Part shown: positions 1 through 64,000 of the stretch, one piece after another
Position numbering within the stretch: the first letter of the stretch is position 1
How the letters are laid out: the number at the start of each line of letters is the position of its first letter
Source of the DNA: Aurantiacibacter luteus
Lineage (GTDB): Bacteria > Pseudomonadota > Alphaproteobacteria > Sphingomonadales > Sphingomonadaceae
Reading direction: 5' to 3'
DNA length: 64,000 nt
Assembly (NCBI RefSeq): GCF_001010945.1
Contig: NZ_LBHB01000002.1
Span: forward strand, 124,001-188,000
The notes under the pieces: model-generated
The model's input: the letters and a program-made list of their open reading frames with translations, nothing else
Told to the model about the DNA's origin: nothing
The model's database searches: none
Position numbers and translations under genes: made by a program

Positions 1-37
1 CGCGCTGCCACAGCGGAATGGCGAACCAGGTCTTCAT
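1..37 (-). CDS. 5' end of a protein cut by the window edge
   Basis: Only the first 12 codons are inside the window. They read MKTWFAIPLWQR on the minus strand, and the ATG overlaps the dapE stop as ATGA, the usual sign of translational coupling. The basic-aromatic start followed by a hydrophobic stretch would suit a membrane protein; the N-termini of dicarboxylate/cation symporters look similar, but this is too short to assign. The gene probably forms an operon with dapE. Confidence 0.5.
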   Translation of the reverse strand, partial: MKTWFAIPLWQR

Positions 38-1185
38 GCTATTCCCCTCTCGGCGGCGAGTGCCGCCAGTGCGATCCGGCGATAGATTGCGGCAAGCGCA
101 TCGAGGTCGTCAAGCGCAACCGCCTCGTCGGTCTTGTGCATGGTGGCATTGACCAGGCCGAACTCGATCACCGGGGCGAGGTCCTTCAGGAACCGCGCGT
201 CGCTGGTGCCGCCCGTGGTGGAGAGTTCGGGCGCGATGCCTGTCTCGATCTCGATGGCCTCGGCAACCATGGACGAGAACGCGCCGGGGGGCGTGAGGAA
301 GCTCTCGCCGGAGATTACCGGGCGCGCCGAGCCGCCGTGTTTCTCGGCGATTGCGGCGACCTTCCGGCCCAGCTCGGCGCCCGTGTGCAAGTCGTTGAAG
401 CGGATCGATAGACGGGCGCTCGCCCGGCCGGGAATGACGTTGTGCGCCCGGTTGGGCACGTCGATCTCGGTGATCTCGAGGTTCGAGGGCTGGAACCAGT
501 CGTTGCCGTTGTCGAGATGGAGGGCATCCAGCTCGGCGAGGATCTTCACCAGCCGCGGCAGGGGATTGTCGGCGAGATGCGGATAGGCGACGTGGCCCTG
601 GCTGCCCGCGACATCAATCCACACGTTGACCGACCCGCGCCGCCCGATCTTCATCATGTCGCCCAGCCGGTTCACGCTGGTCGGCTCGCCGACGAGGATG
701 AGGTCGGGGATGTCGCCACGCTCGCGCATCAGGTCGATCAGCGCGCGGGTGCCGTGGAGCGCCGGGCCTTCCTCGTCGCCGGTGATGACGAAACTCAGCG
801 TGCCGGCCTTGGCCGGAATGCGCTTCACCGCCGCCGCCATCGCCGCTACCGCGCCCTTCATGTCCACCGCCCCGCGGCCGTAGAGGAGTTCACCGCGCAC
901 CACCGGCTCGAACGCATCGGCGGACCAACCCTCGCCCGGCGGGACCACGTCGACGTGGCCAGCAAAGGCGAAATGGCGCGAACCCTCCGGCCCGCGGCGG
1001 ATGGCGAAGAGGTTCTCGACCGCCTCCTCGTCGCTGCCCGGCGCGCCTTCACCGCGGGTGAAGCGGTGGATCTCGAAGCCCAGCGGCGCAAGGATCGCCT
1101 CGAGCACGTCGAACACCTCCCCGCGTGCGGGGGTGACGCTGGGCGCGGCCATCAGGCGCTTGGCGAAGTCTGCGGCTTGGCTCAT
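34..1185 (-). CDS. dapE: Succinyl-diaminopimelate desuccinylase
   Basis: Zinc-dependent M20-family amidohydrolase that removes succinate from N-succinyl-LL-diaminopimelate in the lysine/meso-DAP pathway in the cytosol. The 383-aa protein has the metal-ligand motif GHVDVVPPG (about 76-84), the bridging aspartate in GRGAVDMKG (about 103-111), the catalytic glutamate pair in TGDEEG and the C-terminal histidine in MHKTDE; all are intact and the length is normal. The open frame continues upstream through proline- and tryptophan-rich codons that do not belong to the family, so I place the start at the ATG giving MSQAADF (a second ATG lies directly before it). It is divergent from the cupin gene and overlaps the next minus-strand gene by 4 bases. 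Confidence 0.95.
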   Translation of the reverse strand: MSQAADFAKRLMAAPSVTPARGEVFDVLEAILAPLGFEIHRFTRGEGAPGSDEEAVENLFAIRRGPEGSRHFAFAGHVDVVPPGEGWSADAFEPVVRGELLYGRGAVDMKGAVAAMAAAVKRIPAKAGTLSFVITGDEEGPALHGTRALIDLMRERGDIPDLILVGEPTSVNRLGDMMKIGRRGSVNVWIDVAGSQGHVAYPHLADNPLPRLVKILAELDALHLDNGNDWFQPSNLEITEIDVPNRAHNVIPGRASARLSIRFNDLHTGAELGRKVAAIAEKHGGSARPVISGESFLTPPGAFSSMVAEAIEIETGIAPELSTTGGTSDARFLKDLAPVIEFGLVNATMHKTDEAVALDDLDALAAIYRRIALAALAAERGIA

Positions 1186-1214
1186 CATGCGCCAGCTAGC
1201 AGGAGAGTGCGCCC

Positions 1215-1664
1215 ATGCCCAAGCTCGATATCGAGGCCATCCCCCGGTCCAATGCCACGGGTTATCCCTCGCCTTTCGCCAAGGCGGTGGAGGGGCGCTG
1301 GTGGCGGCGGCTGGCACCGGCGGGCGGGCTGACGCAGATGGGCGCGAGCCACGTGGTGCTGAGGCCCGGCGCCTGGTCCTCGCAGCGCCATTTCCATCAC
1401 GGCGTGGACGAGCTTGTCGTCATGCTGGCGGGCGAGGCGGTGCTGGTCGAGGACGCGGGCGAAACCTTGCTCCAAGCCGGCGACGTCGCCGCCTGGGCCC
1501 GGGGCGAGCGCAACGGCCATGTGCTGCAGAACCGCTCGGGCGAGGACTGCGTGTTCGTCGCCATCAGCGCCGGCGATGCCCACGGGGACAGCGGCGAATA
1601 TCCCGACATCGATATGGTGTTCACCCCCGCGGGCTTTGCGCACAAGGACGGCACGCCCTGGTAG
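1215..1664 (+). CDS. Cupin domain-containing protein
   Basis: Protein of 149 aa with a single RmlC-like cupin barrel. The first cupin motif is visible as HFHHG followed about six residues later by the ELVVMLAGEA strand, and the second around GDVAAWARG and NGHVLQN. Two adjacent histidines and a downstream histidine could bind a divalent metal. Proteins of this type without further domains have varied or unknown roles (small-molecule binding, dioxygenase, isomerase), so no substrate is proposed. It stands alone, divergent from dapE with only 29 bases between the start codons, and ends 10 bases before the convergent GST gene. Confidence 0.85.
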   Translation: MPKLDIEAIPRSNATGYPSPFAKAVEGRWWRRLAPAGGLTQMGASHVVLRPGAWSSQRHFHHGVDELVVMLAGEAVLVEDAGETLLQAGDVAAWARGERNGHVLQNRSGEDCVFVAISAGDAHGDSGEYPDIDMVFTPAGFAHKDGTPW

Positions 1665-1674
1665 CTGCGCCCTG

Positions 1675-2340
1675 CTAGGCCTCCTGGCCGACCTCAAACT
1701 GCGAGATGGTCCACTCTTCGGCCAGCGCGCCGGCGATCCACGTCTGCATCCATTCGTGGTCCCAGATCGCCTCCATGTAGGCCTGCGCGAAACCGGGAAC
1801 GCCGATACCGTAGGTGACGAAGCGGGCAACGACGGGGGCGTAGAAGATGTCCGCCGCGCTGAAGGTGCCGAACAGGTAGGGACCGCCCTTGCCGAAGCGC
1901 GCCCGCGCCTCCGCCCACAGGCCGAGAATGCGCACGATGTCGGCCTTCGTCGCGTCCTGCAACTCCACCGCGAGCCGGGCGCGGATGTTCATGGGGCAGT
2001 TGCGCCGCAACGGCAAAAACGAGGAATGCATTTCGGCCACCATGGCCCGGGCCATTCCGCGCGCCTCGTCGGCCTTGGGCCAGAACCGGTCGCGGCCCAC
2101 CTTGTCGGCCAGGTATTCGAGCATGGCGAGGCTGTCCCACACCACTGTATCGCCATCCCACAGCACCGGCACCTTGCCCGCCGAGGGCTGGAATTCGCCC
2201 TGCTGCTGCTTCATCGCCTGCCAGTCGTCGCCGTCGATGTGGACCGTCAGCTCCTCGAACGAGAGCCCGCTCTGCTTGGCCGCCAGCCAGCCGCGCAGCG
2301 ACCAGCTGGAATAGTTCTTGTTGCCGATGATCAGCTTCAT
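1675..2340 (-). CDS. Glutathione S-transferase family protein
   Basis: Protein of 221 aa from the ATG giving MKLIIGNKNYSSWSL; the frame is open further upstream but without family-like sequence. The N-terminal thioredoxin-like domain (about 1-80) has the motif NKNYSSWSLR, typical of the bacterial GST group with a serine in the active-site loop, and a cis-proline segment KVPVLWDGD with the following D-S that binds the glutathione gamma-glutamyl group. An all-helical C-terminal domain follows (about 95-221) with FSAADIFYAPVV. Glutathione conjugation or reduction is expected; the natural substrate cannot be read from sequence. Confidence 0.9.
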   Translation of the reverse strand: MKLIIGNKNYSSWSLRGWLAAKQSGLSFEELTVHIDGDDWQAMKQQQGEFQPSAGKVPVLWDGDTVVWDSLAMLEYLADKVGRDRFWPKADEARGMARAMVAEMHSSFLPLRRNCPMNIRARLAVELQDATKADIVRILGLWAEARARFGKGGPYLFGTFSAADIFYAPVVARFVTYGIGVPGFAQAYMEAIWDHEWMQTWIAGALAEEWTISQFEVGQEA

Positions 2341-2558
2341 GCGTGTGCCTGCCCCTGTTGGCGCGGGTGGGTAACGGTTCATGCTGGGCCTGTCGAGCCT
2401 GAACAAGAGGCAGCAAAGTCGCTGGTCGAACGGCGCGCGTTATCCTTCCGGTTTGTTAACCATCCTATGCGAAGACCCGATTTCTCGCACCGGGCGAGGG
2501 CGATATTTCGAGAAGGCGAGGCGTGGTCGACAGCGACCTTCAAACCCGCAGGAAAGGC

Positions 2559-4835
2559 ATGCGCTACCAGCGCACCCGCCACGCATTGGCGGCGGGTGCG
2601 ATCGCCTTGGTCGTATATCTACTGACGCTGATGCAGCCGGTCGACCAGCTGATTTGGATTGCCCAGTCGCGCGCTGGGCAGACCGCCGCTTCGGGAGACA
2701 TTGTTTACGTCGGCTCCCGCCAGGACCTGGCCGATCCGCGCTATCCGGAGCGGCGGCGCGCGCTCGCAGAACTGGTAGGACGACTGGACAGTGCGGGCGC
2801 GAAAGCAATCTATGTCGATGCCGCTTTCGACCTGCCCTCGACCCCGGAAGCCGATGCTGCGCTCAATCGCGCCCTGCGGGCGGCACCGGGGCGCACCTTT
2901 CTCGTATCGAAAGTCGTTACTGCGCTCGACGGTACAGAGCAACTTGATCGCAGTATTCATGTCGTTGCCCAAGGGGTGCAAGAGGTCGGGACCAAGTCCC
3001 GGCAAAACTATCTCGGGTACGTTTGGTCGCAAACATTCTCGGTAACCGACGCGGGGATAAGGCTTCCCAGCACAAGTGCTTCGATGGCCGGAGTGCGCGG
3101 CAACTCGGCGGCCCAGTTCCCAATCAGTTACAATTTCGACCTGTCGACCATTCCCGCTCTCGAATTCGACGAGCTGGACTCGGGGAACGCCACCGATCTT
3201 GCCAGCTTGGCTGGAAAGACCGTGATCGTAGGCGACTTCGTGCAGAGCGGTGGGGCGAACATCCCGGGCCAGATCGCCATGCCCTGGTCCTATGTCGACA
3301 TCTATGCCGCCGAGACCCTGATGGCCGGGCGGACGAAACTTGTCTACCCGCTGGTCTCGCTCGCCATCGTCCTGGTCGCGCTGCTGGGCGCGACCCTGCT
3401 TCCCCGCCGCCGCCGCACACTCGCCTACTTCGGTATCGTGGTCGCCATCCCCGTTGCCCTCAACATCGCGGCGCAGCTGGGCGTGCGGGTTTATGGGGCG
3501 GATGCGCTGGCGATGCTGGCGATCTTCGCCCTGTTCCGCCTGCGCGCCCGGTGGGCGGCCAAATTCCAGCTGGTCGATGCCGAGACCGGCCTGCCCACCC
3601 TGGCCGCGCTCGAGAACGACGGCGAGGTGGCCGAGACCGTCCCGGCCATCGTGGTGGCCCGTATCCATCGGTTCGAGGAAGTGCGCCGGTCGCTGCCGCG
3701 CGACCTGCACGCCGAATATCTGCTGCGCATCACCGGACGCCTGAAGGCCGCGACGCGGGATGCGCGCATCTACCTCGGCCAAGGGCACATGATGGTCTGG
3801 ACGCTGGCGGAGAAGGACCCGGCCCTGCTGCGCGAACACCTCGAAGGTCTGCGCGCGCTGTTCTCCTCGCCGCTCATCGTCGGCGACCAGCAGGTGGATG
3901 TCGGCATTACCTTCGGTGTCGACATCAGCCCCAGCCCCAACGTCGCCCGGCGCGTGGCCTCGGCCGTGGCCGTGGCCGAAACCACCAACGAGACCTATGA
4001 GCCGATCGCGATTGCCGACACTGCGTCCGAAGAAGACCTGATCTGGAACATCTCGCTGCAGGCGCGTATCGACGCGGCTCTCGCGAGCAACGAAATCTAC
4101 CTCGCCTTCCAGCCCAAGGTGCTGATCCAGTCGGGCGAGATCGTCGGCGTCGAGGCGCTGGTGCGCTGGAACGATCCGGAGCGCGGGCAGATACCTCCCG
4201 ACAACTTCATCCGCCAGTGCGAGACCGCCGGCCGGATGAGCCAGCTGACCCGCTACGTCCTCGAGAAGGGGTGCCTGGCGGGCAATGCCTTCGACGAGGC
4301 CGGGCTGAGCATCCCCGTAGCGGTCAACATTTCGGCCACGCTTATCCACGAACGGCAGATCGTCGACATGGTGGCCGAGGTGCTCGACCAGACGGGCTTC
4401 GAGCCGCGCCACCTGACGCTGGAGATCACGGAGACCTATCGCATCTCCAATCTCGACCTCGCCGCCGGCGTGCTCCACGAACTCGCGGCGCTCGGCTGCA
4501 AGATATCGATGGACGATTTCGGCGTCGGGGCAGCCAGCCTCGAGGCGCTGCTGCGGCTGCCGTTCGACGAGCTCAAGATCGACCGGGCCTTCATCTCCCA
4601 GATGCTCGTCAACACCAAGGCCGAGGCGATCGTGAAATCGATCCTCGCCATGGGCAAAACGATGCGAATCGTGGTTATCGCCGAAGGTGTCGAGGACACG
4701 GGAACGTTAACGAAACTGCGCGAATCGGGCTGCATCGTGGCCCAAGGATTCGGGATCTCGCGCCCGGTGGACTTTGAAACAATTCTGAGAAATCATAACC
4801 TTGGCCACAGCGAAGCATTACGAAACATGGTTTAG
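2559..4835 (+). CDS. CHASE2 sensor with degenerate GGDEF and EAL phosphodiesterase domain
   Basis: Membrane-bound cyclic-di-GMP signalling protein of about 758 aa. Order: N-terminal membrane helix (about 8-28), periplasmic CHASE2 sensor domain (about 35-265), three membrane helices (about 270-345), a GGDEF-like domain whose signature is lost (GQGHMM where GGDEF is expected), and a full EAL domain (about 510-750). The EAL domain keeps EALVRW, VNIS, EITE, DDFG, KIDRAF and the glutamate in EGVED, so it should hydrolyse c-di-GMP, while the GGDEF part cannot synthesise it and may bind GTP as a regulator. I chose the ATG preceded by AGGAAAGG; an in-frame GTG lies 36 bases upstream. The CHASE2 ligand is unknown. 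Confidence 0.9.
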   Translation: MRYQRTRHALAAGAIALVVYLLTLMQPVDQLIWIAQSRAGQTAASGDIVYVGSRQDLADPRYPERRRALAELVGRLDSAGAKAIYVDAAFDLPSTPEADAALNRALRAAPGRTFLVSKVVTALDGTEQLDRSIHVVAQGVQEVGTKSRQNYLGYVWSQTFSVTDAGIRLPSTSASMAGVRGNSAAQFPISYNFDLSTIPALEFDELDSGNATDLASLAGKTVIVGDFVQSGGANIPGQIAMPWSYVDIYAAETLMAGRTKLVYPLVSLAIVLVALLGATLLPRRRRTLAYFGIVVAIPVALNIAAQLGVRVYGADALAMLAIFALFRLRARWAAKFQLVDAETGLPTLAALENDGEVAETVPAIVVARIHRFEEVRRSLPRDLHAEYLLRITGRLKAATRDARIYLGQGHMMVWTLAEKDPALLREHLEGLRALFSSPLIVGDQQVDVGITFGVDISPSPNVARRVASAVAVAETTNETYEPIAIADTASEEDLIWNISLQARIDAALASNEIYLAFQPKVLIQSGEIVGVEALVRWNDPERGQIPPDNFIRQCETAGRMSQLTRYVLEKGCLAGNAFDEAGLSIPVAVNISATLIHERQIVDMVAEVLDQTGFEPRHLTLEITETYRISNLDLAAGVLHELAALGCKISMDDFGVGAASLEALLRLPFDELKIDRAFISQMLVNTKAEAIVKSILAMGKTMRIVVIAEGVEDTGTLTKLRESGCIVAQGFGISRPVDFETILRNHNLGHSEALRNMV

Positions 4836-4862
4836 GCTTTACAAACAAACCTGGTTAACGCA

Positions 4863-4885
4863 CTCCTGTACCGTTGTAACAGGAG
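4863..4885 (+). promoter_or_regulatory. Hairpin that buries the ribosome site of the 16-codon ORF
   Basis: CTCCTGT (4863-4869) and ACAGGAG (4879-4885) form a perfect 7-bp stem with a 9-base loop. The right arm contains the AGGAG ribosome binding site seven bases before the ATG at 4893. If folded in RNA this would block translation of the tiny ORF until it is melted or bound. Confidence 0.5.
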
Positions 4886-4892
4886 ACTTGTT

Positions 4893-4943
4893 ATGGGTGG
4901 CGGTAGCATTTGGGACTGGCTGTTCGGCGGCAAGAGCTGCTGA
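4893..4943 (+). CDS. 16-residue peptide of unknown function
   Basis: ATG with AGGAG seven bases upstream, 16 codons and TGA. The peptide is MGGGSIWDWLFGGKSC: glycine-rich start, two tryptophans, one lysine and a terminal cysteine. It lies after the EAL gene and before a strong terminator, so it can be made from a read-through or an own short transcript. The stop codon sits in an 8-bp palindrome (4940-4957, CTGATCGG-GT-CCGATCAG). The start resembles the first residues of TatA (GSIWxW), but there is no membrane helix. No function is claimed; it may be a real small protein or a leader for the surrounding RNA structure. Confidence 0.45.
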   Translation: MGGGSIWDWLFGGKSC

Positions 4944-4964
4944 TCGGGTCCGATCAGAAAACGG

Positions 4965-4991
4965 AAAAGGGCGCCATTGGCGCCCTTTTTT
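4965..4991. terminator. Rho-independent terminator between the EAL gene/small ORF and engB
   Basis: GGGCGCC-att-GGCGCCC stem (4969-4985), flanked by A-tract and T-tract on the two sides, so it can stop transcription from both strands: the EAL/small-ORF transcript on plus and the yidC-engB transcript on minus. Confidence 0.85.
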
Positions 4992-5022
4992 GTGCGTGCA
5001 ACAGGCGAGCAGGTAGCTGGAT

Positions 5023-5676
5023 CTAGGCGCGCACGTCCGCCAGAATCGCCGCACGCAGCTCTGAAATGCCCATGCCCTTCTCAGCGCTGGTGCGGTGAAT
5101 TTCCGGATAGGCGGCGACGTGCTTGCGCGCCTCGGCCTCTACCTTGCCCGCAACCGCCTCCAGTTCGCTCGCCTTGATCTTGTCGGTCTTTGTCAGCACC
5201 ACGCGGTAGCCGACTGCCGCCTCGTCGAGCATCTTCATCATCTCGCGGTCGCTGTCCTTCAGCCCGTGGCGGCTGTCGACCAGAACCAGCGTGCGCTTGA
5301 GCGGGGCACGTCCGCGCAGAAAGGTGCGCACCAGACCACGCCATTTCTCGACCACCTTGAGCGGCGCCTTGGCAAAGCCGTAGCCGGGCATGTCGACCAA
5401 TCGGAACTGGGTCGGCTCACCGACCTCGAAGAAGTTTAGCTCTTGCGTGCGTCCCGGCGTCACCGATGCCCGCGCGATCGAGCGACGCCCCGTCACCGCG
5501 TTGATCAGCGAGCTCTTGCCCACGTTCGAGCGCCCGCAGAAGGCCACCTCCGGGAAATCGGGCTCGGGCAGGAATTTCAGCTGCGGGGCGGACAGCAGGA
5601 ATTCGACCCTGCCCGAAAACAGGCGCGCGGCTTCCTCGGCCAGCTCGGCCTCCGTGGCGTCGTCGGCCTCGCTCAT
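5023..5676 (-). CDS. engB: Ribosome biogenesis GTP-binding protein YihA/YsxC
   Basis: TRAFAC-class GTPase of 217 aa needed for large-subunit assembly. The G motifs are all visible: G1 GRSNVGKSS (about 48-56), the switch I threonine in TPGRTQ, G3 DMPG (about 95-98) and G4 TKTD (about 162-165). An N-terminal acidic extension of about 20 residues precedes the domain, common in alphaproteobacteria. Its ATG overlaps the yidC stop (ATGA), so it is the last gene of the run rpmH-rnpA-yidD-yidC-engB, all for ribosome and membrane-protein biogenesis. Confidence 0.95.
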   Translation of the reverse strand: MSEADDATEAELAEEAARLFSGRVEFLLSAPQLKFLPEPDFPEVAFCGRSNVGKSSLINAVTGRRSIARASVTPGRTQELNFFEVGEPTQFRLVDMPGYGFAKAPLKVVEKWRGLVRTFLRGRAPLKRTLVLVDSRHGLKDSDREMMKMLDEAAVGYRVVLTKTDKIKASELEAVAGKVEAEARKHVAAYPEIHRTSAEKGMGISELRAAILADVRA

Positions 5677-7430
5677 CCGGCTTCGGCCTTGGCGCGCTGC
5701 GCCTCACGCGCCTTTTCCTCTTTCTCCTTCAGCATCTGAGCCTTGAGCTGCGGATTGCGTGAATAGAGGAACCACTGCTGCGCCAACGTGAGGATGTTCG
5801 AGGTGATCCAGTAGATCAGCAGGCCGGCCGCGAACGGTGCCATCACGAACATCATCAGCCAAGGCATCAGCATGAAGATCTGCTGCTGCATCGGGTCCAT
5901 CGCCGCCGGGTTCAGCTTGAACTGGAGCCACATGGTAACGCCCAGCAAGACGGCCAGGATGCCGATGCCGAGGAAGCCGGGAGGCGTAAAGTCGAGCAGG
6001 CCGAACAGGTTGAGGATATGCGCCGGGTCGGGTGCCGACAGGTCCTTGACGTATAGGAACGGCTGGTGCCGCATCTCGATGGCGAGGCGCAGCACTTTGT
6101 AGAGCGCGAAGAAGATCGGGATCTGCAGGAAGATCGGCAGGCAGCCCGCCAGCGGATTGACCTTTTCCTCCTTGTAGAGCTTGGCCATTTCCTGCTGCAA
6201 CTGGACCCGGTCGTCCTTGTAGCGTTCCTGCAGTGCCTTCATCTTGGGCTGTACCGCGCGCATCTGCGCCATGCTGGTGAACTGCTTCTGCGCCACCGGG
6301 AACATCAGGAAGCGGATGATCAGCGTCAGGCAGATGATCGCCACGCCGAAGTTGCCGACGATGCCGAACAGGAAGATCAGGAGCTGCCACATCGGCCACA
6401 CGATGATGCCGAACCAGCCCCAGTCGATGGCGTTGTTGAAGCCCGCGACCCCGGCATTCTGGTAATCCGACAGGACCGAGCTTTCCTTCGCCCCGGCAAA
6501 CAGCCGCGTCGTGTTGCCGACGGTCGCACCGGCAGCCACGTTGACGGGATCGTAGAGCAGTTCGGCGCGGTAGAGCGAGGAGCCAAGGGGCCGCACCGAG
6601 CCCACGGCGTTCTCCCCGCCCCCGTCGATCATCGCGGACAGCCAGTAGATGTCGGTGAAGCCCACCCAGTCGGTGCCGTTACCGAAGCTGGCGCCACGCT
6701 CCTCGTCGACCTCGTCGTAATCCCAGTCGAAGTTCACGCCGTCGCCGTTCGCGGCGATGGGGCCGGAGTGGACGTTGAAGTTGCTGGGATCCGCGCTGAG
6801 GCTGGTGCGGGTGATGAAGCCGTAGGGCCGAAGGGCCACGGTGCCGTTGCCGCCGTTGTGCACGGCCTGCGCGACGGTGAGCATGTAGCGATCGTCGATG
6901 GAGAAGCGGGTGACGAAGCGCAGGCCCTGGCCGTTGTCCCATACCAGGGTGACGGGGGTATCCTGCGTCAGCCGCTCGCCTTCCAGCACGCGCCACACGG
7001 TCTGCGCGCCCGGCGTGGCAACCCCGTCTCCGGCCCATCCGAAGCGCGCGTAATGCTGTGCGGCGGTGCCGGCGGGCGAGAACAGGCGCACGGGGCCGCT
7101 GTCGCGCTCGACGCTCTGGCGATGGGTCTTGAGATCGATGTCGTCGATGCGCGCGCCCACGAGGTTGATCGAGCCGACGATTTCGGGCGCATCGATCGGC
7201 ACGCGCTGGCCGCCGGCAAGCGCGGTCTCGACATCGACCAGCTCGGCCGGCGCGACCTCGTCGCCGGCGTCGATGGCATTCTCGGCGCGCTCTGCCGGGA
7301 CGTCCTCGGCGCTCGCCGCCTCGGTAGGGGTCTCCACCTCGGGGTAGAAGGTGCGCATGGCGTAGTCCCAGCCGAACAGCAGGAGCGCGCTCAGCAGCAC
7401 CGCGAGAATGAGGTTGCGATTGTTGTCCAA
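5673..7430 (-). CDS. yidC: Membrane protein insertase YidC
   Basis: Inner-membrane insertase (585 aa) that works alone or with SecYEG. An N-terminal membrane helix (about 6-22, NLILAVLLSALLLFGWDY) is followed by the periplasmic beta-sandwich domain typical of Gram-negative YidC (about 60-330) and the conserved 60KD_IMP core of five helices (about 345-560), including the hydrophilic cytosolic hairpin with QKQFTSMAQMRAVQPK and the NPLAGCLP segment. The C-terminal tail is basic (KEKEEKAREAQRAKAEAG), suited to ribosome contact. Alphaproteobacterial order yidD-yidC-engB is preserved. Confidence 0.97.
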   Translation of the reverse strand: MDNNRNLILAVLLSALLLFGWDYAMRTFYPEVETPTEAASAEDVPAERAENAIDAGDEVAPAELVDVETALAGGQRVPIDAPEIVGSINLVGARIDDIDLKTHRQSVERDSGPVRLFSPAGTAAQHYARFGWAGDGVATPGAQTVWRVLEGERLTQDTPVTLVWDNGQGLRFVTRFSIDDRYMLTVAQAVHNGGNGTVALRPYGFITRTSLSADPSNFNVHSGPIAANGDGVNFDWDYDEVDEERGASFGNGTDWVGFTDIYWLSAMIDGGGENAVGSVRPLGSSLYRAELLYDPVNVAAGATVGNTTRLFAGAKESSVLSDYQNAGVAGFNNAIDWGWFGIIVWPMWQLLIFLFGIVGNFGVAIICLTLIIRFLMFPVAQKQFTSMAQMRAVQPKMKALQERYKDDRVQLQQEMAKLYKEEKVNPLAGCLPIFLQIPIFFALYKVLRLAIEMRHQPFLYVKDLSAPDPAHILNLFGLLDFTPPGFLGIGILAVLLGVTMWLQFKLNPAAMDPMQQQIFMLMPWLMMFVMAPFAAGLLIYWITSNILTLAQQWFLYSRNPQLKAQMLKEKEEKAREAQRAKAEAG

Positions 7431-7468
7431 GGTATCGATCCGTCGAAATTATGCGGGGCGGGCAGCCG

Positions 7469-7678
7469 TCAGGGCACCGGGTCCGGCCCGTGTCCCCCCC
7501 AGGGATGGCAGCGCAGTATACGTTTGAGGGCCAGCCATCCACCCCTCATTGCGCCGTGCTTCTCCAGCGCCTCGATGGCGTAGGCGCTGCACGAGGGGCT
7601 GTAGCGGCACGATGGCGGCAGAACGCGGCTGGGCCCTAGTTGCCAGCCGCGCGCGACGAGGATGAGCACGCGCTTCAC
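7469..7678 (-). CDS. yidD: Membrane protein insertion efficiency factor YidD
   Basis: Small protein of 69 aa with the family hallmark [15 protein letters not shown] and the later [13 protein letters not shown] segment. YidD sits at the inner membrane and raises the efficiency of YidC-dependent insertion. The ATG overlaps the rnpA stop (ATGA), and yidC begins 38 bases downstream, so the three are one transcription unit. Confidence 0.95.
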
Positions 7679-8049
7679 CGGCGCCTTCCGGGGCGCGGGC
7701 CGCGCCGGGGCGGATCGCCCTTGCCCGCCGCGGCGCGTTCGAGAGCGACACGCAGTTCCGCGCCCATCGCGGCGAAATCGCGCTCCACCCCGCCCTCGCG
7801 CCCGATCAGCACGTGATCGTGGTCGGCGAGACCCTGTTCGGGCAGCGCGGCGCGCAGCAGTTCGCGAAAGCGCCGCTTCATGCGGTTGCGGACGACCGCG
7901 TTGCCGATCTTCTTGGTGACCGTGACGCCGTAGCGCACGCCCTCGCCCCCGTTCGGCCGCGTCAACAGCACGAATCCCGGCCGCGCCACGCGCAGCCCCC
8001 GATTCGCCGACAGGAAATCGGCACGCCGGGTGAGGACGGAAATGGTCAT
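7675..8049 (-). CDS. rnpA: Ribonuclease P protein component
   Basis: Basic protein of 124 aa that binds the RNase P RNA and helps to cleave tRNA 5' leaders. The RNR signature is present as [16 protein letters not shown], preceded by the FVLLTRPN and [10 protein letters not shown] strands. The start chosen gives MTISVLTRR; an ATG three codons earlier (8058) is equally possible. The C-terminus is a basic, arginine-rich tail that runs into yidD with a 4-base overlap. Confidence 0.93.
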
Positions 8050-8071
8050 ACTGGCCATATAGACGCGAAAA

Positions 8072-8168
8072 CGGGCTCCGGAAGGAGCCCGCAAGGCCGA
8101 ACGGCCGCCCGCAGCGGGCGCAGCTTGCCTGCGCACCTAGCGAGGACGCTCACGCGGAGGCGTGAGCG
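8072..8168 (-). promoter_or_regulatory. Two strong hairpins between rpmH and rnpA
   Basis: On the transcript from rpmH to rnpA two perfect stems occur: CGCTCACGC/GCGTGAGCG (8147-8168, loop GGAG) and CGGGCTCC/GGAGCCCG (8072-8091, four-base loop). Neither is followed by a U-run, so they are more likely RNA processing or stability elements separating the abundant rpmH message from rnpA than full terminators. Confidence 0.5.
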
Positions 8169-8177
8169 CAATGCGAA

Positions 8178-8312
8178 TCAGGCGCAGAGCTTCTTGCGAC
8201 CGCGACGACGGCGGTTGGCAAGGACCTTGCGGCCACCCACGGTGGCCTTGCGGGCGAAGAAGCCGTGGCGGCGGGCACGCACGAGGTTGCTCGGCTGGAA
8301 AGTGCGCTTCAT
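8178..8312 (-). CDS. rpmH: 50S ribosomal protein L34
   Basis: 44-aa basic protein with the L34 signature [18 protein letters not shown] and the arginine-rich C-terminus [13 protein letters not shown]. The frame is open upstream, but the ATG giving MKRTFQ is the conserved start. It is the promoter-proximal gene of the rpmH-rnpA-yidD-yidC-engB unit. Confidence 0.98.
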
Positions 8313-8453
8313 GTCGAATACCTTGGAATAGTCGAATAAAAAGGGCCGCCGAAGGGGGCGGCCGCAATGGTCTGGCGCGCGCTTACGCAAATGGGATTGA
8401 CGAGTCAACCGCGCGCACTGGCCAATTGCGGGCGAAGCCGCGATAGTGAGCTC

Positions 8454-8864
8454 ATGTCTCGCCTCTCAATCTCCGCCGCTACCTTGCTGCTCGCCGGCTG
8501 CAGTCAGCCCGAGGTCGAAGCACAGCTCATGCCTTCGTGCGGTCCGCTCGACGGCCCTGCGTTTGAAATTGCCGTGCCCGACGGCGAGCGCACGGTCCAT
8601 CTCTACGGCCCGGGCTGGCCGGACGCGCAAAACGGGGCTTATGCTCTCGATGCGAGCGACCGATCGGAAGAGGTAACGATCGCACTGTGCGATGCCAGCC
8701 ATCGCGATTGCGAGTGGGCGGACAGCGGCACCTTCGCCGTGGCGCAGCACGAGGACGGCGGCTTTGGCGGCACGCTGACAGCGACTTTCCCGAAGGCCGG
8801 ATCGCGCCGAATAGCCTTCGTGGCGAACGAGGAAGAGGGGTTTGAACCGCCGATGTGCGGCTAA
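8454..8864 (+). CDS. Putative secreted lipoprotein
   Basis: 136-aa protein from the ATG giving [16 protein letters not shown]; that start makes a lipoprotein signal peptide with lipobox LLAGC, so cysteine 16 should be acylated. The mature part (about 120 aa) has four more cysteines (SCGPL, LCDAS, RDCEW and the C-terminal CG), suggesting disulfides in the periplasm. No family recognised. The gene runs convergently into the minus-strand neighbour, the two stop codons overlapping by 4 bases. Confidence 0.75.
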
Positions 8865-9544
8865 AGCGAGAGCACCGCGTAGGCCAGCGACGGCGCGCGT
8901 TCCGGCTCTGCCCCGCCGATCCATCCTTGCATCTCGCGCCCGGTCAGCCACAGCGCCTGCTCGAACGGCACCGAGTTGGTCATCGCGTAGAATGCACGTG
9001 CTTCCTCCTCCGCCATGCCCATCTCGACATAGTATTCGAGGTAGGCGCGGTGTTCGGGCGAGCCTGGCGCAAAGTCCTCCGCGCCGCGGCCCAGGTCGTC
9101 GAGCCAGCCGTGGACGGCGAACTCGCTGCCCTCGTCGATCTCGCGGGTGACGCCGGCGAGGAACAGCTCGACCGCGCCCGAGCGCACCGAGCCTCCGTCG
9201 GGCGCGCGCGTCACCAGCCCTTGTGCCCTAACCATCCGGCCAAGCGCCAGGTTGGCGCGGTCGTCGTGGGTGCCCGGCGCCTCGACGAAATCGAGCGTGT
9301 CGACCTCGGGATAGCGGGCGAGCAGCGCGGCAAACTCGGCGGGCGAGCGCTCGTCCGTCACGTCGACGATGGCGACGGTGTGTGCGTCCACCACGCGGAA
9401 CGGGCCGAAGGCGGCGATGGCCGCGCGCTCGACCGCGGCCTGCTGCGGCGAGACGTAGCGCGAGGCAGAAACCTCGTCCTGCGCCGTCACGGGAACGGCG
9501 AACAGGGCCAGCAGGGGCGCGAGGGCGAGGATCGTGCGGCGCAT
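8861..9544 (-). CDS. Secreted ClpP/crotonase-fold-like protein (COG3904 type)
   Basis: 227 aa starting at the ATG that gives a signal peptide (MRRTILALAPLLALFAVPVTAQ, cleavage near AQ-DE). The mature protein follows the pattern of predicted periplasmic ClpP-like proteins: a segment NLALGRMVRAQGL, then VRSGAVELFLAGVTREI where the family has its serine-containing SAC/FxGGVxR stretch, then FAVHGW. The serine is kept but the usual cysteine after it is not. A role in cell-envelope peptide handling is possible; no substrate is known. Confidence 0.7.
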   Translation of the reverse strand: MRRTILALAPLLALFAVPVTAQDEVSASRYVSPQQAAVERAAIAAFGPFRVVDAHTVAIVDVTDERSPAEFAALLARYPEVDTLDFVEAPGTHDDRANLALGRMVRAQGLVTRAPDGGSVRSGAVELFLAGVTREIDEGSEFAVHGWLDDLGRGAEDFAPGSPEHRAYLEYYVEMGMAEEEARAFYAMTNSVPFEQALWLTGREMQGWIGGAEPERAPSLAYAVLSL

Positions 9545-9674
9545 CGTGACCTGATGCGCGCGCGCCTCCTGCCGAAATACCAAGGCAAAAGGTTGGCACC
9601 GGGTTAACGCCACCTTCGCGCTCGACAGGCGGGGCGAGGCCGCTATCACGGGCTTTCGCAAAGGGGGTTCAATC

Positions 9675-11171
9675 GTGGTCGCACTGGTGGGCACCGTCGC
9701 CTATCTCGGGCTGGAGGCGCGCAGGGTGGAGGTGCAGTGCCACCTCGCCGCGGGCCTGCCCAAGTTCCTCGTCGTCGGCCTGCCCGACAAGGCCGTCGGC
9801 GAGAGCCGCGAGCGGGTGCAGGCGGCCCTGTCGGCCATGGGCCTCTCCTTGCCGCCCAAGCGCATCACGGTGAACCTCTCGCCCGCGGACCTGCCCAAGG
9901 AAGGCTCGCACTACGACCTGCCGATCGCGCTGGCGCTGCTCGCGGCGATGGGGGTGGTCGATGCCGAGGCGACGGGCGAATGGCTGGCGGTGGGAGAGCT
10001 GGCGCTGGACGGCCGCATCGTCGCCTCGCCCGGCGTGCTGCTGGCCGCGCTCCACGCCAGCGAGAGCGGCGTGGGGCTGATCTGTCCCGCCGCGCAGGGC
10101 CCCGAGGCGCGCTGGGCTAGCGAGGTCAACGTCTGCGCCGCGCCCGACCTCACCAGCCTGCTCAACCACCTGCGCGGCGTCCAGCGCCTGCCCGAGCCCG
10201 CCGCGGGCGCGGTGGAGGAGGCGGGCCACGGGCCGGACCTCAGGCAGGTGAAAGGGCAGGAGACGGCGAAGCGCGCGCTGGAGATCGCTGCCGCCGGCGG
10301 GCACAACCTGCTGATGAACGGGCCGCCCGGCGCGGGCAAGTCGATGCTCGCGGCCTGCCTGCCGGGCATCCTGCCGCCGCTCTCGCCCGCCGAGGCGCTG
10401 GAGGTGAGCATGGTCGCCTCGGTCGCCGGGCTGCTCGAGGGCGGGCGGATCAGCCGCACCCGCCCCTTTCGCGCACCGCACCACTCGGCCAGCATGGCGG
10501 CGCTGACGGGCGGCGGGCTGCGCGTGAAGCCGGGCGAGGTCAGCCTCGCGCACCTAGGCGTCCTGTTCCTCGACGAGCTGCCCGAATTCCAGCGCACCGT
10601 GCTCGATTCGCTGCGCCAGCCGCTGGAAACCGGCAAGGTCGATGTCGCGCGCGCCAATGCCCACGTACAGTACCCGGCGCGGGTGCAGCTCGTGGCGGCG
10701 ATGAACCCGTGCCGCTGCGGGCACCTGGGCGATCCGGCGCTCGCCTGCAGCCGCGCCCCGCGCTGCGCCGCCGACTACCAGAGCAAGATTTCCGGCCCCA
10801 TGCTCGACCGCATCGACCTGCACGTGGAGGTCGAGGCCGTCAGCGCCGCCGACCTGCACCTGCCGCCCGCGGGTGAAGGCAGCGCAGAGGTCGCCGCACG
10901 GGTGACAGCGGCCCGGGCGCGGCAGGTGGCGCGCGGCGTGCGCTCCAATGCCGAGCTCGACGGCGAGGTGCTCGAACGCCACGCCACGCCCGACGAGCCG
11001 GGCCGCAAGCTGCTGATGCAGGCTGCCGAGGCCATGCGCCTGTCCGCGCGCGGCTACGTGCGGATGCTGCGCGTGGCGCGCACCATCGCCGATCTTGCCG
11101 GGGCCGAGCAAGTGGGCCGCATCCACGTGGCCGAGGCGCTCAGCTACCGGCGGCAGGCTCCGCGGGCATGA
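9675..11171 (+). CDS. YifB/ComM family Mg-chelatase-like AAA ATPase
   Basis: 498-aa protein beginning at GTG (MVALVGTVAYLGLEARRVEV). Domain order: N-terminal ChlI/Lon-like fold (about 20-145), the Mg-chelatase-type AAA core with Walker A GPPGAGKS (about 217-224), Walker B LFLDELPEF, the AAMNPCRCGHLG sensor region with its cysteine cluster, and a C-terminal Mg_chelatase_C helical domain (about 400-495). ComM is a hexameric helicase that drives branch migration in natural transformation. It is translationally coupled to mntP, whose ATG overlaps its stop. Confidence 0.93.
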   Translation: MVALVGTVAYLGLEARRVEVQCHLAAGLPKFLVVGLPDKAVGESRERVQAALSAMGLSLPPKRITVNLSPADLPKEGSHYDLPIALALLAAMGVVDAEATGEWLAVGELALDGRIVASPGVLLAALHASESGVGLICPAAQGPEARWASEVNVCAAPDLTSLLNHLRGVQRLPEPAAGAVEEAGHGPDLRQVKGQETAKRALEIAAAGGHNLLMNGPPGAGKSMLAACLPGILPPLSPAEALEVSMVASVAGLLEGGRISRTRPFRAPHHSASMAALTGGGLRVKPGEVSLAHLGVLFLDELPEFQRTVLDSLRQPLETGKVDVARANAHVQYPARVQLVAAMNPCRCGHLGDPALACSRAPRCAADYQSKISGPMLDRIDLHVEVEAVSAADLHLPPAGEGSAEVAARVTAARARQVARGVRSNAELDGEVLERHATPDEPGRKLLMQAAEAMRLSARGYVRMLRVARTIADLAGAEQVGRIHVAEALSYRRQAPRA

Positions 11172-11734
11172 TCGCCGTCATCGCCCTCGCGCTGGCACTG
11201 TCGGCGGATGCCTTTGCCGTCTCGCTGGTGCGCGGCGCGGCAGGCCCGCACCAGCTGCGACGGGCGCTGGAAACAGGAATCGCATTCGGCGTGGCGCAGG
11301 GGGCAATGGCACTGCTCGGCTGGGCGCTGGGCCGCGCGTTTTCCGGCTGGATCGAGTCGATCGATCACTGGATCGCCTTTGTCCTGCTCACCCTCCTCGG
11401 TGCACGCATGGTCTATCAGGGTATGGTCGGGGAGGAGGATGCGGCGGATGCGCCCGCACCTCCTTCCCGCAGCTACGCGGCACTGCTCGCCGCCGCGATC
11501 GCCACCTCGATCGACGCTGCGGCGGCGGGGCTGACGCTGGAGTTGTTCGATGTGCCGATCGGCCTCGCCTGTGCGATTATCGGGCTGGTCACGGCCATCG
11601 TGTGCGTGCCCGCCTATCTCTTTGCCGCGAGGATCGGCAAGGCCATCGGCGGCGCGGCGGAGATCGTGGGCGGGATCGTGCTGGTCGGGCTCGGCCTCAA
11701 CATCCTCGTCGCGCACACCGGGATCGTGGCCTGA
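11168..11734 (+). CDS. mntP: Manganese efflux pump MntP family
   Basis: 188 aa, six predicted membrane helices built as two repeats, each with the family acidic motif: ALSADAFAVSL near the N-terminus and ATSIDAAAAGLTL in the second half. These aspartates line the Mn export path. The family usually shows ALSMDAF, here ALSADAF. The ATG overlaps the yifB stop (ATGA). I see no yybP-ykoY riboswitch upstream, as expected for an internal operon gene. Confidence 0.85.
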   Translation: MIAVIALALALSADAFAVSLVRGAAGPHQLRRALETGIAFGVAQGAMALLGWALGRAFSGWIESIDHWIAFVLLTLLGARMVYQGMVGEEDAADAPAPPSRSYAALLAAAIATSIDAAAAGLTLELFDVPIGLACAIIGLVTAIVCVPAYLFAARIGKAIGGAAEIVGGIVLVGLGLNILVAHTGIVA

Positions 11735-11813
11735 CGGGCGGCGGGAGCGCACGTTGACTCGGCGGCTGGGAGGGTTCAGCCTGCCTGGCAGTTCTCGCGA
11801 AAAGGAGAAAGCC

Positions 11814-12224
11814 ATGCGTCCCGTCCCCGCTTTTGCAGCCCTCGCCTGTCTCGCGCTCGCCGTTCCGGCCACCGCCCAGTCGCTGGCCGAGCCCGCAAAT
11901 GCCGCGCGGCCCGTCAACGCCGCCGCATGGCAAGCCGCGATGGTACGCGAACTGCCCGCCGACCAGCGGTTTCGCGGCCTGCCTGAACTTCGCCTCGGGC
12001 TGATGGTCGATGCCGCGGGCGGCGTGCGGACCTGTCTCCCGCTCCCGGCAGACGCTCCCCAGCCGGTCTTCGCGCAGGATCTGTGCGACGCGCTCATCGC
12101 GACCGCCCGGTTCGAGCCCGCCACCGATGCTTCCGGCCAGCGGATCGACAGCGTCTTCGTGGCACAGTTCGCCGCGACGCGCCCGACGGTCGCCGCCGAC
12201 TATGCGGGCGTGCCGATTCCTTAG
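11814..12224 (+). CDS. Secreted protein with TonB-C-like domain
   Basis: 136 aa from the ATG preceded by AAAGGAG. Signal peptide MRPVPAFAALACLALAVPATAQ. The mature part has the pattern of the TonB C-terminal fold (GGVRTCLPL, LCDALIATARFEPATDASG, then a strand SVFVAQF): the two cysteines are spaced as in the many Sphingomonadales proteins of this type. No membrane anchor, so it is probably a free periplasmic protein rather than an energy transducer. Confidence 0.7.
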   Translation: MRPVPAFAALACLALAVPATAQSLAEPANAARPVNAAAWQAAMVRELPADQRFRGLPELRLGLMVDAAGGVRTCLPLPADAPQPVFAQDLCDALIATARFEPATDASGQRIDSVFVAQFAATRPTVAADYAGVPIP

Positions 12225-12246
12225 GCGTGGGCAACCCGCCCGGCTG

Positions 12247-12567
12247 TCAGTCCGCCACCTTCGCCCACCACTGCGCATAGGGCGTATTCTTCGCCATGTG
12301 CCGATTGAGATCGGGCGCGCCGTCGGTCCACCAGACGGGGCCGCGTTCTCCCAAGCCCTCCTTGGCGGCCTGAACCCGCGCCCGCGCCTTGCGCATCGCC
12401 GCCTCGTCGCCCTTCGCATCGCGCACCGCGCGGCGGGCGTGCATCAGTTCGTCGACGAGGTGCTGGCGTTCGGTTTCGGGCAAAGCGGGATTGCTGGTGC
12501 GCCACAGTCGTCCGCGCACCACGATGTAGCGGCCGTCGGGCGTGCGCGGCGGCCCCCCGACGCTCAC
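12247..12567 (-). CDS. Conserved small hypothetical protein
   Basis: 106 aa if it starts at the GTG that overlaps the stop of the HxlR gene (GTGA), giving MSVGGPPRTPDGRYIVVRGRLWR. The protein is soluble, arginine-rich, with a helical middle (RQHLVDELMHARRAVRDAK) and a C-terminus PYAQWWAKVAD. I recognise the opening motif as conserved in proteobacterial hypothetical proteins but know no function. Its coupling to the HxlR regulator suggests co-expression. Confidence 0.7.
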   Translation of the reverse strand: MSVGGPPRTPDGRYIVVRGRLWRTSNPALPETERQHLVDELMHARRAVRDAKGDEAAMRKARARVQAAKEGLGERGPVWWTDGAPDLNRHMAKNTPYAQWWAKVAD

Positions 12568-13031
12568 CCGCCGCGCTGGTCGGCCAGCTCCCCGGCGCGC
12601 TGCCACATGAGGTCGTCCCAACCGATCTCCCGCCCGTCGTGCGCGTGCATGGTGATGGGTGCGATGGGCAGGCCGTCCTGTTTGTCCACCAGCACGAGCT
12701 CGGGGCTCACGTTGTCGGTATAGCGCTCACCCCACTGGCGCAGCGCGAGCATGGCGGGCAGGAGCGCCGCGCCCTTTTCCGTCAGCCGGTATTCGACCTT
12801 GCGGCGGTCGTCCTCGCACGGAGTTCTCTCCATCACCCCGTGTTCGACCAGGTTGGCGAGGCGGCCGGAGAGGATGTTGCGGGCGATGCCGAGCTCGCTC
12901 GAGAATTCCTCGAAATGCACGAGACCGTTGAACGCGGCGCGCAGGATGAGGAACGACCATCGCTCGCCCATCACTTCGAGCGCGTGCGGCAGGCCGCAGC
13001 CCAGTTCGCGCAAGGGTTCTCGTATGCCCAC
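12564..13031 (-). CDS. HxlR-family transcriptional regulator
   Basis: 155-aa winged-helix protein starting at GTG (MGIREPLRELGCGLPHALEVMGERWSFLIL style). The HxlR domain (about 8-105) includes the conserved cysteine, GERWSFLILRAAFNG, the recognition helix IARNILSGRLANLVEHGVM and the wing YRLTEKG; about 45 extra residues follow. An in-frame TAA directly upstream forces this start. A -10 box TAGAAT lies only 12 bases before the GTG, so the mRNA may be nearly leaderless. It is divergent from the small secreted protein at 13184 and may control it. Confidence 0.9.
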   Translation of the reverse strand: MGIREPLRELGCGLPHALEVMGERWSFLILRAAFNGLVHFEEFSSELGIARNILSGRLANLVEHGVMERTPCEDDRRKVEYRLTEKGAALLPAMLALRQWGERYTDNVSPELVLVDKQDGLPIAPITMHAHDGREIGWDDLMWQRAGELADQRGG

Positions 13032-13042
13032 GTCGATCTTTT

Positions 13043-13072
13043 ATTCTAACCCACCAGGGGTTTTACAGACAA
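13043..13072 (-). promoter_or_regulatory. Predicted promoter of the HxlR gene
   Basis: On the minus strand TTGTCT (13067-13072), 18-base spacer, TAGAAT (13043-13048). The distance to the GTG start is 11 bases, implying a very short leader. Confidence 0.45.
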
Positions 13073-13098
13073 CCGGCGCAATGCCCAGCGGTTTCGGA

Positions 13099-13124
13099 AA
13101 AACTGGTTGCAAATCAAAACTGGT
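13099..13124. promoter_or_regulatory. Direct repeat AAAACTGGT, possible HxlR operator
   Basis: AAAACTGGT occurs at 13099-13107 and 13116-13124, 17 bases apart, in the region between the divergent HxlR gene and the 100-aa secreted protein; an inverted version (ACCAGGGGTTTT) lies at 13053-13064. HxlR proteins often control the divergent neighbour by binding such sites. The assignment is inference. Confidence 0.4.
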
Positions 13125-13183
13125 GTAGATAGGTAGCGAATCAAGACCGGTCTCGTTTTGAAACCATTTTTGGAGTTGTCACG

Positions 13184-13486
13184 ATGCGCAGTGCTTTTGC
13201 CGTAATAGCCGCCGTCTTGCCCTTGTCATCACTCGGCGCGCCCCTGCCCGCTGCTGCCGATGGCCCATACTTCCGCGCCGAACTCGCGGCTCCCACGCAA
13301 CAGGCACGCGCGATCGCCGGCGGGGTGATGTTCCAGTGCCACGATACGACCTGCCTTGCGGGGCGCAGCGGACATCGACCCTTGCGCGTCTGTCGCCAGC
13401 TGGTGCGCGAGGTCGGTGCGGTGACCGCCTTTTCCGCCGATGGCGAGGCGTTTTCGGAAGACGAGATCGCACGCTGCAACGCCTGA
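13184..13486 (+). CDS. CC_3452-type small secreted protein
   Basis: 100 aa with signal peptide ending near PAAADG. The mature protein has the cysteine pattern CHDTTCLAG ... RPLRVCRQLVREVG ... DEIARCNA, which I recognise as the small CC_3452 family found in Caulobacter and Sphingomonadales; function unknown, probably periplasmic with two disulfides. It has its own terminator and is divergent from the HxlR regulator. Confidence 0.8.
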   Translation: MRSAFAVIAAVLPLSSLGAPLPAAADGPYFRAELAAPTQQARAIAGGVMFQCHDTTCLAGRSGHRPLRVCRQLVREVGAVTAFSADGEAFSEDEIARCNA

Positions 13487-13528
13487 CGAGAGCTTGCCGC
13501 CCGCTCTCCATCCGGGTGGTATCGAAGT

Positions 13529-13561
13529 GCCCCGGCACCCGAGCGGTGCCGGGGCTTTTTT
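13529..13561 (+). terminator. Rho-independent terminator
   Basis: Perfect 11-bp stem GCCCCGGCACC/GGTGCCGGGGC with a 5-base loop followed by six T residues; it ends the transcript of the small secreted protein, two bases before the convergent HAD gene stop. Confidence 0.93.
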
Positions 13562-13562
13562 G

Positions 13563-14186
13563 TCAGATGGCCAGCAGTCCGCGCGCCGCGAGGTCCGTTT
13601 CCAGCCGGCCGGCATCGGTGAAGACATGGCCATGCCATCCGCGCGCCTCGGCAGCGGCGACATTCTCGGCCCGGTCGTCGACAAAGAGCAGCCGCTCCGG
13701 CGGCAGTCCGAAGCGCGCCTCGGCGATGGCGTAGATGCGCGGATCGGGCTTGGCGCATTTCTCCACGCCGGAGACCACGATATCCTCGAACAGGTCGAAC
13801 AGCGGCTCGGTCGGACGGAACGCGTTCCAGAACTCGGCCCCGAAATTGGTCAGCGCGAACAGCGGTATGCCGCCCGCGTGGAGGCGGCGGACTAGCTCGT
13901 GCGAGCCGGGGACGGGGCCGGGGATTGTCTCGTTGAAGCGCGTGGCGTAGGCGGCGATCTGCCGCTCATAGGCGGGAAATTCGGCGATGCGTTCGGGCAC
14001 CATCTCGGCGAGCGGGCGGCCCGCGTCGTGCTGGAAGTGCCATTCCTCGGTCACCACGTGGGTGACGAACCATTCGAGCTCGGCAGGGTCGTCGATCATC
14101 TTGGCGAAGAGGCAGCGCAGGTCCCACCGGATCAGCACCCGCCCGACGTCGAAAACGACCGCCATTTCCGCGCGGGCGTCAGACAT
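13563..14186 (-). CDS. HAD superfamily IA hydrolase
   Basis: 207 aa. HAD motifs: nucleophile motif I VVFDVGRVLIRWD (the second aspartate of the phosphatase DxD is replaced, as in the YihX/epoxide-hydrolase-N-like branch), motif II FALTNF, motif III K in VEKCAKPDPRIY, motif IV LFVDDRAENV. The helical cap (about 20-95) is the C1 type. Likely a sugar-phosphate or haloacid-type hydrolase; the altered motif I leaves the substrate class open. Confidence 0.88.
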   Translation of the reverse strand: MSDARAEMAVVFDVGRVLIRWDLRCLFAKMIDDPAELEWFVTHVVTEEWHFQHDAGRPLAEMVPERIAEFPAYERQIAAYATRFNETIPGPVPGSHELVRRLHAGGIPLFALTNFGAEFWNAFRPTEPLFDLFEDIVVSGVEKCAKPDPRIYAIAEARFGLPPERLLFVDDRAENVAAAEARGWHGHVFTDAGRLETDLAARGLLAI

Positions 14187-14188
14187 GC

Positions 14189-14216
14189 AAAAAGCCCCCG
14201 TGGTGGCGGGGGCTTT
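14189..14216 (-). terminator. Terminator of rpmJ
   Basis: AAAAAGCCCCCG-tggtgg-CGGGGGCTTTT: on the minus strand an 8-bp GC stem with a T-run, 46 bases after the rpmJ stop and directly before the HAD gene start. Confidence 0.9.
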
Positions 14217-14261
14217 TCGGAAGACCTGTGCCGCGACGCATGCGCGGCACGGCGCCTGTCA

Positions 14262-14387
14262 TCAACCCTGGCGGGCCTTGAAGCGGCGGTTGGTCTTGTT
14301 GATCACGTAGGTGCGGCCGCGACGACGGATCACGCGGCAATCGCGGTGACGGTTCTTCAGCGACTTGAGGCTGTTGCGGACTTTCAT
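14262..14387 (-). CDS. rpmJ: 50S ribosomal protein L36
   Basis: 41-aa basic protein [17 protein letters not shown]... ending [12 protein letters not shown]. This is the longer L36 form with one visible cysteine and no zinc-finger set (C-minus, ykgO-like form), usual in alphaproteobacteria as a stand-alone gene. It is too short for typical ORF cutoffs but unmistakable. Confidence 0.96.
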
Positions 14388-14476
14388 CGGTCTTTCCCGT
14401 AAAAACAAGCGGCACCGGAGATGGCCTCCGATGCCGGAATTTCAAGCTGCGCCCCTAAGCACCGCGGGCAGCCAAG

Positions 14477-15484
14477 TCAACCGTTCCCGCGAATGTCCGA
14501 GAGCCTGCGCTCCCAGGCCAGCGCGTGTTGCACGATACGGTCGAGATCGGCGTGCTGCGGCTGCCACGGCAGCGTGGCCTTGATGCGCGAGGGATCGCTG
14601 ATCAGCGAATCGGGGTCGCCCGGACGGCGTGGGCCGAACACGCGGTTTATCGTGCGGTTGGTCACGCGGTCGACGGCGTCGAGCACCTCGAGCACGCTGA
14701 AGCCCCCGCCGTAGCCGCAGTTCATCGTCATCGAAGCCTCCGGCGCGGCGATCAGCGCCTCCAGCGCCAGCACGTGCGCGGCGGCAAGGTCGCTCACGTG
14801 GATGTAGTCGCGCACGCCCGTGCCATCGGGCGTGGTGTAGTCGGTGCCGAACACGGCCACGCTCTCGCGCTTGCCCAGCGCCGCCTCCACCGCGACCTTG
14901 ATGAGGTGCGTCGCGCCCGCCGTCGATTGCCCGCTGCGCGCCTGCGGATCGGCGCCCGCCACGTTGAAATACCTGAGCGCGCAGTAGTTCATCGCGTGCG
15001 CGGCGGCGGTGTCGGCCAGCATCTGCTCGGTCATCAGCTTGGACCAGCCGTAGGGATTGATCGGCGCTCTGGGCGTATCCTCGCGCACCGGCGATTCCTC
15101 CGGAATGCCGTAAGTCGCCGCAGTGCTGGAAAAGATGAAGTGCGGCACGCCGGCCCGCACCGCGGCATCGAGCAGCGCGCGGCTCTTGACCGTGTTGTTC
15201 TCGTAGTACTTGAGCGGGTTCTCCACGCTTTCGGGCACCACGATGCTGCCGGCGAAGTGCATGATCGCTCGCGTTCCCTGCTCGGCGAAAATGCGCGCCA
15301 GCAGGTCGGCATCGGCGATGTCGCCCTCGTAGAAAGCCACGCCCTCGGGCACGGCGAAGCGGAAGCCGGTGGTGAGGTTGTCGATCACCGCGACCGGCCA
15401 GCCGGCATCGATCAGCGCGAGGACGGCATGGCTGCCGATGTAGCCGGCCCCGCCGGTCACCAGAACGGGAAGTTTCGTCGTCAT
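14477..15484 (-). CDS. galE: UDP-glucose 4-epimerase
   Basis: 335-aa extended short-chain dehydrogenase. The NAD-binding motif GGAGYIGSH lies at about 11-19, catalytic serine/threonine in FSSTAATYG and YxxxK in YGWSKLMTE (about 146-154). The C-terminal domain has GGFSVLEV and the VFGPRRPGDPDSL stretch typical of GalE. It interconverts UDP-glucose and UDP-galactose for surface polysaccharides. It is a single gene here, upstream of (transcribed towards) rpmJ. Confidence 0.96.
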   Translation of the reverse strand: MTTKLPVLVTGGAGYIGSHAVLALIDAGWPVAVIDNLTTGFRFAVPEGVAFYEGDIADADLLARIFAEQGTRAIMHFAGSIVVPESVENPLKYYENNTVKSRALLDAAVRAGVPHFIFSSTAATYGIPEESPVREDTPRAPINPYGWSKLMTEQMLADTAAAHAMNYCALRYFNVAGADPQARSGQSTAGATHLIKVAVEAALGKRESVAVFGTDYTTPDGTGVRDYIHVSDLAAAHVLALEALIAAPEASMTMNCGYGGGFSVLEVLDAVDRVTNRTINRVFGPRRPGDPDSLISDPSRIKATLPWQPQHADLDRIVQHALAWERRLSDIRGNG

Positions 15485-15577
15485 GGCCCGCCCCTAGCAC
15501 GAGATGGTCAATCAAGCGCTAACCCTTGCGAGATGCGGAGCGCGGCACCGCTGGCCCGCTCGTGCGTTGACAACGCC

Positions 15578-16195
15578 ATGAGAACCCGCATCCTCGCGCT
15601 CGCCCTTCCCGCCGCCGCCATCGCCCTGCTCGGTGGCTGCGCGACCCCTGCCTATGTCTCGCCGGTGGAGGTCACCCGCTTCGTCAGCCAGGCACCCACG
15701 ATGCTGGGTCAGGGCACGATCCGGGTGACGGGCGCGCCGGGGATGGACACCGCCAGCGTGGAATATGGCATCTACGCCGATGCGGTGCGCGCCGAACTCG
15801 CGCAGCTGGGCTACCGCGTCACCACGCAGGAAGCCGACCAGGTCGCGCAGATCTCGCTCGAACAGATGGTCGCTGCCGCCGAGGGGCGGCGCGGTAGCGG
15901 CGTGGGCGTGGGCGGCGGTGCCTCCACCGGCACCTATGGCTCGGGCGTGGGCGTCGGCGTGGGCGTCGATCTCACGCGCCTCATCAACGGCCGCCCCGCC
16001 GAACGCATCGAGCGGCAGCTGGCCGTCTCCATCCGCTCCGCCACCGGCGTGCAGAACCTGTGGGAAGGCCGCGCGAGCATGACCGCGAGCGCCAACAGCG
16101 ACTACGGCTCCTCGCCCGCCGCCGCCGCGCGCATGGCTGATGCGCTGTTTACGGGCTTCCCCGGAGAGTCGGGCGAGACTATCTCGGTCGAATGA
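15578..16195 (+). CDS. DUF4136-like lipoprotein
   Basis: 205 aa with lipobox LLGGC in the signal peptide (cysteine about 22). The mature part has the order of DUF4136 proteins: strand-rich start, [16 protein letters not shown], a glycine-rich loop ([24 protein letters not shown]) and [21 protein letters not shown]. Such outer-membrane lipoproteins are common in Sphingomonadales; function unknown. The stop overlaps the next ATG by 4 bases, so it is co-translated with the M14 peptidase gene. Confidence 0.82.
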
Positions 16196-17337
16196 CCGCA
16201 CCAGACATCAGCATCGACGCCGCTTTCGATAGCGGCAACATCCACGTCGTCTCCATCGACGGGGCAAGCGCCACCCTGCGCATCCCGAACGACCGCAACA
16301 GCGAGTTCGCGCAGTGGTTCCACTTCCGCGTCTCGGGCGTGGCGGGGCGCGAGCTGGTGCTCACGTTCGAAAACCTGAAGGCCACCGCCTACCCGCAGGG
16401 CTGGCCCGGCTACCGCGCCTGCGTTTCCGAAGACCGTGCCTACTGGGGCCGTGCCGATACGAGTTACGACGATGCCGCGGCGAACGGCACGATGACGGTG
16501 CGCTACACGCCCGCCTCCGACATGGCCTGGTTCGCCTATTTCGCGCCCTATTCGATGGAGCGGCACAACGATCTCGTTGCCGAGGCCGCCGCCGCCGAGG
16601 GCGTGACCTACCGCCGCCTCGGCCAGACGCTCGACGGGCGCACTATCGACTGCCTCGAGATGGGCGAAGGCGACAGGCAGGTGTGGTTCTACGCCCGCCA
16701 GCACCCCGGCGAGAGCATGGCGGAATGGTGGATGGAAGGCGCGCTTGAGGTGCTGACCGATCCCGCCGACCCGGTCGGCCGCGTCCTCCGCCAGAAGTGC
16801 CGCCTGCACGTGGTCTCCAACTGCAACCCCGACGGCAGCTTCCGCGGCCACCTGCGGACCAATGCCGATGGCGTGAACCTCAACCGCGAGTGGGAGAACC
16901 CCACGGCGGAGCGCAGCCCCGAGGTGCTCGCCATCCGCAACGCCATGGACGACAGCGGCGTGGACTTCGCCATGGACGTCCACGGCGACGAGGCCATCGC
17001 CGCCAACTTCATCGCCGGGTTCGAGGGCATCCCCTCGTGGAGCGACGAACACGGCGAGCGGATGTACGCCTACCAGCGCATCCTCGAGCGGCGCACGCCC
17101 GAATTCCAGACCGCCAAGGGCTATCCAAAGTCGAAGCCCGGCACCGCCAACATGACGATCAGTACCAACCAGGTGGCCGAACGCTACGGTGCGGTGGCGA
17201 TGACGCTGGAGATGCCGTTCAAGGACAACGACGACCTGCCCGATACGGCGCAGGGCTGGAGCCCGGAACGCTGCAAGCTGCTGGCGCGCGACTGCCTTGC
17301 CGCGCTGGTCGAATGGCTGGAGGCGGACGGCAGCTGA
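16192..17337 (+). CDS. M14-family carboxypeptidase (cytosolic carboxypeptidase type)
   Basis: 381 aa. An N-terminal beta domain (about 1-120, ending [13 protein letters not shown]) precedes the zinc peptidase domain (about 125-378). Zinc ligands: [11 protein letters not shown] (HxxE, about 168) and the histidine in MDVHGDE; substrate-binding NLNREW and the C-terminal catalytic glutamate region MTLEMPFK. This architecture matches bacterial relatives of the CCP/Nna1 deglutamylases. No signal peptide, so cytosolic. Confidence 0.9.
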
Positions 17338-17352
17338 ACCGCGACGGCGTTC

Positions 17353-17382
17353 GTGGCCGGCGCACCGGCGGCGCCGGGCCAC
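17353..17382 (-). terminator. Hairpin after the 50-aa ORF
   Basis: GTGGCC-GGCGC / GCGCCGGGCCAC pairs over about 11 bp with one bulge, directly after the stop codon of the small minus-strand ORF. No T-run follows, so this may be a stabiliser or a weak terminator. Confidence 0.45.
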
Positions 17383-17535
17383 TCACGAATCGAGCAGGTT
17401 GATAACCCCGTCGTTGAACAGGCCCACGCCCACCTCGATGTCGTCGAGGCCCTGATCGCAATCGACGATGCGCGGCGTGGTCCAGGCCTGGCGCCCGGAA
17501 CGATGAACGGTGTGCTCAGTGCAGGTATGCGTCAT
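17383..17535 (-). CDS. 50-residue peptide with RiPP-leader-like motif
   Basis: ATG preceded by GGGGGG at a good distance, 50 codons, TGA. The sequence contains AWTTPRIVDCDQG, which resembles the [Y/W]xxPx[L/I] motif bound by RRE domains in lasso-type and related leaders, followed by an acidic hinge (DDIEVG) and a hydrophobic end GLFNDGVINLLDS. No maturation enzymes are nearby, so it would be an orphan precursor or simply an unrelated small protein. The rest of 17338-17649 shows no other gene. Confidence 0.45.
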   Translation of the reverse strand: MTHTCTEHTVHRSGRQAWTTPRIVDCDQGLDDIEVGVGLFNDGVINLLDS

Positions 17536-17649
17536 GATGACCCCCCATGTGACGCCTGCAATCTCGCGCAGCAGGGGGCTTCGTTCAATTCGTGTCGATG
17601 CCGGGGGTTAACGTTAACCCGGCGATAACGCGCCGGCCCGGTCGCGGCC

Positions 17650-18348
17650 CTAGTTCTGCACCACCACCCAGCGCATCGGCTGCCCGTTGGCGGGATTGAT
17701 CGCGCGGCTGTTGGCCGTCCACAGCGTCCACGGCCGACCGGCATAGTCGGGTTCGACGAAATCGCTTTCCAGCCACAGGTTGCGCTCTATCCGCGTGGCG
17801 ATGCGGGTGGCCTCCTCGAAGGCGGGCGAGACCTTCAGCACCACCGGTTGCCCGGCATGGCCCTCCACCTGGTTGATGAAGGTGGTGAGCTCGCTTTCCA
17901 TCGCCGCCTCCAGCACCGGGTCGCCGCATTCGCTCGCCAGCTTGCCGAGCGCGATGGCAGGAGGCAGCAGGTCGGGATCGCGCGGCACGATGGTCACGAA
18001 GTTCGCCGCCTGGCGGTCGGCAGGGACGCAAGGATCGTAGACGTGCACCGCGCCGTGGCGGATGCCGCTTCCGGCCAGCGCGGCAAGGTTGCGCCCGAAC
18101 ACCGCGTCGCGCCCTTCCTCGCCCCGGCTCGCCTCGAGATAGACGAAGTCGGCGCGCGCGGTGCGCAGCGCGGACAGGTCGATTATCCCCTCTGCCTCGC
18201 CGGTCAGCACGCCCTGCACCGGGTATTCGGCGCGCGCGGGCTCCCACTGGCGCGATGCCCACCAAGCGTATGCCCCGGCGGCGATCACGCCCGCCAGCAG
18301 CAGCAGCGCGATCCAGACGCGAACCTTGCTTTTCGTCTTCCTGCCCAT
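17650..18348 (-). CDS. Membrane-anchored GH25 lysozyme-like protein, probably inactive
   Basis: 232 aa: basic start, one membrane helix (about 11-31, IALLLLAGVIAAGAYAWW), then a GH25-like domain. The strand order is recognisable (IIDLSALRTARADFVYLEASRG, FGRNLAALAGSGIRHGAVHVY, PVVLKV, LWLESDF, WTLWTAN), but the first catalytic motif, GVDVSxxQG in active enzymes, reads GVLTGEAEG, so the aspartate is missing, and the KATEG motif is changed. It faces the periplasm. It may bind rather than cut peptidoglycan. Confidence 0.75.
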   Translation of the reverse strand: MGRKTKSKVRVWIALLLLAGVIAAGAYAWWASRQWEPARAEYPVQGVLTGEAEGIIDLSALRTARADFVYLEASRGEEGRDAVFGRNLAALAGSGIRHGAVHVYDPCVPADRQAANFVTIVPRDPDLLPPAIALGKLASECGDPVLEAAMESELTTFINQVEGHAGQPVVLKVSPAFEEATRIATRIERNLWLESDFVEPDYAGRPWTLWTANSRAINPANGQPMRWVVVQN

Positions 18349-18400
18349 CCGTGTGTCCTGGACCGGTGCGACCCGCCCTTCGTGCTCCCTCGTCAGACCG

Positions 18401-18892
18401 TCACGCGCGGATATGCAGCACGCAAATCAGCGTGAACAGCCGCCTCGCGGTTTCGAAATCGGTTTCCACCTTGGCATCGAGCGCGTCGAGCAGCAGCCGT
18501 GTACCGCGATCGTGGATGGCCCGGCGCGCCATGTCGACCGTCTCCAGCTCCATCGTGGATGCCCGCCGCAGCGCCTTGTAGTAGCTGTCGCAGATGGCGA
18601 AATAGTCGCGCACCACGCGCCTCAGGCGAGCCAGGCCGAGGCCGATGGTGCCCGCCTGTTCGCCCGCGCCGTCCTTCAGGTGCAGCGCCAGCATCCCGTC
18701 GACGATGGCGAGGTGGACGTGCCAAGGCCCGCTGTGTCCCTCGCCGCCAGCGCGAACGGGGCGGAACAGGTTGTCCTCCACCAAGTCGCGCAGGGCGACC
18801 TCGCGTTCCTTCTCGATGTCCTCGCTGCGCGCGATGACGGTCGCCTCGTCGAGGGTGATCGTGTCGATCCGGTCGGTGGGGCTCGCGCTCAT
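18401..18892 (-). CDS. UPF0262 family protein
   Basis: 163 aa starting MSASPTDRIDTITLDE. Conserved blocks of this alphaproteobacterial family are visible: ERxVALRDLVEDNLFRP, LHLAIVDGMLALHL and RRVVRDYFAICDSYYKA, then HDRGTRLL and the C-terminal FTLICVLHIRA. Function unknown; it is often near hisD or, as here, divergent from replication genes. The frame is open upstream, but only from this ATG is the sequence family-like. Confidence 0.9.
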   Translation of the reverse strand: MSASPTDRIDTITLDEATVIARSEDIEKEREVALRDLVEDNLFRPVRAGGEGHSGPWHVHLAIVDGMLALHLKDGAGEQAGTIGLGLARLRRVVRDYFAICDSYYKALRRASTMELETVDMARRAIHDRGTRLLLDALDAKVETDFETARRLFTLICVLHIRA

Positions 18893-19043
18893 GGCCGCGC
18901 CGTCCTGCCCAGAGCAGGAGCCTTTTGCAATTGCGAAACGGCGCGCCGACCCTGTCGTCCCCGCTATCCACAGGGTGCGAAAAATATTTGCCCTTGCCGC
19001 CACCTTGCGATGGCCGCGCGCGCGCCGCATTAAGCGCATCGCC

Positions 19044-20579
19044 ATGTCCGACGAAGCCCTGCTCACCCGCTCGCCCTCCGCCTTGGGCGCTCCCGACGCC
19101 GACGCCCCCGTCGGCGCGACCGGGCGCAGCCTGCCCACGAACCTGGAGGCCGAGGCCGCCTTCATCGGTGCGGTGCTGATCGACAACCGGGTGCTGGAGG
19201 AGCTGACCGTCCAGCTGCGGCCCGAGCATTTCTACGCTCCCGTCCACGCCCGCGTGTTCGAGCGGATCCTCGTCCTCATCGACCGGCAGATGGTCGTCAC
19301 CCCCGTCACCCTGAAGCCCTATTTCGAGGGCGATGCGGCGCTGAAGGAGCTGGGCGGCACCGGCTATCTCGCGCAGCTGACCGCCGACGGGCAGGGCCTG
19401 CTCGCCCCGCGCGAACTGGCGCAGCAGATCTACGATCTCGCCTTGCTGCGCGAGCTCGTGACTGTGGGCCGCGACCTGGTCGAAAACGCGCTCGACACCT
19501 CGGAAGAGGTCGAGCCCATGCGGCAGATCGAGCTCGCCGAGGCGCGGCTCTACGAGGTGGCCGAGGGCGCGACCACCGGCAACGAGGCGCAGAGCTTCGG
19601 CAAGGCGGCGGCGGAAGCGCTGCACCTGGCGGAAATCGCCTTCAAGTCCGGCGGCCACGTATCCGGCAAGACCACCGGCCTCACCTCGATCAACGAGAAG
19701 TGCGGCGGCCTGCACAATTCCGACCTCATCATCCTCGCCGGGCGTCCGGGCATGGGCAAGAGCTCGCTCGCCATGAACATCGCCTTCAACGCCGCCGAGC
19801 GGCTGAAGAACGACCGGCGCGACGGGATCGAGGAATCGGTCGGCGCGGGCGTCGCGGTGTTCAGCCTGGAGATGAGCAAGGACCAGCTCGCCACCCGTAT
19901 CCTGGCCGAACAGTCGGGCATCCCCAGCGAGCGGCTGCGCATGGGCAAGATCGGCAAGGGCGACCTGCAGGACCTGATGCTCGCCAGCCAGCGCCTGCAC
20001 GACCTGCCGCTCTACATCGACGATACTCCCGCGCTGACGATCGGCGCGCTGCGCACCCGCGCGCGGCGGCTGAAGCGGCGGCACGATATCGGCCTGATCG
20101 TCGTCGACTACCTGCAGTTGCTGCAGGGATCGGGCCGCGCGACGGACAACCGCGTGAACGAGATTTCCGAGATCAGCCGCGGCCTGAAGACGCTGGCCAA
20201 GGAACTCAACGTCCCCGTCATCGCGCTCTCCCAGCTCAGCCGCGCGGTCGAGCAGCGCGACGACAAGCGCCCCATGCTCTCCGACCTGCGCGAATCGGGC
20301 TCGATCGAGCAGGACGCCGACATGGTCTGGTTCATCTTCCGCGAGGATTATTACATCGGCACGCGCGAGCCAAAGCGGCCCATCGAATCGGACGACGCCA
20401 AGGTCCACGATGCCCACGCCGCATGGGCCGCCGAGATGGAGCGCGTCTACGGCCTCGCCGAACTGATCGTCGCCAAGCAACGCCACGGCTCCACCGGCAA
20501 GGTGCGCCTGCGCTTCGAACCCAAGATCACCAAGTTCTCCGACCTCGCCGAGGGCGACTACGGCGGCGACTGGGACTGA
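19044..20579 (+). CDS. dnaB: Replicative DNA helicase DnaB
   Basis: 511 aa hexameric 5'-3' helicase of the replication fork. N-terminal DnaB domain (about 30-135, with LEAEAAFIGAVLIDN), linker, RecA-like domain with Walker A AGRPGMGKSS (about 232-240), Walker B LIVVDYLQLL, the SQLSRAVEQR arginine-finger region and H4 LSDLRESGSIEQDAD. No intein. The start is the ATG in GCC-ATG-TCC-GAC; the open frame upstream is a chance extension. Confidence 0.96.
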   Translation: MSDEALLTRSPSALGAPDADAPVGATGRSLPTNLEAEAAFIGAVLIDNRVLEELTVQLRPEHFYAPVHARVFERILVLIDRQMVVTPVTLKPYFEGDAALKELGGTGYLAQLTADGQGLLAPRELAQQIYDLALLRELVTVGRDLVENALDTSEEVEPMRQIELAEARLYEVAEGATTGNEAQSFGKAAAEALHLAEIAFKSGGHVSGKTTGLTSINEKCGGLHNSDLIILAGRPGMGKSSLAMNIAFNAAERLKNDRRDGIEESVGAGVAVFSLEMSKDQLATRILAEQSGIPSERLRMGKIGKGDLQDLMLASQRLHDLPLYIDDTPALTIGALRTRARRLKRRHDIGLIVVDYLQLLQGSGRATDNRVNEISEISRGLKTLAKELNVPVIALSQLSRAVEQRDDKRPMLSDLRESGSIEQDADMVWFIFREDYYIGTREPKRPIESDDAKVHDAHAAWAAEMERVYGLAELIVAKQRHGSTGKVRLRFEPKITKFSDLAEGDYGGDWD

Positions 20580-20580
20580 G

Positions 20581-21762
20581 CTAGAGTCCCAGGTTGAGCT
20601 TGCGGCTGACGGTGTAGTCCACCACCGATACGAGGAACCAGCTCGCCCACCACTTCACGCGGCACCATGGCGTGGCGGCCTTCTCGTGCTCCTCGGCGGT
20701 GATCTCGTTGCTGGCATCGAGGTGCCTGTGGATGAAGGCGCGCATGGTTTCGGCCAGTGCGGCGTCCTCGACCTTCAGCACGATCTCCAGGTTCACGTAG
20801 AGCGAGCGCATGTCGAAGTTGGCGGACCCCATATAAACCGCGTCGTCGAGCACGATCAGCTTGGTGTGCAGCTTGCACGGCTGGAACTCGTAGATCTTCG
20901 CGCCCGCCTGCAACAGCCTGCGATAGAGCGCGCGGCTTGCCCCGATGGTGGCGTTGTTGTCGCTCTTGCCCGCCATCACCAGCGTCGTCCGCCCCTTCCT
21001 CGCTATCTTGCGGATACAATGGCGAAGGCGCTTGTTGGGGCTGAAGTAGGCCATCATCATGTCCAGTCGGTCGCCCTCGGCGAGGTCCTTCTTGATGCAT
21101 TCGGCCCAGCTGGAAAGGCCCTTCGTGGGCCCGCCGATCAGCAGTTGCACCGGCGGCTCGCCCCCGTCCCACTGGCGCACGCGGCGGCGGATGTCCTTGA
21201 ACTGCGCCTTGTCGTCGGCGGACCATTCCTTCAATTCGTCGAACCACTCGGAAACCCGGGCGACGACCGGCCCCTTCACGCTGAAGCCGATGTCGTTCCA
21301 GCCGTTGGCCTGTGGCGGGGCGAAGTAGTCGTCCTCCACGTTGAAGCCGCCGAGCATGGCAACCTCCTCGTCGGCGACCACGATCTTCTGGTGGTTGCGG
21401 ATCAGCGCGCGGAAAGACCAGCGCGCCATGAACACGCAGAAGGTGCCGCCGGCCTCGGTCATCTCCTTGAAGAATGCGTCGTCGACATCTGAGCCGAAAC
21501 CGTCGACGATAAGCGAGACGTCGACCCCGCGCTTGGCCGCCCGGCACAGCGCATCGCGCACGTCCTCCCCCACGCCTTCCTTGACGAAAATGTAAAAGGC
21601 GATCTTGAGGCTGGTCTGCGCCCCGTCGATGATCCGCAGCAGCTCCTCGCGGCGGTCCTTGCCCGCCGGAAAGAAGGCGAAGTCATGCCCCTGCGCCGAA
21701 ATCTCGAAGGGCTCCGGGTCGTTATAACCGGCGGCGGCGGGCGAGGTCTTGGCTTGCGTCAT
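20581..21762 (-). CDS. Phospholipase D family protein, cardiolipin-synthase-like
   Basis: 393 aa with two HKD motifs: HQKIVVADEEVAMLGGFN and HTKLIVLDDAVYMGSANFD, both complete (HxKx4D and the following N). Unlike ClsA there are no N-terminal membrane helices, so it resembles the soluble ClsB/YwjE-type synthases, which form cardiolipin at the inner membrane surface. Start at MTQAKTSPAAAG, preceded by AAGGGGGG. Ends 2 bases after the dnaB stop, convergent. Confidence 0.88.
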   Translation of the reverse strand: MTQAKTSPAAAGYNDPEPFEISAQGHDFAFFPAGKDRREELLRIIDGAQTSLKIAFYIFVKEGVGEDVRDALCRAAKRGVDVSLIVDGFGSDVDDAFFKEMTEAGGTFCVFMARWSFRALIRNHQKIVVADEEVAMLGGFNVEDDYFAPPQANGWNDIGFSVKGPVVARVSEWFDELKEWSADDKAQFKDIRRRVRQWDGGEPPVQLLIGGPTKGLSSWAECIKKDLAEGDRLDMMMAYFSPNKRLRHCIRKIARKGRTTLVMAGKSDNNATIGASRALYRRLLQAGAKIYEFQPCKLHTKLIVLDDAVYMGSANFDMRSLYVNLEIVLKVEDAALAETMRAFIHRHLDASNEITAEEHEKAATPWCRVKWWASWFLVSVVDYTVSRKLNLGL

Positions 21763-21867
21763 GCGCCCCCCTTGTAGCACGCCTGCGCCGGTGGAAAACC
21801 TTGACTGTCGCGCCCTGCCCGACTATCTGGCGCGCTTCCCCGTCACACCGGACCAGTGGAGTGCCAC

Positions 21868-22212
21868 ATGGCGCGCGTTACCGTCGAAGATTGCGTAGAC
21901 AAGATCCCCAACCGTTTCGACCTGGTGCTGCTTGCCGCCCAGCGTGCACGCGAGATCTCCGGCGGTGCCGAACTCACCATCGACCGCGACCGCGACAAGA
22001 ACCCCGTCGTCGCCCTGCGCGAAGTGGCCGAGCAGACGGTGCGCCCCAAGGCTTTGCAGGAATCGCTCGTCCAGTCGCTGCAGACCATCCTCCCCGATGA
22101 AGAGGACGAGGCGGACGACATCGGCTCGCTGAGCCAGTCGGCCGAGGCCATGCGCCTTTCCGCTGCCGCACCTGCCCGTTCGACCTCGATCGGTGGCGAC
22201 TACGACGGCTGA
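21868..22212 (+). CDS. rpoZ: DNA-directed RNA polymerase omega subunit
   Basis: 114 aa: [30 protein letters not shown] is the classic omega start, followed by [11 protein letters not shown]. The C-terminal acidic and alanine-rich tail is typical for alphaproteobacteria. Omega stabilises the beta' subunit and is part of the ppGpp site. A strong terminator follows. Confidence 0.97.
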
Positions 22213-22233
22213 CCAGCTGCGCTGGACGCGATG

Positions 22234-22267
22234 AAAAGGGGCTGCGCTGCGAGGCGCGGCCCTTTTT
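22234..22267 (+). terminator. Terminator of rpoZ
   Basis: AAAAGGGGCTGCGC / GCGCGGCCCTTTTT pairs over 14 bp (one G-T pair) with a 6-base loop and ends in T residues. Confidence 0.88.
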
Positions 22268-22271
22268 CGTT

Positions 22272-23072
22272 TCAGCGCCGGTGGAACGGGAAGCCGAGGC
22301 TCCAGCCGAGCTTGCGAGTGCTTTCGCCCCGCCACTCCTCCAGGCCGATCGGCATGGTGCGCGGCTCGTCCCGCGCTGCGCCGACGTAGGTGCCGAAGAG
22401 ACGGTCCCAGGCCGACAGCACTGTGCCGTAGTTGCTGTTCGTCTCGCCGGGCCGGACCGAGTGGTGGATGCGGTGCATCCCGGGCGTCACTATGAGCGCG
22501 CGCACCAGCCGTTCCGCGCGCAGCGGCAGTTGCACGTTGGCGTGGGTCCACAGGGTGAACATGGCAAAGCCCGTCTCGAACACCGCCACCGCCAGCACCG
22601 GAGCACCGAGCGCGGCGAGGACGGCCATCTTCCACGCCATCGAAGCGACGATCTCCACCGGATGAAACCGCGCCGCCGTGGTCACGTCGAAATCGCGGTC
22701 AACATGGTGGACGCGGTGAAGCCGCCACAGCAGCGGAACGCGGTGGGTGGCGAGGTGCTGCAGCCACAGCGCGAGATCGAGCGCGAGCAGCGTTACGGCG
22801 AAAGCCAGCCAGCCGGGTACTGCGACCACGTTGAACAGCCCCCAGCCCCGCTCCGCCGCCAGGGCCGCGGTGCCGACCATGGCGAGCGGCAGCACAAGCC
22901 GCACGGCCAGCGTGTCGATGGCGAACAGCGCGAGGTTGGTCGCCCAGCGGTGCCCCCGCGTGCCCGCGGCGCGGCGGAACGGCACGGCCAGCTCGGCGAG
23001 CGCCAGCGCGGCGAACACGCCCGCCAGCATCGCCATGCCGATCCAGCCCTGCGATGCGCCCGCTTGGTCCAT
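22272..23072 (-). CDS. Fatty acid hydroxylase / sterol desaturase family protein
   Basis: 266-aa membrane di-iron enzyme. The histidine boxes are HLATH, HRVHHVDRD and HRIHHS with an outlying HANVQL; several membrane helices lie between (about 10-30, 50-75, 80-100). The domain is the bacterial type acting on lipids or carotenoids/hopanoid-like substrates; substrate not readable. Start at MDQAGASQGW; a few codons upstream are open but basic and atypical. Confidence 0.9.
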   Translation of the reverse strand: MDQAGASQGWIGMAMLAGVFAALALAELAVPFRRAAGTRGHRWATNLALFAIDTLAVRLVLPLAMVGTAALAAERGWGLFNVVAVPGWLAFAVTLLALDLALWLQHLATHRVPLLWRLHRVHHVDRDFDVTTAARFHPVEIVASMAWKMAVLAALGAPVLAVAVFETGFAMFTLWTHANVQLPLRAERLVRALIVTPGMHRIHHSVRPGETNSNYGTVLSAWDRLFGTYVGAARDEPRTMPIGLEEWRGESTRKLGWSLGFPFHRR

Positions 23073-23185
23073 GGCCGGCCTTGTGCAGCGCGCCGGCCTT
23101 GCGGGCAAGGCGCGCTGGGCTCTCGACCCGTCCCCATGCCTCGCCTATGGCGACGGCGGGACAGCCGGACTAGCGAGGCGGGGGC

Positions 23186-24352
23186 ATGAGCGACATATTC
23201 GATGGGCTGGGCACGGCGGCCGAGGGCGGTTTCTTCGCCCGCGCGCTCGAGCCGGATTCGGGCGCTCTTGCGCGCGGCGCGCATGATCCGGAGAACTGCC
23301 AGAACTGCGGCACCCCGCTCGTCGGCGCCTATTGCCATGCCTGCGGCCAGCGCGGGCACCTGCACAAGACCATCGGCGCTTTCATGCATGACCTGCTGCA
23401 CGGCGCGCTGCATTTCGAAGGCAAGCTGTGGAACACGCTGCCCATGCTGGCGCTGCGCCCCGGCAAGCTGACCCGTCGCTACATCGACGGCGAGCGGGCG
23501 CGCTTCGTCAGCCCCATGGCGCTGTTCCTGTTTGGCGTCTTCGCCATGTTCGCGGCGTTCTCGGTCGCTGGGATAGCCGCGCCGAGTTCGTTCGACGGGG
23601 AGGACAACAGCTTCGTCGCGGGGGTGCGCGACGGGATGGAAGCGAACGACAGCGCGATCGGCGCTGCCGCAACGTCTCCTGCCGAAGGCCTTGCGGAGCT
23701 GCGAGACCAGCGCGGCAAACTGATCGATCGGCTGGAGGCGATGTCACCAGGCGACCCTGCGCGAGCCGGAGTGCAGGAGGAAATCGCCGGCATCGATCAG
23801 GCGATCGCCATCGTCGAGATCCCCGGACGTCTGAATGCGGGTGATGATGCCACGGCAAATGGCGAAGCGGTTGAAGAGCCCCGGCCGAACGACCTCGATC
23901 GCTTGGCGGACGCGGGCACCGGGATCGCGCTGGTCGACCGGCTGATGCACAAGTGGCAGGAAAACCCCGGCCTCATGCTCTACAAGCTGCAGTCGAGCGC
24001 CTACAAGTTCAGCTGGCTGCTGATCCCGATCTCCATCCCGTTCGTCTGGCTACTGTTCGCCTGGAGGCGGCGGTTCGGCGCATACGACCACGCGATCTTC
24101 GTGACCTACTCGCTGGGTTTCATGACGCTGATGTTCATCGTGCTGTCGCTGTTGGGCGTGGCGGGAATACCCGGCGGCGTGCTGGCGCTGGCGGCGATGA
24201 TCGTCGCCCCCATTCACCTCTACAAGCAGCTGCGCGGTGCCTATGATTTGTCGCGCTTCAGCGCCTTCTGGCGGCTGCTTGTGCTGAGCGCGTTCATCTG
24301 GATCATCGTCGCGCTGTTCGCGCAGATCCTCTTGTTGCTCGGCGCATTCTGA
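23186..24352 (+). CDS. DUF3667 domain membrane protein
   Basis: 388 aa. An N-terminal zinc ribbon (CQNCGTPLVGAYCHACGQ, about 33-50) is followed by the DUF3667 segment (LHGALHFEGKLWNTLPMLALRPGKLTRRYIDGERARFVSPM) and five or so membrane helices: one around residue 112-130, then after a long acidic loop (about 140-265) four C-terminal helices. The zinc ribbon should be cytosolic. No function is known for the family. Confidence 0.85.
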   Translation: MSDIFDGLGTAAEGGFFARALEPDSGALARGAHDPENCQNCGTPLVGAYCHACGQRGHLHKTIGAFMHDLLHGALHFEGKLWNTLPMLALRPGKLTRRYIDGERARFVSPMALFLFGVFAMFAAFSVAGIAAPSSFDGEDNSFVAGVRDGMEANDSAIGAAATSPAEGLAELRDQRGKLIDRLEAMSPGDPARAGVQEEIAGIDQAIAIVEIPGRLNAGDDATANGEAVEEPRPNDLDRLADAGTGIALVDRLMHKWQENPGLMLYKLQSSAYKFSWLLIPISIPFVWLLFAWRRRFGAYDHAIFVTYSLGFMTLMFIVLSLLGVAGIPGGVLALAAMIVAPIHLYKQLRGAYDLSRFSAFWRLLVLSAFIWIIVALFAQILLLLGAF

Positions 24353-24356
24353 GCGG

Positions 24357-25103
24357 TCAGTAACGCCGCAGCCAGCCTGTGATGGCGTAGCGGCGATAGG
24401 CGGCGGCGCGCGTGACTTCGGTCACCGAATGCAGGCGCGGCACGGCGAACAGGTTGAGCCGGTTGAACTGCGGCACCAGCGCGCGCGCCTCGGCCTCGCC
24501 GCTGCCGCCACCTTCGGGATGCAGCACCAGCAGCCCGCCCCATTCCAACCGCCACCCCGGCGTGAGGTTGAGTACGTAGGCCGCGAGGCGATTCTTGCCG
24601 TCGACGTCGTCGGTGTGCGCGGTGAGGAAATCGCCAGGCGCATAGGCAGTGGCCTGCGCGTCGGCGAAATCGAAGCCCGATATGCCCGTCAGTCTTGCCA
24701 GGAAGGCGCGCTGTTCGGGTGCTGACCACCAGCGGGCAAAGGCTGCCAGGGGATCGGCGCTCGCCTCGCGCTCCGCATCGGCATCGGGCACACGGATGGT
24801 CTCGTAACGGAACTGGAAGCCGGCCCGCGCCCCGGCATAAACGGCCTGGTCGAGCTGCGCCGCGGTCTCTGCGGGCATGGCCGCGCGGGTGGGACGATCG
24901 AATTCGACGATCCTGTCGCCGTTGGCGATCGATTGGCGCCAGTCCTGTCGCGAACGCAGCAAGGCGTGGAGACGGCGGGCGCATTCTTCCTCGAGCAGGT
25001 CCGGCACGGAGACGAACCCGTCGTAGGCGAACTGCTCCGCCAGCCGGTCCAGGTCCGGCCGCGGGGCAAGAGCAAAGGCGATGGGTTTGTCCGTCGAATT
25101 CAA
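24357..25103 (-). CDS. 2OG-Fe(II) oxygenase (prolyl-4-hydroxylase-like)
   Basis: 248 aa. The jelly-roll iron site reads HTDDVDGKNR (H and D), then LHSVTEV (distal H) with the 2-oxoglutarate-binding arginine close after in YRRYAITGWLRR. The N-terminal part (about 1-100) is helical. This type hydroxylates a protein side chain or small molecule; partner unknown. Convergent with the DUF3667 gene with 4 bases between stops. Confidence 0.88.
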   Translation of the reverse strand: MNSTDKPIAFALAPRPDLDRLAEQFAYDGFVSVPDLLEEECARRLHALLRSRQDWRQSIANGDRIVEFDRPTRAAMPAETAAQLDQAVYAGARAGFQFRYETIRVPDADAEREASADPLAAFARWWSAPEQRAFLARLTGISGFDFADAQATAYAPGDFLTAHTDDVDGKNRLAAYVLNLTPGWRLEWGGLLVLHPEGGGSGEAEARALVPQFNRLNLFAVPRLHSVTEVTRAAAYRRYAITGWLRRY

Positions 25104-25175
25104 GATATCCTCGCCTGCAGTGCCGCGTTCGCAAGCCCCGCTACCGCAAGACGTGTCGCAGCGCGAGGGGCGAGG

Positions 25176-25409
25176 TCAGGTGCCGCGCCCGGTTTCCTCC
25201 TGCAGCGCATCGATCGCCTTCGAGGCTTCGGCCTTGGTCAGCCCGGTATCGTAGGCCTCGGGCCTGTGCGCTTCCTCGCTCAGCGTCTTGAGATAGCTGG
25301 CCTGCGCGCCGGTCATCCGCTCGTCGCCGGTGGTCCAGTCGTCGGGATCCTTCTCAGCATTGGAAACGGGATCGGCTTTCGGGGCGTCGTTTGGCTGGGG
25401 GGCAGTCAT
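25176..25409 (-). CDS. DUF3072 domain protein
   Basis: 77 aa from the ATG giving MTAPQPNDAPK. The family core DDWTTGDERMTGAQASYLKTLSEEA is complete, followed by the TKAEASKAIDALQEETGRG helix. The fold resembles short helical DNA- or protein-binding repeats, but the role is unknown. Single gene. Confidence 0.85.
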   Translation of the reverse strand: MTAPQPNDAPKADPVSNAEKDPDDWTTGDERMTGAQASYLKTLSEEAHRPEAYDTGLTKAEASKAIDALQEETGRGT

Positions 25410-25496
25410 GGGGCAAACTCCTTTGCCCAAACGACGCTGGAGTTCGCCTTTTGTTCCCATCGGACTCCCGCGCCGGGAGCCCGGCGCGGAGATCGC

Positions 25497-25808
25497 TTAT
25501 TGCGGTGTCGGCTCGGGCGGAGGCGGCGGGCCGAGGTCGTCGCCGGTTATGGGCGCGGGACCGGCCTCCTCGTCGTCGCTGGCGCGGATATCGTCGCGCA
25601 AGTTCGCCGCGCCTTCGCTGATCTTGTCGGCCGCGACGACCGCGCCGTCCTGGATCATCTCGCCGGCGACATCGGCATTGGCGGCGGCATCGCGCGCGGC
25701 GCCCTCCGCGGCCAGCTCGGCACTGTCCTGCGTATCCTCGGAACAGGCGGCGAGTGCGAAGGAGGCGGTGCTGGCGAACAGCAAGGTCGATACGATGAGG
25801 CGTTTCAT
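25497..25808 (-). CDS. Small alanine-rich lipoprotein
   Basis: 103 aa. Signal peptide MKRLIVSTLLFASTASFALAAC with cysteine 22 as lipid attachment site; the mature part is acidic and alanine-rich (repeating AANADVAGEMIQDGAV.. style heptads) and ends with a proline-rich GPPPPPEPTPQ tail. No family recognised. The earlier in-frame start would bury the signal peptide, so this ATG is used. Confidence 0.72.
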   Translation of the reverse strand: MKRLIVSTLLFASTASFALAACSEDTQDSAELAAEGAARDAAANADVAGEMIQDGAVVAADKISEGAANLRDDIRASDDEEAGPAPITGDDLGPPPPPEPTPQ

Positions 25809-25867
25809 GGCGGGCTTCCCTGACGTGGCTTTCCCATTCAACCGCGCTTGACGCACCCGGGTTCCCG

Positions 25868-26131
25868 TCAGCGCCGGTCCGCCCACCAGATCCACTGGCG
25901 CAGGCCCACGGTGAGGAGCGACCAGAATAGGCACAGCGCAGCCCAAGCGAGCAGCCCCAGCGCAAGCTGGCGCGCGACCTCGCCGAGCCGCTCGGCATTC
26001 ACGGCGAGAATCACGGGAGAGGCGAGGATAAGCAGCGCGCCAATCCAGCGCAGCAGCCGTCCGGTGGAGGCGAGGCCCGTGAGCAGGGTCGCGGCCAAGC
26101 GGCGTTGGCGGGGCGAGTGTTTGGGCGGCAC
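25868..26131 (-). CDS. Small two-helix membrane protein downstream of ftsH
   Basis: 87 aa if the GTG at 26131 is the start (MPPKHSPRQRRLAATLL); longer versions would overlap ftsH by 100 bases with low-quality sequence. Basic N-terminus, then two membrane helices (about 28-46 and 58-78) with a C-terminal WWADRR. It follows ftsH by 22 bases, so it is probably co-transcribed. Unknown function. Confidence 0.6.
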   Translation of the reverse strand: MPPKHSPRQRRLAATLLTGLASTGRLLRWIGALLILASPVILAVNAERLGEVARQLALGLLAWAALCLFWSLLTVGLRQWIWWADRR

Positions 26132-26153
26132 AGCGCTGCCGTCGGCCGGGGGC

Positions 26154-28097
<1,944 letters not shown>

Positions 28098-28121
28098 GCT
28101 CTGGGGCATCCTTTCCGGGCC

Positions 28122-28150
28122 AATGTAGGCGGCGGGGGGTGAATGGCAAG
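28122..28150 (-). promoter_or_regulatory. Possible sigma-32 (RpoH) promoter of ftsH
   Basis: On the minus strand CTTGCCA (28144-28150), 14-base spacer, CCTACATT (28122-28129). This matches the general RpoH pattern CTTGAA-N11-16-CCCCATnT imperfectly. ftsH is a heat-shock gene in proteobacteria, so the location fits. Confidence 0.4.
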
Positions 28151-28197
28151 ATAACGCCTTTGGTCGGTGTGATCGCAAAGGTCGATGACAAGGTCGC

Positions 28198-28225
28198 TTG
28201 ACATCGTGCAAATTTTGTCTAGGAT
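28198..28225 (+). promoter_or_regulatory. Housekeeping promoter for the 28254-29214 cassette
   Basis: TTGACA (28198-28203), 16-base spacer, TAGGAT (28220-28225); AAGGGAG ribosome site follows at 28241-28247 before ATG 28254. Confidence 0.65.
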
Positions 28226-28253
28226 CCTTTACATCAAAGCAAGGGAGCTTGAC

Positions 28254-28427
28254 ATGACAATCGACATTCCGTCCCTCGTCCTCGCCGGCGCGATCCTGGC
28301 CGTTTCCGCGCTCGCCAGCCTGGGCGGCATATCCGAAGAGGTCGCGCAGAACGCTTTCATACTCCTCCCGCTCGGCGCCTTCGTCTGGTCGCGCAGGCAG
28401 GTCTGCCGCGGCGAGTGCCGGGCATGA
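28254..28427 (+). CDS. Small membrane protein of a regulator cassette
   Basis: 57 aa with two short hydrophobic segments ([17 protein letters not shown] and [13 protein letters not shown]) and a basic, two-cysteine end [11 protein letters not shown]. Strong promoter and AGGGAG site in front. Its stop overlaps the next start (ATGA). Unknown function. Confidence 0.7.
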
Positions 28428-29026
28428 GCGTGACGGCAACTCCGCGCGCCCGCCCCGGCATCTGGGCCGGGCTGTTCGCGGCCAACATGGCGGTCATCGC
28501 CGTCTTTCATATCACCGGCGCGATCGAGCCGCCCGTGCCGTGGATCCTGCTGGCACTGAACTTCGTGCTGCTGATACCCTTCACCCGTGCCGCCCGCTTA
28601 CGCCAGGAGCAGAAGGGCGCTATGAGCCCGGCGCTAGGCCGCTACAATCGCCGCGTGCTGATCGCGGGATTCGCCTACATGGTCGCCATGCTGGTCGCGG
28701 CGAACGTCGCCGACGCCATCGGCACCGGGGCGCCCATCCTCTGGGCGGTGGCCGTGCTGCCGATACTGCCCGTGCTCGCAATGATCGCGGCGATGGCGCG
28801 CTACCTCAAGGAAGAGGACGACGAGTACCTGCGGCTTCGCGCGGTCAACGGCGCGCTGGCGGGCCTCGCGCTGGTGCTGATCATCGGCACGGCCTGGGGC
28901 TTTCTCGAGATGTTCGGGTTGCTCCCGTCGATCTGGGCCTGGTGGGTCTTTCCCGCCTGGTCCATCGGGCTAGGCGCCGCCATGTGCTGGCCGCGCGGCG
29001 ATGCCGGGCTGGAGGCGGGCGAGTGA
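28424..29026 (+). CDS. Integral membrane protein next to an HTH regulator
   Basis: 200 aa with five to six membrane helices (about 12-30, 38-54, 77-97, 105-125, 143-160, 166-182). Between helices are short charged loops ([25 protein letters not shown]). It is locked between two overlaps, ATGA before and GTGA after, so the three genes are produced together. Membrane protein plus small Xre-type regulator pairs are common and may sense the membrane state; no ligand is known. Confidence 0.78.
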
Positions 29027-29214
29027 ACAACCGGCTGCGCGTGCTTCGCGCCGAGCGCAAGTGGAGCCAGCAGGACCTCGCCGACCGGCTCGAGGTCAGC
29101 CGCCAGAGCGTGAACGCCATCGAGACCGGCAAGTACGACCCCAGCCTGCCGCTCGCCTTTCGCATCGCCGACGTGTTCGGGATGCCGATCGAGGAGCTTT
29201 TCCAGCGCGACTAG
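29023..29214 (+). CDS. Small Xre-family HTH regulator
   Basis: 63 aa starting at GTG ([41 protein letters not shown]), a single helix-turn-helix of the HTH_3 type without effector domain; ends IEELFQRD. This subgroup (YgzD/transition-type small regulators) usually controls its own operon. The GTG overlaps the stop of the membrane protein gene. Confidence 0.88.
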   Translation: MNNRLRVLRAERKWSQQDLADRLEVSRQSVNAIETGKYDPSLPLAFRIADVFGMPIEELFQRD

Positions 29215-30194
29215 AAAAGGTTTTGCGGCAGCGGCACAGCCAGGCCCGCCTGCCGGGCGATCATCTCGATCCACTGGCCGACCTGCTCGATCTCCTGCGC
29301 CAGCGCGGGCGAAGGCGCGGGCGGAGCTTCCATCGCGCCGCCAAGCTTGGCGTGACGGCGAAACAGCGGGCCGTCGACAACGGTCTCGATCTGGACCGGG
29401 TCGGAATCCAGCCCGGCCAGCGCCAGCACCGCCTCCACCGTGTCGGCGCGGTCGACGTCGAAGCGGTCGCCGTCGAGCGAGCGCAGCCGCGCGCCGTTCG
29501 GCCCAGCCAGCAAACCCGCGAAGTATCGTTGCGACAAAAACCACGCAAGACCTGCGGCCTGCAGGTCGGTCATCAGGAACTGCTCGCGCCCGTCCATTCC
29601 CAGATCCATCCCGGCATAGCCCATGGTCTCGAGATAGAGCTGCCGGCCCCAGCGCCGCCCCATCAGCGCGCGCCTCTCCACACTGGCGAGAAATGTCGGC
29701 AGGGGGTTGGTCATAAGCACCGCCGTCGCATGCGGTGCGGCGCCAAGCAGCGCGGGGATGAGCGCATTGGCATGGTTGGTCGGCTTGACGAAGACCGCCT
29801 CTCCCTCTCCCCACGGCCGCGAGAGCAGCGCGACCACCGGAGGCACCAGATCGCGCGCCGCCGCCCCCGCTCCGGCCAGCTGGGCGACGATGCCCGGCTC
29901 CGCCAGTCCGACCGAGACACGCGGCACGTTCAACGCACGCGCCAGCAGGGTCGAGCGGCAGAAGGCGGTGTGGAAGATGAAATGGATGGGCCCCGTCGCA
30001 GGCCGCATTGCGCGCACTCCGTCGAGCGACAGCCAGACCGCGCCCTCTGCCGCCTCCGGCTGCACGTCGGCCAGAAAGCCCGGCGAGGTCAGCACGTCGC
30101 GCCCGATGCGCACGAAGAGCATCCGCCCGCCCGCCATGTCCAGCGTGTGCGGCAGCCAGTGCGGATCGGCGGCAATTGTCGCGGCGTCGGTCAT
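29211..30194 (-). CDS. P-loop sulfotransferase-like protein
   Basis: 327 aa from MTDAATIAADPHW. A P-loop-like PAPS-binding segment FIFHTAFCRSTLLARAL (about 75-90), then VGLAEPGIV and a segment VFVKPTNHANALIPALL that fits the second strand of sulfotransferase folds. No further motif identifies the acceptor. Related proteins in sphingomonads are annotated only as hypothetical or sulfotransferase-like. The stop overlaps the HTH gene stop by 4 bases (convergent). Confidence 0.6.
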   Translation of the reverse strand: MTDAATIAADPHWLPHTLDMAGGRMLFVRIGRDVLTSPGFLADVQPEAAEGAVWLSLDGVRAMRPATGPIHFIFHTAFCRSTLLARALNVPRVSVGLAEPGIVAQLAGAGAAARDLVPPVVALLSRPWGEGEAVFVKPTNHANALIPALLGAAPHATAVLMTNPLPTFLASVERRALMGRRWGRQLYLETMGYAGMDLGMDGREQFLMTDLQAAGLAWFLSQRYFAGLLAGPNGARLRSLDGDRFDVDRADTVEAVLALAGLDSDPVQIETVVDGPLFRRHAKLGGAMEAPPAPSPALAQEIEQVGQWIEMIARQAGLAVPLPQNLF

Positions 30195-30270
30195 GCCTGC
30201 CGCCCTACCCGTTCGCCGCTCCGCGCAAAAGAGGCTGGAACCGCCCGCCGCCCCCGCGCATAGGCAGGGC

Positions 30271-31080
30271 ATGATCCTTCCCATCCGCACCGTCGAGAAG
30301 CCTTGGGGCCGCGACATCCTGCCGCCCCCCTTCACCGCCCCTGACGGAAAGAGGATCGGCGAAATCTGGTTCGAGCCGCCCGAGGCATTGCCCGAGCTGC
30401 TGGTCAAATACCTCTTCACCTCAGAAAAGCTCTCGATCCAGAACCACCCCTCCGACGCGCAGACCGAGGCGCAGGGTCTCGGCAGGCAGGGCAAGGAGGA
30501 ATGCTGGCTGGTCATCGAGGCCGAACCGGACGCGACGCTCGGAATCGGTTTTCGCGAGGCCGTCGACGCCGAGACCATGCGCGCCGCCGCGCTCGACGGG
30601 TCGATCGAGGACATGCTGGTCTGGCATCCGGTCGCGGCGGGCGATTTCTTCTACATTCCCGCCAACACCGTCCACGCCATCGGCCCGGGCTGCTCGATCG
30701 TGGAGATCCAGCAGAATTCCGACATCACCTATCGCCTCTACGACTACGGCCGCCCGCGCGAACTGCACCTCGACGAGGGTATCGCGGTCGCCGACGGGTC
30801 GCCCTACCCGGCGGACCTGCACCAGCGCCTGCCCTACCGCGGCCACGCGACGCTGGTGGAAGGACCATTCTTTCGCCTCGATTACGTCGACGGCGAAGCG
30901 CCGGACGGGCTCGACTATTGCTATCCCGACAAAGCCCTCGTCCTGCCGCTGGCGGGCGAGGTTCTGGTGGACGGCGAGCTTGTCGAGCCCGGCCAATGCG
31001 CGCTCGCGGCGGGCCTCGCCGACGTTACCTTCGCGCCCGAAGGCAAGGCGCTGGTGGCGGCGCCCGTCGCCGCTCAATAG
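30271..31080 (+). CDS. manA: Class I mannose-6-phosphate isomerase
   Basis: 269 aa zinc enzyme interconverting mannose-6-phosphate and fructose-6-phosphate. Conserved: PWGRD near the N-terminus, KYLFTSEKLSIQNHPSD (zinc Q and H), KEECWLVIEAEP (zinc E), and DFFYIPANTVHAIGPGC (zinc H). The length fits the short bacterial class I form. It provides GDP-mannose precursors for polysaccharides. Ends overlapping the convergent dehydrogenase by 7 bases. Confidence 0.92.
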   Translation: MILPIRTVEKPWGRDILPPPFTAPDGKRIGEIWFEPPEALPELLVKYLFTSEKLSIQNHPSDAQTEAQGLGRQGKEECWLVIEAEPDATLGIGFREAVDAETMRAAALDGSIEDMLVWHPVAAGDFFYIPANTVHAIGPGCSIVEIQQNSDITYRLYDYGRPRELHLDEGIAVADGSPYPADLHQRLPYRGHATLVEGPFFRLDYVDGEAPDGLDYCYPDKALVLPLAGEVLVDGELVEPGQCALAAGLADVTFAPEGKALVAAPVAAQ

Positions 31081-31943
31081 TCGGTGATGATGGCCGAGAA
31101 ATCCCGCGTGCCGTTGCCCGCCGCGTCGAAGGCCTCGTAGAGCTCGGCGGCCTTGGCGCCGATGCGCGGGGCCATGCCGGCGGTGCCCGCGGCCTCCATC
31201 GCCAGCTTCAGGTCCTTCAGCATGAGCGCCGTGGCGAAGCCGCCCTGGTAGTCGTTGTCTGCCGGGGTCTTCGGGCCGACGCGGGGCACCGGGCAGTAGC
31301 TCGTCATCGACCAGCACTGGCCGCTCGAAACGCTTGAGATATCGTAGAAGGTCTGCGGATCGAGACCCAGCTTCTGCGCCATCGCAAAGGCTTCCGCCGT
31401 GCCGATCATGTGGATGCCGAGCAGCATGTTGTTGCAGATCTTGGCCGCCTGCCCGTTGCCCGCATCGCCCGCATGGATCACCGCCTTGCCCATTGCGTGG
31501 AGAATCGGCTCGGCGCGGGCGAAGCCTTCCTCGCTACCGCCCACCATGAAGGTGAGCGTGCCCGCCTCCGCCGCGGCGATGCCGCCCGACACGGGCGCGT
31601 CGACCATGGCATAGCCCTCGCCATCGGCCAGCGCGGCGACCTCGCGCGCTGTCGCGACGTCGATGGTCGAACAATCGATCAGCACTGCGCCAGCGGGCGC
31701 ATTGCCGAACACGCTGCCCTCGTACACAGCCTTCACGATGCCGCCGTTGGGCAACATGGAGACGACCGCGTCCACGCCTTCGCAGGCCTCGGCCGCGCTG
31801 CCGAACGTGGCGCTGCCCTTCTCGCGGGCCGCCGCGAGCGCGCCCTCGGACAGGTCGAAGGCGCGCACCTCGTGACCTGCCGCGACCAGGTTAGCGGCCA
31901 TCCCGCCGCCCATGTTGCCGAGCCCGATGAATGCGATCTTCAT
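31074..31943 (-). CDS. mmsB: 3-hydroxyisobutyrate dehydrogenase
   Basis: 289 aa. NAD-binding GLGNMGGGMAANL (about 7-19), substrate-binding DAPVSGGIAAAEAGTLTFMVGG (about 118), catalytic lysine in GNGQAAKICNNM (about 170). The family acts in valine degradation; succinic semialdehyde or tartronate reductases have similar sequences, but the LTFMVGG and the C-terminal DFSAIITDY fit HIBADH. It is the last core gene before the island. Confidence 0.92.
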   Translation of the reverse strand: MKIAFIGLGNMGGGMAANLVAAGHEVRAFDLSEGALAAAREKGSATFGSAAEACEGVDAVVSMLPNGGIVKAVYEGSVFGNAPAGAVLIDCSTIDVATAREVAALADGEGYAMVDAPVSGGIAAAEAGTLTFMVGGSEEGFARAEPILHAMGKAVIHAGDAGNGQAAKICNNMLLGIHMIGTAEAFAMAQKLGLDPQTFYDISSVSSGQCWSMTSYCPVPRVGPKTPADNDYQGGFATALMLKDLKLAMEAAGTAGMAPRIGAKAAELYEAFDAAGNGTRDFSAIITDY

Positions 31944-32093
31944 GTCATTTCTCCTCGCCCGCCGACCTGTCAGCCTTGGCGCGGCGAGGCAAGAGGGCGC
32001 GCAAGGCAAAAGCATGCGTTCTGCGGTTCCTCGCTGCGGCACTGTATGAATAGCGCGGCAACCTGACTGGTCACCTCGTCGGCCACGATCAGG

Positions 32094-32342
32094 CTATTGG
32101 ATCATCGGCAAGGTACTGGCGAGGCTAGAGTGCACGTCCTGGGCGAACGGATCTACATCGAAGCCGCCGCCCGCCGTTGCCGCAAGGTAGCGCTCGGCTA
32201 TGCCCTTGGGACAGCTAGGCGGCTCCATCTCGAGGGGCAGGGCGGCGATCAAAAATTCTCGGGAAAGTAACCGCAACAGCCGCGAATACAAATTCCGGCA
32301 GAGTTCTGCGACTTTCGAGTCGCGCCACTCAAACCAAATCAT
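32094..32342 (-). CDS. Doubtful small ORF at the junction
   Basis: 82 codons from the ATG giving MIWFEWRDSKVAELCRNL, ending HSSLASTLPMIQ. No family recognised and no clear ribosome site. It could be a residue of a larger mobile gene. Confidence 0.22.
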   Translation of the reverse strand: MIWFEWRDSKVAELCRNLYSRLLRLLSREFLIAALPLEMEPPSCPKGIAERYLAATAGGGFDVDPFAQDVHSSLASTLPMIQ

Positions 32343-32403
32343 AGCAGCAAATCGTTGCAAACACGTTGCGTAAACCGTCTATTTGACGATTTACTAAATG
32401 AGT

Positions 32404-32461
32404 TGGTGCCCAGAAGAGGAGAGCCGATGGCGCTGAGGTTCGAGTCCTCGATCTGATCGGC
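32404..32461. other. tRNA-derived fragments (putative attachment scar)
   Basis: TGGTGCCCAGAAGAGGA (32404-32420) is the reverse complement of a CCA-ended tRNA 3' end. It is followed directly by a plus-strand structure GCCGAT ... TGAGG-TTCGAGT-CCTCG ... ATCGGC (32423-32461): a T-arm with the canonical loop, enclosed in a 6-bp stem like an acceptor stem, but without D- and anticodon arms. This is not a functional tRNA. Confidence 0.55.
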
Positions 32462-32485
32462 ACTTTTCTGCTTATTCTCAGTGGA

Positions 32486-32512
32486 GGTCGGTTCGAGTCC
32501 AGAAGAGGACCA
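32486..32512 (+). other. Second T-arm-like fragment
   Basis: GTCGGTTCGAGTCCAGAAGAGGACCA includes the T-loop TTCGAGTCC and repeats the element CAGAAGAGGA found at 32411-32420, i.e. a 10-base direct repeat about 88 bases apart. Confidence 0.5.
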
Positions 32513-32553
32513 TCATAAGGCTCACAAGTACCTGATTTATTTTATGAAATTGT

Positions 32554-32612
32554 GCACCCGTTTTTCCGGAGCCCCGCCAGTGGCCCCTTGGCCCTAAAGC
32601 CGAAACGGGTGC
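32554..32612. repeat. 10-bp inverted repeat
   Basis: GCACCCGTTT (32554-32563) and AAACGGGTGC (32603-32612) with a 39-base GC-rich loop. It is followed by GCGAGTCC, a third T-loop-like string. Could be a recombination or transcription stop structure. Confidence 0.55.
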
Positions 32613-32913
32613 GAGTCCTTGTTGGGTTACTCCGACCTGACTGCACTCGTGAATCGGGCAAGCTTGCGCGGTGAGGTTGTGCTCGCCGCACCGCCATTTT
32701 GCTGCAAACCTCACATGATCCGTTTGTCGCCCTTCGCACCAACCCGCAACCGCTGCGGGCCAAGCTGATAACCGCGATTATGAAAGGCCTCAGCGGAATG
32801 TCCACTGCTCGGCGTTCTGTCTGTGCTGGAAACCCACTGCCGAGATCATCAGCATACGTATCGGCGACCCCGTTAGCAGGAAATAGCGGGACCCTATCTC
32901 TACATCATAGAAA

Positions 32914-34668
32914 TTAAAGGAGCCCGTCACCGAGTATTGCCTCGCAAGTCCCGGCGGTGCCGCACAAAGCGAGAATGGATTTTGCTCGTGAAGAGCCCAC
33001 ATACAGATCCGAATGATAGTCTTCATCTGGCAGATGATCGATACCCCACAGGACCATTATTTCGGATTCGAGTCCCTTGAACCTGGCAACGGTTTCCACG
33101 ACAACGCTCCTAGGGCTATCGTCGTCCAAACTTCCCCAATTTGCCCCAGCCGACAATGCGTGACGCTTCAATGCATCCTGATGAGTCCTCTTGTGTAGTC
33201 GATTGGCGATCAGAACAGTGATTGCTCCTGGTGCGACCTTTTCATACACGAGCAGGCGAGAAACGTAGTCTCGAATTTTCCGGGCTTGCGCGTCGATCCC
33301 GTTCGCAATTATCGTCTCGACCTGACGTCCTTCGATAATTGGGGCTTCTATCGGGTCACCCTTGTAGTGACGGTAAGCGACCTCATGAATGTTCTTCGTG
33401 TTTCTGCAGTTCGTGGTTAGCGGAAAAGGGGCCTCTGGAATAGGGAAGGTGCTGACTCGTTTGTAGAGATTCTGGTTCTCGTCTTCGAAGACATAGAGAG
33501 GGGACGAAGTGGCATCCTCGAGCATGCACTCGATGGGTAGCCAGAATTCCTCCTCGAAGTCCTGCCCTTCGTCGACGACGATCGCATCATAGCCTTTGTC
33601 TACGACGTCCAAGGCATAGGTGAGGGCTATTGGGAAATAGTGCTTCCAGAGGTCCTTCCCAGGATAGGTGGCTTTGGCCTCTGTGATCAGATCTCGTCCA
33701 CTGATCCTGCCTGCTTCGTCGATCGTATCTTTGCACAGTTTGTGAAAATGCATCACATCCAAATTGGGCTGATCGGCGCACAGCTGGGCTAGATGCCGCC
33801 CAAGAGGTTTGTTGTAGCAGGTCAGCAAGGTCTTGAACCCTTCGCTGGCAAGCCGTCGCGCCTTTTCCGTCGCAAGCACCGTCTTGCCCGTTCCGGCTCC
33901 TCCCCCAATGGCAACCCGTCGTTTTCGAGCGAGATAATCCAGAAGCTTGACCTGTTGATCGGTGAGTTCGAGGCGCTTTCTTTCCTCCTGTTCGAGATGT
34001 GTCGCGATCAATGGACGCGCTTCGACCACCCGGGCGAACACTCTCGCCATCAATTGGATTCCCCCTGGCCCCAAAGGATCGGTGGTCGCCCCGCTTTGAT
34101 GATCTGCCCAATAATCGAAGGCATGATTCAGCCAGGACTCGAGATTACCGAGGTCGTTGGCGTCGCCGATCAATTCAGGCGGCGCATTCGGGCCCTGCAG
34201 CCTTCGCCCATCGCTCACGTCGGGGAAGAAGGCGGCATGCCCCATTCCAACGCGTCGGACACCCAATCTGTCCCAACCCCTTTGTTCCTTGAGTTTGGTC
34301 AGAATGCCGAATTTGGCTTTGACGCCCTGCTGGAAGGGATCTTTGATCTGATGGCGCCGGTTGCGGCCATCGATGGAAGTCCAACGCCCGTTGGAGTAAT
34401 CGGCTTCGATCCGTCCACCTTTGACTTCGATGACGAGAAATCCTCGATTGGGGTGGCAGACCAAAAAGTCTGCTTCTCCATCGCGAGCCTCCCCCTCGGA
34501 GCGTGAAATCCATGCGACGCTGTGAAAGATGTGAAAGTCACCTTTCAGCCTCTTGCAAGCCTCGTAAAGCTTGACCTCTGCCGAAGACGCGATGCCTGAG
34601 TAATCGCCACCATAGTCTGGGTAGAGCTTTGCCAAGCCTTCAGTCCTCCAAGAGCTCGAAAGTTTCAA
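32914..34668 (-). CDS. NERD nuclease-domain / UvrD-type helicase fusion
   Basis: 584 aa. N-terminal NERD-like nuclease domain (about 25-150) with GEADFLVCHPNRGFLVIEVKGG, where D and ExK are the expected metal site. Then a superfamily 1 helicase: Walker A GGAGTGKT (about 250), motif II DEGQDFEEEFW, motif III/IV region FEDENQNLYKR, NCRNTKNIHE and motif VI-like LYVGSSRAKSIL. The start overlaps the end of the large upstream gene by 29 bases, so both are translated together. Fits DNA degradation or unwinding in defence; not part of core repair here. Confidence 0.85.
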   Translation of the reverse strand: MKLSSSWRTEGLAKLYPDYGGDYSGIASSAEVKLYEACKRLKGDFHIFHSVAWISRSEGEARDGEADFLVCHPNRGFLVIEVKGGRIEADYSNGRWTSIDGRNRRHQIKDPFQQGVKAKFGILTKLKEQRGWDRLGVRRVGMGHAAFFPDVSDGRRLQGPNAPPELIGDANDLGNLESWLNHAFDYWADHQSGATTDPLGPGGIQLMARVFARVVEARPLIATHLEQEERKRLELTDQQVKLLDYLARKRRVAIGGGAGTGKTVLATEKARRLASEGFKTLLTCYNKPLGRHLAQLCADQPNLDVMHFHKLCKDTIDEAGRISGRDLITEAKATYPGKDLWKHYFPIALTYALDVVDKGYDAIVVDEGQDFEEEFWLPIECMLEDATSSPLYVFEDENQNLYKRVSTFPIPEAPFPLTTNCRNTKNIHEVAYRHYKGDPIEAPIIEGRQVETIIANGIDAQARKIRDYVSRLLVYEKVAPGAITVLIANRLHKRTHQDALKRHALSAGANWGSLDDDSPRSVVVETVARFKGLESEIMVLWGIDHLPDEDYHSDLYVGSSRAKSILALCGTAGTCEAILGDGLL

Positions 34669-37600
34669 AATTATAAGTCAACATCTTGGTCGCCAACATG
34701 AATTTGATCGTGAGTTGGATACCGATGCCCCGTCTGTCGACTTTGAGGATGGTGCCTCTGCCCCAGTTCTTGACTTCGATGCGACGGCCTGCCTTAAGAA
34801 GCATTCTCTGATCGCCGCTCTTTTCTTCGGCGATGTCTATCCAGCCTTGATCGAACCAAAACTCATCCGATTTTTCGAACGGATTGCGAATGGCGTGAAC
34901 GTTCCGTTTCTTCGGATCCAATGCATGTTCCACGACGTAGAGCCAGAAATCGTCGCTCTTCTCGCGAGCAAACTGCATTTGCGTGCGCGACAATTTCACG
35001 CCGCGTTCGGTCCAGGCATCTGCCAGGCCCTTCACTTCAATGTATCTCGTCTCGCCCCCCTCTTTGGGTTCCGAGATTATGTCGAATCCGGGATTGTAGT
35101 GCGATTGCACTCGGGGATCGAAACCTCTCTTGCCTTCCCAATCGACGACTGCGGCCATTGCTGCCTTGTCGATTTCATCGATACGTTCCTTGTTGCTACC
35201 TCTCTGGTCGCTTGAGCTCCTTTCATCGCCCTTTGGCAGGACATAGGAGCGGAGTCGCTGGGTCCTAAGCGAAGGTTTCCGTTCCCTGGGTTCGCCGTTC
35301 TTTCCCTTTGACCGACCGTCATTGTTGCCAGACGTGGAGGTCTTTCCTTCCCCATTGGTCGGTTCATCCGCACCATCTGACGACCCCGATCGTTCGCTGC
35401 CACCATGTTCATTCCGATCTGCCCTGATGTGTTGGTCCGAAGCGTGCCCACCTAGCGGTGTCTTTCCGTCTGAAGGCGCTTTGCCGTCCCCAAGTCCTTG
35501 GCCTTCACCTTGCGGCTCATCGATACCATCGTGCTCGTCTGCGATCTCTATGCCTTCGTCATGAGAATCGTCGGCCGACTCTTCATCTTCTTGGACATCG
35601 TCGTCGCTATGCGGAGGCTGAGAAAGCTCGCCAAGGTCCTCGGTTTCGCCGTAGTCGATTGTCTCAGTTGTAGCCCAAGCCGGTTCCCGAAACCCTGCTT
35701 GTTGGAGAATGCTGCGAGCATCCTCTTCATCTCTCGCCGCAACGACGTTGAAGGCACACATCGCGAGATGGCCGACATCCACACCGAGCTCGCTGGCGGT
35801 CAATGAATCGAATACCGCGCGGAATGCGGGGATCCAAAATTTATCACCGAGGCTGGCTTGCACATACAAGACGCGATCATCCTCTTCGAACAAGGCGTCT
35901 TGAGCTTTGGGCTCACTTTCGATCGTTTGGTCTTGGAGCTCCAGCACCGACCGTACTGTCAGCTCATTGGTTCGCACGATCTTCGTCGATCGAAGCGAGG
36001 TGGCAATCTTATTGGCCGCCTGAGAGCCCAATGATGGCACCAGCCACATCAGGAGGCTCGATCGTTCGGACAGCAAGGTCGAAGCGGCTTCGTCGGGTTT
36101 CGTCCCATCGAGATCCACGGCCTCCCGATGGGTTCGTCGAGATAGCAGCATGAGACCCAAGTGATTACGAAGCTCTCTTTGGTCCAACCGCTCTTCGATC
36201 AGTAGGTGATCTATGGCGCCGTCGAATGAATCTGCCAAAGACGCGTTGTCACATACGATTACTTCGTCGACATAGCTCAAGGCGTTGCTTCGCGTTGGTA
36301 AGAAAGGCCGCTTTTCGAGCTTGCTCAGGAGCTCTAAGATGGTGTCGATCTTGTTCCTGATGGCACTGGAAATCTTTGCCAAACACTCTTCGAGAATGTT
36401 GCGTTCGACAGCTGGAAGATCATTGTCTTCATAGTTTTCGACGATTTCCAAGGCGACGTCGACGAACGCTTCCAGATCCGGGCTGTCTTCGACGCCGAGA
36501 AATTCGAATAATTCTTCGAGATCTCTCATCCATTTTGGGGCTGGATATAGATAATGCGGAAATGGCGGCTTGTTCCAAGAGACGCGTGAGAGTGACAGGA
36601 AACGCTTCGTTCGGGGGTCGTAGATTATGGGCTGACCCAACAGCCTCTCGAGCGCTGGTAGATCGTCTTCTTTCTTGAGCCGTTCAGATAGCAGCTCGTA
36701 CGTCGTCTTGCTTGGCTCTCGCTCGCTCTCGAGGCAATCGAGAAGGTGATCTACGATGTCTGACGTTCCCGGCTCTGCAGGCATCTCCAAGAAGTCGAGA
36801 AACTTCTTGTTCGCCTTTGTCTTCTGTCCTGGTTGGATCGCGAGATATGGAACCTGGGAGCTAAATCCATCGGCTCGAAGGTGTTGGTACAATTCATGAG
36901 GCGCGTACCAGAACCTCGTGTCGACCGCGTCGGTACCTTCCCGGATCGCGGGTAGCCACTCCGTGGTCCGCAGCCAATCGATCTCTTCGGCGTATGCATC
37001 CTCCTTCTCGTATATCTTCCCCTTCTGAAAGATGTCGAAAACGACATCGAGCAGGCCCAAGACAGGCGTGCTTGAGGCTTCGCTGGGGTCTTCAGCGACG
37101 ATCTCCTCGAGGCGTTCGATGACGTGCCGAAGTGTGGGCCAGTCCCGCATGCCCAGCCTTGGAAGGAAGGCTTTCTCGAAGTTGTCTCGGGTGGTTCGCT
37201 TCAACATCGAACTCTTCACCCAACGCGATTGATCGTCCCCGAGAATTTCTACGAGCTTGGTAGTCTTGACATAGCAATCTCTCGGAAGCCGGAACTCGTC
37301 AGCGTTCGTCCAGACTAGCGGCAAGTCTTGAAGGCGACGCCTCAATCGATCGTTTTCGAGTATCTTGGGGTGCGACGTCAGCTCATCTACCAATGCGGCA
37401 TATTGCCGGTCCTCGAGCCCCCCCTCCAAGATCTCTTCGAGATGTTCCTCTACGTATTTTTCGAATGTCAGTGCTTCGATGTGCAATCGCTTCTTGAGGA
37501 GGTCCTCGACGCGTCCTTCGAAGAACGACATGTCGAGCGTATCGAAGCGGCCGACTGGGTCAGTGAAGTCGCTTGGGATCACTGCTTGTTTGGGGCTCAA

Positions 37601-39496
37601 GAAGGCCCCGTCGCTGCCAATCAGGAATGGTATGTCGTAGACGATTTCTGAATCTGGATCGTCATCTCCGGTCGGACAATCAGCGAGCAACTCATAGAAA
37701 CTGCGCAATCTGCTTTTTGTGTTCCCAAGCCATTCGCTCACCGGGTCGTCTTGGTCTGCTTTGGCGCGAAGTGCGGCAAACAAGTCGTCGAGCGTCAAGC
37801 GCTCGATGTGCTCATTCAGATTCGGATACTTGCTGAAAGTGTCGACTACGAAGGAAAGGCCGGGGAAGAACTCACTTATTTGATCAATCTTCAACTTCTT
37901 GGGTAGGCGGAAGAGGCTACGGATGGGAAGCAGGCTCCCCTCTGATGATGGGGCAAATGGAAGCGAAGAGAGGCGATCAAGGGCGCGCTGCTCAGTCAGC
38001 GAAGCGGAGCCAATCTCGCCCACGAAGCGGTTAGCAATTCGCCACAATGGAGCCATGAAGGAATTGGTCTTGGCCGTCACCTTCGAGATGAGCTCGCTTT
38101 CTCGATGGTCTCCTAGCCAACGATCCCAAGCGTCGACAAAAGAATGGAAGGTGAGACTTCCACCTCCTAGGGCAAGCAACGACTGCCTATGATTAGAGAG
38201 CTCGGGATCGAGCACTTGCACGCCTATCTTGCTCAAGGAATCGTACTCGGGCTTTTCGAAATCTGCCGATCCGATCTTGCAGTCTGCCGGCCTCACCCAT
38301 TCGCCCAAGGCCGTAATGGCAATCGGCTGTACCTTCGCCTGCCTTTCGATCTCGTTCCAGAACACCTTGAAGTGAGCGCTCGAACGATTGTCGTTCGCTT
38401 CGTCGATCAGATCCCAGAGACGCTTCGCGCCCAACACGTCTCTCAATTCAATCAAGTGTGATGCAACTTCTCGTGCAGCAGACTGCAGGAGCATTTCGTT
38501 CCAAAGTCGCTCGTGCTGTTGCCCTGACAGGACCAGTGCCCTGCGGGTTTGCTCAGGAAAGAAATCAGCGTTGATGTGGCAAGGGATCGGCGCATCTTGC
38601 TCGGTCGGGAGATAGGCATAGAGGCGCCCGACACGTTCCTCTAGGTCGCCGAGGCGGAAGGCGATTTGGCCGTTTGTTTGGCGGTCTAGCCTATCTATGA
38701 CTGGATACTTGCGGCGTAGGGAAGCAGCAGCCTCGTGCGCATCGAAATGGATCACGTACCAATCTTCGTGATGGTCTGAACCGGCGTAAGCCAATCGTAA
38801 ACGATTTTCGCCCAGGTCCGTCTTCTGAACTTTTGAAATCGTCACGCCGTTTCGGCGTATTTCGAGTGACCTGAGGTTGCGAAGAAACAAGAGGCAGTCT
38901 TCGGCTACGGACACGAGGTCACGCTCGAGGATGTCGAGCTCTTCCGGAAGTAACGGCGAAGCATTCAAAGTTTCGCGAACCGAGCTGCGACCGTCGAAGC
39001 ACCATGGAAGCTCGAACACCGAGCCGTCTCGAAGCGCGATGTCCATTTCAGACGCTTGGCCAGCGAGAGGATCCAATTCCAGCTGTGTCTTACCGGATCG
39101 GATGATCGGCTTGTCCGTGACCTGGTAGACCGACACGAAACCGATCCCGAAGCGACCGATCAGTCCCTCTTCGCCGTATTTGTTGCCGCTTCCTACTGTG
39201 CTGATTGCATGAAAGTCGCATGCTCTCTTGGTGCCTGAATGCGGATTGCCCCTGACTTCCCATGGACAATGTCCGTCTTGCGTTTCGCAACTGGAGAACT
39301 TGCCGCTGTTCCAAATCCGGAGCGCGTCGCCATCGATATCGAAGACCATCTCTTCGGCCCGGGCATCGTCGGCGTTCTGGATCAGCTCTCGAGCCATGGC
39401 TTCGAAGCCTTGCAGTCCGGTGAGAATCGCGCGGATGTTGCCGATGAGAGAAGCCGTATAAGGCCTTGTACGACTTTGCTGCGAAGGCTCGCTCAC
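34640..39496 (-). CDS. Giant GHKL (sacsin-like) ATPase with DUF3883-like nuclease end
   Basis: About 1618 aa. N-terminal Hsp90/sacsin-type ATPase: ARELIQNADDAR (E, N, D; about 38-48) and GRFGIGFVSVYQVTD (GxGxG lid). A very long middle (about 250-1290) has no recognised domain. An acidic, glycine-serine-rich linker (about 1310-1450) leads to a C-terminal DUF3883 domain with NPGFDIISEP and RYIEVKG, a PD-(D/E)XK-like metal site. Start at the GTG five bases after AGGGG (a GTG two codons earlier is in frame). Low GC content and overlap with the NERD-helicase gene. Best read as a two-gene defence module; the exact system is not one I can name. Confidence 0.8.
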   Translation of the reverse strand: MSEPSQQSRTRPYTASLIGNIRAILTGLQGFEAMARELIQNADDARAEEMVFDIDGDALRIWNSGKFSSCETQDGHCPWEVRGNPHSGTKRACDFHAISTVGSGNKYGEEGLIGRFGIGFVSVYQVTDKPIIRSGKTQLELDPLAGQASEMDIALRDGSVFELPWCFDGRSSVRETLNASPLLPEELDILERDLVSVAEDCLLFLRNLRSLEIRRNGVTISKVQKTDLGENRLRLAYAGSDHHEDWYVIHFDAHEAAASLRRKYPVIDRLDRQTNGQIAFRLGDLEERVGRLYAYLPTEQDAPIPCHINADFFPEQTRRALVLSGQQHERLWNEMLLQSAAREVASHLIELRDVLGAKRLWDLIDEANDNRSSAHFKVFWNEIERQAKVQPIAITALGEWVRPADCKIGSADFEKPEYDSLSKIGVQVLDPELSNHRQSLLALGGGSLTFHSFVDAWDRWLGDHRESELISKVTAKTNSFMAPLWRIANRFVGEIGSASLTEQRALDRLSSLPFAPSSEGSLLPIRSLFRLPKKLKIDQISEFFPGLSFVVDTFSKYPNLNEHIERLTLDDLFAALRAKADQDDPVSEWLGNTKSRLRSFYELLADCPTGDDDPDSEIVYDIPFLIGSDGAFLSPKQAVIPSDFTDPVGRFDTLDMSFFEGRVEDLLKKRLHIEALTFEKYVEEHLEEILEGGLEDRQYAALVDELTSHPKILENDRLRRRLQDLPLVWTNADEFRLPRDCYVKTTKLVEILGDDQSRWVKSSMLKRTTRDNFEKAFLPRLGMRDWPTLRHVIERLEEIVAEDPSEASSTPVLGLLDVVFDIFQKGKIYEKEDAYAEEIDWLRTTEWLPAIREGTDAVDTRFWYAPHELYQHLRADGFSSQVPYLAIQPGQKTKANKKFLDFLEMPAEPGTSDIVDHLLDCLESEREPSKTTYELLSERLKKEDDLPALERLLGQPIIYDPRTKRFLSLSRVSWNKPPFPHYLYPAPKWMRDLEELFEFLGVEDSPDLEAFVDVALEIVENYEDNDLPAVERNILEECLAKISSAIRNKIDTILELLSKLEKRPFLPTRSNALSYVDEVIVCDNASLADSFDGAIDHLLIEERLDQRELRNHLGLMLLSRRTHREAVDLDGTKPDEAASTLLSERSSLLMWLVPSLGSQAANKIATSLRSTKIVRTNELTVRSVLELQDQTIESEPKAQDALFEEDDRVLYVQASLGDKFWIPAFRAVFDSLTASELGVDVGHLAMCAFNVVAARDEEDARSILQQAGFREPAWATTETIDYGETEDLGELSQPPHSDDDVQEDEESADDSHDEGIEIADEHDGIDEPQGEGQGLGDGKAPSDGKTPLGGHASDQHIRADRNEHGGSERSGSSDGADEPTNGEGKTSTSGNNDGRSKGKNGEPRERKPSLRTQRLRSYVLPKGDERSSSDQRGSNKERIDEIDKAAMAAVVDWEGKRGFDPRVQSHYNPGFDIISEPKEGGETRYIEVKGLADAWTERGVKLSRTQMQFAREKSDDFWLYVVEHALDPKKRNVHAIRNPFEKSDEFWFDQGWIDIAEEKSGDQRMLLKAGRRIEVKNWGRGTILKVDRRGIGIQLTIKFMLATKMLTYNFETFELLED

Positions 39497-39788
39497 ATTC
39501 ACCCCTATTCACTGGTCCGTCAAACAGTCAGCATCTTCTGCAGGCACCTGCATGAAATTGCTATGAAACTCTCTGATCCTTCTGATCAACAATCGAAATT
39601 TTTGAACTCTACGCAACACGAACTGATGCCTGCTCAAACCGCAGTTCATCCTGAAGCTGTAGAAAATTCAGCTACTGTAGATCCTGACGGCAGGGGTGCA
39701 CCGGAAACATGATAAAGCCGAGCGGGAACGTCGCTCGGCACGGAGAAACTCAAGAAATTGGAAGAATTTTTGACACAAAGATAGCCGA
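39497..39788 (-). other. Intergenic region between modules A and B
   Basis: Contains the promoter side of the giant ATPase gene and, at 39718-39739, a hairpin GCCGAGCG-ggaacg-TCGCTCGGC that can act as terminator of the helicase gene ending at 39789 (followed by few T residues on the minus strand). No gene seen. Confidence 0.5.
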
Positions 39789-42700
39789 TCACGGCTCGAG
39801 CTTGATCTGCAATTCTTCTAGAGCTGCCACGTCGACACCTTCATCAACGAGACGGTCAAGATAGGCCAGCAGGTCGTCTTGCCGCGGTTGCCCAAATGCC
39901 AGCCGGTAGAGTGTCAAACTGCGTTTGAGCCAACGTAGCCGCGTGTTTTCTCGACTCATGGGTAGCATTGGGACGCGGCGCTCGACCTTCACCGGACCAT
40001 CAAAAACCCAATACGGAACAAGTTCGGATTTGCTCGTCGTAGCGCGCTTGGCCGCGTTGAACATCGCCTCCCATGGGTCCGCAGGTGGCTTGGTAGAAGT
40101 GCGGATTGCATCGGCGTGTGCCCGGGCAACATTATGCCGGACCGCATGTCCTTTGAACCGGTGAACACGCCCTTCCCTTTGCTCAAGATCGACCGGGTTC
40201 CCTGGAAGATTCCAATGGTAGACTCGATAGCAATAGGGATGAAAATCCAAGCCTTCCTGACCAATCGATGTCGTGGCCAGCACGAACGGTCTGAAAGGCG
40301 AATTGAACGCATCTCGCACACTTCCGAGCCGCACGGTTCCGCCTTCATCATCCTTGTATTCAGCCAATCGCATAGCGAAGCGACCGCGCATCCTGATGGA
40401 CGGATGAAAGACGACCTTGCCGTCCTCAACTCCCACATCATCGACATCAATCTGGGAGGGGCGGACTGACAGGGCGTGGGTCATAGCTGCGGCCACGCCG
40501 GCGACACGTTCACGCTCGGAGCTCCCGGCCAAACCCTCGCCTTCGACGAGATAATGGGCGTACTCGTCGAGCATTGATTGGAGGTTGTGCTCGACACCAT
40601 GCGTCAATGCGCTGCGCCAGTAATGGTCATCGCGCTCTTGTCGTAGGAGAGCAACGGCGTCGTGCTGATTGAAGAGCGCCCGAAAACCCCAGGCGATTGA
40701 TGCCGCGGCGTCCATCAAATGCGGGTCATCCCAAGCCAGTCCTGGCGCAATGCGATGGAGCGCGCGCAATGCACAGACAGCCGGACTTCCCAAGGCTACA
40801 TCGATCAGCAGGTCCAGCGTGTCGTTGTCGAGCTCCCCGAGGGACGCCTCGGTTGCAGTCCTTCGCAACTCGGCGATGTGCTCTCGAAAGCCTTCCTCCT
40901 GGATCGTCCATCTGTAACCGAGATACTGCAGCCATCCGGAAGATTTGGTCTTCAACAATACGTCGATCGTTGCCGGTGTGGACCATTCTGCATCCCTGCT
41001 AGCTGCTTCTTCGCCATTTTCCTTGGCGAACAGGTGCCCCAGTGCAGTACGAATACGATCCGCAATCGCTGCGCGCATTTCTGCAACCGACAATTGTTCC
41101 GGAGCGCCAGAAAAGACGCTTAGCGGATCACAGATTCTGGCCAGTGTTGGTGACGGATAAATCAGGTGCAGCGCGCGCATAGCAGCCGGGCGACCATCGA
41201 CCAGCTTGAACTGAAGCGGGCGGCTGCGCGTGGCTTCCGAGTAGGACCGAACCACCGACGCTGCTCCCATCCGCCGTTCGGCCTCGTAGGAAAGCAGTGC
41301 GGCAAGCGCATCCGGCACCATCTGCCATGCAGAAAAGACAAGGGCTTTCGTAGCCGGTGTGCCCTCAGATGCCGGGCCATAATATGTGACCGCCGGTGGG
41401 AGCCAGAGGTGCTGGTGGAGCCCTGAATCAAACAAGTCAGCCATCAATGCTCGAAGGCGCCCATTAGCCGGATCAATCGGTTGATAAGCTTCGACCTGTT
41501 CGCGACTGATGCCCAGCGCCTGCGCATCGCTCAACGCTGATATCAGGGCCGGGTTCGAATTTGCGGCTTTATCCTTCAGGCGATGCTTAAGCGTGTAATC
41601 ACGCATAAAATTCAAGAGGTAAGGTGCGGACTTCCAATACTCGATGATTTCGCGCGCATCGACGGCTCGCGCTACGCGGGCAAACGCTTCGGCCTGATGG
41701 AGATCGGCAGGTGCGAGCGGCACGTCGATCGATGGCTCAGCCAGCATTGAATCTCGCTCAGCAGTACTGCCAACGCGCTCGGTGCGCGACATGACGCGCT
41801 TCAGTGTGCGCTGCACCTTGTTGCGCGCTCGCTTGGCGTCGGTTGCGCTCTTCGGCAGTTGCTGGAGTAGCTTACGAAAGCGGCGCATTTCGCGGTCAAG
41901 TTCGACCTTGATGGTCGCCCCCTTATCGCGGCCGTAGAGGAACTCGATTGTTTCGAGGAAGTCCTCGTAATGATCGCCATCATCGGGCTCATCGCCCGAG
42001 AGCGTGAGCATCTTGTAGGGAGTTGCGGAGAGTAGGAGGGTGCGTGCGCTGGCGGTATCGTCAGAATACTCAAACAGGGCCCGTGCGAGCTCGGCCGGCT
42101 CCCCCTCACCGCGCAGCAATTCCCGAAAACGTTGGAATTCGTCGAGGATGATAAGATCCGGCTTAAGCGCACTGACGCAAGCGTGCGATAGCTTGCTCCG
42201 TAGCGCCCCGATTACCTCGTTTCGTTTCCAACGCTTCTCGTCAGGGTATGTTGGCTGGCGTCGTGGAAATAGCGAGATCATCTCATCGATTGCCGACAAC
42301 AGCGATGCATCTTGACGGACTGCCTCGTGGAAGTTCGAAACTATCGTCGGATCAATACCCTCAAGTGACATCCTACCGACACACCCATCCCAGCGGCCAT
42401 TCCCGGCGTCCACTTGCAGCGCGTTTCTGAGCGGCGTGAACGACAAGCCCATGGCTTCAAGCAGGCGATGCAAGAGCGCCCGTTCTTCAACGACTCCGGT
42501 GGTGGATCGAAGATTGAACGTGGTTCCAGGCGTGAGGCTGATGAAATTGACCTTGTTTGCAGACAGATCTTGTTCGCCGCGAAGCTGCAATGGCACCAAG
42601 GTCATACGAGTGGGCAAGGCCATCGCACGTTTTCCCAATACATTGAGACGATTGAGATTTTGCGCGGCGATGGCCTGATTGGAGCAGATATAAAGAATGT

Positions 42701-42914
42701 CGATCCGCTCTGATCGATTCCACAACGCTTCGATGGTCTTGGCGATCACCCCGCGGGCAACCATGGTTTTGCCCAGACCCACTTCGTCTGCGACCAAGAA
42801 CTGACGCACTGGATCGGGGCCATGCAAACGGTCGAACACATAGTCTACCGTGCGACGCTGAAAGCGCTTGAGTTGAGCGAGTGCGGCGCCCGCGTCGAAC
42901 GGCTCATTCTCCAT
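39789..42914 (-). CDS. SNF2-type helicase
   Basis: About 1041 aa starting MENEPFDAG, the ATG of which overlaps the PLD gene stop by 11 bases. Superfamily 2: motif I ADEVGLGKTMVARG (about 45-58), motif II DLIILDEFQRF, motif III LLLSATPYKM, and in the second RecA lobe LATTSIGQEGLDFHPYCYRVYHWNLPGNPVDLEQREGRVHRF trimmed motifs V and VI (SIGQEGLDF, QREGRVHR). About 300 residues between lobes are helical. Last gene of the five-gene module B. Confidence 0.88.
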   Translation of the reverse strand: MENEPFDAGAALAQLKRFQRRTVDYVFDRLHGPDPVRQFLVADEVGLGKTMVARGVIAKTIEALWNRSERIDILYICSNQAIAAQNLNRLNVLGKRAMALPTRMTLVPLQLRGEQDLSANKVNFISLTPGTTFNLRSTTGVVEERALLHRLLEAMGLSFTPLRNALQVDAGNGRWDGCVGRMSLEGIDPTIVSNFHEAVRQDASLLSAIDEMISLFPRRQPTYPDEKRWKRNEVIGALRSKLSHACVSALKPDLIILDEFQRFRELLRGEGEPAELARALFEYSDDTASARTLLLSATPYKMLTLSGDEPDDGDHYEDFLETIEFLYGRDKGATIKVELDREMRRFRKLLQQLPKSATDAKRARNKVQRTLKRVMSRTERVGSTAERDSMLAEPSIDVPLAPADLHQAEAFARVARAVDAREIIEYWKSAPYLLNFMRDYTLKHRLKDKAANSNPALISALSDAQALGISREQVEAYQPIDPANGRLRALMADLFDSGLHQHLWLPPAVTYYGPASEGTPATKALVFSAWQMVPDALAALLSYEAERRMGAASVVRSYSEATRSRPLQFKLVDGRPAAMRALHLIYPSPTLARICDPLSVFSGAPEQLSVAEMRAAIADRIRTALGHLFAKENGEEAASRDAEWSTPATIDVLLKTKSSGWLQYLGYRWTIQEEGFREHIAELRRTATEASLGELDNDTLDLLIDVALGSPAVCALRALHRIAPGLAWDDPHLMDAAASIAWGFRALFNQHDAVALLRQERDDHYWRSALTHGVEHNLQSMLDEYAHYLVEGEGLAGSSERERVAGVAAAMTHALSVRPSQIDVDDVGVEDGKVVFHPSIRMRGRFAMRLAEYKDDEGGTVRLGSVRDAFNSPFRPFVLATTSIGQEGLDFHPYCYRVYHWNLPGNPVDLEQREGRVHRFKGHAVRHNVARAHADAIRTSTKPPADPWEAMFNAAKRATTSKSELVPYWVFDGPVKVERRVPMLPMSRENTRLRWLKRSLTLYRLAFGQPRQDDLLAYLDRLVDEGVDVAALEELQIKLEP

Positions 42915-44790
42915 TGCCGGACTCCTCCAGCACGGCACGGAATGTCTGCCAGAGGATCCGAAACTCTTCGGGTATTGGATCGGCACCTTCTGTATTTGAC
43001 TCTGTTAGTCTGGTCATCAGACGATCCACTGCATTCAACCGTCCATCCTTGGCGCAAAGGGCCCGGACGAGTTCTTCGAGCAACGGTTCATCATCGGCCA
43101 CAGCAATGGCCCACCCTGCCCCACTGCCGCTTCCTCCGACCGCCAAAGCCGCCGCAAATGGATCACCGAGTGCGGTGAGCAAGAGTCTCAGATAGCGCAG
43201 GAATGTTTTGCGATCGTTGATCACCGATCGCATGATCGCTGCGTCTCGCTCGGCCGGTAGGCCCTCAATCGGCAAGCCAGTGCTAAAAAGGATGCTTTGA
43301 CCGGTTGCCCGTTCCTTCATTTCAATCGCCAGAAAGCGTGTGACATCGGCGAGCGGAACCACACCCAAGTCCAAAGCCTCACCGGCTTCCAGTGATGCCT
43401 GAGCATCCCTGGCGTGCCCTTCGCCTCGGGTTATCGGCCAAACCCGCACGCGGTTGATGTCCGCAAGTGCAATGCCTCCAGCAGGTGGGACCAGCGACAT
43501 GCGCCAATTGCCTGGGCCCCAGGTCGCGTCTGCTTCACAACGGATGCTGAGGCATCCGCGGGCAAGTGCCCGCCGAGCAATGAGGAGCACCCTTTCAGCA
43601 GCACGCTCGGAAGCGTCAGCAGCAGCCAATTCTCCTGGAATGAAAGCGCGAGTCAGTCGCCCGAACCCGCTTTCGCCGAGAATGGTCTCGATCGACCCCA
43701 GCTTTGACGTCTTCCCCGTAAATGTGATGAAGAACTCCACGTTTCGTCCTGAGATGAACGCGGGTGTGGTCGCATTTCCGGAGCCCAAGGTCAGACCGGT
43801 ATCCCAGTTGTGCTCGGCAACGATTATCTTGGCGTGGAGCCCTTCCAGTGCTGACGAAACAGCTTCCTCGCCGTCTTCGCGCTCGGCCATTTCATCCATG
43901 ACCGCGACATATTCGAAATCGTCGATTGTTTCGGCTGCTATGCAGGCAAGCTGATCAGACCGGCTTATCAAGACTTCCGCGGATCGACGTGCCTTTCCAG
44001 CCAACATCGATAACGCGGCATCGTCGCAAAATGGCGAGACTACACCGATGCGGGTGCATTCCGGTGGTTGCCAAGGCCGTCCTCCGAGCCCGTTGACTGC
44101 GAACTCAAATTTTTCACACGCATCAGGCAATGCCCACTCAGCAAAGCGCATGTCTTCGGCGAGTTCCATAGTGAGCGCCCGCTGCTCATCCGGGGCGGGG
44201 CTGACCGCAAGATCTGGGAGCGCGGAGAGCAATGCATACAGGGGACGATTGTGGGCCTTAGGCTGGCGAGTGCGGCGTCCGTCGAGACGCACGGCTATGT
44301 CCCATGACCTGTCGCGCGTGAGATTGCGCGACAATACGAGCACCCTCAGAAGATCATCGCCATCTTGGTCCAATGGCTTGAACCGCAGCGCCCAGATCTT
44401 CGGATGAAAGCTACCCTCTCCTGGCGCTTGGACTTCGACGATAACCTTCTCGAGTAACGAGCAAAGTCGAGATTGTTGGGCAAGCCCCGCGTGGATTTGA
44501 CCTGCCTCAGCGAATACGGCCAAGCGCCCGGAAATCCGCTCTGCTCCCTCGAGCAGAGCAATAGGATGCTGCAGAATTTCCTCTCTATTGTCGGCGGCAA
44601 ACAATGCCAGGCTGACCGGCACGGCTAGCGCCGTCTCAAAATCGAGTGAGAATGTCGTCGCTACACCGGCATCGAAGCGATACCCGGGGGGAGCCTGAAG
44701 GCTGTCGCCGTACAGAATCCGGTTTTCGGGATCGAGCGTCGCCCTGTTCAACGCTTGAGATCCTTCAGATAGCTCTGTGCGATTGACCAA
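42904..44790 (-). CDS. Two-motif phospholipase D-like protein
   Basis: 628 aa with two PLD half-sites: FHPKIWALRF followed by VLSRNLTRD (about 128-160), and LHAKIIVAEHNWDTGLTLGSGNAT (about 318-342). Both histidine-lysine pairs are present, so a nuclease or phosphodiesterase is likely. The annotated ATG overlaps the DUF6361 gene by 43 bases; a TTG at 44751 that forms TTGA with that stop would be an alternative start giving LNRATLDPEN. Fourth gene of module B; PLD plus DUF6361 plus helicase is the arrangement I recall for Azaca-type defence (from memory, unverified). Confidence 0.85.
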   Translation of the reverse strand: MVNRTELSEGSQALNRATLDPENRILYGDSLQAPPGYRFDAGVATTFSLDFETALAVPVSLALFAADNREEILQHPIALLEGAERISGRLAVFAEAGQIHAGLAQQSRLCSLLEKVIVEVQAPGEGSFHPKIWALRFKPLDQDGDDLLRVLVLSRNLTRDRSWDIAVRLDGRRTRQPKAHNRPLYALLSALPDLAVSPAPDEQRALTMELAEDMRFAEWALPDACEKFEFAVNGLGGRPWQPPECTRIGVVSPFCDDAALSMLAGKARRSAEVLISRSDQLACIAAETIDDFEYVAVMDEMAEREDGEEAVSSALEGLHAKIIVAEHNWDTGLTLGSGNATTPAFISGRNVEFFITFTGKTSKLGSIETILGESGFGRLTRAFIPGELAAADASERAAERVLLIARRALARGCLSIRCEADATWGPGNWRMSLVPPAGGIALADINRVRVWPITRGEGHARDAQASLEAGEALDLGVVPLADVTRFLAIEMKERATGQSILFSTGLPIEGLPAERDAAIMRSVINDRKTFLRYLRLLLTALGDPFAAALAVGGSGSGAGWAIAVADDEPLLEELVRALCAKDGRLNAVDRLMTRLTESNTEGADPIPEEFRILWQTFRAVLEESGNGE

Positions 44791-45926
44791 CGAAACTGAA
44801 GGCGTCCAGCTCCGGATGCTCCTTGCCAGCGGTCCCGGGCACTCTTGTTTGCAAACCGGGATTGGCCCTTTTTGAGCCTCCTTTCACGCGTCATGACGAG
44901 CGCGTTTGCTGCCTCGCGATTGCGGCCCAGACCTCCTTCCTTCCGCACCAAGGCCACCCATTCGGTAACAAACCGCTTGGCCGGATCGAGAACCGAATGT
45001 CCGGCATGGCGTGTCTCGTGCCAGAAATCGTCCAGCGACCAGGATGCCAATTCCTTGGTATCGAGTTCGTCGCTCCATTCGGTGAGTGCGGTCTGGTAGC
45101 GCTCAATCCAGTCCTCGTTTTCCCGCAGCTCGCTCAACAGCAGATTGTAGAGCAGCGCGGCGCCATGCATGACGCCCGAGAATATCCTGGCATGTTCGAC
45201 TAGCACTCGTGCTTGAGGCGGGAAATCCGCCATATGCGGATGCAGCCATATTGCATCTGCCTTTGCCTGATCGCTCCGACTTGCCAAATAGGTCAAGAGG
45301 CTGTGGGGATGGCGATCAACAAGCCGATCGATAAGAAAGCTCGCCTCGTCCGGTTCAAGATCGAAATCGACAATGTCAGGCCATCCCTTCGGTGGCTGAG
45401 GCATGCGGTCGTGCCACAGATGTCTATGGCGCTGCGCACCGCTCATGTCGTCTTCGACGTGATCTTTACTCGTATCCTTGGGCCAGTGCGGCAAGGCGGC
45501 AAAGTAGGCCTCAATCGAACCTGGAAATTTTCGGATGCCCCAGCTTTCCAGTCCCGACCAATAGATACTACTCGACAGGCGCTTGAGCTTCTCGCCAGCG
45601 TCCTTGCCAATGATGCCAACGGCACCAGGCGCGCCAGCCATCAGCGCCTGGCCAAGTTCGATTTCCTTCTGACGTGCCTTGGCTGCAATGTCTCGCGGGC
45701 TGAGATGAGACGGCAGGGACTCAAAAATCCACGGAATGAACAGCATGTACCGCAGCCGCGTGTGAATGGTGCTCGTTCCGGGAAAAAGATGATCGGCTAT
45801 AGAATCCCTGATCGCGCCAAGCCCAAGCTCGTCGCGGCTATCCTGCTCACGGAACAGGTCCATCAACCGCTGCGCACGATCGCGTTCTGTCTCGTCAAAA
45901 TCGACCCAGCCAATCGCTGAACTCAT
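44748..45926 (-). CDS. DUF6361 family protein
   Basis: 392 aa from the ATG giving MSSAIGWVDFDE; a TTG 12 bases earlier has the better ribosome site (GAGGGG) and cannot be excluded. The family start IGWVDFDETERDRAQRLMDLFREQDSRDELG... is followed by the GTSTIHTRLRYMLFIPWIFE segment. Mostly helical with a conserved R-Y-ML-F-PW core. No enzymatic motif known. Lies 25 bases after the AddA-like gene. Confidence 0.85.
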   Translation of the reverse strand: MSSAIGWVDFDETERDRAQRLMDLFREQDSRDELGLGAIRDSIADHLFPGTSTIHTRLRYMLFIPWIFESLPSHLSPRDIAAKARQKEIELGQALMAGAPGAVGIIGKDAGEKLKRLSSSIYWSGLESWGIRKFPGSIEAYFAALPHWPKDTSKDHVEDDMSGAQRHRHLWHDRMPQPPKGWPDIVDFDLEPDEASFLIDRLVDRHPHSLLTYLASRSDQAKADAIWLHPHMADFPPQARVLVEHARIFSGVMHGAALLYNLLLSELRENEDWIERYQTALTEWSDELDTKELASWSLDDFWHETRHAGHSVLDPAKRFVTEWVALVRKEGGLGRNREAANALVMTRERRLKKGQSRFANKSARDRWQGASGAGRLQFRWSIAQSYLKDLKR

Positions 45927-45951
45927 TCCTAGCGCCAAGTGCCTGTGCCCC

Positions 45952-48900
45952 TCAGATTCCTCTGCCCAGCGTCAGTTCGCCGGTCTCTGCCCAAAATACG
46001 GCGACGCCATCGACGGACTTGCCACCCATTACCCCAAATGCATCAACATAGGCTGCCAGTTGCGGCCAGTAGCGTTCGAAGCGAAGCGCGTGATCTTCCA
46101 CCGCCCCGCTCTTGTGATCGACGATCATGAAGCCATTGGGACCTTCAGCGATGAGATCCAGGATGATGCTCTGACCCCCACCATCTGAAAGAGGAACTTT
46201 GATCGGTTGCTCGACATGCAGCCGCGGATAGCCAAGGTCCGCGAGAGCCTGGCGTAGGGCATCTGCCTGCTGCGAGAGAAATTCGACCTCGGCGTCGAGA
46301 ATGCGGCAATGCGCCTGAACCCTATGTCGCAGATCAGGGCGGCAAAGGAGAATGCGAAGCGCCTCGTGGATCGCCGTGCCCCTATCGGTCGCCCGCGCCA
46401 AGTCGGGTCCAGCCAGCTTAACTCCTGGTGCGATTGCACGCGTTTCGATTTGAGAAGGAAGCGACCGTGTCGTAGTGATTGCCTGCGAGGGGCTAACCAC
46501 AGATGTCGGCGCGTCGATCAAACGTCGCTCCAGGGCAAATCGCAACTCTCGGTCGAACGCGTGGAGATGAACCTTGTTCTCAGCTTCGAACGAAGCCGGC
46601 AACTCCTTGCTGCAGATCGTCATGCGCGCAGGAAATTCTTCGGCGCCGACGCTGATCTGGTTACCCTGAAATCTGATGTCGCAGACGTCATTCAGAAGGC
46701 GGCGGGCAGTGATCGGCAGAGGCGGTTCCACCTTCTCATCGTCCTGTGGCCATTCGATAATCAAGCGATCCCGGGCACGGGTCAGTGCCACGTAAAGCAG
46801 CCGCCTCGCTGTTTCTTCGGACTCCGGATGGAGTTCATGAAGAAAGCGATCGGTCGCTTCAGGCGCGGCAAATTCGGGAGCATAGGCGAGCGCCGCTTCC
46901 TCGATTACATGATCGAGATCGTCGAACCCCGGAAATTTGGTGCTGAAGGTCCCGGCACGGGGGTCAAGCTTGTGGTCGAGCCCGCAGACAACGACGATTG
47001 GCCATTCACGTCCTTTGGATGCGTGCCAGGTGACGATTTCGACGCCGTCGGCCTCGCTGCCTGAAGGGTTAGGCCGCAGATCTTCCCCTTTGAGACCGAC
47101 CTTGTTTTCAAGCCAGCCGAGAAAGACGTTGGCGCTCTGCCCATAAAAGCCGGACGCTTCCCGCATATCGCGGTGAGCATCCATGAATGCTGCCGCTTCT
47201 GCCTCGAACCGGAGCAGGTCTGCTCTCATCTGGGCTGGGTCATCGAGCGTGTCGCACCAGTCGCGAAGCCCCGACACCTCGATGACCTGATGGACCAGAC
47301 GGTCTACCGGGGTCGCAAGCGAGTCGGGCCGAAGTTTCTGCAGCGCAGTCAATTCAGGCGTGTCGATCCGGCCTCGCTGGGCAAGCGCCCTGATCGCGTC
47401 CGGGAGCGCAGTGGCACCAGGACCAAGCGTGGCCGTACAAATCGCGGCATGGCTGTCTGCAGGATCAACGGCGAATCGCAGGGCAAAGCACGCGGCCTGG
47501 ACGATCTTGCTCTGCCACCAGCCGCCTTCAGCCACGCGAACCGGCAGGCCAAGTGATCGCAGCGCGCTGGCATAGCTCGCGCAATGGCTATGGGTCGGGC
47601 ACAGGACCGCGATGTCTCTGGGCTCCAGCGGTCGCAAATTCTTCGTATGCCTGTCGATGATCGTCACATGATCGTCGGACAGCAGGGAGAGCAGGCGATC
47701 CACGACGAAATGCTGGGGCTTCCCGCCGGAGCGCGCGCCGCGCTTGTTAGCCAGTTCTATGATCTCAAGCGCGGTGTCATGTCCGGTGGGGTTCTGCGCG
47801 GTGAGCGAAGTGTAATCATCGCCAAAAAGGCAAGGGCCGAGCGCGTTGACGAAATCCATGATCCGCGGATCGGAACGCCAGTTCCGGTTGAGCGGGCTAG
47901 TCTCAAACTGCTTCGTGAGCGCGACCGTCAGCCTTGGGTCTGCGCCCTGAAATCCCATGATCGCCTGCTTGGTATCGCCGACGACGAGAGAGCGCTTCGC
48001 TTGCCGCGCCAAGGCCCACAGGAAGGTGAACTGGATCGGGTTGGTATCCTGGAACTCGTCGACAATGACGCAGTCTACCTCGTCCATGATCGCAGCAAGC
48101 ACGCCGGGCTTGTCATCGAGGATCCGCGCGGCGTTGGTGACCATGTCACTGAAGTCTATGACGCCGAGTTCCCGCTTGCGGGTCTCGTAGTCCGACATAG
48201 CTGATTGCGCCCCTTCCACGAGCGCGCGCGCATGGGAAACCGCATCTTCGAGCGGGCCCGGATGAAAGACCAGTGTGTCGGCCGCCGCCATGACCGCAGC
48301 GGCTAGGTCGTCGTAACCATCAGGCGTCGGACTGCCGCGCTTGGACTGGCGGAGATCACGCAGCCGCTGCCAGAGCTTCCAGTCCTTCCCGCCGGTCGAG
48401 AGAAGTTGTTCGGCTTGCTTCAACGCGCGGAAATTATCCCGAAACGCTGTCTTGGCCGCAGCACTTGCAGCGTCGTCCGCCAGCGATCTCGGAAATGCGA
48501 CGAGCAGCGCATCGACGGCTTCTTTCAAGCCGGCCGCCAGGGCCTCTGGCGTCCCGACCGGCTGGCGATATCCCTGCCTGATCGACGCCTCGACGAAGTC
48601 GGCTATCGCCGGGTCGCTTCCGCGCGGTCCAAGCGTTCGCAGGAGTGCGATGACGCCGAGCAATGTCTTGCGGAAGCTGTCTTCAGCCGTGTCGTCCGAA
48701 GTGAAGCTACCCCGGTAGCCATAGGCCCCGAGGTTACGGGAGAGCTCGCTTAGCGCCTGGTTCTCCTCGATCGAACGGCGGATCAGCAAGTCCTGCTCGT
48801 CTTCCGCGATGAGACGTTGCTGCGGCGAAGAGCCTGCCGCAAAGGCGTGCTTAATCAGCAACCGGCGTCCAAGGCCATGGATCGTAGAGACATAGGCTCG

Positions 48901-49113
48901 CTCAACGGCCAAAGCCGCTTGCAAATTGCCGTCGGCAATCAGTGCTCCACGGATCCTCTGACGAAGTTCCCCAGCCGCGGCCTCCGTGAAAGTGACGGCT
49001 AATATCCGCTCGGGCCGAACTTTGCCGTCGCGCACCCACTGGGTGAGGGTTTCCTGGATATGATGGGTCTTGCCAGCCCCTGCACCGGCTGGAACGATCG
49101 AAATCTCAGTCAT
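45952..49113 (-). CDS. AddA-like UvrD helicase with RecB nuclease domain
   Basis: About 1053 aa. SF1 helicase: Walker A AGAGAGKTHH (about 12), motif Ia VTFTEAAAGEL, motif II VDEFQDTNPIQ, motif III VGDTKQAIMGFQGA, motif V/VI TWHASKGREWP and YVALTRARDRLII. C-terminal RecB nuclease: GTAIHEAL, DLIAEGPNGFMIVDHKSG (D...DxK) and the QxxxY in WPQLAAY. It differs from housekeeping alphaproteobacterial AddA in its start (no SAWVSASAGTGKT opening). Overlaps the upstream AddB-like gene by 8 bases. Confidence 0.88.
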   Translation of the reverse strand: MTEISIVPAGAGAGKTHHIQETLTQWVRDGKVRPERILAVTFTEAAAGELRQRIRGALIADGNLQAALAVERAYVSTIHGLGRRLLIKHAFAAGSSPQQRLIAEDEQDLLIRRSIEENQALSELSRNLGAYGYRGSFTSDDTAEDSFRKTLLGVIALLRTLGPRGSDPAIADFVEASIRQGYRQPVGTPEALAAGLKEAVDALLVAFPRSLADDAASAAAKTAFRDNFRALKQAEQLLSTGGKDWKLWQRLRDLRQSKRGSPTPDGYDDLAAAVMAAADTLVFHPGPLEDAVSHARALVEGAQSAMSDYETRKRELGVIDFSDMVTNAARILDDKPGVLAAIMDEVDCVIVDEFQDTNPIQFTFLWALARQAKRSLVVGDTKQAIMGFQGADPRLTVALTKQFETSPLNRNWRSDPRIMDFVNALGPCLFGDDYTSLTAQNPTGHDTALEIIELANKRGARSGGKPQHFVVDRLLSLLSDDHVTIIDRHTKNLRPLEPRDIAVLCPTHSHCASYASALRSLGLPVRVAEGGWWQSKIVQAACFALRFAVDPADSHAAICTATLGPGATALPDAIRALAQRGRIDTPELTALQKLRPDSLATPVDRLVHQVIEVSGLRDWCDTLDDPAQMRADLLRFEAEAAAFMDAHRDMREASGFYGQSANVFLGWLENKVGLKGEDLRPNPSGSEADGVEIVTWHASKGREWPIVVVCGLDHKLDPRAGTFSTKFPGFDDLDHVIEEAALAYAPEFAAPEATDRFLHELHPESEETARRLLYVALTRARDRLIIEWPQDDEKVEPPLPITARRLLNDVCDIRFQGNQISVGAEEFPARMTICSKELPASFEAENKVHLHAFDRELRFALERRLIDAPTSVVSPSQAITTTRSLPSQIETRAIAPGVKLAGPDLARATDRGTAIHEALRILLCRPDLRHRVQAHCRILDAEVEFLSQQADALRQALADLGYPRLHVEQPIKVPLSDGGGQSIILDLIAEGPNGFMIVDHKSGAVEDHALRFERYWPQLAAYVDAFGVMGGKSVDGVAVFWAETGELTLGRGI

Positions 49114-51820
49114 CTTCATTGTCCGTAAGCGCCACCGAGGGGTTGATGTCGTCGCGCATGAAAGCGGCGATCAACGGACTGTCCTCCAGCGCATAGGTGC
49201 CGAGCGCGGCGGAGCGCTGGAAGAACTTCTCATCCGCTGTAGTGTTGGTATCGAGGCGTCCTGCCTTGAGAGCATCGAACCGCGCCGAAATGAGCGCGAG
49301 CGCATGCTCGGCAATATCGCCCGCAACAAGCTCGACCTCAGCGCTATCGAACTCGTCGATCCCGTTGAGCAGGACATTCCCGTCGTTGAGCGTGTGATAG
49401 GCGACTGCCGGGAGCTTCGACCACCCGTTCAACGCCTCGGCAATACGGACCACGCCTTCGTTGCTGCGCTCGTCGAGCCGAACGCTCATGCGCCGGTAGA
49501 GATCGACCTGTAAATCCCATCCCTTCTGGAGGCGCTGGCGACGCGTGCCGGAACTGCTCTTCTTGTAATCCACGACAATCGGCTGCCCATCGGGAAGCCG
49601 CAGCAGGCAATCGGCCTTGCCGTGCACGGGATGACCGAACAGCTCTCCCGACAGCCAGAACTCATTGCCCACAACCTCGGCATCCAGGGATTTGAGGACC
49701 AACGACCAATGCTTCGCGGACTTGGTGATTTCTGCCTCAAGCGTGTTGCGCTCGACCGCCCAAGCCGACGTTTGAAGAAACGGCGCCAAGGCGCGTATGC
49801 GATCGAGCAGTAGGTCGGGCACCGCAGCTTCGATCTCCTCGCTGGACGGATGCGCCTTGCCGGGCACGAACAGGCATTCGAAAACCTCGTGCGCCAGGGA
49901 TCCGCGAAGCATGACGTCAAGCGCCTCGGGCTGCCAGGAAACATGTTCGGCGCCCAACTCAGCGAGGAGCCAGGCCAGGGGACTGACGAGAAGCTTTTCA
50001 AGCCGGCTCGGGCTCTGCGCTCGCGCACTGCCGTCTTCTTTCTGGCGCAGCCCCAGAAGATTGAAGTCGAACGCATAGTGAGACGGCACCTCCGGAATCA
50101 GCGCCGGTTCAATCAATGGTCTGGGTTTCCACGCCACCAGCCTGTCCCAGATCGTCCCCTCGCTATGGCTCAAAGGCACGATCAGATCCTCCGGATCTTT
50201 GATACCTTGCACAAACCGCGAGATCAGCGGCAGGCTCGACGACACCGAGAGCGAGCTGCCGCTGCGATCACGCTCCGAGAGAATGAGGATAACCTGCTCG
50301 CTCGCTGCACCAATCTGGCGCGTGAAAAGCTCGAGCGCGGCAGCGAGTTGCTGCGCCTGCGATGGCAACTGGATGCCCGTCACATCGGCAATCGACGCAA
50401 CCTCGCTGTCGAGAAAAAATGGATTGCCTGCCGGCGGTGACGGATAGGCACCGTCATTGAACCCCAAGACCAGCAATTTACGAAACGGCCGCTTCGGTGT
50501 TTCGTGGGCCATCATCACCGAGATGCCACCGAGGAAGTAAGCTCCTCTCGCCTGTGGCGCAGCCTGGTAGGCCGCTGCCATCTGGATGGCTTTCTCCAGT
50601 TCCACTTCTGCCGCGTCATTGGCATTGCCGAGGGCTGCGATCAGGCGCGATGCCTGCTGCTTCGCTTCAGCGACATCTTCAGCGAGTGCCTCGTTGTCGC
50701 TGAGCAGCCTCTGGAAAGATCGAATCTGCTCCTTGAGCTGGCCGTTAGTCGAAGGTGAGGCCGAGCGGATCAGGGCGAAGAGAGATGCCTGCCGGCCTGC
50801 AAGGTCTCGAGCCTCTCTTGGTTGAAAGTCGCCAGCCATAACGGCTGCCGCCAGAGCCGTTCCCACTTCATCGGGCCAGCACAGGACTGGTGAACAGTAA
50901 AGCGATGCGAGCGCCATGGCGGGCGCTGGCCGGCGTCGGCACTGAAGGAAATGCAGAAGAGCCTCACCGCCAATGTTCCTCCGCTGACCAACCCCAGGAA
51001 GCGATGAGGCAACCAAGCCAGCGTGGGCGAATGTCTCTGCCAGGTAATGACCATATTCCGCCCCCTGCGGGAAGATGATGCCGATGTCGCTGGTTGCCAG
51101 AGTTGCATCATCAGCCAGCCATCGCTGCACGATGGCCGCCGCGGCCTCGCATTCGGTCAGGGAGTCTCGGACGGACAGTATGGCCGGGCTGTCGTCGAGC
51201 GGCATAACCGGGACATCCGGATCCAGAAGATGGCGTTGTACATGGCCTGCCAGACACGATCCGGGCGCGCGCGCCAGCTTCCTGTCAGAAATCAGACGAA
51301 CGACGTCATCATCTTCTTCGCTCAGCTGGCCATGATGGGTTTCGATGTGCTCGAGCACCGCGCGCTCGAGCGGGGTCAGCTGACCACAATCTCGATCCCA
51401 GACAACCTCGAACGGCTGCAGAGCATCGCCTGCCTCGCAAGCAAGGAACGCCTTGATGGTCACGAGGTCGGACGGAACAAGCGCATCGCTGCTGATCCAG
51501 AGCTGCCGCAGTGCGTCAAGATGAAGACGCGCCCTGCCCTCGCCCGGCAGCGCATCAATCGCGATCGACCTTGGATCGAGATCGCGCGTTGCCATCATCA
51601 TGTGCCTCAGCATCGCCCCCACGGCACCAGTGGTCTGCTCTGGCGCTACCGCGAAGCTTTCCGCCCAAGGGACGTTGTCACCCAAGGCATCAAGGGCCTC
51701 GCGCAGCGGCTTCTCGGTGGACTGAGGTAAGGCATAAAGGCTCCCCAGGAGCTGCGCACTGAGGGGCATGCAACTCGTAAAGGGCGCTTCGCCGATCCGA
51801 AGATGGCAGTTTTCAAACAT
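49106..51820 (-). CDS. AddB-like nuclease subunit with inactivated helicase part
   Basis: About 904 aa starting MFENCHLRIG (preceded by GGGGGAA; an earlier in-frame start exists at 51850). The N-terminal two thirds have AddB-like helical and RecA-like strands (VMMAHETPKRPFRKLLVLGFNDGAYPS) but no Walker A. C-terminal PD-(D/E)XK domain: SLAHEVFE, HGKADCLLRLPDGQPIVVDYKKS and QVDLYRR. The four-cysteine Fe-S cluster of AddB is missing. First gene of module B. Confidence 0.85.
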   Translation of the reverse strand: MFENCHLRIGEAPFTSCMPLSAQLLGSLYALPQSTEKPLREALDALGDNVPWAESFAVAPEQTTGAVGAMLRHMMMATRDLDPRSIAIDALPGEGRARLHLDALRQLWISSDALVPSDLVTIKAFLACEAGDALQPFEVVWDRDCGQLTPLERAVLEHIETHHGQLSEEDDDVVRLISDRKLARAPGSCLAGHVQRHLLDPDVPVMPLDDSPAILSVRDSLTECEAAAAIVQRWLADDATLATSDIGIIFPQGAEYGHYLAETFAHAGLVASSLPGVGQRRNIGGEALLHFLQCRRRPAPAMALASLYCSPVLCWPDEVGTALAAAVMAGDFQPREARDLAGRQASLFALIRSASPSTNGQLKEQIRSFQRLLSDNEALAEDVAEAKQQASRLIAALGNANDAAEVELEKAIQMAAAYQAAPQARGAYFLGGISVMMAHETPKRPFRKLLVLGFNDGAYPSPPAGNPFFLDSEVASIADVTGIQLPSQAQQLAAALELFTRQIGAASEQVILILSERDRSGSSLSVSSSLPLISRFVQGIKDPEDLIVPLSHSEGTIWDRLVAWKPRPLIEPALIPEVPSHYAFDFNLLGLRQKEDGSARAQSPSRLEKLLVSPLAWLLAELGAEHVSWQPEALDVMLRGSLAHEVFECLFVPGKAHPSSEEIEAAVPDLLLDRIRALAPFLQTSAWAVERNTLEAEITKSAKHWSLVLKSLDAEVVGNEFWLSGELFGHPVHGKADCLLRLPDGQPIVVDYKKSSSGTRRQRLQKGWDLQVDLYRRMSVRLDERSNEGVVRIAEALNGWSKLPAVAYHTLNDGNVLLNGIDEFDSAEVELVAGDIAEHALALISARFDALKAGRLDTNTTADEKFFQRSAALGTYALEDSPLIAAFMRDDINPSVALTDNEDD

Positions 51821-51904
51821 CGAATTCCCCCACTGCTCACCCCCGACCAAGTCGTTGGCGACTACTGAGAATTCTGCTTCCTATTTGCTTCCAAATCGAA
51901 ACGC

Positions 51905-51929
51905 AAAAACCCCTCTGAAAACAGAAAGG
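51905..51929 (-). terminator. Terminator behind the tRNA fragment
   Basis: On the minus strand CCTTTCTG-tttt-CAGAGGGG followed by five T residues: an 8-bp stem (two G-T pairs). It is placed as the native terminator of the tRNA gene whose 3' half is at 51958-52009, and it lies between that fragment and the AddB-like gene. Confidence 0.65.
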
Positions 51930-51957
51930 CTCTTTTGCTCATTAATCAATGAGTAGA

Positions 51958-52009
51958 TGGTTGCGGGGTTGGATTTGAACCAACGACCTTCAGGTTATGA
52001 GCCTGACGA
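51958..52009 (-). pseudogene. 3' half of an initiator tRNA-Met gene
   Basis: The minus strand reads anticodon arm GTCAGGCTCATAACCTGA (anticodon CAT), variable loop AGGTC, T-arm GTTGG-TTCAAAT-CCAAC, then CCCGCAACCA. The D-arm and 5' acceptor half are missing; after about position 52009 the sequence is unrelated. The acceptor strand is one C short of the normal seven bases. A half tRNA gene with CCA is the typical att scar of an element integrated into a tRNA gene. Confidence 0.75.
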
Positions 52010-52706
52010 CGAAGTGGCTTTGAGATCGAGTCCTACTAACGTACTGCAGTTAATCCGACAAGCAACTGATTCTATTACCTAATTATCAAGCTCGACGGTA
52101 TGCCCGCAATAAGCCCCAAATCCGAGGCTGCTGGACCGCACAACCCAGTCCTTAGATTACCGTGAAATCCCGAGAGACCGGAGGCTGGTCGGCAGGAATG
52201 GCGCAGTTCCGCGGCCTTTTCGTGTTCCAGCTTGATGAACTGCAGGCAGAGACTGGCCATTCCCGAGCAGCATTGCCGGAGATTTCGGCCGCCATCTTTA
52301 AGTTGCGAAAGTCTGGCTGCTTTTGGAAGTTTACGCGACATCTAACTCGTGCCGCTGCTCGTCCCATGACCGCGGGAGCGGCTTTGAATGTCGGAAAGGA
52401 TCGAGTCGACTAGCATGATCTTTGCGGTCATCGCCCAAACTTCACGACGTTGAAAATCAGGCTGCAGTTCAAGCCGGCCTGCGGCGGCCCAATCGCGAAT
52501 ATCAGAGATTGGATGTGGACTAAGATTCCAATGAACCATCTTCGTTCGATACCCTGGGCTGCGAGTTTTGGCGAAATGCTAGCGATATACCATCTTACAA
52601 ACAACGTGGTGCACTGTTTGCGGCGGATGCTGAGCGGCAAGGTGCGACTTCGAGTTAGTTCAGACGTTCCTAAGAAGTCGCCGCATGGTAAGATTGAGGC
52701 TTGAGG
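52010..52706. other. Degraded region between modules B and C
   Basis: About 700 bases. It holds the tRNA-like string AGATCGAGTCCTA (52023-52035), a minus-strand open frame of 88 codons (52075-52341, starting MSRKLPKAARL, unrecognised) and the DUF262 remnant listed separately. The remaining part (52540-52706) shows no gene. Confidence 0.55.
52342..52539 (-). pseudogene. Truncated DUF262 (GmrSD-N/ParB-like) gene
   Basis: The minus-strand frame starts MVHWNLSPHPISDIRDWA and carries the DUF262 core ELQPDFQRREVW and IMLVDSIL, then breaks off: the following GIPIPK.. and DGQQR motifs of the family are absent and a stop comes after about 65 codons. DUF262 is the NTPase/DNA-binding part of GmrSD-type and SspE effectors. 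This is only the first 50 residues of such a protein, so non-functional. Confidence 0.75.
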
Positions 52707-53879
52707 CTAGGACAATGCTCGCCCGCTCTGCCGCACCTGATCGCCGAGAGAATCGATGGCTCCTGCGATGATGTCGCTTGCTCGGGCGAGATCACTCTCG
52801 GTTGTCTGCCTGCCGATTGAGAACCTGATGCATTCACCCGCTTCTACATCGGAGAGCCCGATCGCCTTGAGGACGTGGGAAACCGAAAGGTGACCACTTG
52901 TGCAAGCGGATCCGGTGGAAGCAAATATGTGCGGCTGCAACCGCAGTAACAGGTCGTCACCAACGATCCCGATAAAACGGGCGTGCAAATTACCGGGGTG
53001 TCGGTGCGAACAAGTGCCGGTCAATTTGAATATAGGCACATTCTCCTCAAGGCACCGAACAAAGCTATTTCTGAGATGCTCAACTCGTTCGCGCTCGCCC
53101 GATCCTTCTTCAGCAATGAGCCGAAAAGCCTCGGCAAAACCGGCGCAAAGGTGCGTAGGCAGAGTGCCGGGCCGCAGACCCTGCTCTTGTCCACCGCCAA
53201 ACATGAGAGGGCGCGGTCTCCAAGGGGAAGTGGCGGAAAGGTAGAGTGCGCCGACACCTTTAGGGCCATAGATCTTGTGGCTAGAGAAGCTTGCCGCATC
53301 CACACCTAGCTCTCGGACATCAACGTCAATCGCCGTCGGGGCCTGTGTCGCATCAGTATGAACGAATGCGCCTGCAGCGGCCGATAGCTCGACGAGCTCC
53401 TCAAGCGGTTGGATTGTGCCGATCTCATTGTTGACCAACATCACCGACACAACGGCGACGCTCTCATCGAGCCGGTTCTTCAATTCGGCCGGGTCGATCA
53501 CTCCGGAGCCTTCGACCGGAAGGAGCTCGACCGTGTAACCAAAACGCTCTGCGGCGAGTGCGGCCTCGAGAACGGCTTTGTGCTCGGTTGCCCCAATCAG
53601 AATTCGCCGGCGGCCTTCAGGAGCTCCCAAAGCGGCGCCGAGGACCCCGATATTGTTGGCTTCTGTAGCCCCGGACGTGAAGATGATTTCATCGGGGTCA
53701 CATTTGATCGCTTCTGCGATGGTTGCGCGGGCATCCTCCACCCGCTTGCCGGCCTGCCACCCCGCGCTGTGGCTTTCCGAGCTCGGATTGGCGAAATCGC
53801 GGTCCATCACCTCGAACATGATGGCCTTCACCCGTGGATCAACTGGAGTTGAGGCTTGATAGTCGAGATAGATCCCCAT
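52707..53879 (-). CDS. sspA: Cysteine desulfurase SspA (DndA/IscS family)
   Basis: 390 aa PLP enzyme giving sulfur for DNA phosphorothioation. Start MGIYLDYQASTPVD; PLP lysine in SFSSHKIYGPKG (about 200), substrate-loop cysteine in STGSACTSGH (about 323), H in TEHKAV. It lies divergently from sspB with 95 bases between starts. IscS-like proteins exist as housekeeping genes, but the neighbourhood makes the Ssp role by far the best fit. Confidence 0.88.
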   Translation of the reverse strand: MGIYLDYQASTPVDPRVKAIMFEVMDRDFANPSSESHSAGWQAGKRVEDARATIAEAIKCDPDEIIFTSGATEANNIGVLGAALGAPEGRRRILIGATEHKAVLEAALAAERFGYTVELLPVEGSGVIDPAELKNRLDESVAVVSVMLVNNEIGTIQPLEELVELSAAAGAFVHTDATQAPTAIDVDVRELGVDAASFSSHKIYGPKGVGALYLSATSPWRPRPLMFGGGQEQGLRPGTLPTHLCAGFAEAFRLIAEEGSGERERVEHLRNSFVRCLEENVPIFKLTGTCSHRHPGNLHARFIGIVGDDLLLRLQPHIFASTGSACTSGHLSVSHVLKAIGLSDVEAGECIRFSIGRQTTESDLARASDIIAGAIDSLGDQVRQSGRALS

Positions 53880-53895
53880 TAATCCCCGGCTTCCC

Positions 53896-53966
53896 CCTGG
53901 TTGTCGAGACCAGGCGGTTGACATAGCCGGGTCCGCGGAGGCAATCAACTGGAACAGTTCTCCAGT
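53896..53966. promoter_or_regulatory. Two matching palindromes in the sspA-sspB promoter
   Basis: CCTGGT-N7-ACCAGG (53896-53914) and ACTGGA-N7-TCCAGT (53948-53966) share the core CTGG-N9-CCAG; their centres are 52 bases apart, about five helical turns. One lies near the sspA start, the other just before the sspB ribosome site (GAGG). A TTGACA at 53918-53923 lies between them. Looks like a two-operator site for a dimeric or tetrameric regulator. Confidence 0.5.
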
Positions 53967-53974
53967 GAGGTGAC

Positions 53975-54970
53975 ATGCCGCGCAGTATCATCGACAGCTC
54001 CGACGAGAAGCTGCACTTCGCCGGGCATGAGACGTTCCCGCTTCGGTACGGTTGGCTGAAGAAAGCTTACGATGCTGTCCGTCGAGAAGAAAAAGTTGGC
54101 GATATTCCCGGCTCAATCTTCAACGATGAAAGATCAATTGCAGAATTCGGCGTCGGCAGGAACATGGTTTTTTCAATGAAGCACTGGTCGCTTGCGACTG
54201 GCGTACTTAACGCCGAGGATATCCCTGGGGAGCGCAACACCAAAATCTCCACGGGTCCAGTGGGTCACCTATTCTTCGGCGAAGGCCTAGACCCTTACCT
54301 TGAGCACCCCGGCTCGCTGTGGCTTCTGCACTGGATGTTGGCCTCAAAGCCTGGTCGGGCAACCGCGTGGCATTGGGCGTTCAACGAGTTCCATGAGCCA
54401 AGCTTCGACAGGGAGCTTCTGCGTCGCCGATTGGCGCAGCGGTGTGAGGAGTTGTCTGAATCAGGTCGGCTTGGGAAGGGGCGCGCTACAAGCGGCTCGA
54501 CGATCAAGCGCGACATCGAGTGCCTTATTCGCACGTACTATTCCGGCTCAAAAGGTTCACGGCGCGCGCCTGAAGATAGCATTGAATGTCCACTCGCGGA
54601 GCTTGGGCTGGTCCAAATGGCGGGCCTGGGCGAGCTGTACCGCTTTCGCCGCGGTCCCAAGGCTTCGCTGCCCGATGAGATGTTTTTGTTTGCCGTTCTC
54701 GACTTCTGGGAAAGCTTTTATCCGGATCGTCGCTCCTTCTCGGTTGAATTTCTGACGTTCGAGAGAGGCTCACCTGGACAGGTTTTCCTGCTCGACGAGG
54801 AGGCCGTCGCCGACCGCTTGGCTCGGCTGGAGTCACTTTCCCACGAGAAGCTGCGGTGGGACGAGTCTTCCGGAATGCGGCAGCTCTACATGCACAGAGC
54901 GGAAGAACTTGAGCGATGGGATATCCTACGCGAGATGTACCGCCACGACATGCAGGCGATGGCCGCGTGA
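53975..54970 (+). CDS. sspB: DUF4007 protein SspB
   Basis: 331 aa. DUF4007 start KLHFAGHETFPLRYGWLKKAYDAV and FGVGRNMVFSMKHW are complete. SspB is known as the DNA-nicking component that, with SspC and SspD, installs single-strand phosphorothioates. Its last codons overlap the GTG of sspC (GTGA), so B-C-D is one translational unit. Confidence 0.87.
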   Translation: MPRSIIDSSDEKLHFAGHETFPLRYGWLKKAYDAVRREEKVGDIPGSIFNDERSIAEFGVGRNMVFSMKHWSLATGVLNAEDIPGERNTKISTGPVGHLFFGEGLDPYLEHPGSLWLLHWMLASKPGRATAWHWAFNEFHEPSFDRELLRRRLAQRCEELSESGRLGKGRATSGSTIKRDIECLIRTYYSGSKGSRRAPEDSIECPLAELGLVQMAGLGELYRFRRGPKASLPDEMFLFAVLDFWESFYPDRRSFSVEFLTFERGSPGQVFLLDEEAVADRLARLESLSHEKLRWDESSGMRQLYMHRAEELERWDILREMYRHDMQAMAA

Positions 54971-57900
54971 ACGTTCCACTGTCCGATCTGGTCAAGGTCT
55001 CCCGGCGGTTCACGCGCTCGGTTCGGGTAGACACAGACATCGGCGATCCAGCAGCGCTTGAGGGGTATATCTGCCCCCACTCCGCCATCGAAGCTCTGCT
55101 TGCCATGGCTCGTCACCGCGAGGCCACCGGCCACAGTGCCTTCACATGGACTGGTCCCTACGGCAGCGGAAAGTCGAGTTTGGCGGTGGCGTTAGCCTCG
55201 CTCCTACAGGGCGATCGAGCCGACGTTGCGAAGGCGTTTGCGCATGCCTCTGCTACTGATGAGGTCGACGAGCTCGTCGAGCATTTCCGAAAGGATCCCG
55301 CGCCTTGGGATGTTTGCGCAGTAGTAGGCCAGCGCGGCCATGCCGAAGCGATAATCGGCGAAGCAATAAAGAATGCCGTCAAGCGGCCACCGAAGCGCTC
55401 GAAAGACGAGTCATTCGCTAGCTGGGTAGGCCGAGTGGCTGCTCAGGCGCGAGGGCCGGGCTTAGCCCTCATTATCGATGAGATGGGCAAGTTTCTCGAG
55501 CATGCAGCGCTTGAGCAGAGCGACATCCATGTTTTTCAGGAGCTCGCGGAAATCTCGTCGCGTAGCAACGGGAAGCTGCTCCTCGTGGGAATCCTGCACC
55601 AAGCGTTTGATGAGTACGCCCAGCGCTTGTCACGGGAAAGCAGGGACGAGTGGCTCAAGATCCAAGGGCGCTATCTCGACCTGCCGGTAAACCTGGCGGC
55701 CGACGAACAGATCGATCTCATTGCGCGAGCAGTTGAGACGTCACGCGAGCCCGAGATGGATGATGACATGCGCTTTGTAGCCGCTGTCATGCGCGGGGGA
55801 CGCGAAAGCGACAGCGAGCGATTGGCCATGAAGCTTGCGGCCTGCTGGCCGCTCCATCCCTTAACCGCGAGCCTGTTGGGGCCGATCTCTCGTCGGCGGT
55901 TTGGGCAAAGCCAGCGGAGCATCTTCGGCTTTCTGACTTCAGCCGAGCCCTACGGGTTTCAGGAATTCTTGGCTGCAACGGAGACGGAGGCTGGGCGGTT
56001 TAAACCGGCCCAGCTGTGGGATTATTTGCGGGCAAATCTGGAATCCGCCATTCTGGCCTCGCCTGACGGTCACCGGTGGTCCACTGCCGTGGATGCGATC
56101 GAGCGCTGCGAGGTGCGCGGCGGATCGCGCGACCATCTGGCTGCGATCAAGACTATCGCGCTTTTGGACTTGTTCAAGGACAGATCGGGGCTCCAGCCGA
56201 CCTCTGACGTTATCAAGCTCGGTATCGGCGCCAAGTCCGACAAACATTGGAAGCAAATTGCCGACGATCTGCTCAAGTGGTCGGTCGTCGTGTTCCGCAA
56301 GCACAGCGGCGCCTTTGCGATCTACGCAGGCAGCGATTTCGACATCGAATCGGCACTCGATGATGCCCGCTCCCGCGGCATCGGCACCGACTTCAAGCGC
56401 CTCGAAGAGCAGCCAGCGCTTAGGCCGGTACTCGCGAAGCGGCACTACGAAGAAAAGGGAGCGCTGCGCTGGTTTGAAGTGGGCATCGCGCCTCTCGAAG
56501 AAGCTGAAGAAAGAGTACGAACCTACGAGCCAGCGCCAGGTTCTGCCGGGCTGTTCCTTATTCTAGTCAGCACGAATGAAGAGAATAAGGCTGCGGCCAA
56601 ACGCATCGCACGCGCTGCGGCTGAGGAAGCAGGCGATCGCCTCGTCGTGGTCGGCTGGACCCGGGACAGCTACCGCCTGCGAGAGCTGACGGCGGACCTT
56701 GCTGCACTTGAACATGTACGCGGGCACCGTGCCGAGCTCGAGGGCGATGCTGTGGCAAGGCGAGAGATAGATGCCCGGATCGCACGCCTCACTGCCGATC
56801 TTGATGATCAACTGAGGGATGCGATCAATCGCGTCGATTGGCATGGACCGGCTAACGATCAGATCGAAAACCTTGATACGTCGAGCCCTCCGGGGTTGAG
56901 CCTACTTGCTTCAAAGCTCGCGGACTGGCGTTTTCCTTATACGCCGAGGCTTCACAACGAGCTGATCAACCGCACCAGACCGTCTTCAAACGCTATAGCT
57001 GCCACTCGTCAGCTCCTTCACGCCATGGTCGAGAGCCGGGGTAAGGAGCGCCTCGGCTTTGAAGGCTTTCCGCCGGAGGCAGGGCTATTTTTTAGCCTAC
57101 TTGTCTCGACGAAGCTCTACTCTGCCGACGAAACCGGCGTTCAAAGCTTCAGTCCGCCCTCGGCCGACGATGCGCACTGCTTGCACCCAATGTGGGAAGC
57201 GGCCGACGCGGCGCTCCAAGGCTCCGAGACCGGCATTTCCTTTGCAGAGCTCTATAACCTTTGGCGCGCGCCGCCGTTCGGCGTTCGCGATGGGCTCCTG
57301 CCCGTCCTTGCGTTGTCCTATGTCCTGACGCGCGTGGCGCGTACGTCGCTTTATCTCGATGGCGTTTTCCGGCCGCAGCTCGACACCTTCTTTGTCGATC
57401 GGCTGCTGCAAGATGCCGGTGCCGTACGTGCCCGAGACGTAGAGATTACGACGCAACATGTGGCTGTGGTTTCCGACCTCGCAATGCGTCTCGGCCGGGA
57501 TGAGACGATCGCTCCCACCGCTCTTGAAGTTGCTAGAATACTCGTCGGCCGAGTCCGTTCGCTCCCGGGATGGACTCAGCGATCGGGCATGCCATCGAGC
57601 AATGCCATCGCTCTGCGCCAGCTAGGCCTCAAATCCCACGATCCGAATAAGCTTCTCTTCGAAGATCTGCCGAGCAAATTCGGGACAGACCTTGCGGCGG
57701 TCCCTTCAGCTACAGCTGAAGCGCTGGCAGAGCTGGAGGCTGCGTATCCGGAAATGCTACGCGACCTCGCCCAGACATTGTTCAAGGAGCTGCGCTACGA
57801 TCCCATCAAAGACCAAGAGTACAGCCTCTTGCACCAGCGCTGTGAGACTGTGCGCGGACTTTCTGGGAATTTCCGGCTCGACGCACTTGCCACGAGGCTG

Positions 57901-58317
57901 GGTGTGTTCGCCGGTGAACTGGCGGACATTGAAGGGGTGGCTAGTCTGGCAGCCAACAAGCCTGCACGCGACTGGGTCGACCGGGATATCGATGCTGCAA
58001 AGATTGAGCTGGCTGCGCTTGCTCAGCAGTTTTTGCGCGCCGAAGGCTTCGCGCATCTCAAAGGGCGCGGCGATCGGCAAACGAGCCTCGCGGTTTACAT
58101 CAGCGATCCTAGCTATCCCGCGCCGGCATCGCCGTTCGTCGAACTGAGCGGACAGGAGCGCGATCGCGCCAGTGCTTTAGCTGAGCAGATCCAGGAGCTG
58201 ATCGACAAATCCGCTGTGTCGCCAGCCATCGCGATTGGCGCTATCGCCCAACTTGGGCTCTCATTGGCCGGTGACCTGGAAGAGGCAGAAGAGCAGCCTA
58301 AGGTGGCTGCCGCATGA
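54967..58317 (+). CDS. sspC: ATPase SspC
   Basis: 1116 aa from GTG. P-loop ATPase: Walker A GPYGSGKSS (about 63-71), Walker B LALIIDEMGKF (about 167-173) and a sensor-like LLLVGILHQAF. The remaining part has a second half without clear motif (about 600-1100). SspC is the ATPase partner of the phosphorothioation complex. The stop overlaps sspD (ATGA). Confidence 0.85.
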   Translation: MNVPLSDLVKVSRRFTRSVRVDTDIGDPAALEGYICPHSAIEALLAMARHREATGHSAFTWTGPYGSGKSSLAVALASLLQGDRADVAKAFAHASATDEVDELVEHFRKDPAPWDVCAVVGQRGHAEAIIGEAIKNAVKRPPKRSKDESFASWVGRVAAQARGPGLALIIDEMGKFLEHAALEQSDIHVFQELAEISSRSNGKLLLVGILHQAFDEYAQRLSRESRDEWLKIQGRYLDLPVNLAADEQIDLIARAVETSREPEMDDDMRFVAAVMRGGRESDSERLAMKLAACWPLHPLTASLLGPISRRRFGQSQRSIFGFLTSAEPYGFQEFLAATETEAGRFKPAQLWDYLRANLESAILASPDGHRWSTAVDAIERCEVRGGSRDHLAAIKTIALLDLFKDRSGLQPTSDVIKLGIGAKSDKHWKQIADDLLKWSVVVFRKHSGAFAIYAGSDFDIESALDDARSRGIGTDFKRLEEQPALRPVLAKRHYEEKGALRWFEVGIAPLEEAEERVRTYEPAPGSAGLFLILVSTNEENKAAAKRIARAAAEEAGDRLVVVGWTRDSYRLRELTADLAALEHVRGHRAELEGDAVARREIDARIARLTADLDDQLRDAINRVDWHGPANDQIENLDTSSPPGLSLLASKLADWRFPYTPRLHNELINRTRPSSNAIAATRQLLHAMVESRGKERLGFEGFPPEAGLFFSLLVSTKLYSADETGVQSFSPPSADDAHCLHPMWEAADAALQGSETGISFAELYNLWRAPPFGVRDGLLPVLALSYVLTRVARTSLYLDGVFRPQLDTFFVDRLLQDAGAVRARDVEITTQHVAVVSDLAMRLGRDETIAPTALEVARILVGRVRSLPGWTQRSGMPSSNAIALRQLGLKSHDPNKLLFEDLPSKFGTDLAAVPSATAEALAELEAAYPEMLRDLAQTLFKELRYDPIKDQEYSLLHQRCETVRGLSGNFRLDALATRLGVFAGELADIEGVASLAANKPARDWVDRDIDAAKIELAALAQQFLRAEGFAHLKGRGDRQTSLAVYISDPSYPAPASPFVELSGQERDRASALAEQIQELIDKSAVSPAIAIGAIAQLGLSLAGDLEEAEEQPKVAAA

Positions 58318-59141
58318 GCCAGCGCCACGTTTTGGGAATATCCGGCGGCCGCGACAGCGCGGCCCTCGCTGTCTACATGCGCCAAACTGCTCCGGAGCTT
58401 GAGATCGAGTACTTTTTTACCGACACGGGGAAAGAGCTTCCGGAAGTCTACGAGTTTTTGGGCCGGCTCGAGGGGTTTTTGGGCAAGCCGATCCTGCGCT
58501 TGAACCCAGACAGGGATTTCGATTTTTGGCTGCAAGAGTACAACAACTTCTTGCCCTCACCGCAAACCCGGTGGTGCACAAGGCAGCTGAAAATAAAGCC
58601 GTTCGAGGCTTGGCTGCGTCCCGCGTTGGCCAATGGCGAGCAGATCAACAGCTACGTCGCAATTCGCTCGGACGAAGACTACCGTGAGGGGTACGTTTCG
58701 GGACAGGACAACCTTAAAGTTCATTTGCCTTTCCGGCAGGCGGGCATCGACAAGGCGGGAGTAATGGAGATCCTCGAGGCGGCTGGCCTGGGCCTCCCGG
58801 ATTACTACCGCTGGCGCTCCCGGAGCGGCTGCACATTCTGCTTTTATCAGCAGAAAATCGAATGGGCGCGCCTGCTTGAAGAGCATCCGGACGCCTTTGA
58901 GGAAGCGAAGCGCTACGAGAAGAATGCTCTTGATCATGGTTCCCCATTTACCTGGAGTCACGGCGAGTCGCTGATCGAGTTGGAACAGCCCGCCCGTCTG
59001 GCTCAGATTAAGCGAGACCACGAAAAACGGATGGAACGGCTGCGTGCGCGCAGACTTGTGAACGCCCTTGCAAGCGATGAACTCATCGACAATGATGAAG
59101 TTTATGGTGCAGGAAAGCTCTGCATAACATGTCATAAATAG
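58314..59141 (+). CDS. sspD: PAPS-reductase-like sulfurtransferase SspD
   Basis: 275 aa. PP-loop ATP pyrophosphatase motif ISGGRDSAAL (about 9-18), then FFTDTGKELPE, RWCTRQLKIKPF, SGCTFCFYQQ and a C-terminal CITCHK. Cysteine pairs at CTFC and CITC could bind an Fe-S cluster or act in sulfur relay, as in DndC. Activates the DNA backbone phosphate and transfers sulfur from SspA. Confidence 0.9.
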   Translation: MSQRHVLGISGGRDSAALAVYMRQTAPELEIEYFFTDTGKELPEVYEFLGRLEGFLGKPILRLNPDRDFDFWLQEYNNFLPSPQTRWCTRQLKIKPFEAWLRPALANGEQINSYVAIRSDEDYREGYVSGQDNLKVHLPFRQAGIDKAGVMEILEAAGLGLPDYYRWRSRSGCTFCFYQQKIEWARLLEEHPDAFEEAKRYEKNALDHGSPFTWSHGESLIELEQPARLAQIKRDHEKRMERLRARRLVNALASDELIDNDEVYGAGKLCITCHK

Positions 59142-59204
59142 TCCGGCGCTACAGCGCTGAGCTTCCCAACACTTTGGGTTTAGCAGTTATACGGAGGGGG
59201 GACA

Positions 59205-59288
59205 GTGAGCAGAGCGCACAGCGCACTTCTTCGAGTGGAAAGCCGTTGTCGGTTTGCGCAACCCAGTCGAACACTCGATGCAATTTGA
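59205..59288 (+). CDS. Possible leader ORF overlapping the sspF start
   Basis: GTG with a strong ribosome site GGAGGGGGGA, 27 codons (MSRAHSALLRVESRCRF...), stop at 59288, i.e. 8 bases past the helicase ATG at 59278. The helicase ATG itself has no good ribosome site. This would make helicase translation depend on translation of the leader. Codon content is not distinctive. Confidence 0.35.
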   Translation: MSRAHSALLRVESRCRFAQPSRTLDAI

Positions 59289-60882
59289 CGCGTTCCTCAC
59301 ACGAGCGGACGATGAGGTTCTTCAGGAGCTTCTCGGTTACAAGGCTCTCCGATTGCTTCGCGCTCTCGACCCAAATGGATTTTCGCAAGCTAAGCAACGT
59401 GAGCTGCTGTTAGGCCAAACGAAGGCGCAAGAGCTCCTAGCAAGCGCCCCGTCGCGGAAGGCGTTACTCGAACTGCTTCGCCCCGATGAGGCGAGGCGCC
59501 TGTGCCAGTTGCTCGGGCTCGACGACGCCGATCCATACGAGCAGCTCACCCAGTCCAAATTTCGGGGGGAGCGATTTGCCGCGCTGCTCGAATTCTTCGA
59601 ACTCCCGCTTCACCAGCAAGAAGCTCCAGTCGAAGTAGAGGCGGCGCGCCAGGCGCGGCCTCTATACCCGCTCTTCAGCCATCAGGCGAAGGCCGCTCGG
59701 CGCACGATCCAGAAGCTGCGATCAGGCGCTAGACGTGTGCTCCTCCACATGCCTACCGGGGCCGGCAAGACACGCACAGCGATGAACGTCATTGCCGAGC
59801 AGCTGCGGGAGTTCCCTGATCGCGCGGTGATTTGGCTCGCACATAGCGAAGAGCTTTGCGAACAAGCTGCGAGTGAGTTTGAAAAAGCTTGGGGCAATCT
59901 GGGCAGCCACGAAGTCAACGTTCGGCGCTTCTGGGGAAGCCGTTCCCTCGAACCAGATGATATCGCAGGCGACTTCATCGTTGCCGGGCTTCCCAAAATG
60001 AATGCCCTCGTGCGCAGTAATCTCTCGGCGATAGGCAAATTGGGTAAGTACTCAGGCCTCGTGATCATGGATGAGGCGCATCAGGCGATTGCGCAAACAT
60101 ACCAGCTCATCTTGGACGCGCTGGTTGAGCCATACCCCCAAGCCTCATTGTTGGGCCTTAGCGCTACGCCGGGGCGAACTTGGAACGACATCGACCAAGA
60201 TGAGAAGGTGGCCCGCTTCTTTGCGCGGCAGAAGGTGGTCCTAGAGATCGAGGGCTATGATAATCCGGTCGAATATCTTGTTGACCAAGGTTACCTCGCC
60301 AACGCAACATTTCGTCCGGTCCTTCACGATTCAGGGTTTGCGCTGAGCGATCAAGACCAACAGCGAATCGAACAAGATCTGGAGGTCCCCAGACAGATTT
60401 TGGAGCGTTTGGCCGAGGACGAAATCCGTAACCTGGTGATCCTTTCCGAGATCAGGGATCTAGTGAAGCGCCACCGCCGGGTTATCGTGTTCGCAACAAC
60501 TGTCGAGCACTCCGATCTTCTTGCTTATGTGCTCCGCGCGCAGGGGCTCTGGGCGAGATCAGTTACCGGCGCCACTCCCGGATCCGAGAGGCAGGTCATA
60601 TTGGACGAGTTCAAAGATCAAGCTGCAGAGCCAAAAGTCGTCTGTAATTTTGGTGTGCTCACGACCGGCTTCGATGCGCCGCAGACCAGTGCAGCTGTCA
60701 TTGCGCGCCCGACGACTTCGCTTGTTCTCTATAGCCAGATGGTGGGTCGTGCCATCCGCGGGCCGCAGGCGGGGGGCAACGCCACCGCCGAGATTGTCAC
60801 CGTGGTGGACAGTGCCCTCCCTGGATTTGGCGACGTCGGTGATGCATTCTTGAATTGGGAAGATGTTTGGGGGTCACAATGA
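59278..60882 (+). CDS. sspF: DEAD/DEAH-type helicase, probable SspF
   Basis: 534 aa from ATG (a TTG 24 bases earlier is in frame). SF2 helicase: Walker A MPTGAGKTRTA (about 160), motif Ia AHSEELCEQA, motif II MDEAHQAI, motif III LSATPGRTW, motif V NFGVLTTGFDAP, motif VI QMVGRAIRG. The first 150 residues form a helical domain. It follows sspD in the order known for sspBCD-sspFGH cassettes. Its individual assignment as F is from position. Confidence 0.75.
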   Translation: MQFDAFLTRADDEVLQELLGYKALRLLRALDPNGFSQAKQRELLLGQTKAQELLASAPSRKALLELLRPDEARRLCQLLGLDDADPYEQLTQSKFRGERFAALLEFFELPLHQQEAPVEVEAARQARPLYPLFSHQAKAARRTIQKLRSGARRVLLHMPTGAGKTRTAMNVIAEQLREFPDRAVIWLAHSEELCEQAASEFEKAWGNLGSHEVNVRRFWGSRSLEPDDIAGDFIVAGLPKMNALVRSNLSAIGKLGKYSGLVIMDEAHQAIAQTYQLILDALVEPYPQASLLGLSATPGRTWNDIDQDEKVARFFARQKVVLEIEGYDNPVEYLVDQGYLANATFRPVLHDSGFALSDQDQQRIEQDLEVPRQILERLAEDEIRNLVILSEIRDLVKRHRRVIVFATTVEHSDLLAYVLRAQGLWARSVTGATPGSERQVILDEFKDQAAEPKVVCNFGVLTTGFDAPQTSAAVIARPTTSLVLYSQMVGRAIRGPQAGGNATAEIVTVVDSALPGFGDVGDAFLNWEDVWGSQ

Positions 60883-62681
60883 GCTTTTCTATCGTACCGA
60901 CGCATCTGGCTGTGAAAGCTATGCGTGACAATGGCTATAAAAACGCGGCCTATGCTCTTGCAGAGTTGATGGACAACTCCATTCAAGCAGGAGCGAAACA
61001 CGTGGAGTTGCTCTGTGCAGAGCGGACCACCCAGCTCGCGCAGAGGCAGCGTCGTCGGATGCACCAGATCGCTGTTCTCGACGATGCTCAAGGAATGGAT
61101 GCCGAGACATTGCGGATGGCGCTCCAATTCGGCAACGGAACTCGCCTCGATCCAGCCATGCAAAACGGCATCGGCCGGTTCGGCATGGGGCTTCCAGCCT
61201 CCTCCATTTCGCAGTGTCAGCGCGTCGAAGTTTGGACCTGGCAGGATGGCATCGAGAACGCACTCTACTCCTACCTCGATCTCGATGAGATTGCGGCGCA
61301 GACGATGATCGATGTTCCGGAGCCCACCCACGCGAAGGTGCCTGATTTGTGGAGGCAGGTCGGAAAGGCGTGGAGTGAGAGCGGCACGCTTGTCGTCTGG
61401 TCCGAGCTCGATCGGATGATGTGGCGTACGGCCACGGCCCTCTTCGGAAACAGCGAACTTGTGATCGGCCGGATGTACCGCCGATTTTTGGCCGATGGAC
61501 GCGTCAGCATTCGGTTTGTCGCCTTCGACGAGGCGAATCCGCGGTCGATCGCCACCGAGCAGTACGTGAAGCCCAATGATCCCGGATATCTAATGACTGG
61601 CACTTCGACGCCGGCCCCCTGGCACGACGAAGCCATGTTCGCTCTCTGGGGAGAAGAAGAAGTGACCCACATGGTCAGCTTCCGCGGTCAAGAACACGAA
61701 GTGAAGATCAGGTATTCTCTCGCAAAAGAAGAGGCGCGCAAGGGCCATAGTCCAGGTAGCCGTGACTACGGCAGGCATGCGGCTCGCAATACCGGACTGT
61801 CCATTGTGCGGGCCGATCGAGAGCTGGAGCTGGACGAGGCTTGGTCGGACGCATCTGAACCCCGCGATCGGTGGTGGGGCATCGAAGTTGAATTCCCCCC
61901 CGCGCTGGATGAGATCTTCGGAGTGACAAACAACAAGCAGCACGCCCACAATTTCTCCGAGTTCGCGAATTTGGATCTGGACGAACTACTTGGCGGCCGG
62001 AGTCTAGCTGAGCTTCGGGAGGAACTAGAAGAAGAAGATGATCCCCGCGCGCCGCTTCTCGAAATCGCCAACCAGATCAAAAAAACCAAGAGCGTGCTTC
62101 AGCGTCTCCTGAGGGCGCAAACAGCGACCGAGGACCGCCGCACGCGTAAGCGGCATGCGGATCCCAACTCGCCAGAGAGCCGGGCGACCGACGTCACTAA
62201 CCAGCGTAAGGACGAAGGCCACTACGGCCAGAGCGATGACGACGAAAATCTTCCTCAGGATCAGAGGAAGGACGAAATCGAGCATGAGCTCGAGAGCCAA
62301 GGAATGTCGGAAGACGCTGCGAAGGAACTAGCTGCGCGCACTATTTCCGATGGCTTAAAATACGTTTTTGCAGAAGCCGACTTAGAGTCTCCAGCCTTTT
62401 TCTCTGTGAAGCAGAAAGGGGGCTCCATCATCATCACCTTGAACACCTCCCATCCAGCGTACGACTCATTGGTCGAGGTCCTAGAGCGCGAAGATCCCGA
62501 CGAAACAGCAGAGGGGCTCCGGGCACGTCTACATTCTGCGGAAGACGGCCTAAAGCTGCTACTGATGGCCTGGGCTCGGTATGAGGACGAACAGCCAGAT
62601 GGGATGCGGCGCGAGCGGGCGCAGGAAACCCGCCTCGATTGGGGCCGTCTCGCCCGGCAGTTCCTTCGTAGCGAAGGATAA
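60879..62681 (+). CDS. sspG: GHKL ATPase, probable SspG
   Basis: 600 aa; the ATG overlaps the helicase stop (ATGA). GHKL motifs: ALAELMDNSIQAGA (E and N; about 27-40), DDAQGMDAE (D), GIGRFGMGLPASS (G2 box) - a MORC/Hsp90-like ATP lid. Then a middle domain, a charged low-complexity segment (about 390-470), and a helical C-terminus. Such ATPases act as DNA clamps or sensors; in the Ssp system it would belong to the restriction part. Confidence 0.75.
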   Translation: MSFSIVPTHLAVKAMRDNGYKNAAYALAELMDNSIQAGAKHVELLCAERTTQLAQRQRRRMHQIAVLDDAQGMDAETLRMALQFGNGTRLDPAMQNGIGRFGMGLPASSISQCQRVEVWTWQDGIENALYSYLDLDEIAAQTMIDVPEPTHAKVPDLWRQVGKAWSESGTLVVWSELDRMMWRTATALFGNSELVIGRMYRRFLADGRVSIRFVAFDEANPRSIATEQYVKPNDPGYLMTGTSTPAPWHDEAMFALWGEEEVTHMVSFRGQEHEVKIRYSLAKEEARKGHSPGSRDYGRHAARNTGLSIVRADRELELDEAWSDASEPRDRWWGIEVEFPPALDEIFGVTNNKQHAHNFSEFANLDLDELLGGRSLAELREELEEEDDPRAPLLEIANQIKKTKSVLQRLLRAQTATEDRRTRKRHADPNSPESRATDVTNQRKDEGHYGQSDDDENLPQDQRKDEIEHELESQGMSEDAAKELAARTISDGLKYVFAEADLESPAFFSVKQKGGSIIITLNTSHPAYDSLVEVLEREDPDETAEGLRARLHSAEDGLKLLLMAWARYEDEQPDGMRRERAQETRLDWGRLARQFLRSEG

Positions 62682-62686
62682 CTAAA

Positions 62687-63613
62687 ATGAACTCGCTCGG
62701 CGATGAACTCGTCGAGATCGTAAGAGGAGCTCGCCAAGAATGTCTTCTGGCGGCTCCTTACATCAAGCGCGATACATTGGACCGGCTTCTTGCCGCGATC
62801 CCGGTGTCTTGCGTCGTTCGCGTTGTGACCCGATGGCGCATTGATGAGATCGCCATGGGCGTAAGCGATCTCGAAGTTTGGAACAGCGTCGTAGAGCGTG
62901 GGAATGCCGAGCTCTGGCTCCAGCCGACGTTGCACGCCAAATACTATCGCGCCGACGACCGCGTCGCGATTGGCTCAGCCAATCTCACGAACTCGGCCCT
63001 TGGCTGGCGTCCAAACGCCAACTTGGAAATTCTCCACGATATGGGTGAATGTTACTCGCCGCGCGAAGCATTCGAAGGGGCGCTGTTCGATCGGAGTACG
63101 AAGGTCGATTCAGCTCTGCACGAGAGCTTTGTCGCAGCGCTAGAGGCATTCCCTCGGGCGCCGCGCCCTCCCTCATCTGACGAGATCGATCTTTTCGAAG
63201 ATCGGGGAGATTGGCGGCCGGTTCTCCGCTTTCCGGAGAATCTCTTCATGCTTTATGCCGGTGACGATCAGGATCTTTCAACGGCGGCCCGTGACGCAGC
63301 GGCGTTGGATCTCGCAGCCCTAGATCCGCCCGCGGGCTTATTCGAGGAACAGTTCAAGAGGTGGGTCGGCCTCGCTCTGCTCCAGCACCCGGAATTTCGA
63401 GCCATCGACAAGTTTGTGATCACCTCGCGTCGCTTCGGAGAGATGCGGGATTTACTCTCCGAACGAGGCGCTGCAGACGCAAATAGGGCGTGGCAAACCT
63501 GGATGCGCTGGATCCTTCATTTCGTCCCAGAAAGGCTGAGCTTTCACACCGCCAACTACTCGGAAATCGTTTCGCGCAGTTCTACATCCGTGCAATCTCA
63601 AGGAGGTCGTTGA
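62687..63613 (+). CDS. sspH: PLD-type nuclease, probable SspH
   Basis: 308 aa with one HKD motif LHAKYYRADDRVAIGSANLT (about 83-102); one motif per chain means it must dimerise to build a PLD active site, as in Nuc and BfiI. A DUF-like C-terminal part (about 170-300) follows. It starts 5 bases after the ATPase stop. The likely DNA-cutting effector of the FGH part. Confidence 0.75.
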   Translation: MNSLGDELVEIVRGARQECLLAAPYIKRDTLDRLLAAIPVSCVVRVVTRWRIDEIAMGVSDLEVWNSVVERGNAELWLQPTLHAKYYRADDRVAIGSANLTNSALGWRPNANLEILHDMGECYSPREAFEGALFDRSTKVDSALHESFVAALEAFPRAPRPPSSDEIDLFEDRGDWRPVLRFPENLFMLYAGDDQDLSTAARDAAALDLAALDPPAGLFEEQFKRWVGLALLQHPEFRAIDKFVITSRRFGEMRDLLSERGAADANRAWQTWMRWILHFVPERLSFHTANYSEIVSRSSTSVQSQGGR

Positions 63614-63678
63614 TGCCATGCAGAAGCACGATGGCCGCCGGTCTCTTTCGCCATCGATGCCAATGAAGAGGGAAACGA

Positions 63679-63948
63679 ATGAGCGCTGACAAGAGTGCCG
63701 GTCTACACGCATTTGTGACGCGCGGCCCTCGGGCCGGAACGCTGCTCTTTCCGCACAAGCACCGAGACGGCAGCTACGTCGTCTCGATGACACGATTCGA
63801 AAAGGACTATGTTTACATCACCGATCCCACCGACCTGCTCGGTTGGTTGGAGAAGGGATATCGACTGCGCATGTCGAATAGGGACGGCGGCGTCGCTTCG
63901 CCCAGCCTGATCGAACCGGGCAAGATCTATCGGCCAGTGCAGTTATGA
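63679..63948 (+). CDS. 89-aa protein after sspH
   Basis: Starts MSADKSAGLHAFVTRGP with GAGGG seven bases upstream; ends IEPGKIYRPVQL. A small beta-rich, basic protein without known motif. It is same strand and 65 bases after sspH, so it may be part of the cassette. I do not recognise the family. Confidence 0.6.
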   Translation: MSADKSAGLHAFVTRGPRAGTLLFPHKHRDGSYVVSMTRFEKDYVYITDPTDLLGWLEKGYRLRMSNRDGGVASPSLIEPGKIYRPVQL

Positions 63949-64000
63949 TCCCCCGGTGAGTTAAAGGTGGTCAGGCAGCCCGATCCTCCAAAGAACCCGT

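Follow-up and report, generated by a model that had tools for sequence, protein, structure and literature searches.

A possible five-gene form of the Azaca defence system carrying an AddAB-like helicase–nuclease pair

Within the 64,000-nucleotide stretch of Aurantiacibacter luteus DNA analysed here (hereafter the window), five minus-strand genes at 39789–51820 encode, in order, an AddB-like protein, an AddA-like protein, ZacA, ZacB and ZacC, raising the question of whether a helicase–nuclease pair of the AddAB type has become a part of the Azaca defence system or merely stands beside it. The original prediction, made from the sequence alone, had taken the five genes as one unit, overlapping or less than about 26 bases apart, and this is confirmed by the coordinates of the open reading frames (49106–51850, 45952–49119, 44748–45938, 42904–44790 and 39789–42986). 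The likely ATG starts lie at 51820 (with GGGGGAA before it), 49119, 45926 and 42914, the start of ZacB being uncertain, and adjacent genes overlap except for AddA and ZacA, which are separated by 25 bp counted from the ZacA ATG. The anatomy of the five-gene operon is thus shown.

The last three genes constitute a complete Azaca system in the right order, as had been suspected from the resemblance of a DUF6361–PLD–helicase trio to Azaca; PADLOC matches ZacA at 1.4e-135, ZacB at 6.8e-171 and ZacC at E = 0 (1148 bits). ZacA (44748–45926, its ORF extendable to a TTG at 45938) is a protein of unknown function corresponding to DUF6361 (Pfam PF19888, 4e-78); its structure model is mostly helical (pLDDT 82.9), and a fold search returned no PDB match at E ≤ 0.001, the best having an E of 1.2. 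ZacB (42904–44790) has no Pfam match of its own and carries two HxK...N motifs of a PLD-type nuclease, which are invariant in 10 of 10 ZacB proteins. ZacC (39789–42914, extendable to a GTG at 42986), an SNF2-like SF2 helicase/translocase, contains DEAD and Helicase_C domains (Pfam). All that we asked of an Azaca locus, that is, the Zac gene order, the PLD motifs of ZacB and the helicase domains of ZacC, is therefore present, while protection against phages by this particular copy is inferred.

The AddA-like subunit (45952–49119) combines a UvrD-type SF1 helicase (Pfam UvrD-helicase, 1.4e-48) with a RecB-type nuclease (PDDEXK_1, 4.8e-5), and its sequence relatives in the PDB are UvrD, AddA, AdnB and RecB. 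In the aligned sets of both AddA lineages described below, neither the Walker A lysine nor the DE pair varies, and the nuclease residues are likewise invariant (14 of 14 lineage-1 and 10 of 10 lineage-2 rows), which satisfies the definition of AddA as a UvrD-type helicase with Walker A and a C-terminal RecB nuclease. The AddB-like subunit (49106–51820, extendable to a TTG at 51850) likewise matches PDDEXK_1 (6.2e-12, Pfam), with nuclease residues (H, D, D-x-K, Q...Y) that are unchanged in all 16 lineage-1 and all 11 lineage-2 rows, so that the complete RecB nuclease motifs predicted for both subunits are shown to be present and conserved. No PDB sequence match was found for the AddB-like protein, a profile retrieving solely RecC at E 0.0096. 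In a Foldseek search with its structure model, the top match was AddB of the AddAB crystal structure (3u4q_B, E 9.6e-21), followed by AdnA and RecC. The TM-scores of the top match are just 0.33/0.27, and the model itself is modest (mean pLDDT 70.4, pTM 0.48); we nevertheless regard the definition of AddB, an AddB fold with a RecB-type nuclease, as satisfied. None of the AddB rows (16 lineage-1, 11 lineage-2) has a Walker A match, and it is inferred, from the sequence and this modest model, that the protein is a helicase-like scaffold without Walker A joined to a RecB-type nuclease.

AddB of the Bacillus subtilis type has Walker A and four Fe–S cysteines. In the operon protein, Ser stands where the first Fe–S cysteine would be expected, and cysteine occupies at least half of the rows in four alignment columns of lineage-1 AddB and six of lineage-2 AddB, columns that, as judged by eye, do not follow the Fe–S arrangement of the B. 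subtilis type. Although the predicted absence of Walker A was correct, its use, together with the missing cysteines, as a mark of a special pair had to be rejected, because a Walker A match is likewise lacking in the genome's own housekeeping AddB, which contains only three Cys. The latter protein (992 aa, contig C1) passes the NCBIfam model addB_alphas (746 versus a cut-off of 486.5 bits), and it belongs to a separate AddAB pair on that contig; the possibility that the operon pair is the housekeeping AddAB, which would have refuted the original prediction, was accordingly rejected. The AddA-like protein misses the NCBIfam equivalog cut-offs (171.5 versus 707.65 bits for the Gram-positive model and 140.9 versus 860.75 bits for the alpha model), and the AddB-like protein matches only TIGR03623, at 28.4 bits against a cut-off of 299.6, and therefore the pair is AddAB-like rather than housekeeping AddAB. 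The two AddA proteins of this genome share 26.6% identity over 500 aligned residues.

Is the association of the pair with Azaca more than an accident of one genome? A pattern scan of a species-genome collection, based on a ZacA alignment, yielded 419 relatives, of which the best 80 were kept; at least 6.3 kb of DNA upstream of ZacA was available in 61, the informative loci. In 39 of these, the pair precedes ZacA on the same strand, 15 with the type found in the window (lineage 1) and 24 with a second type (lineage 2). The two lineages are related to each other (AddA, 100% probability, E 7e-54; AddB, 89.7%, E 1.9e-6). Both subunits are present in 37 of the 61 loci, the other two (L051 and L053) retaining pieces of AddA only beside an intact Azaca, and the genes of the pair are broken into several ORFs in L039 and L057. 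Many families, distributed over at least two classes, have the AddB–AddA–Azaca order, and in 29 of 37 loci AddA either overlaps the ZacA ORF or is no more than 25 bp from its start. An extra gene of 2.9–3.4 kb intervenes between AddA and ZacA in 5 of the 39 (L061, L063, L064, L066 and L069), and it encodes a helicase in the two that were searched. Among the 19 of 80 loci with too little upstream DNA, an AddA end is visible in 7, and 12 remain undecided. The query ZacA, from Bradyrhizobium, itself comes from a pair-carrying locus, and the 80 loci are those most similar to it, so 39/61 is not an estimate of prevalence. Recurrence of the five-gene order in unrelated genomes, the check proposed with the original prediction, is thereby shown. 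The remaining 22 loci lack a same-strand pair, one of them (L070) having a WYL–AddB–AddA set in the opposite orientation, and Azaca thus does not need the pair. Plasmids present both situations: the five-gene order is also found in Bradyrhizobium sp. 195, Rhizobium sullae and Agrobacterium tumefaciens F2, and Azaca occurs without the pair, within the 12 kb examined upstream, in Cronobacter, Halomarina and Bradyrhizobium elkanii. A second UvrD gene on the R. sullae plasmid was considered as another pair and rejected, the gene before it being 579 bp long; it scores 94 bits with the AddA model.

Single draws of genomes were also surveyed. Among 385 genomes of the class, ZacA occurs in 7, a lineage-1 or lineage-2 AddB in 9 and both in 6; such an AddB is thus found in 6 of 7 genomes with ZacA versus 3 of 378 without (Fisher p = 1.3e-10). 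The two are adjacent in three of the six (G000, G551 and G639) and not adjacent, on the contigs examined, in G450, G454 and G654; in G420, the end of an AddA2 gene adjoins ZacA at the edge of the contig. Since lineage-1 AddB occurs in just 1 of the 385, there were too few for a survey from the AddB side. Of 398 genomes of the phylum, 7 have a ZacA match, which is strong in 5, two with the pair (G000 and G313) and three without (G223, G154 and G187). These samples overlap with the locus set, G551 and G639 apparently being L012 and L045, and G313, G223 and G154 apparently being L095, L084 and L091. It is possible that the co-location reflects the clustering of defence islands.

The pair is, conversely, not a part of Azaca only, as is shown by its occurrence elsewhere. 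In the stretch examined, no Zac match was obtained for any of the 10 PLSDB plasmids with lineage-1 AddB. Next to the pair, five of these records instead carry an undescribed trio, here called the X-trio, which consists of an unknown 404-aa protein, a PLD-like protein and an SNF2 helicase (L022, L023, L025 and L028, and L029 in reversed order), and five have no match to Azaca, Shango or the X-trio (L020, L021, L024, L026 and L030). The second X-trio gene is split in L028. The second protein of the X-trio matches ZacB over 112 columns only (94%, E 1.4e-7), and the proposal that the 404-aa protein is a distant ZacA was rejected (hhalign probability 0.5%). Lineage-2 AddB is found in 64 PLSDB records, and of nine contexts examined, four contain Azaca (L012, L013, L016 and L017) and five do not (L117–L121, the record of L120 stopping inside AddA); L139–L141 are further lineage-2 carriers with no Azaca in the stretch examined. 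At three loci, in Sulfitobacter sp. D7, Methylorubrum extorquens CM4 and genome G654, the lineage-2 pair lies downstream of SngC of the Shango system (L118, L121 and L143), at a distance of 2 bp in L118 and L143 and about 270 bp in L121. PADLOC detected SngA and SngC in Sulfitobacter sp. D7 and M. extorquens CM4 and SngB in the former only, and Shango in G654 was found with models built from these two.

A WYL regulator gene usually accompanies the pair, an observation that adds to the picture originally drawn. Of the 37 Azaca loci with the pair, 28 have it no more than 1.8 kb upstream of AddB, a count that may be too low where little upstream DNA is available; among the 22 loci that lack a same-strand pair, it is present in one only, L070 (p = 4.7e-8). 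The gene points in the same direction as the pair in lineage 1, whereas in lineage 2 the two are divergent. Pfam confirmed WYL in all five such genes examined (with WCX in four) and also in L033. Azaca with the pair is therefore elsewhere usually a set of six genes, whereas the window has five: no WYL gene was found upstream of its pair (51821–52706), nor any WYL match in its genome, and the expression of this copy is consequently unclear.

The five genes appear to move together. In blastn comparisons of the window with Novosphingobium hassiacum, Croceicoccus sediminis and Sphingosinithalassobacter portus, the sole match longer than 80 bases to each of the three genera runs from the AddB ATG (51820) to 39785, four bases beyond the ZacC stop, at 93.0–94.3% over about 12,036 bp; the three share with one another a longer block, which includes the upstream WYL gene. 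The alphaproteobacterium Novosphingobium aquimarinum and the betaproteobacterium Pigmentiphaga sp. NML030171 likewise have just one block in common, of 12,124 bp at 96.9%, extending from about AddB to ZacC. Further pairs of loci share more of their flanks, so that the block limits vary. Transfer as a block is shown by these comparisons, and the distances of AddA and ZacC are correlated (r = 0.95 for lineage 1, n = 16; r = 0.49 for lineage 2, n = 23), which does not exclude shared descent of whole islands.

Swapping of the module is also shown. On a ZacABC tree of 75 of 87 loci (12 with incomplete Zac genes being dropped), the state being known for 67, it takes 8 changes to account for lineage 1, lineage 2 and no pair (mean of 31.5 when shuffled); lineage 1 requires two. 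On a tree of lineage-1 AddAB (26 rows, excluding the incomplete L083, L088 and L110 as well as L033, a duplicate of L095), the label Azaca requires four changes. In Paracoccus sp. IB05 (L101), the pair falls within a group of X-trio and partnerless pairs (SH-aLRT 99), even though the Zac proteins of this locus cluster with a mostly rhodobacterial set. Two AddAB lineages occupy one and the same Azaca slot, and repeated joining or swapping is implied by the trees, with the reservation that both trees are quick, have long branches and do not allow the direction of change to be inferred.

The operon is part of a dense island: it is flanked in the window by a Tiamat-like TmtA, a NERD-helicase and an Ssp system, and the GC content of the window is 0.54–0.62 after about 32 kb, where the operon lies, and 0.62–0.73 before. 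The 3′ half of a tRNA-Met gene on the minus strand (51958–52003) is a possible remnant of an integration site; ARAGORN found no whole tRNA in the window, and since the fragment has no second copy at up to 2 mismatches in the genome, an integration site could not be shown. A phage origin was rejected, scans of IMG/VR with lineage-1 AddB and ZacA having given pattern matches and no relatives, although divergent copies may be missed by the short peptide patterns used.

We are inclined, by a modest margin, to regard the operon as a five-gene form of Azaca with its own AddAB-type helicase–nuclease, the pair being a portable module for DNA-end processing that has docked onto Azaca. Host AddAB can be blocked by phages and is attenuated by Chi sites. 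In the predicted sequence of events, ZacABC would recognise and then open or cut the invading DNA, ZacB acting as the PLD nuclease, ZacC as the translocase and ZacA as an adaptor; the AddAB-like enzyme would load on the ends made by ZacABC, or on the phage's own ends, and degrade the DNA. Such an enzyme may back up or bypass host AddAB and be less affected by blockers of the latter. Other genomes, in which the WYL regulator is present, could use it to activate the module upon accumulation of single-stranded DNA, as the WYL regulators DriD (PMC12340889) and SiwR (PMC10693628) bind single-stranded DNA; BrxR/CapW are among the WYL regulators of defence loci. Relevant to the blocking of the host enzyme, phage end-binding proteins that keep RecBCD off DNA have been proposed to make phages sensitive to Gabija, and antagonists of AddAB-like systems have been reasoned to be common (PMC12407980). 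These biochemical steps, and the defence activity of this copy, are inferred without activity data, and the original suggestion that the pair gives the system its own DNA-end-processing machine likewise remains an inference lacking biochemical support. A bolder reading, for and against which we see equal weight, is that WYL–AddB–AddA is a general plug-in of prokaryotic immunity that was joined independently to Azaca (in two lineages), to Shango and to the X-trio; if so, sensors of widely differing kinds rely on a common type of machine for destroying DNA.

The most serious rival, to which we give clearly less credence than to the docked module, holds that WYL–AddB–AddA and Azaca are two independent defence systems, often co-located on a shared transcript and not acting on the same DNA. 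In its favour, half of the PLSDB lineage-1 records (5 of 10) have the pair with none of the three partner systems, Azaca trios with no same-strand pair make up 22 of the 61 informative loci, and L051 and L053 keep Azaca intact beside AddA remnants. Against it stand the repeated joining of two AddAB lineages at one position and in one orientation, the tight or overlapping AddA–ZacA junctions in most pair-carrying loci, and the transfer of all five genes as a block. It is also conceivable that the pair serves repair, cleaning host DNA ends made by ZacABC, in which case it would shield the host and not act against phage DNA. AddAB enzymes contribute to repair by processing double-strand breaks, and RecBCD activity keeps Gabija off self DNA (PMC12407980); however, the same genome already has a housekeeping AddAB, and Azaca often occurs without the pair, so this explanation appears unlikely. 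Least probable by far is that the genes are chance neighbours in a defence island, their operon-like look being due to trivial gene packing; the density of the island in the window speaks for it, but it is contradicted by the recurrence of the gene order in more than half of the informative loci, spanning many families and two or more classes, and by the boundaries of the shared blocks.

Returning to the docked-module reading, the trio and the kind of enzyme are known (Azaca was reportedly first described in Millman et al. 2022), whereas neither the recurrent combination nor the portability of an AddAB-like pair of two subunits appears to have been described in the literature searched, in agreement with the original prediction. 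The open-access literature searched contained no mention of DUF6361, nor of AddAB together with Azaca or with Shango; AddAB and RecBCD are absent from PMC12278908, and AddA and RecB from PMC10952713, both from the literature on Azaca, helicase and nuclease, and the combination of the pair with Azaca is not described in the searched parts of PMC12407980, PMC5704561, PMC12755741, PMC12948488 and PMC13192584. To our knowledge, no mechanism has been established for Azaca, and the joined nuclease–helicase hints that its substrate is DNA ends, which can be tested directly. Should a single AddAB-like module serve several defence systems, a shared part is missing from current defence annotation, because PADLOC gave no match at E ≤ 0.1 for this AddB-like protein, nor any for two relatives tested. 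It would also mean, by inference, that a second end-degrading enzyme, perhaps independent of blockers and Chi, has a role in immunity.

The five-gene operon is worth comparing with the known systems that it resembles. It shares with Azaca all three Zac proteins in identical order with full-length PADLOC matches, and differs from Azaca alone in the two co-oriented AddAB-like genes upstream of the trio. Its pair has the domain order of AddA, RecB-type nuclease motifs in both subunits and an AddB-like fold (Foldseek) in common with AddAB, RecBCD and AdnAB, but falls far under the NCBIfam equivalog cut-offs and is located in a defence operon. The PADLOC matches of the AddA-like protein are mostly to GajB-type UvrD helicase models of Gabija (judged on 25 of 53 rows), but it is paired with an AddB-like protein of the PDDEXK kind; no GajA was seen among the rows examined for the 16 window ORFs scanned with PADLOC, and the definition of Gabija, a GajA OLD-type nuclease beside a GajB helicase, is not satisfied. 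The lineage-2 pair is common to Shango loci and many Azaca trios, whereas Shango is a different defence trio with the AddB2–AddA2 pair downstream rather than upstream. Most pair-carrying relatives of the operon have an adjoining WYL-domain regulator, as in WYL-regulated defence loci (PMC9122601), unlike the window and its genome. The nearest precedent for the portability idea is a 2017 study (PMC5704561) of single-gene UvrD–Cas4-like fusions (pfam12705) that lie beside type III RM or Dcm/Vsr genes and for which an ancillary function in several defence systems was proposed. Like the pair, these combine a UvrD helicase with a PDDEXK_1-type nuclease and are sometimes accompanied by WYL regulators; in clear distinction from it, they are one protein, and no AddB-like partner, Azaca or Shango is named in the section of the study that treats them.

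The five-gene operon, in which an AddB-AddA-like helicase-nuclease pair precedes the Azaca genes ZacA, ZacB and ZacC, is flanked by further defence-related genes. Upstream of it lies a partial tRNA-Met (CAT) gene, its 3' half (window 51958-52003, minus strand), of which no second copy was found at two or fewer mismatches in the Aurantiacibacter luteus genome sequence searched. The region at window 52707-63613 contains the phosphorothioation genes SspA (minus strand), SspB, SspC and SspD, followed after SspD by three genes whose products resemble RadD/PbeA (a helicase), MzaB (an HATPase) and DrmC (a PLD protein); these are a candidate for an unusual restriction module of an Ssp system. On the other side, window 32914-39502 (minus strand) encodes a Tiamat-like TmtA (1230 bits) and an overlapping helicase matching RTasNERD-Hel; the two possibly represent a two-gene Tiamat variant.

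In the compared loci, a trio of a ~404-aa unknown protein, a PLD protein weakly similar to ZacB and an SNF2-like helicase is present beside lineage-1 pairs, the window's type, in L022, L023, L025, L028 and L029 (its first two genes apparently fused in L029), and also in Pantoea (L122), with a WYL regulator gene and without the AddAB pair. We regard it as a candidate for an undescribed defence trio.

One additional large gene lies between AddA2, of the related lineage-2 pair, and ZacA in L061, L063, L064, L066 and L069; in the two loci for which families were searched, it encodes a ResIII-type helicase (L061) and a UvrD-like one (L066). Directly upstream of ZacA in L103 (1685-5355) lie two genes, one of 393 aa and an SMC/SbcC-like one of 830 aa, which may be another end-processing pair occupying the AddAB slot. 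Lineage-2 AddB-AddA pairs also follow the genes of Shango, another defence trio, in L118, L121 and L143, and in L117 and L119 they adjoin a multiubiquitin-ThiF-DUF6527 set and a methyltransferase-helicase pair, the latter resembling type III restriction-modification.
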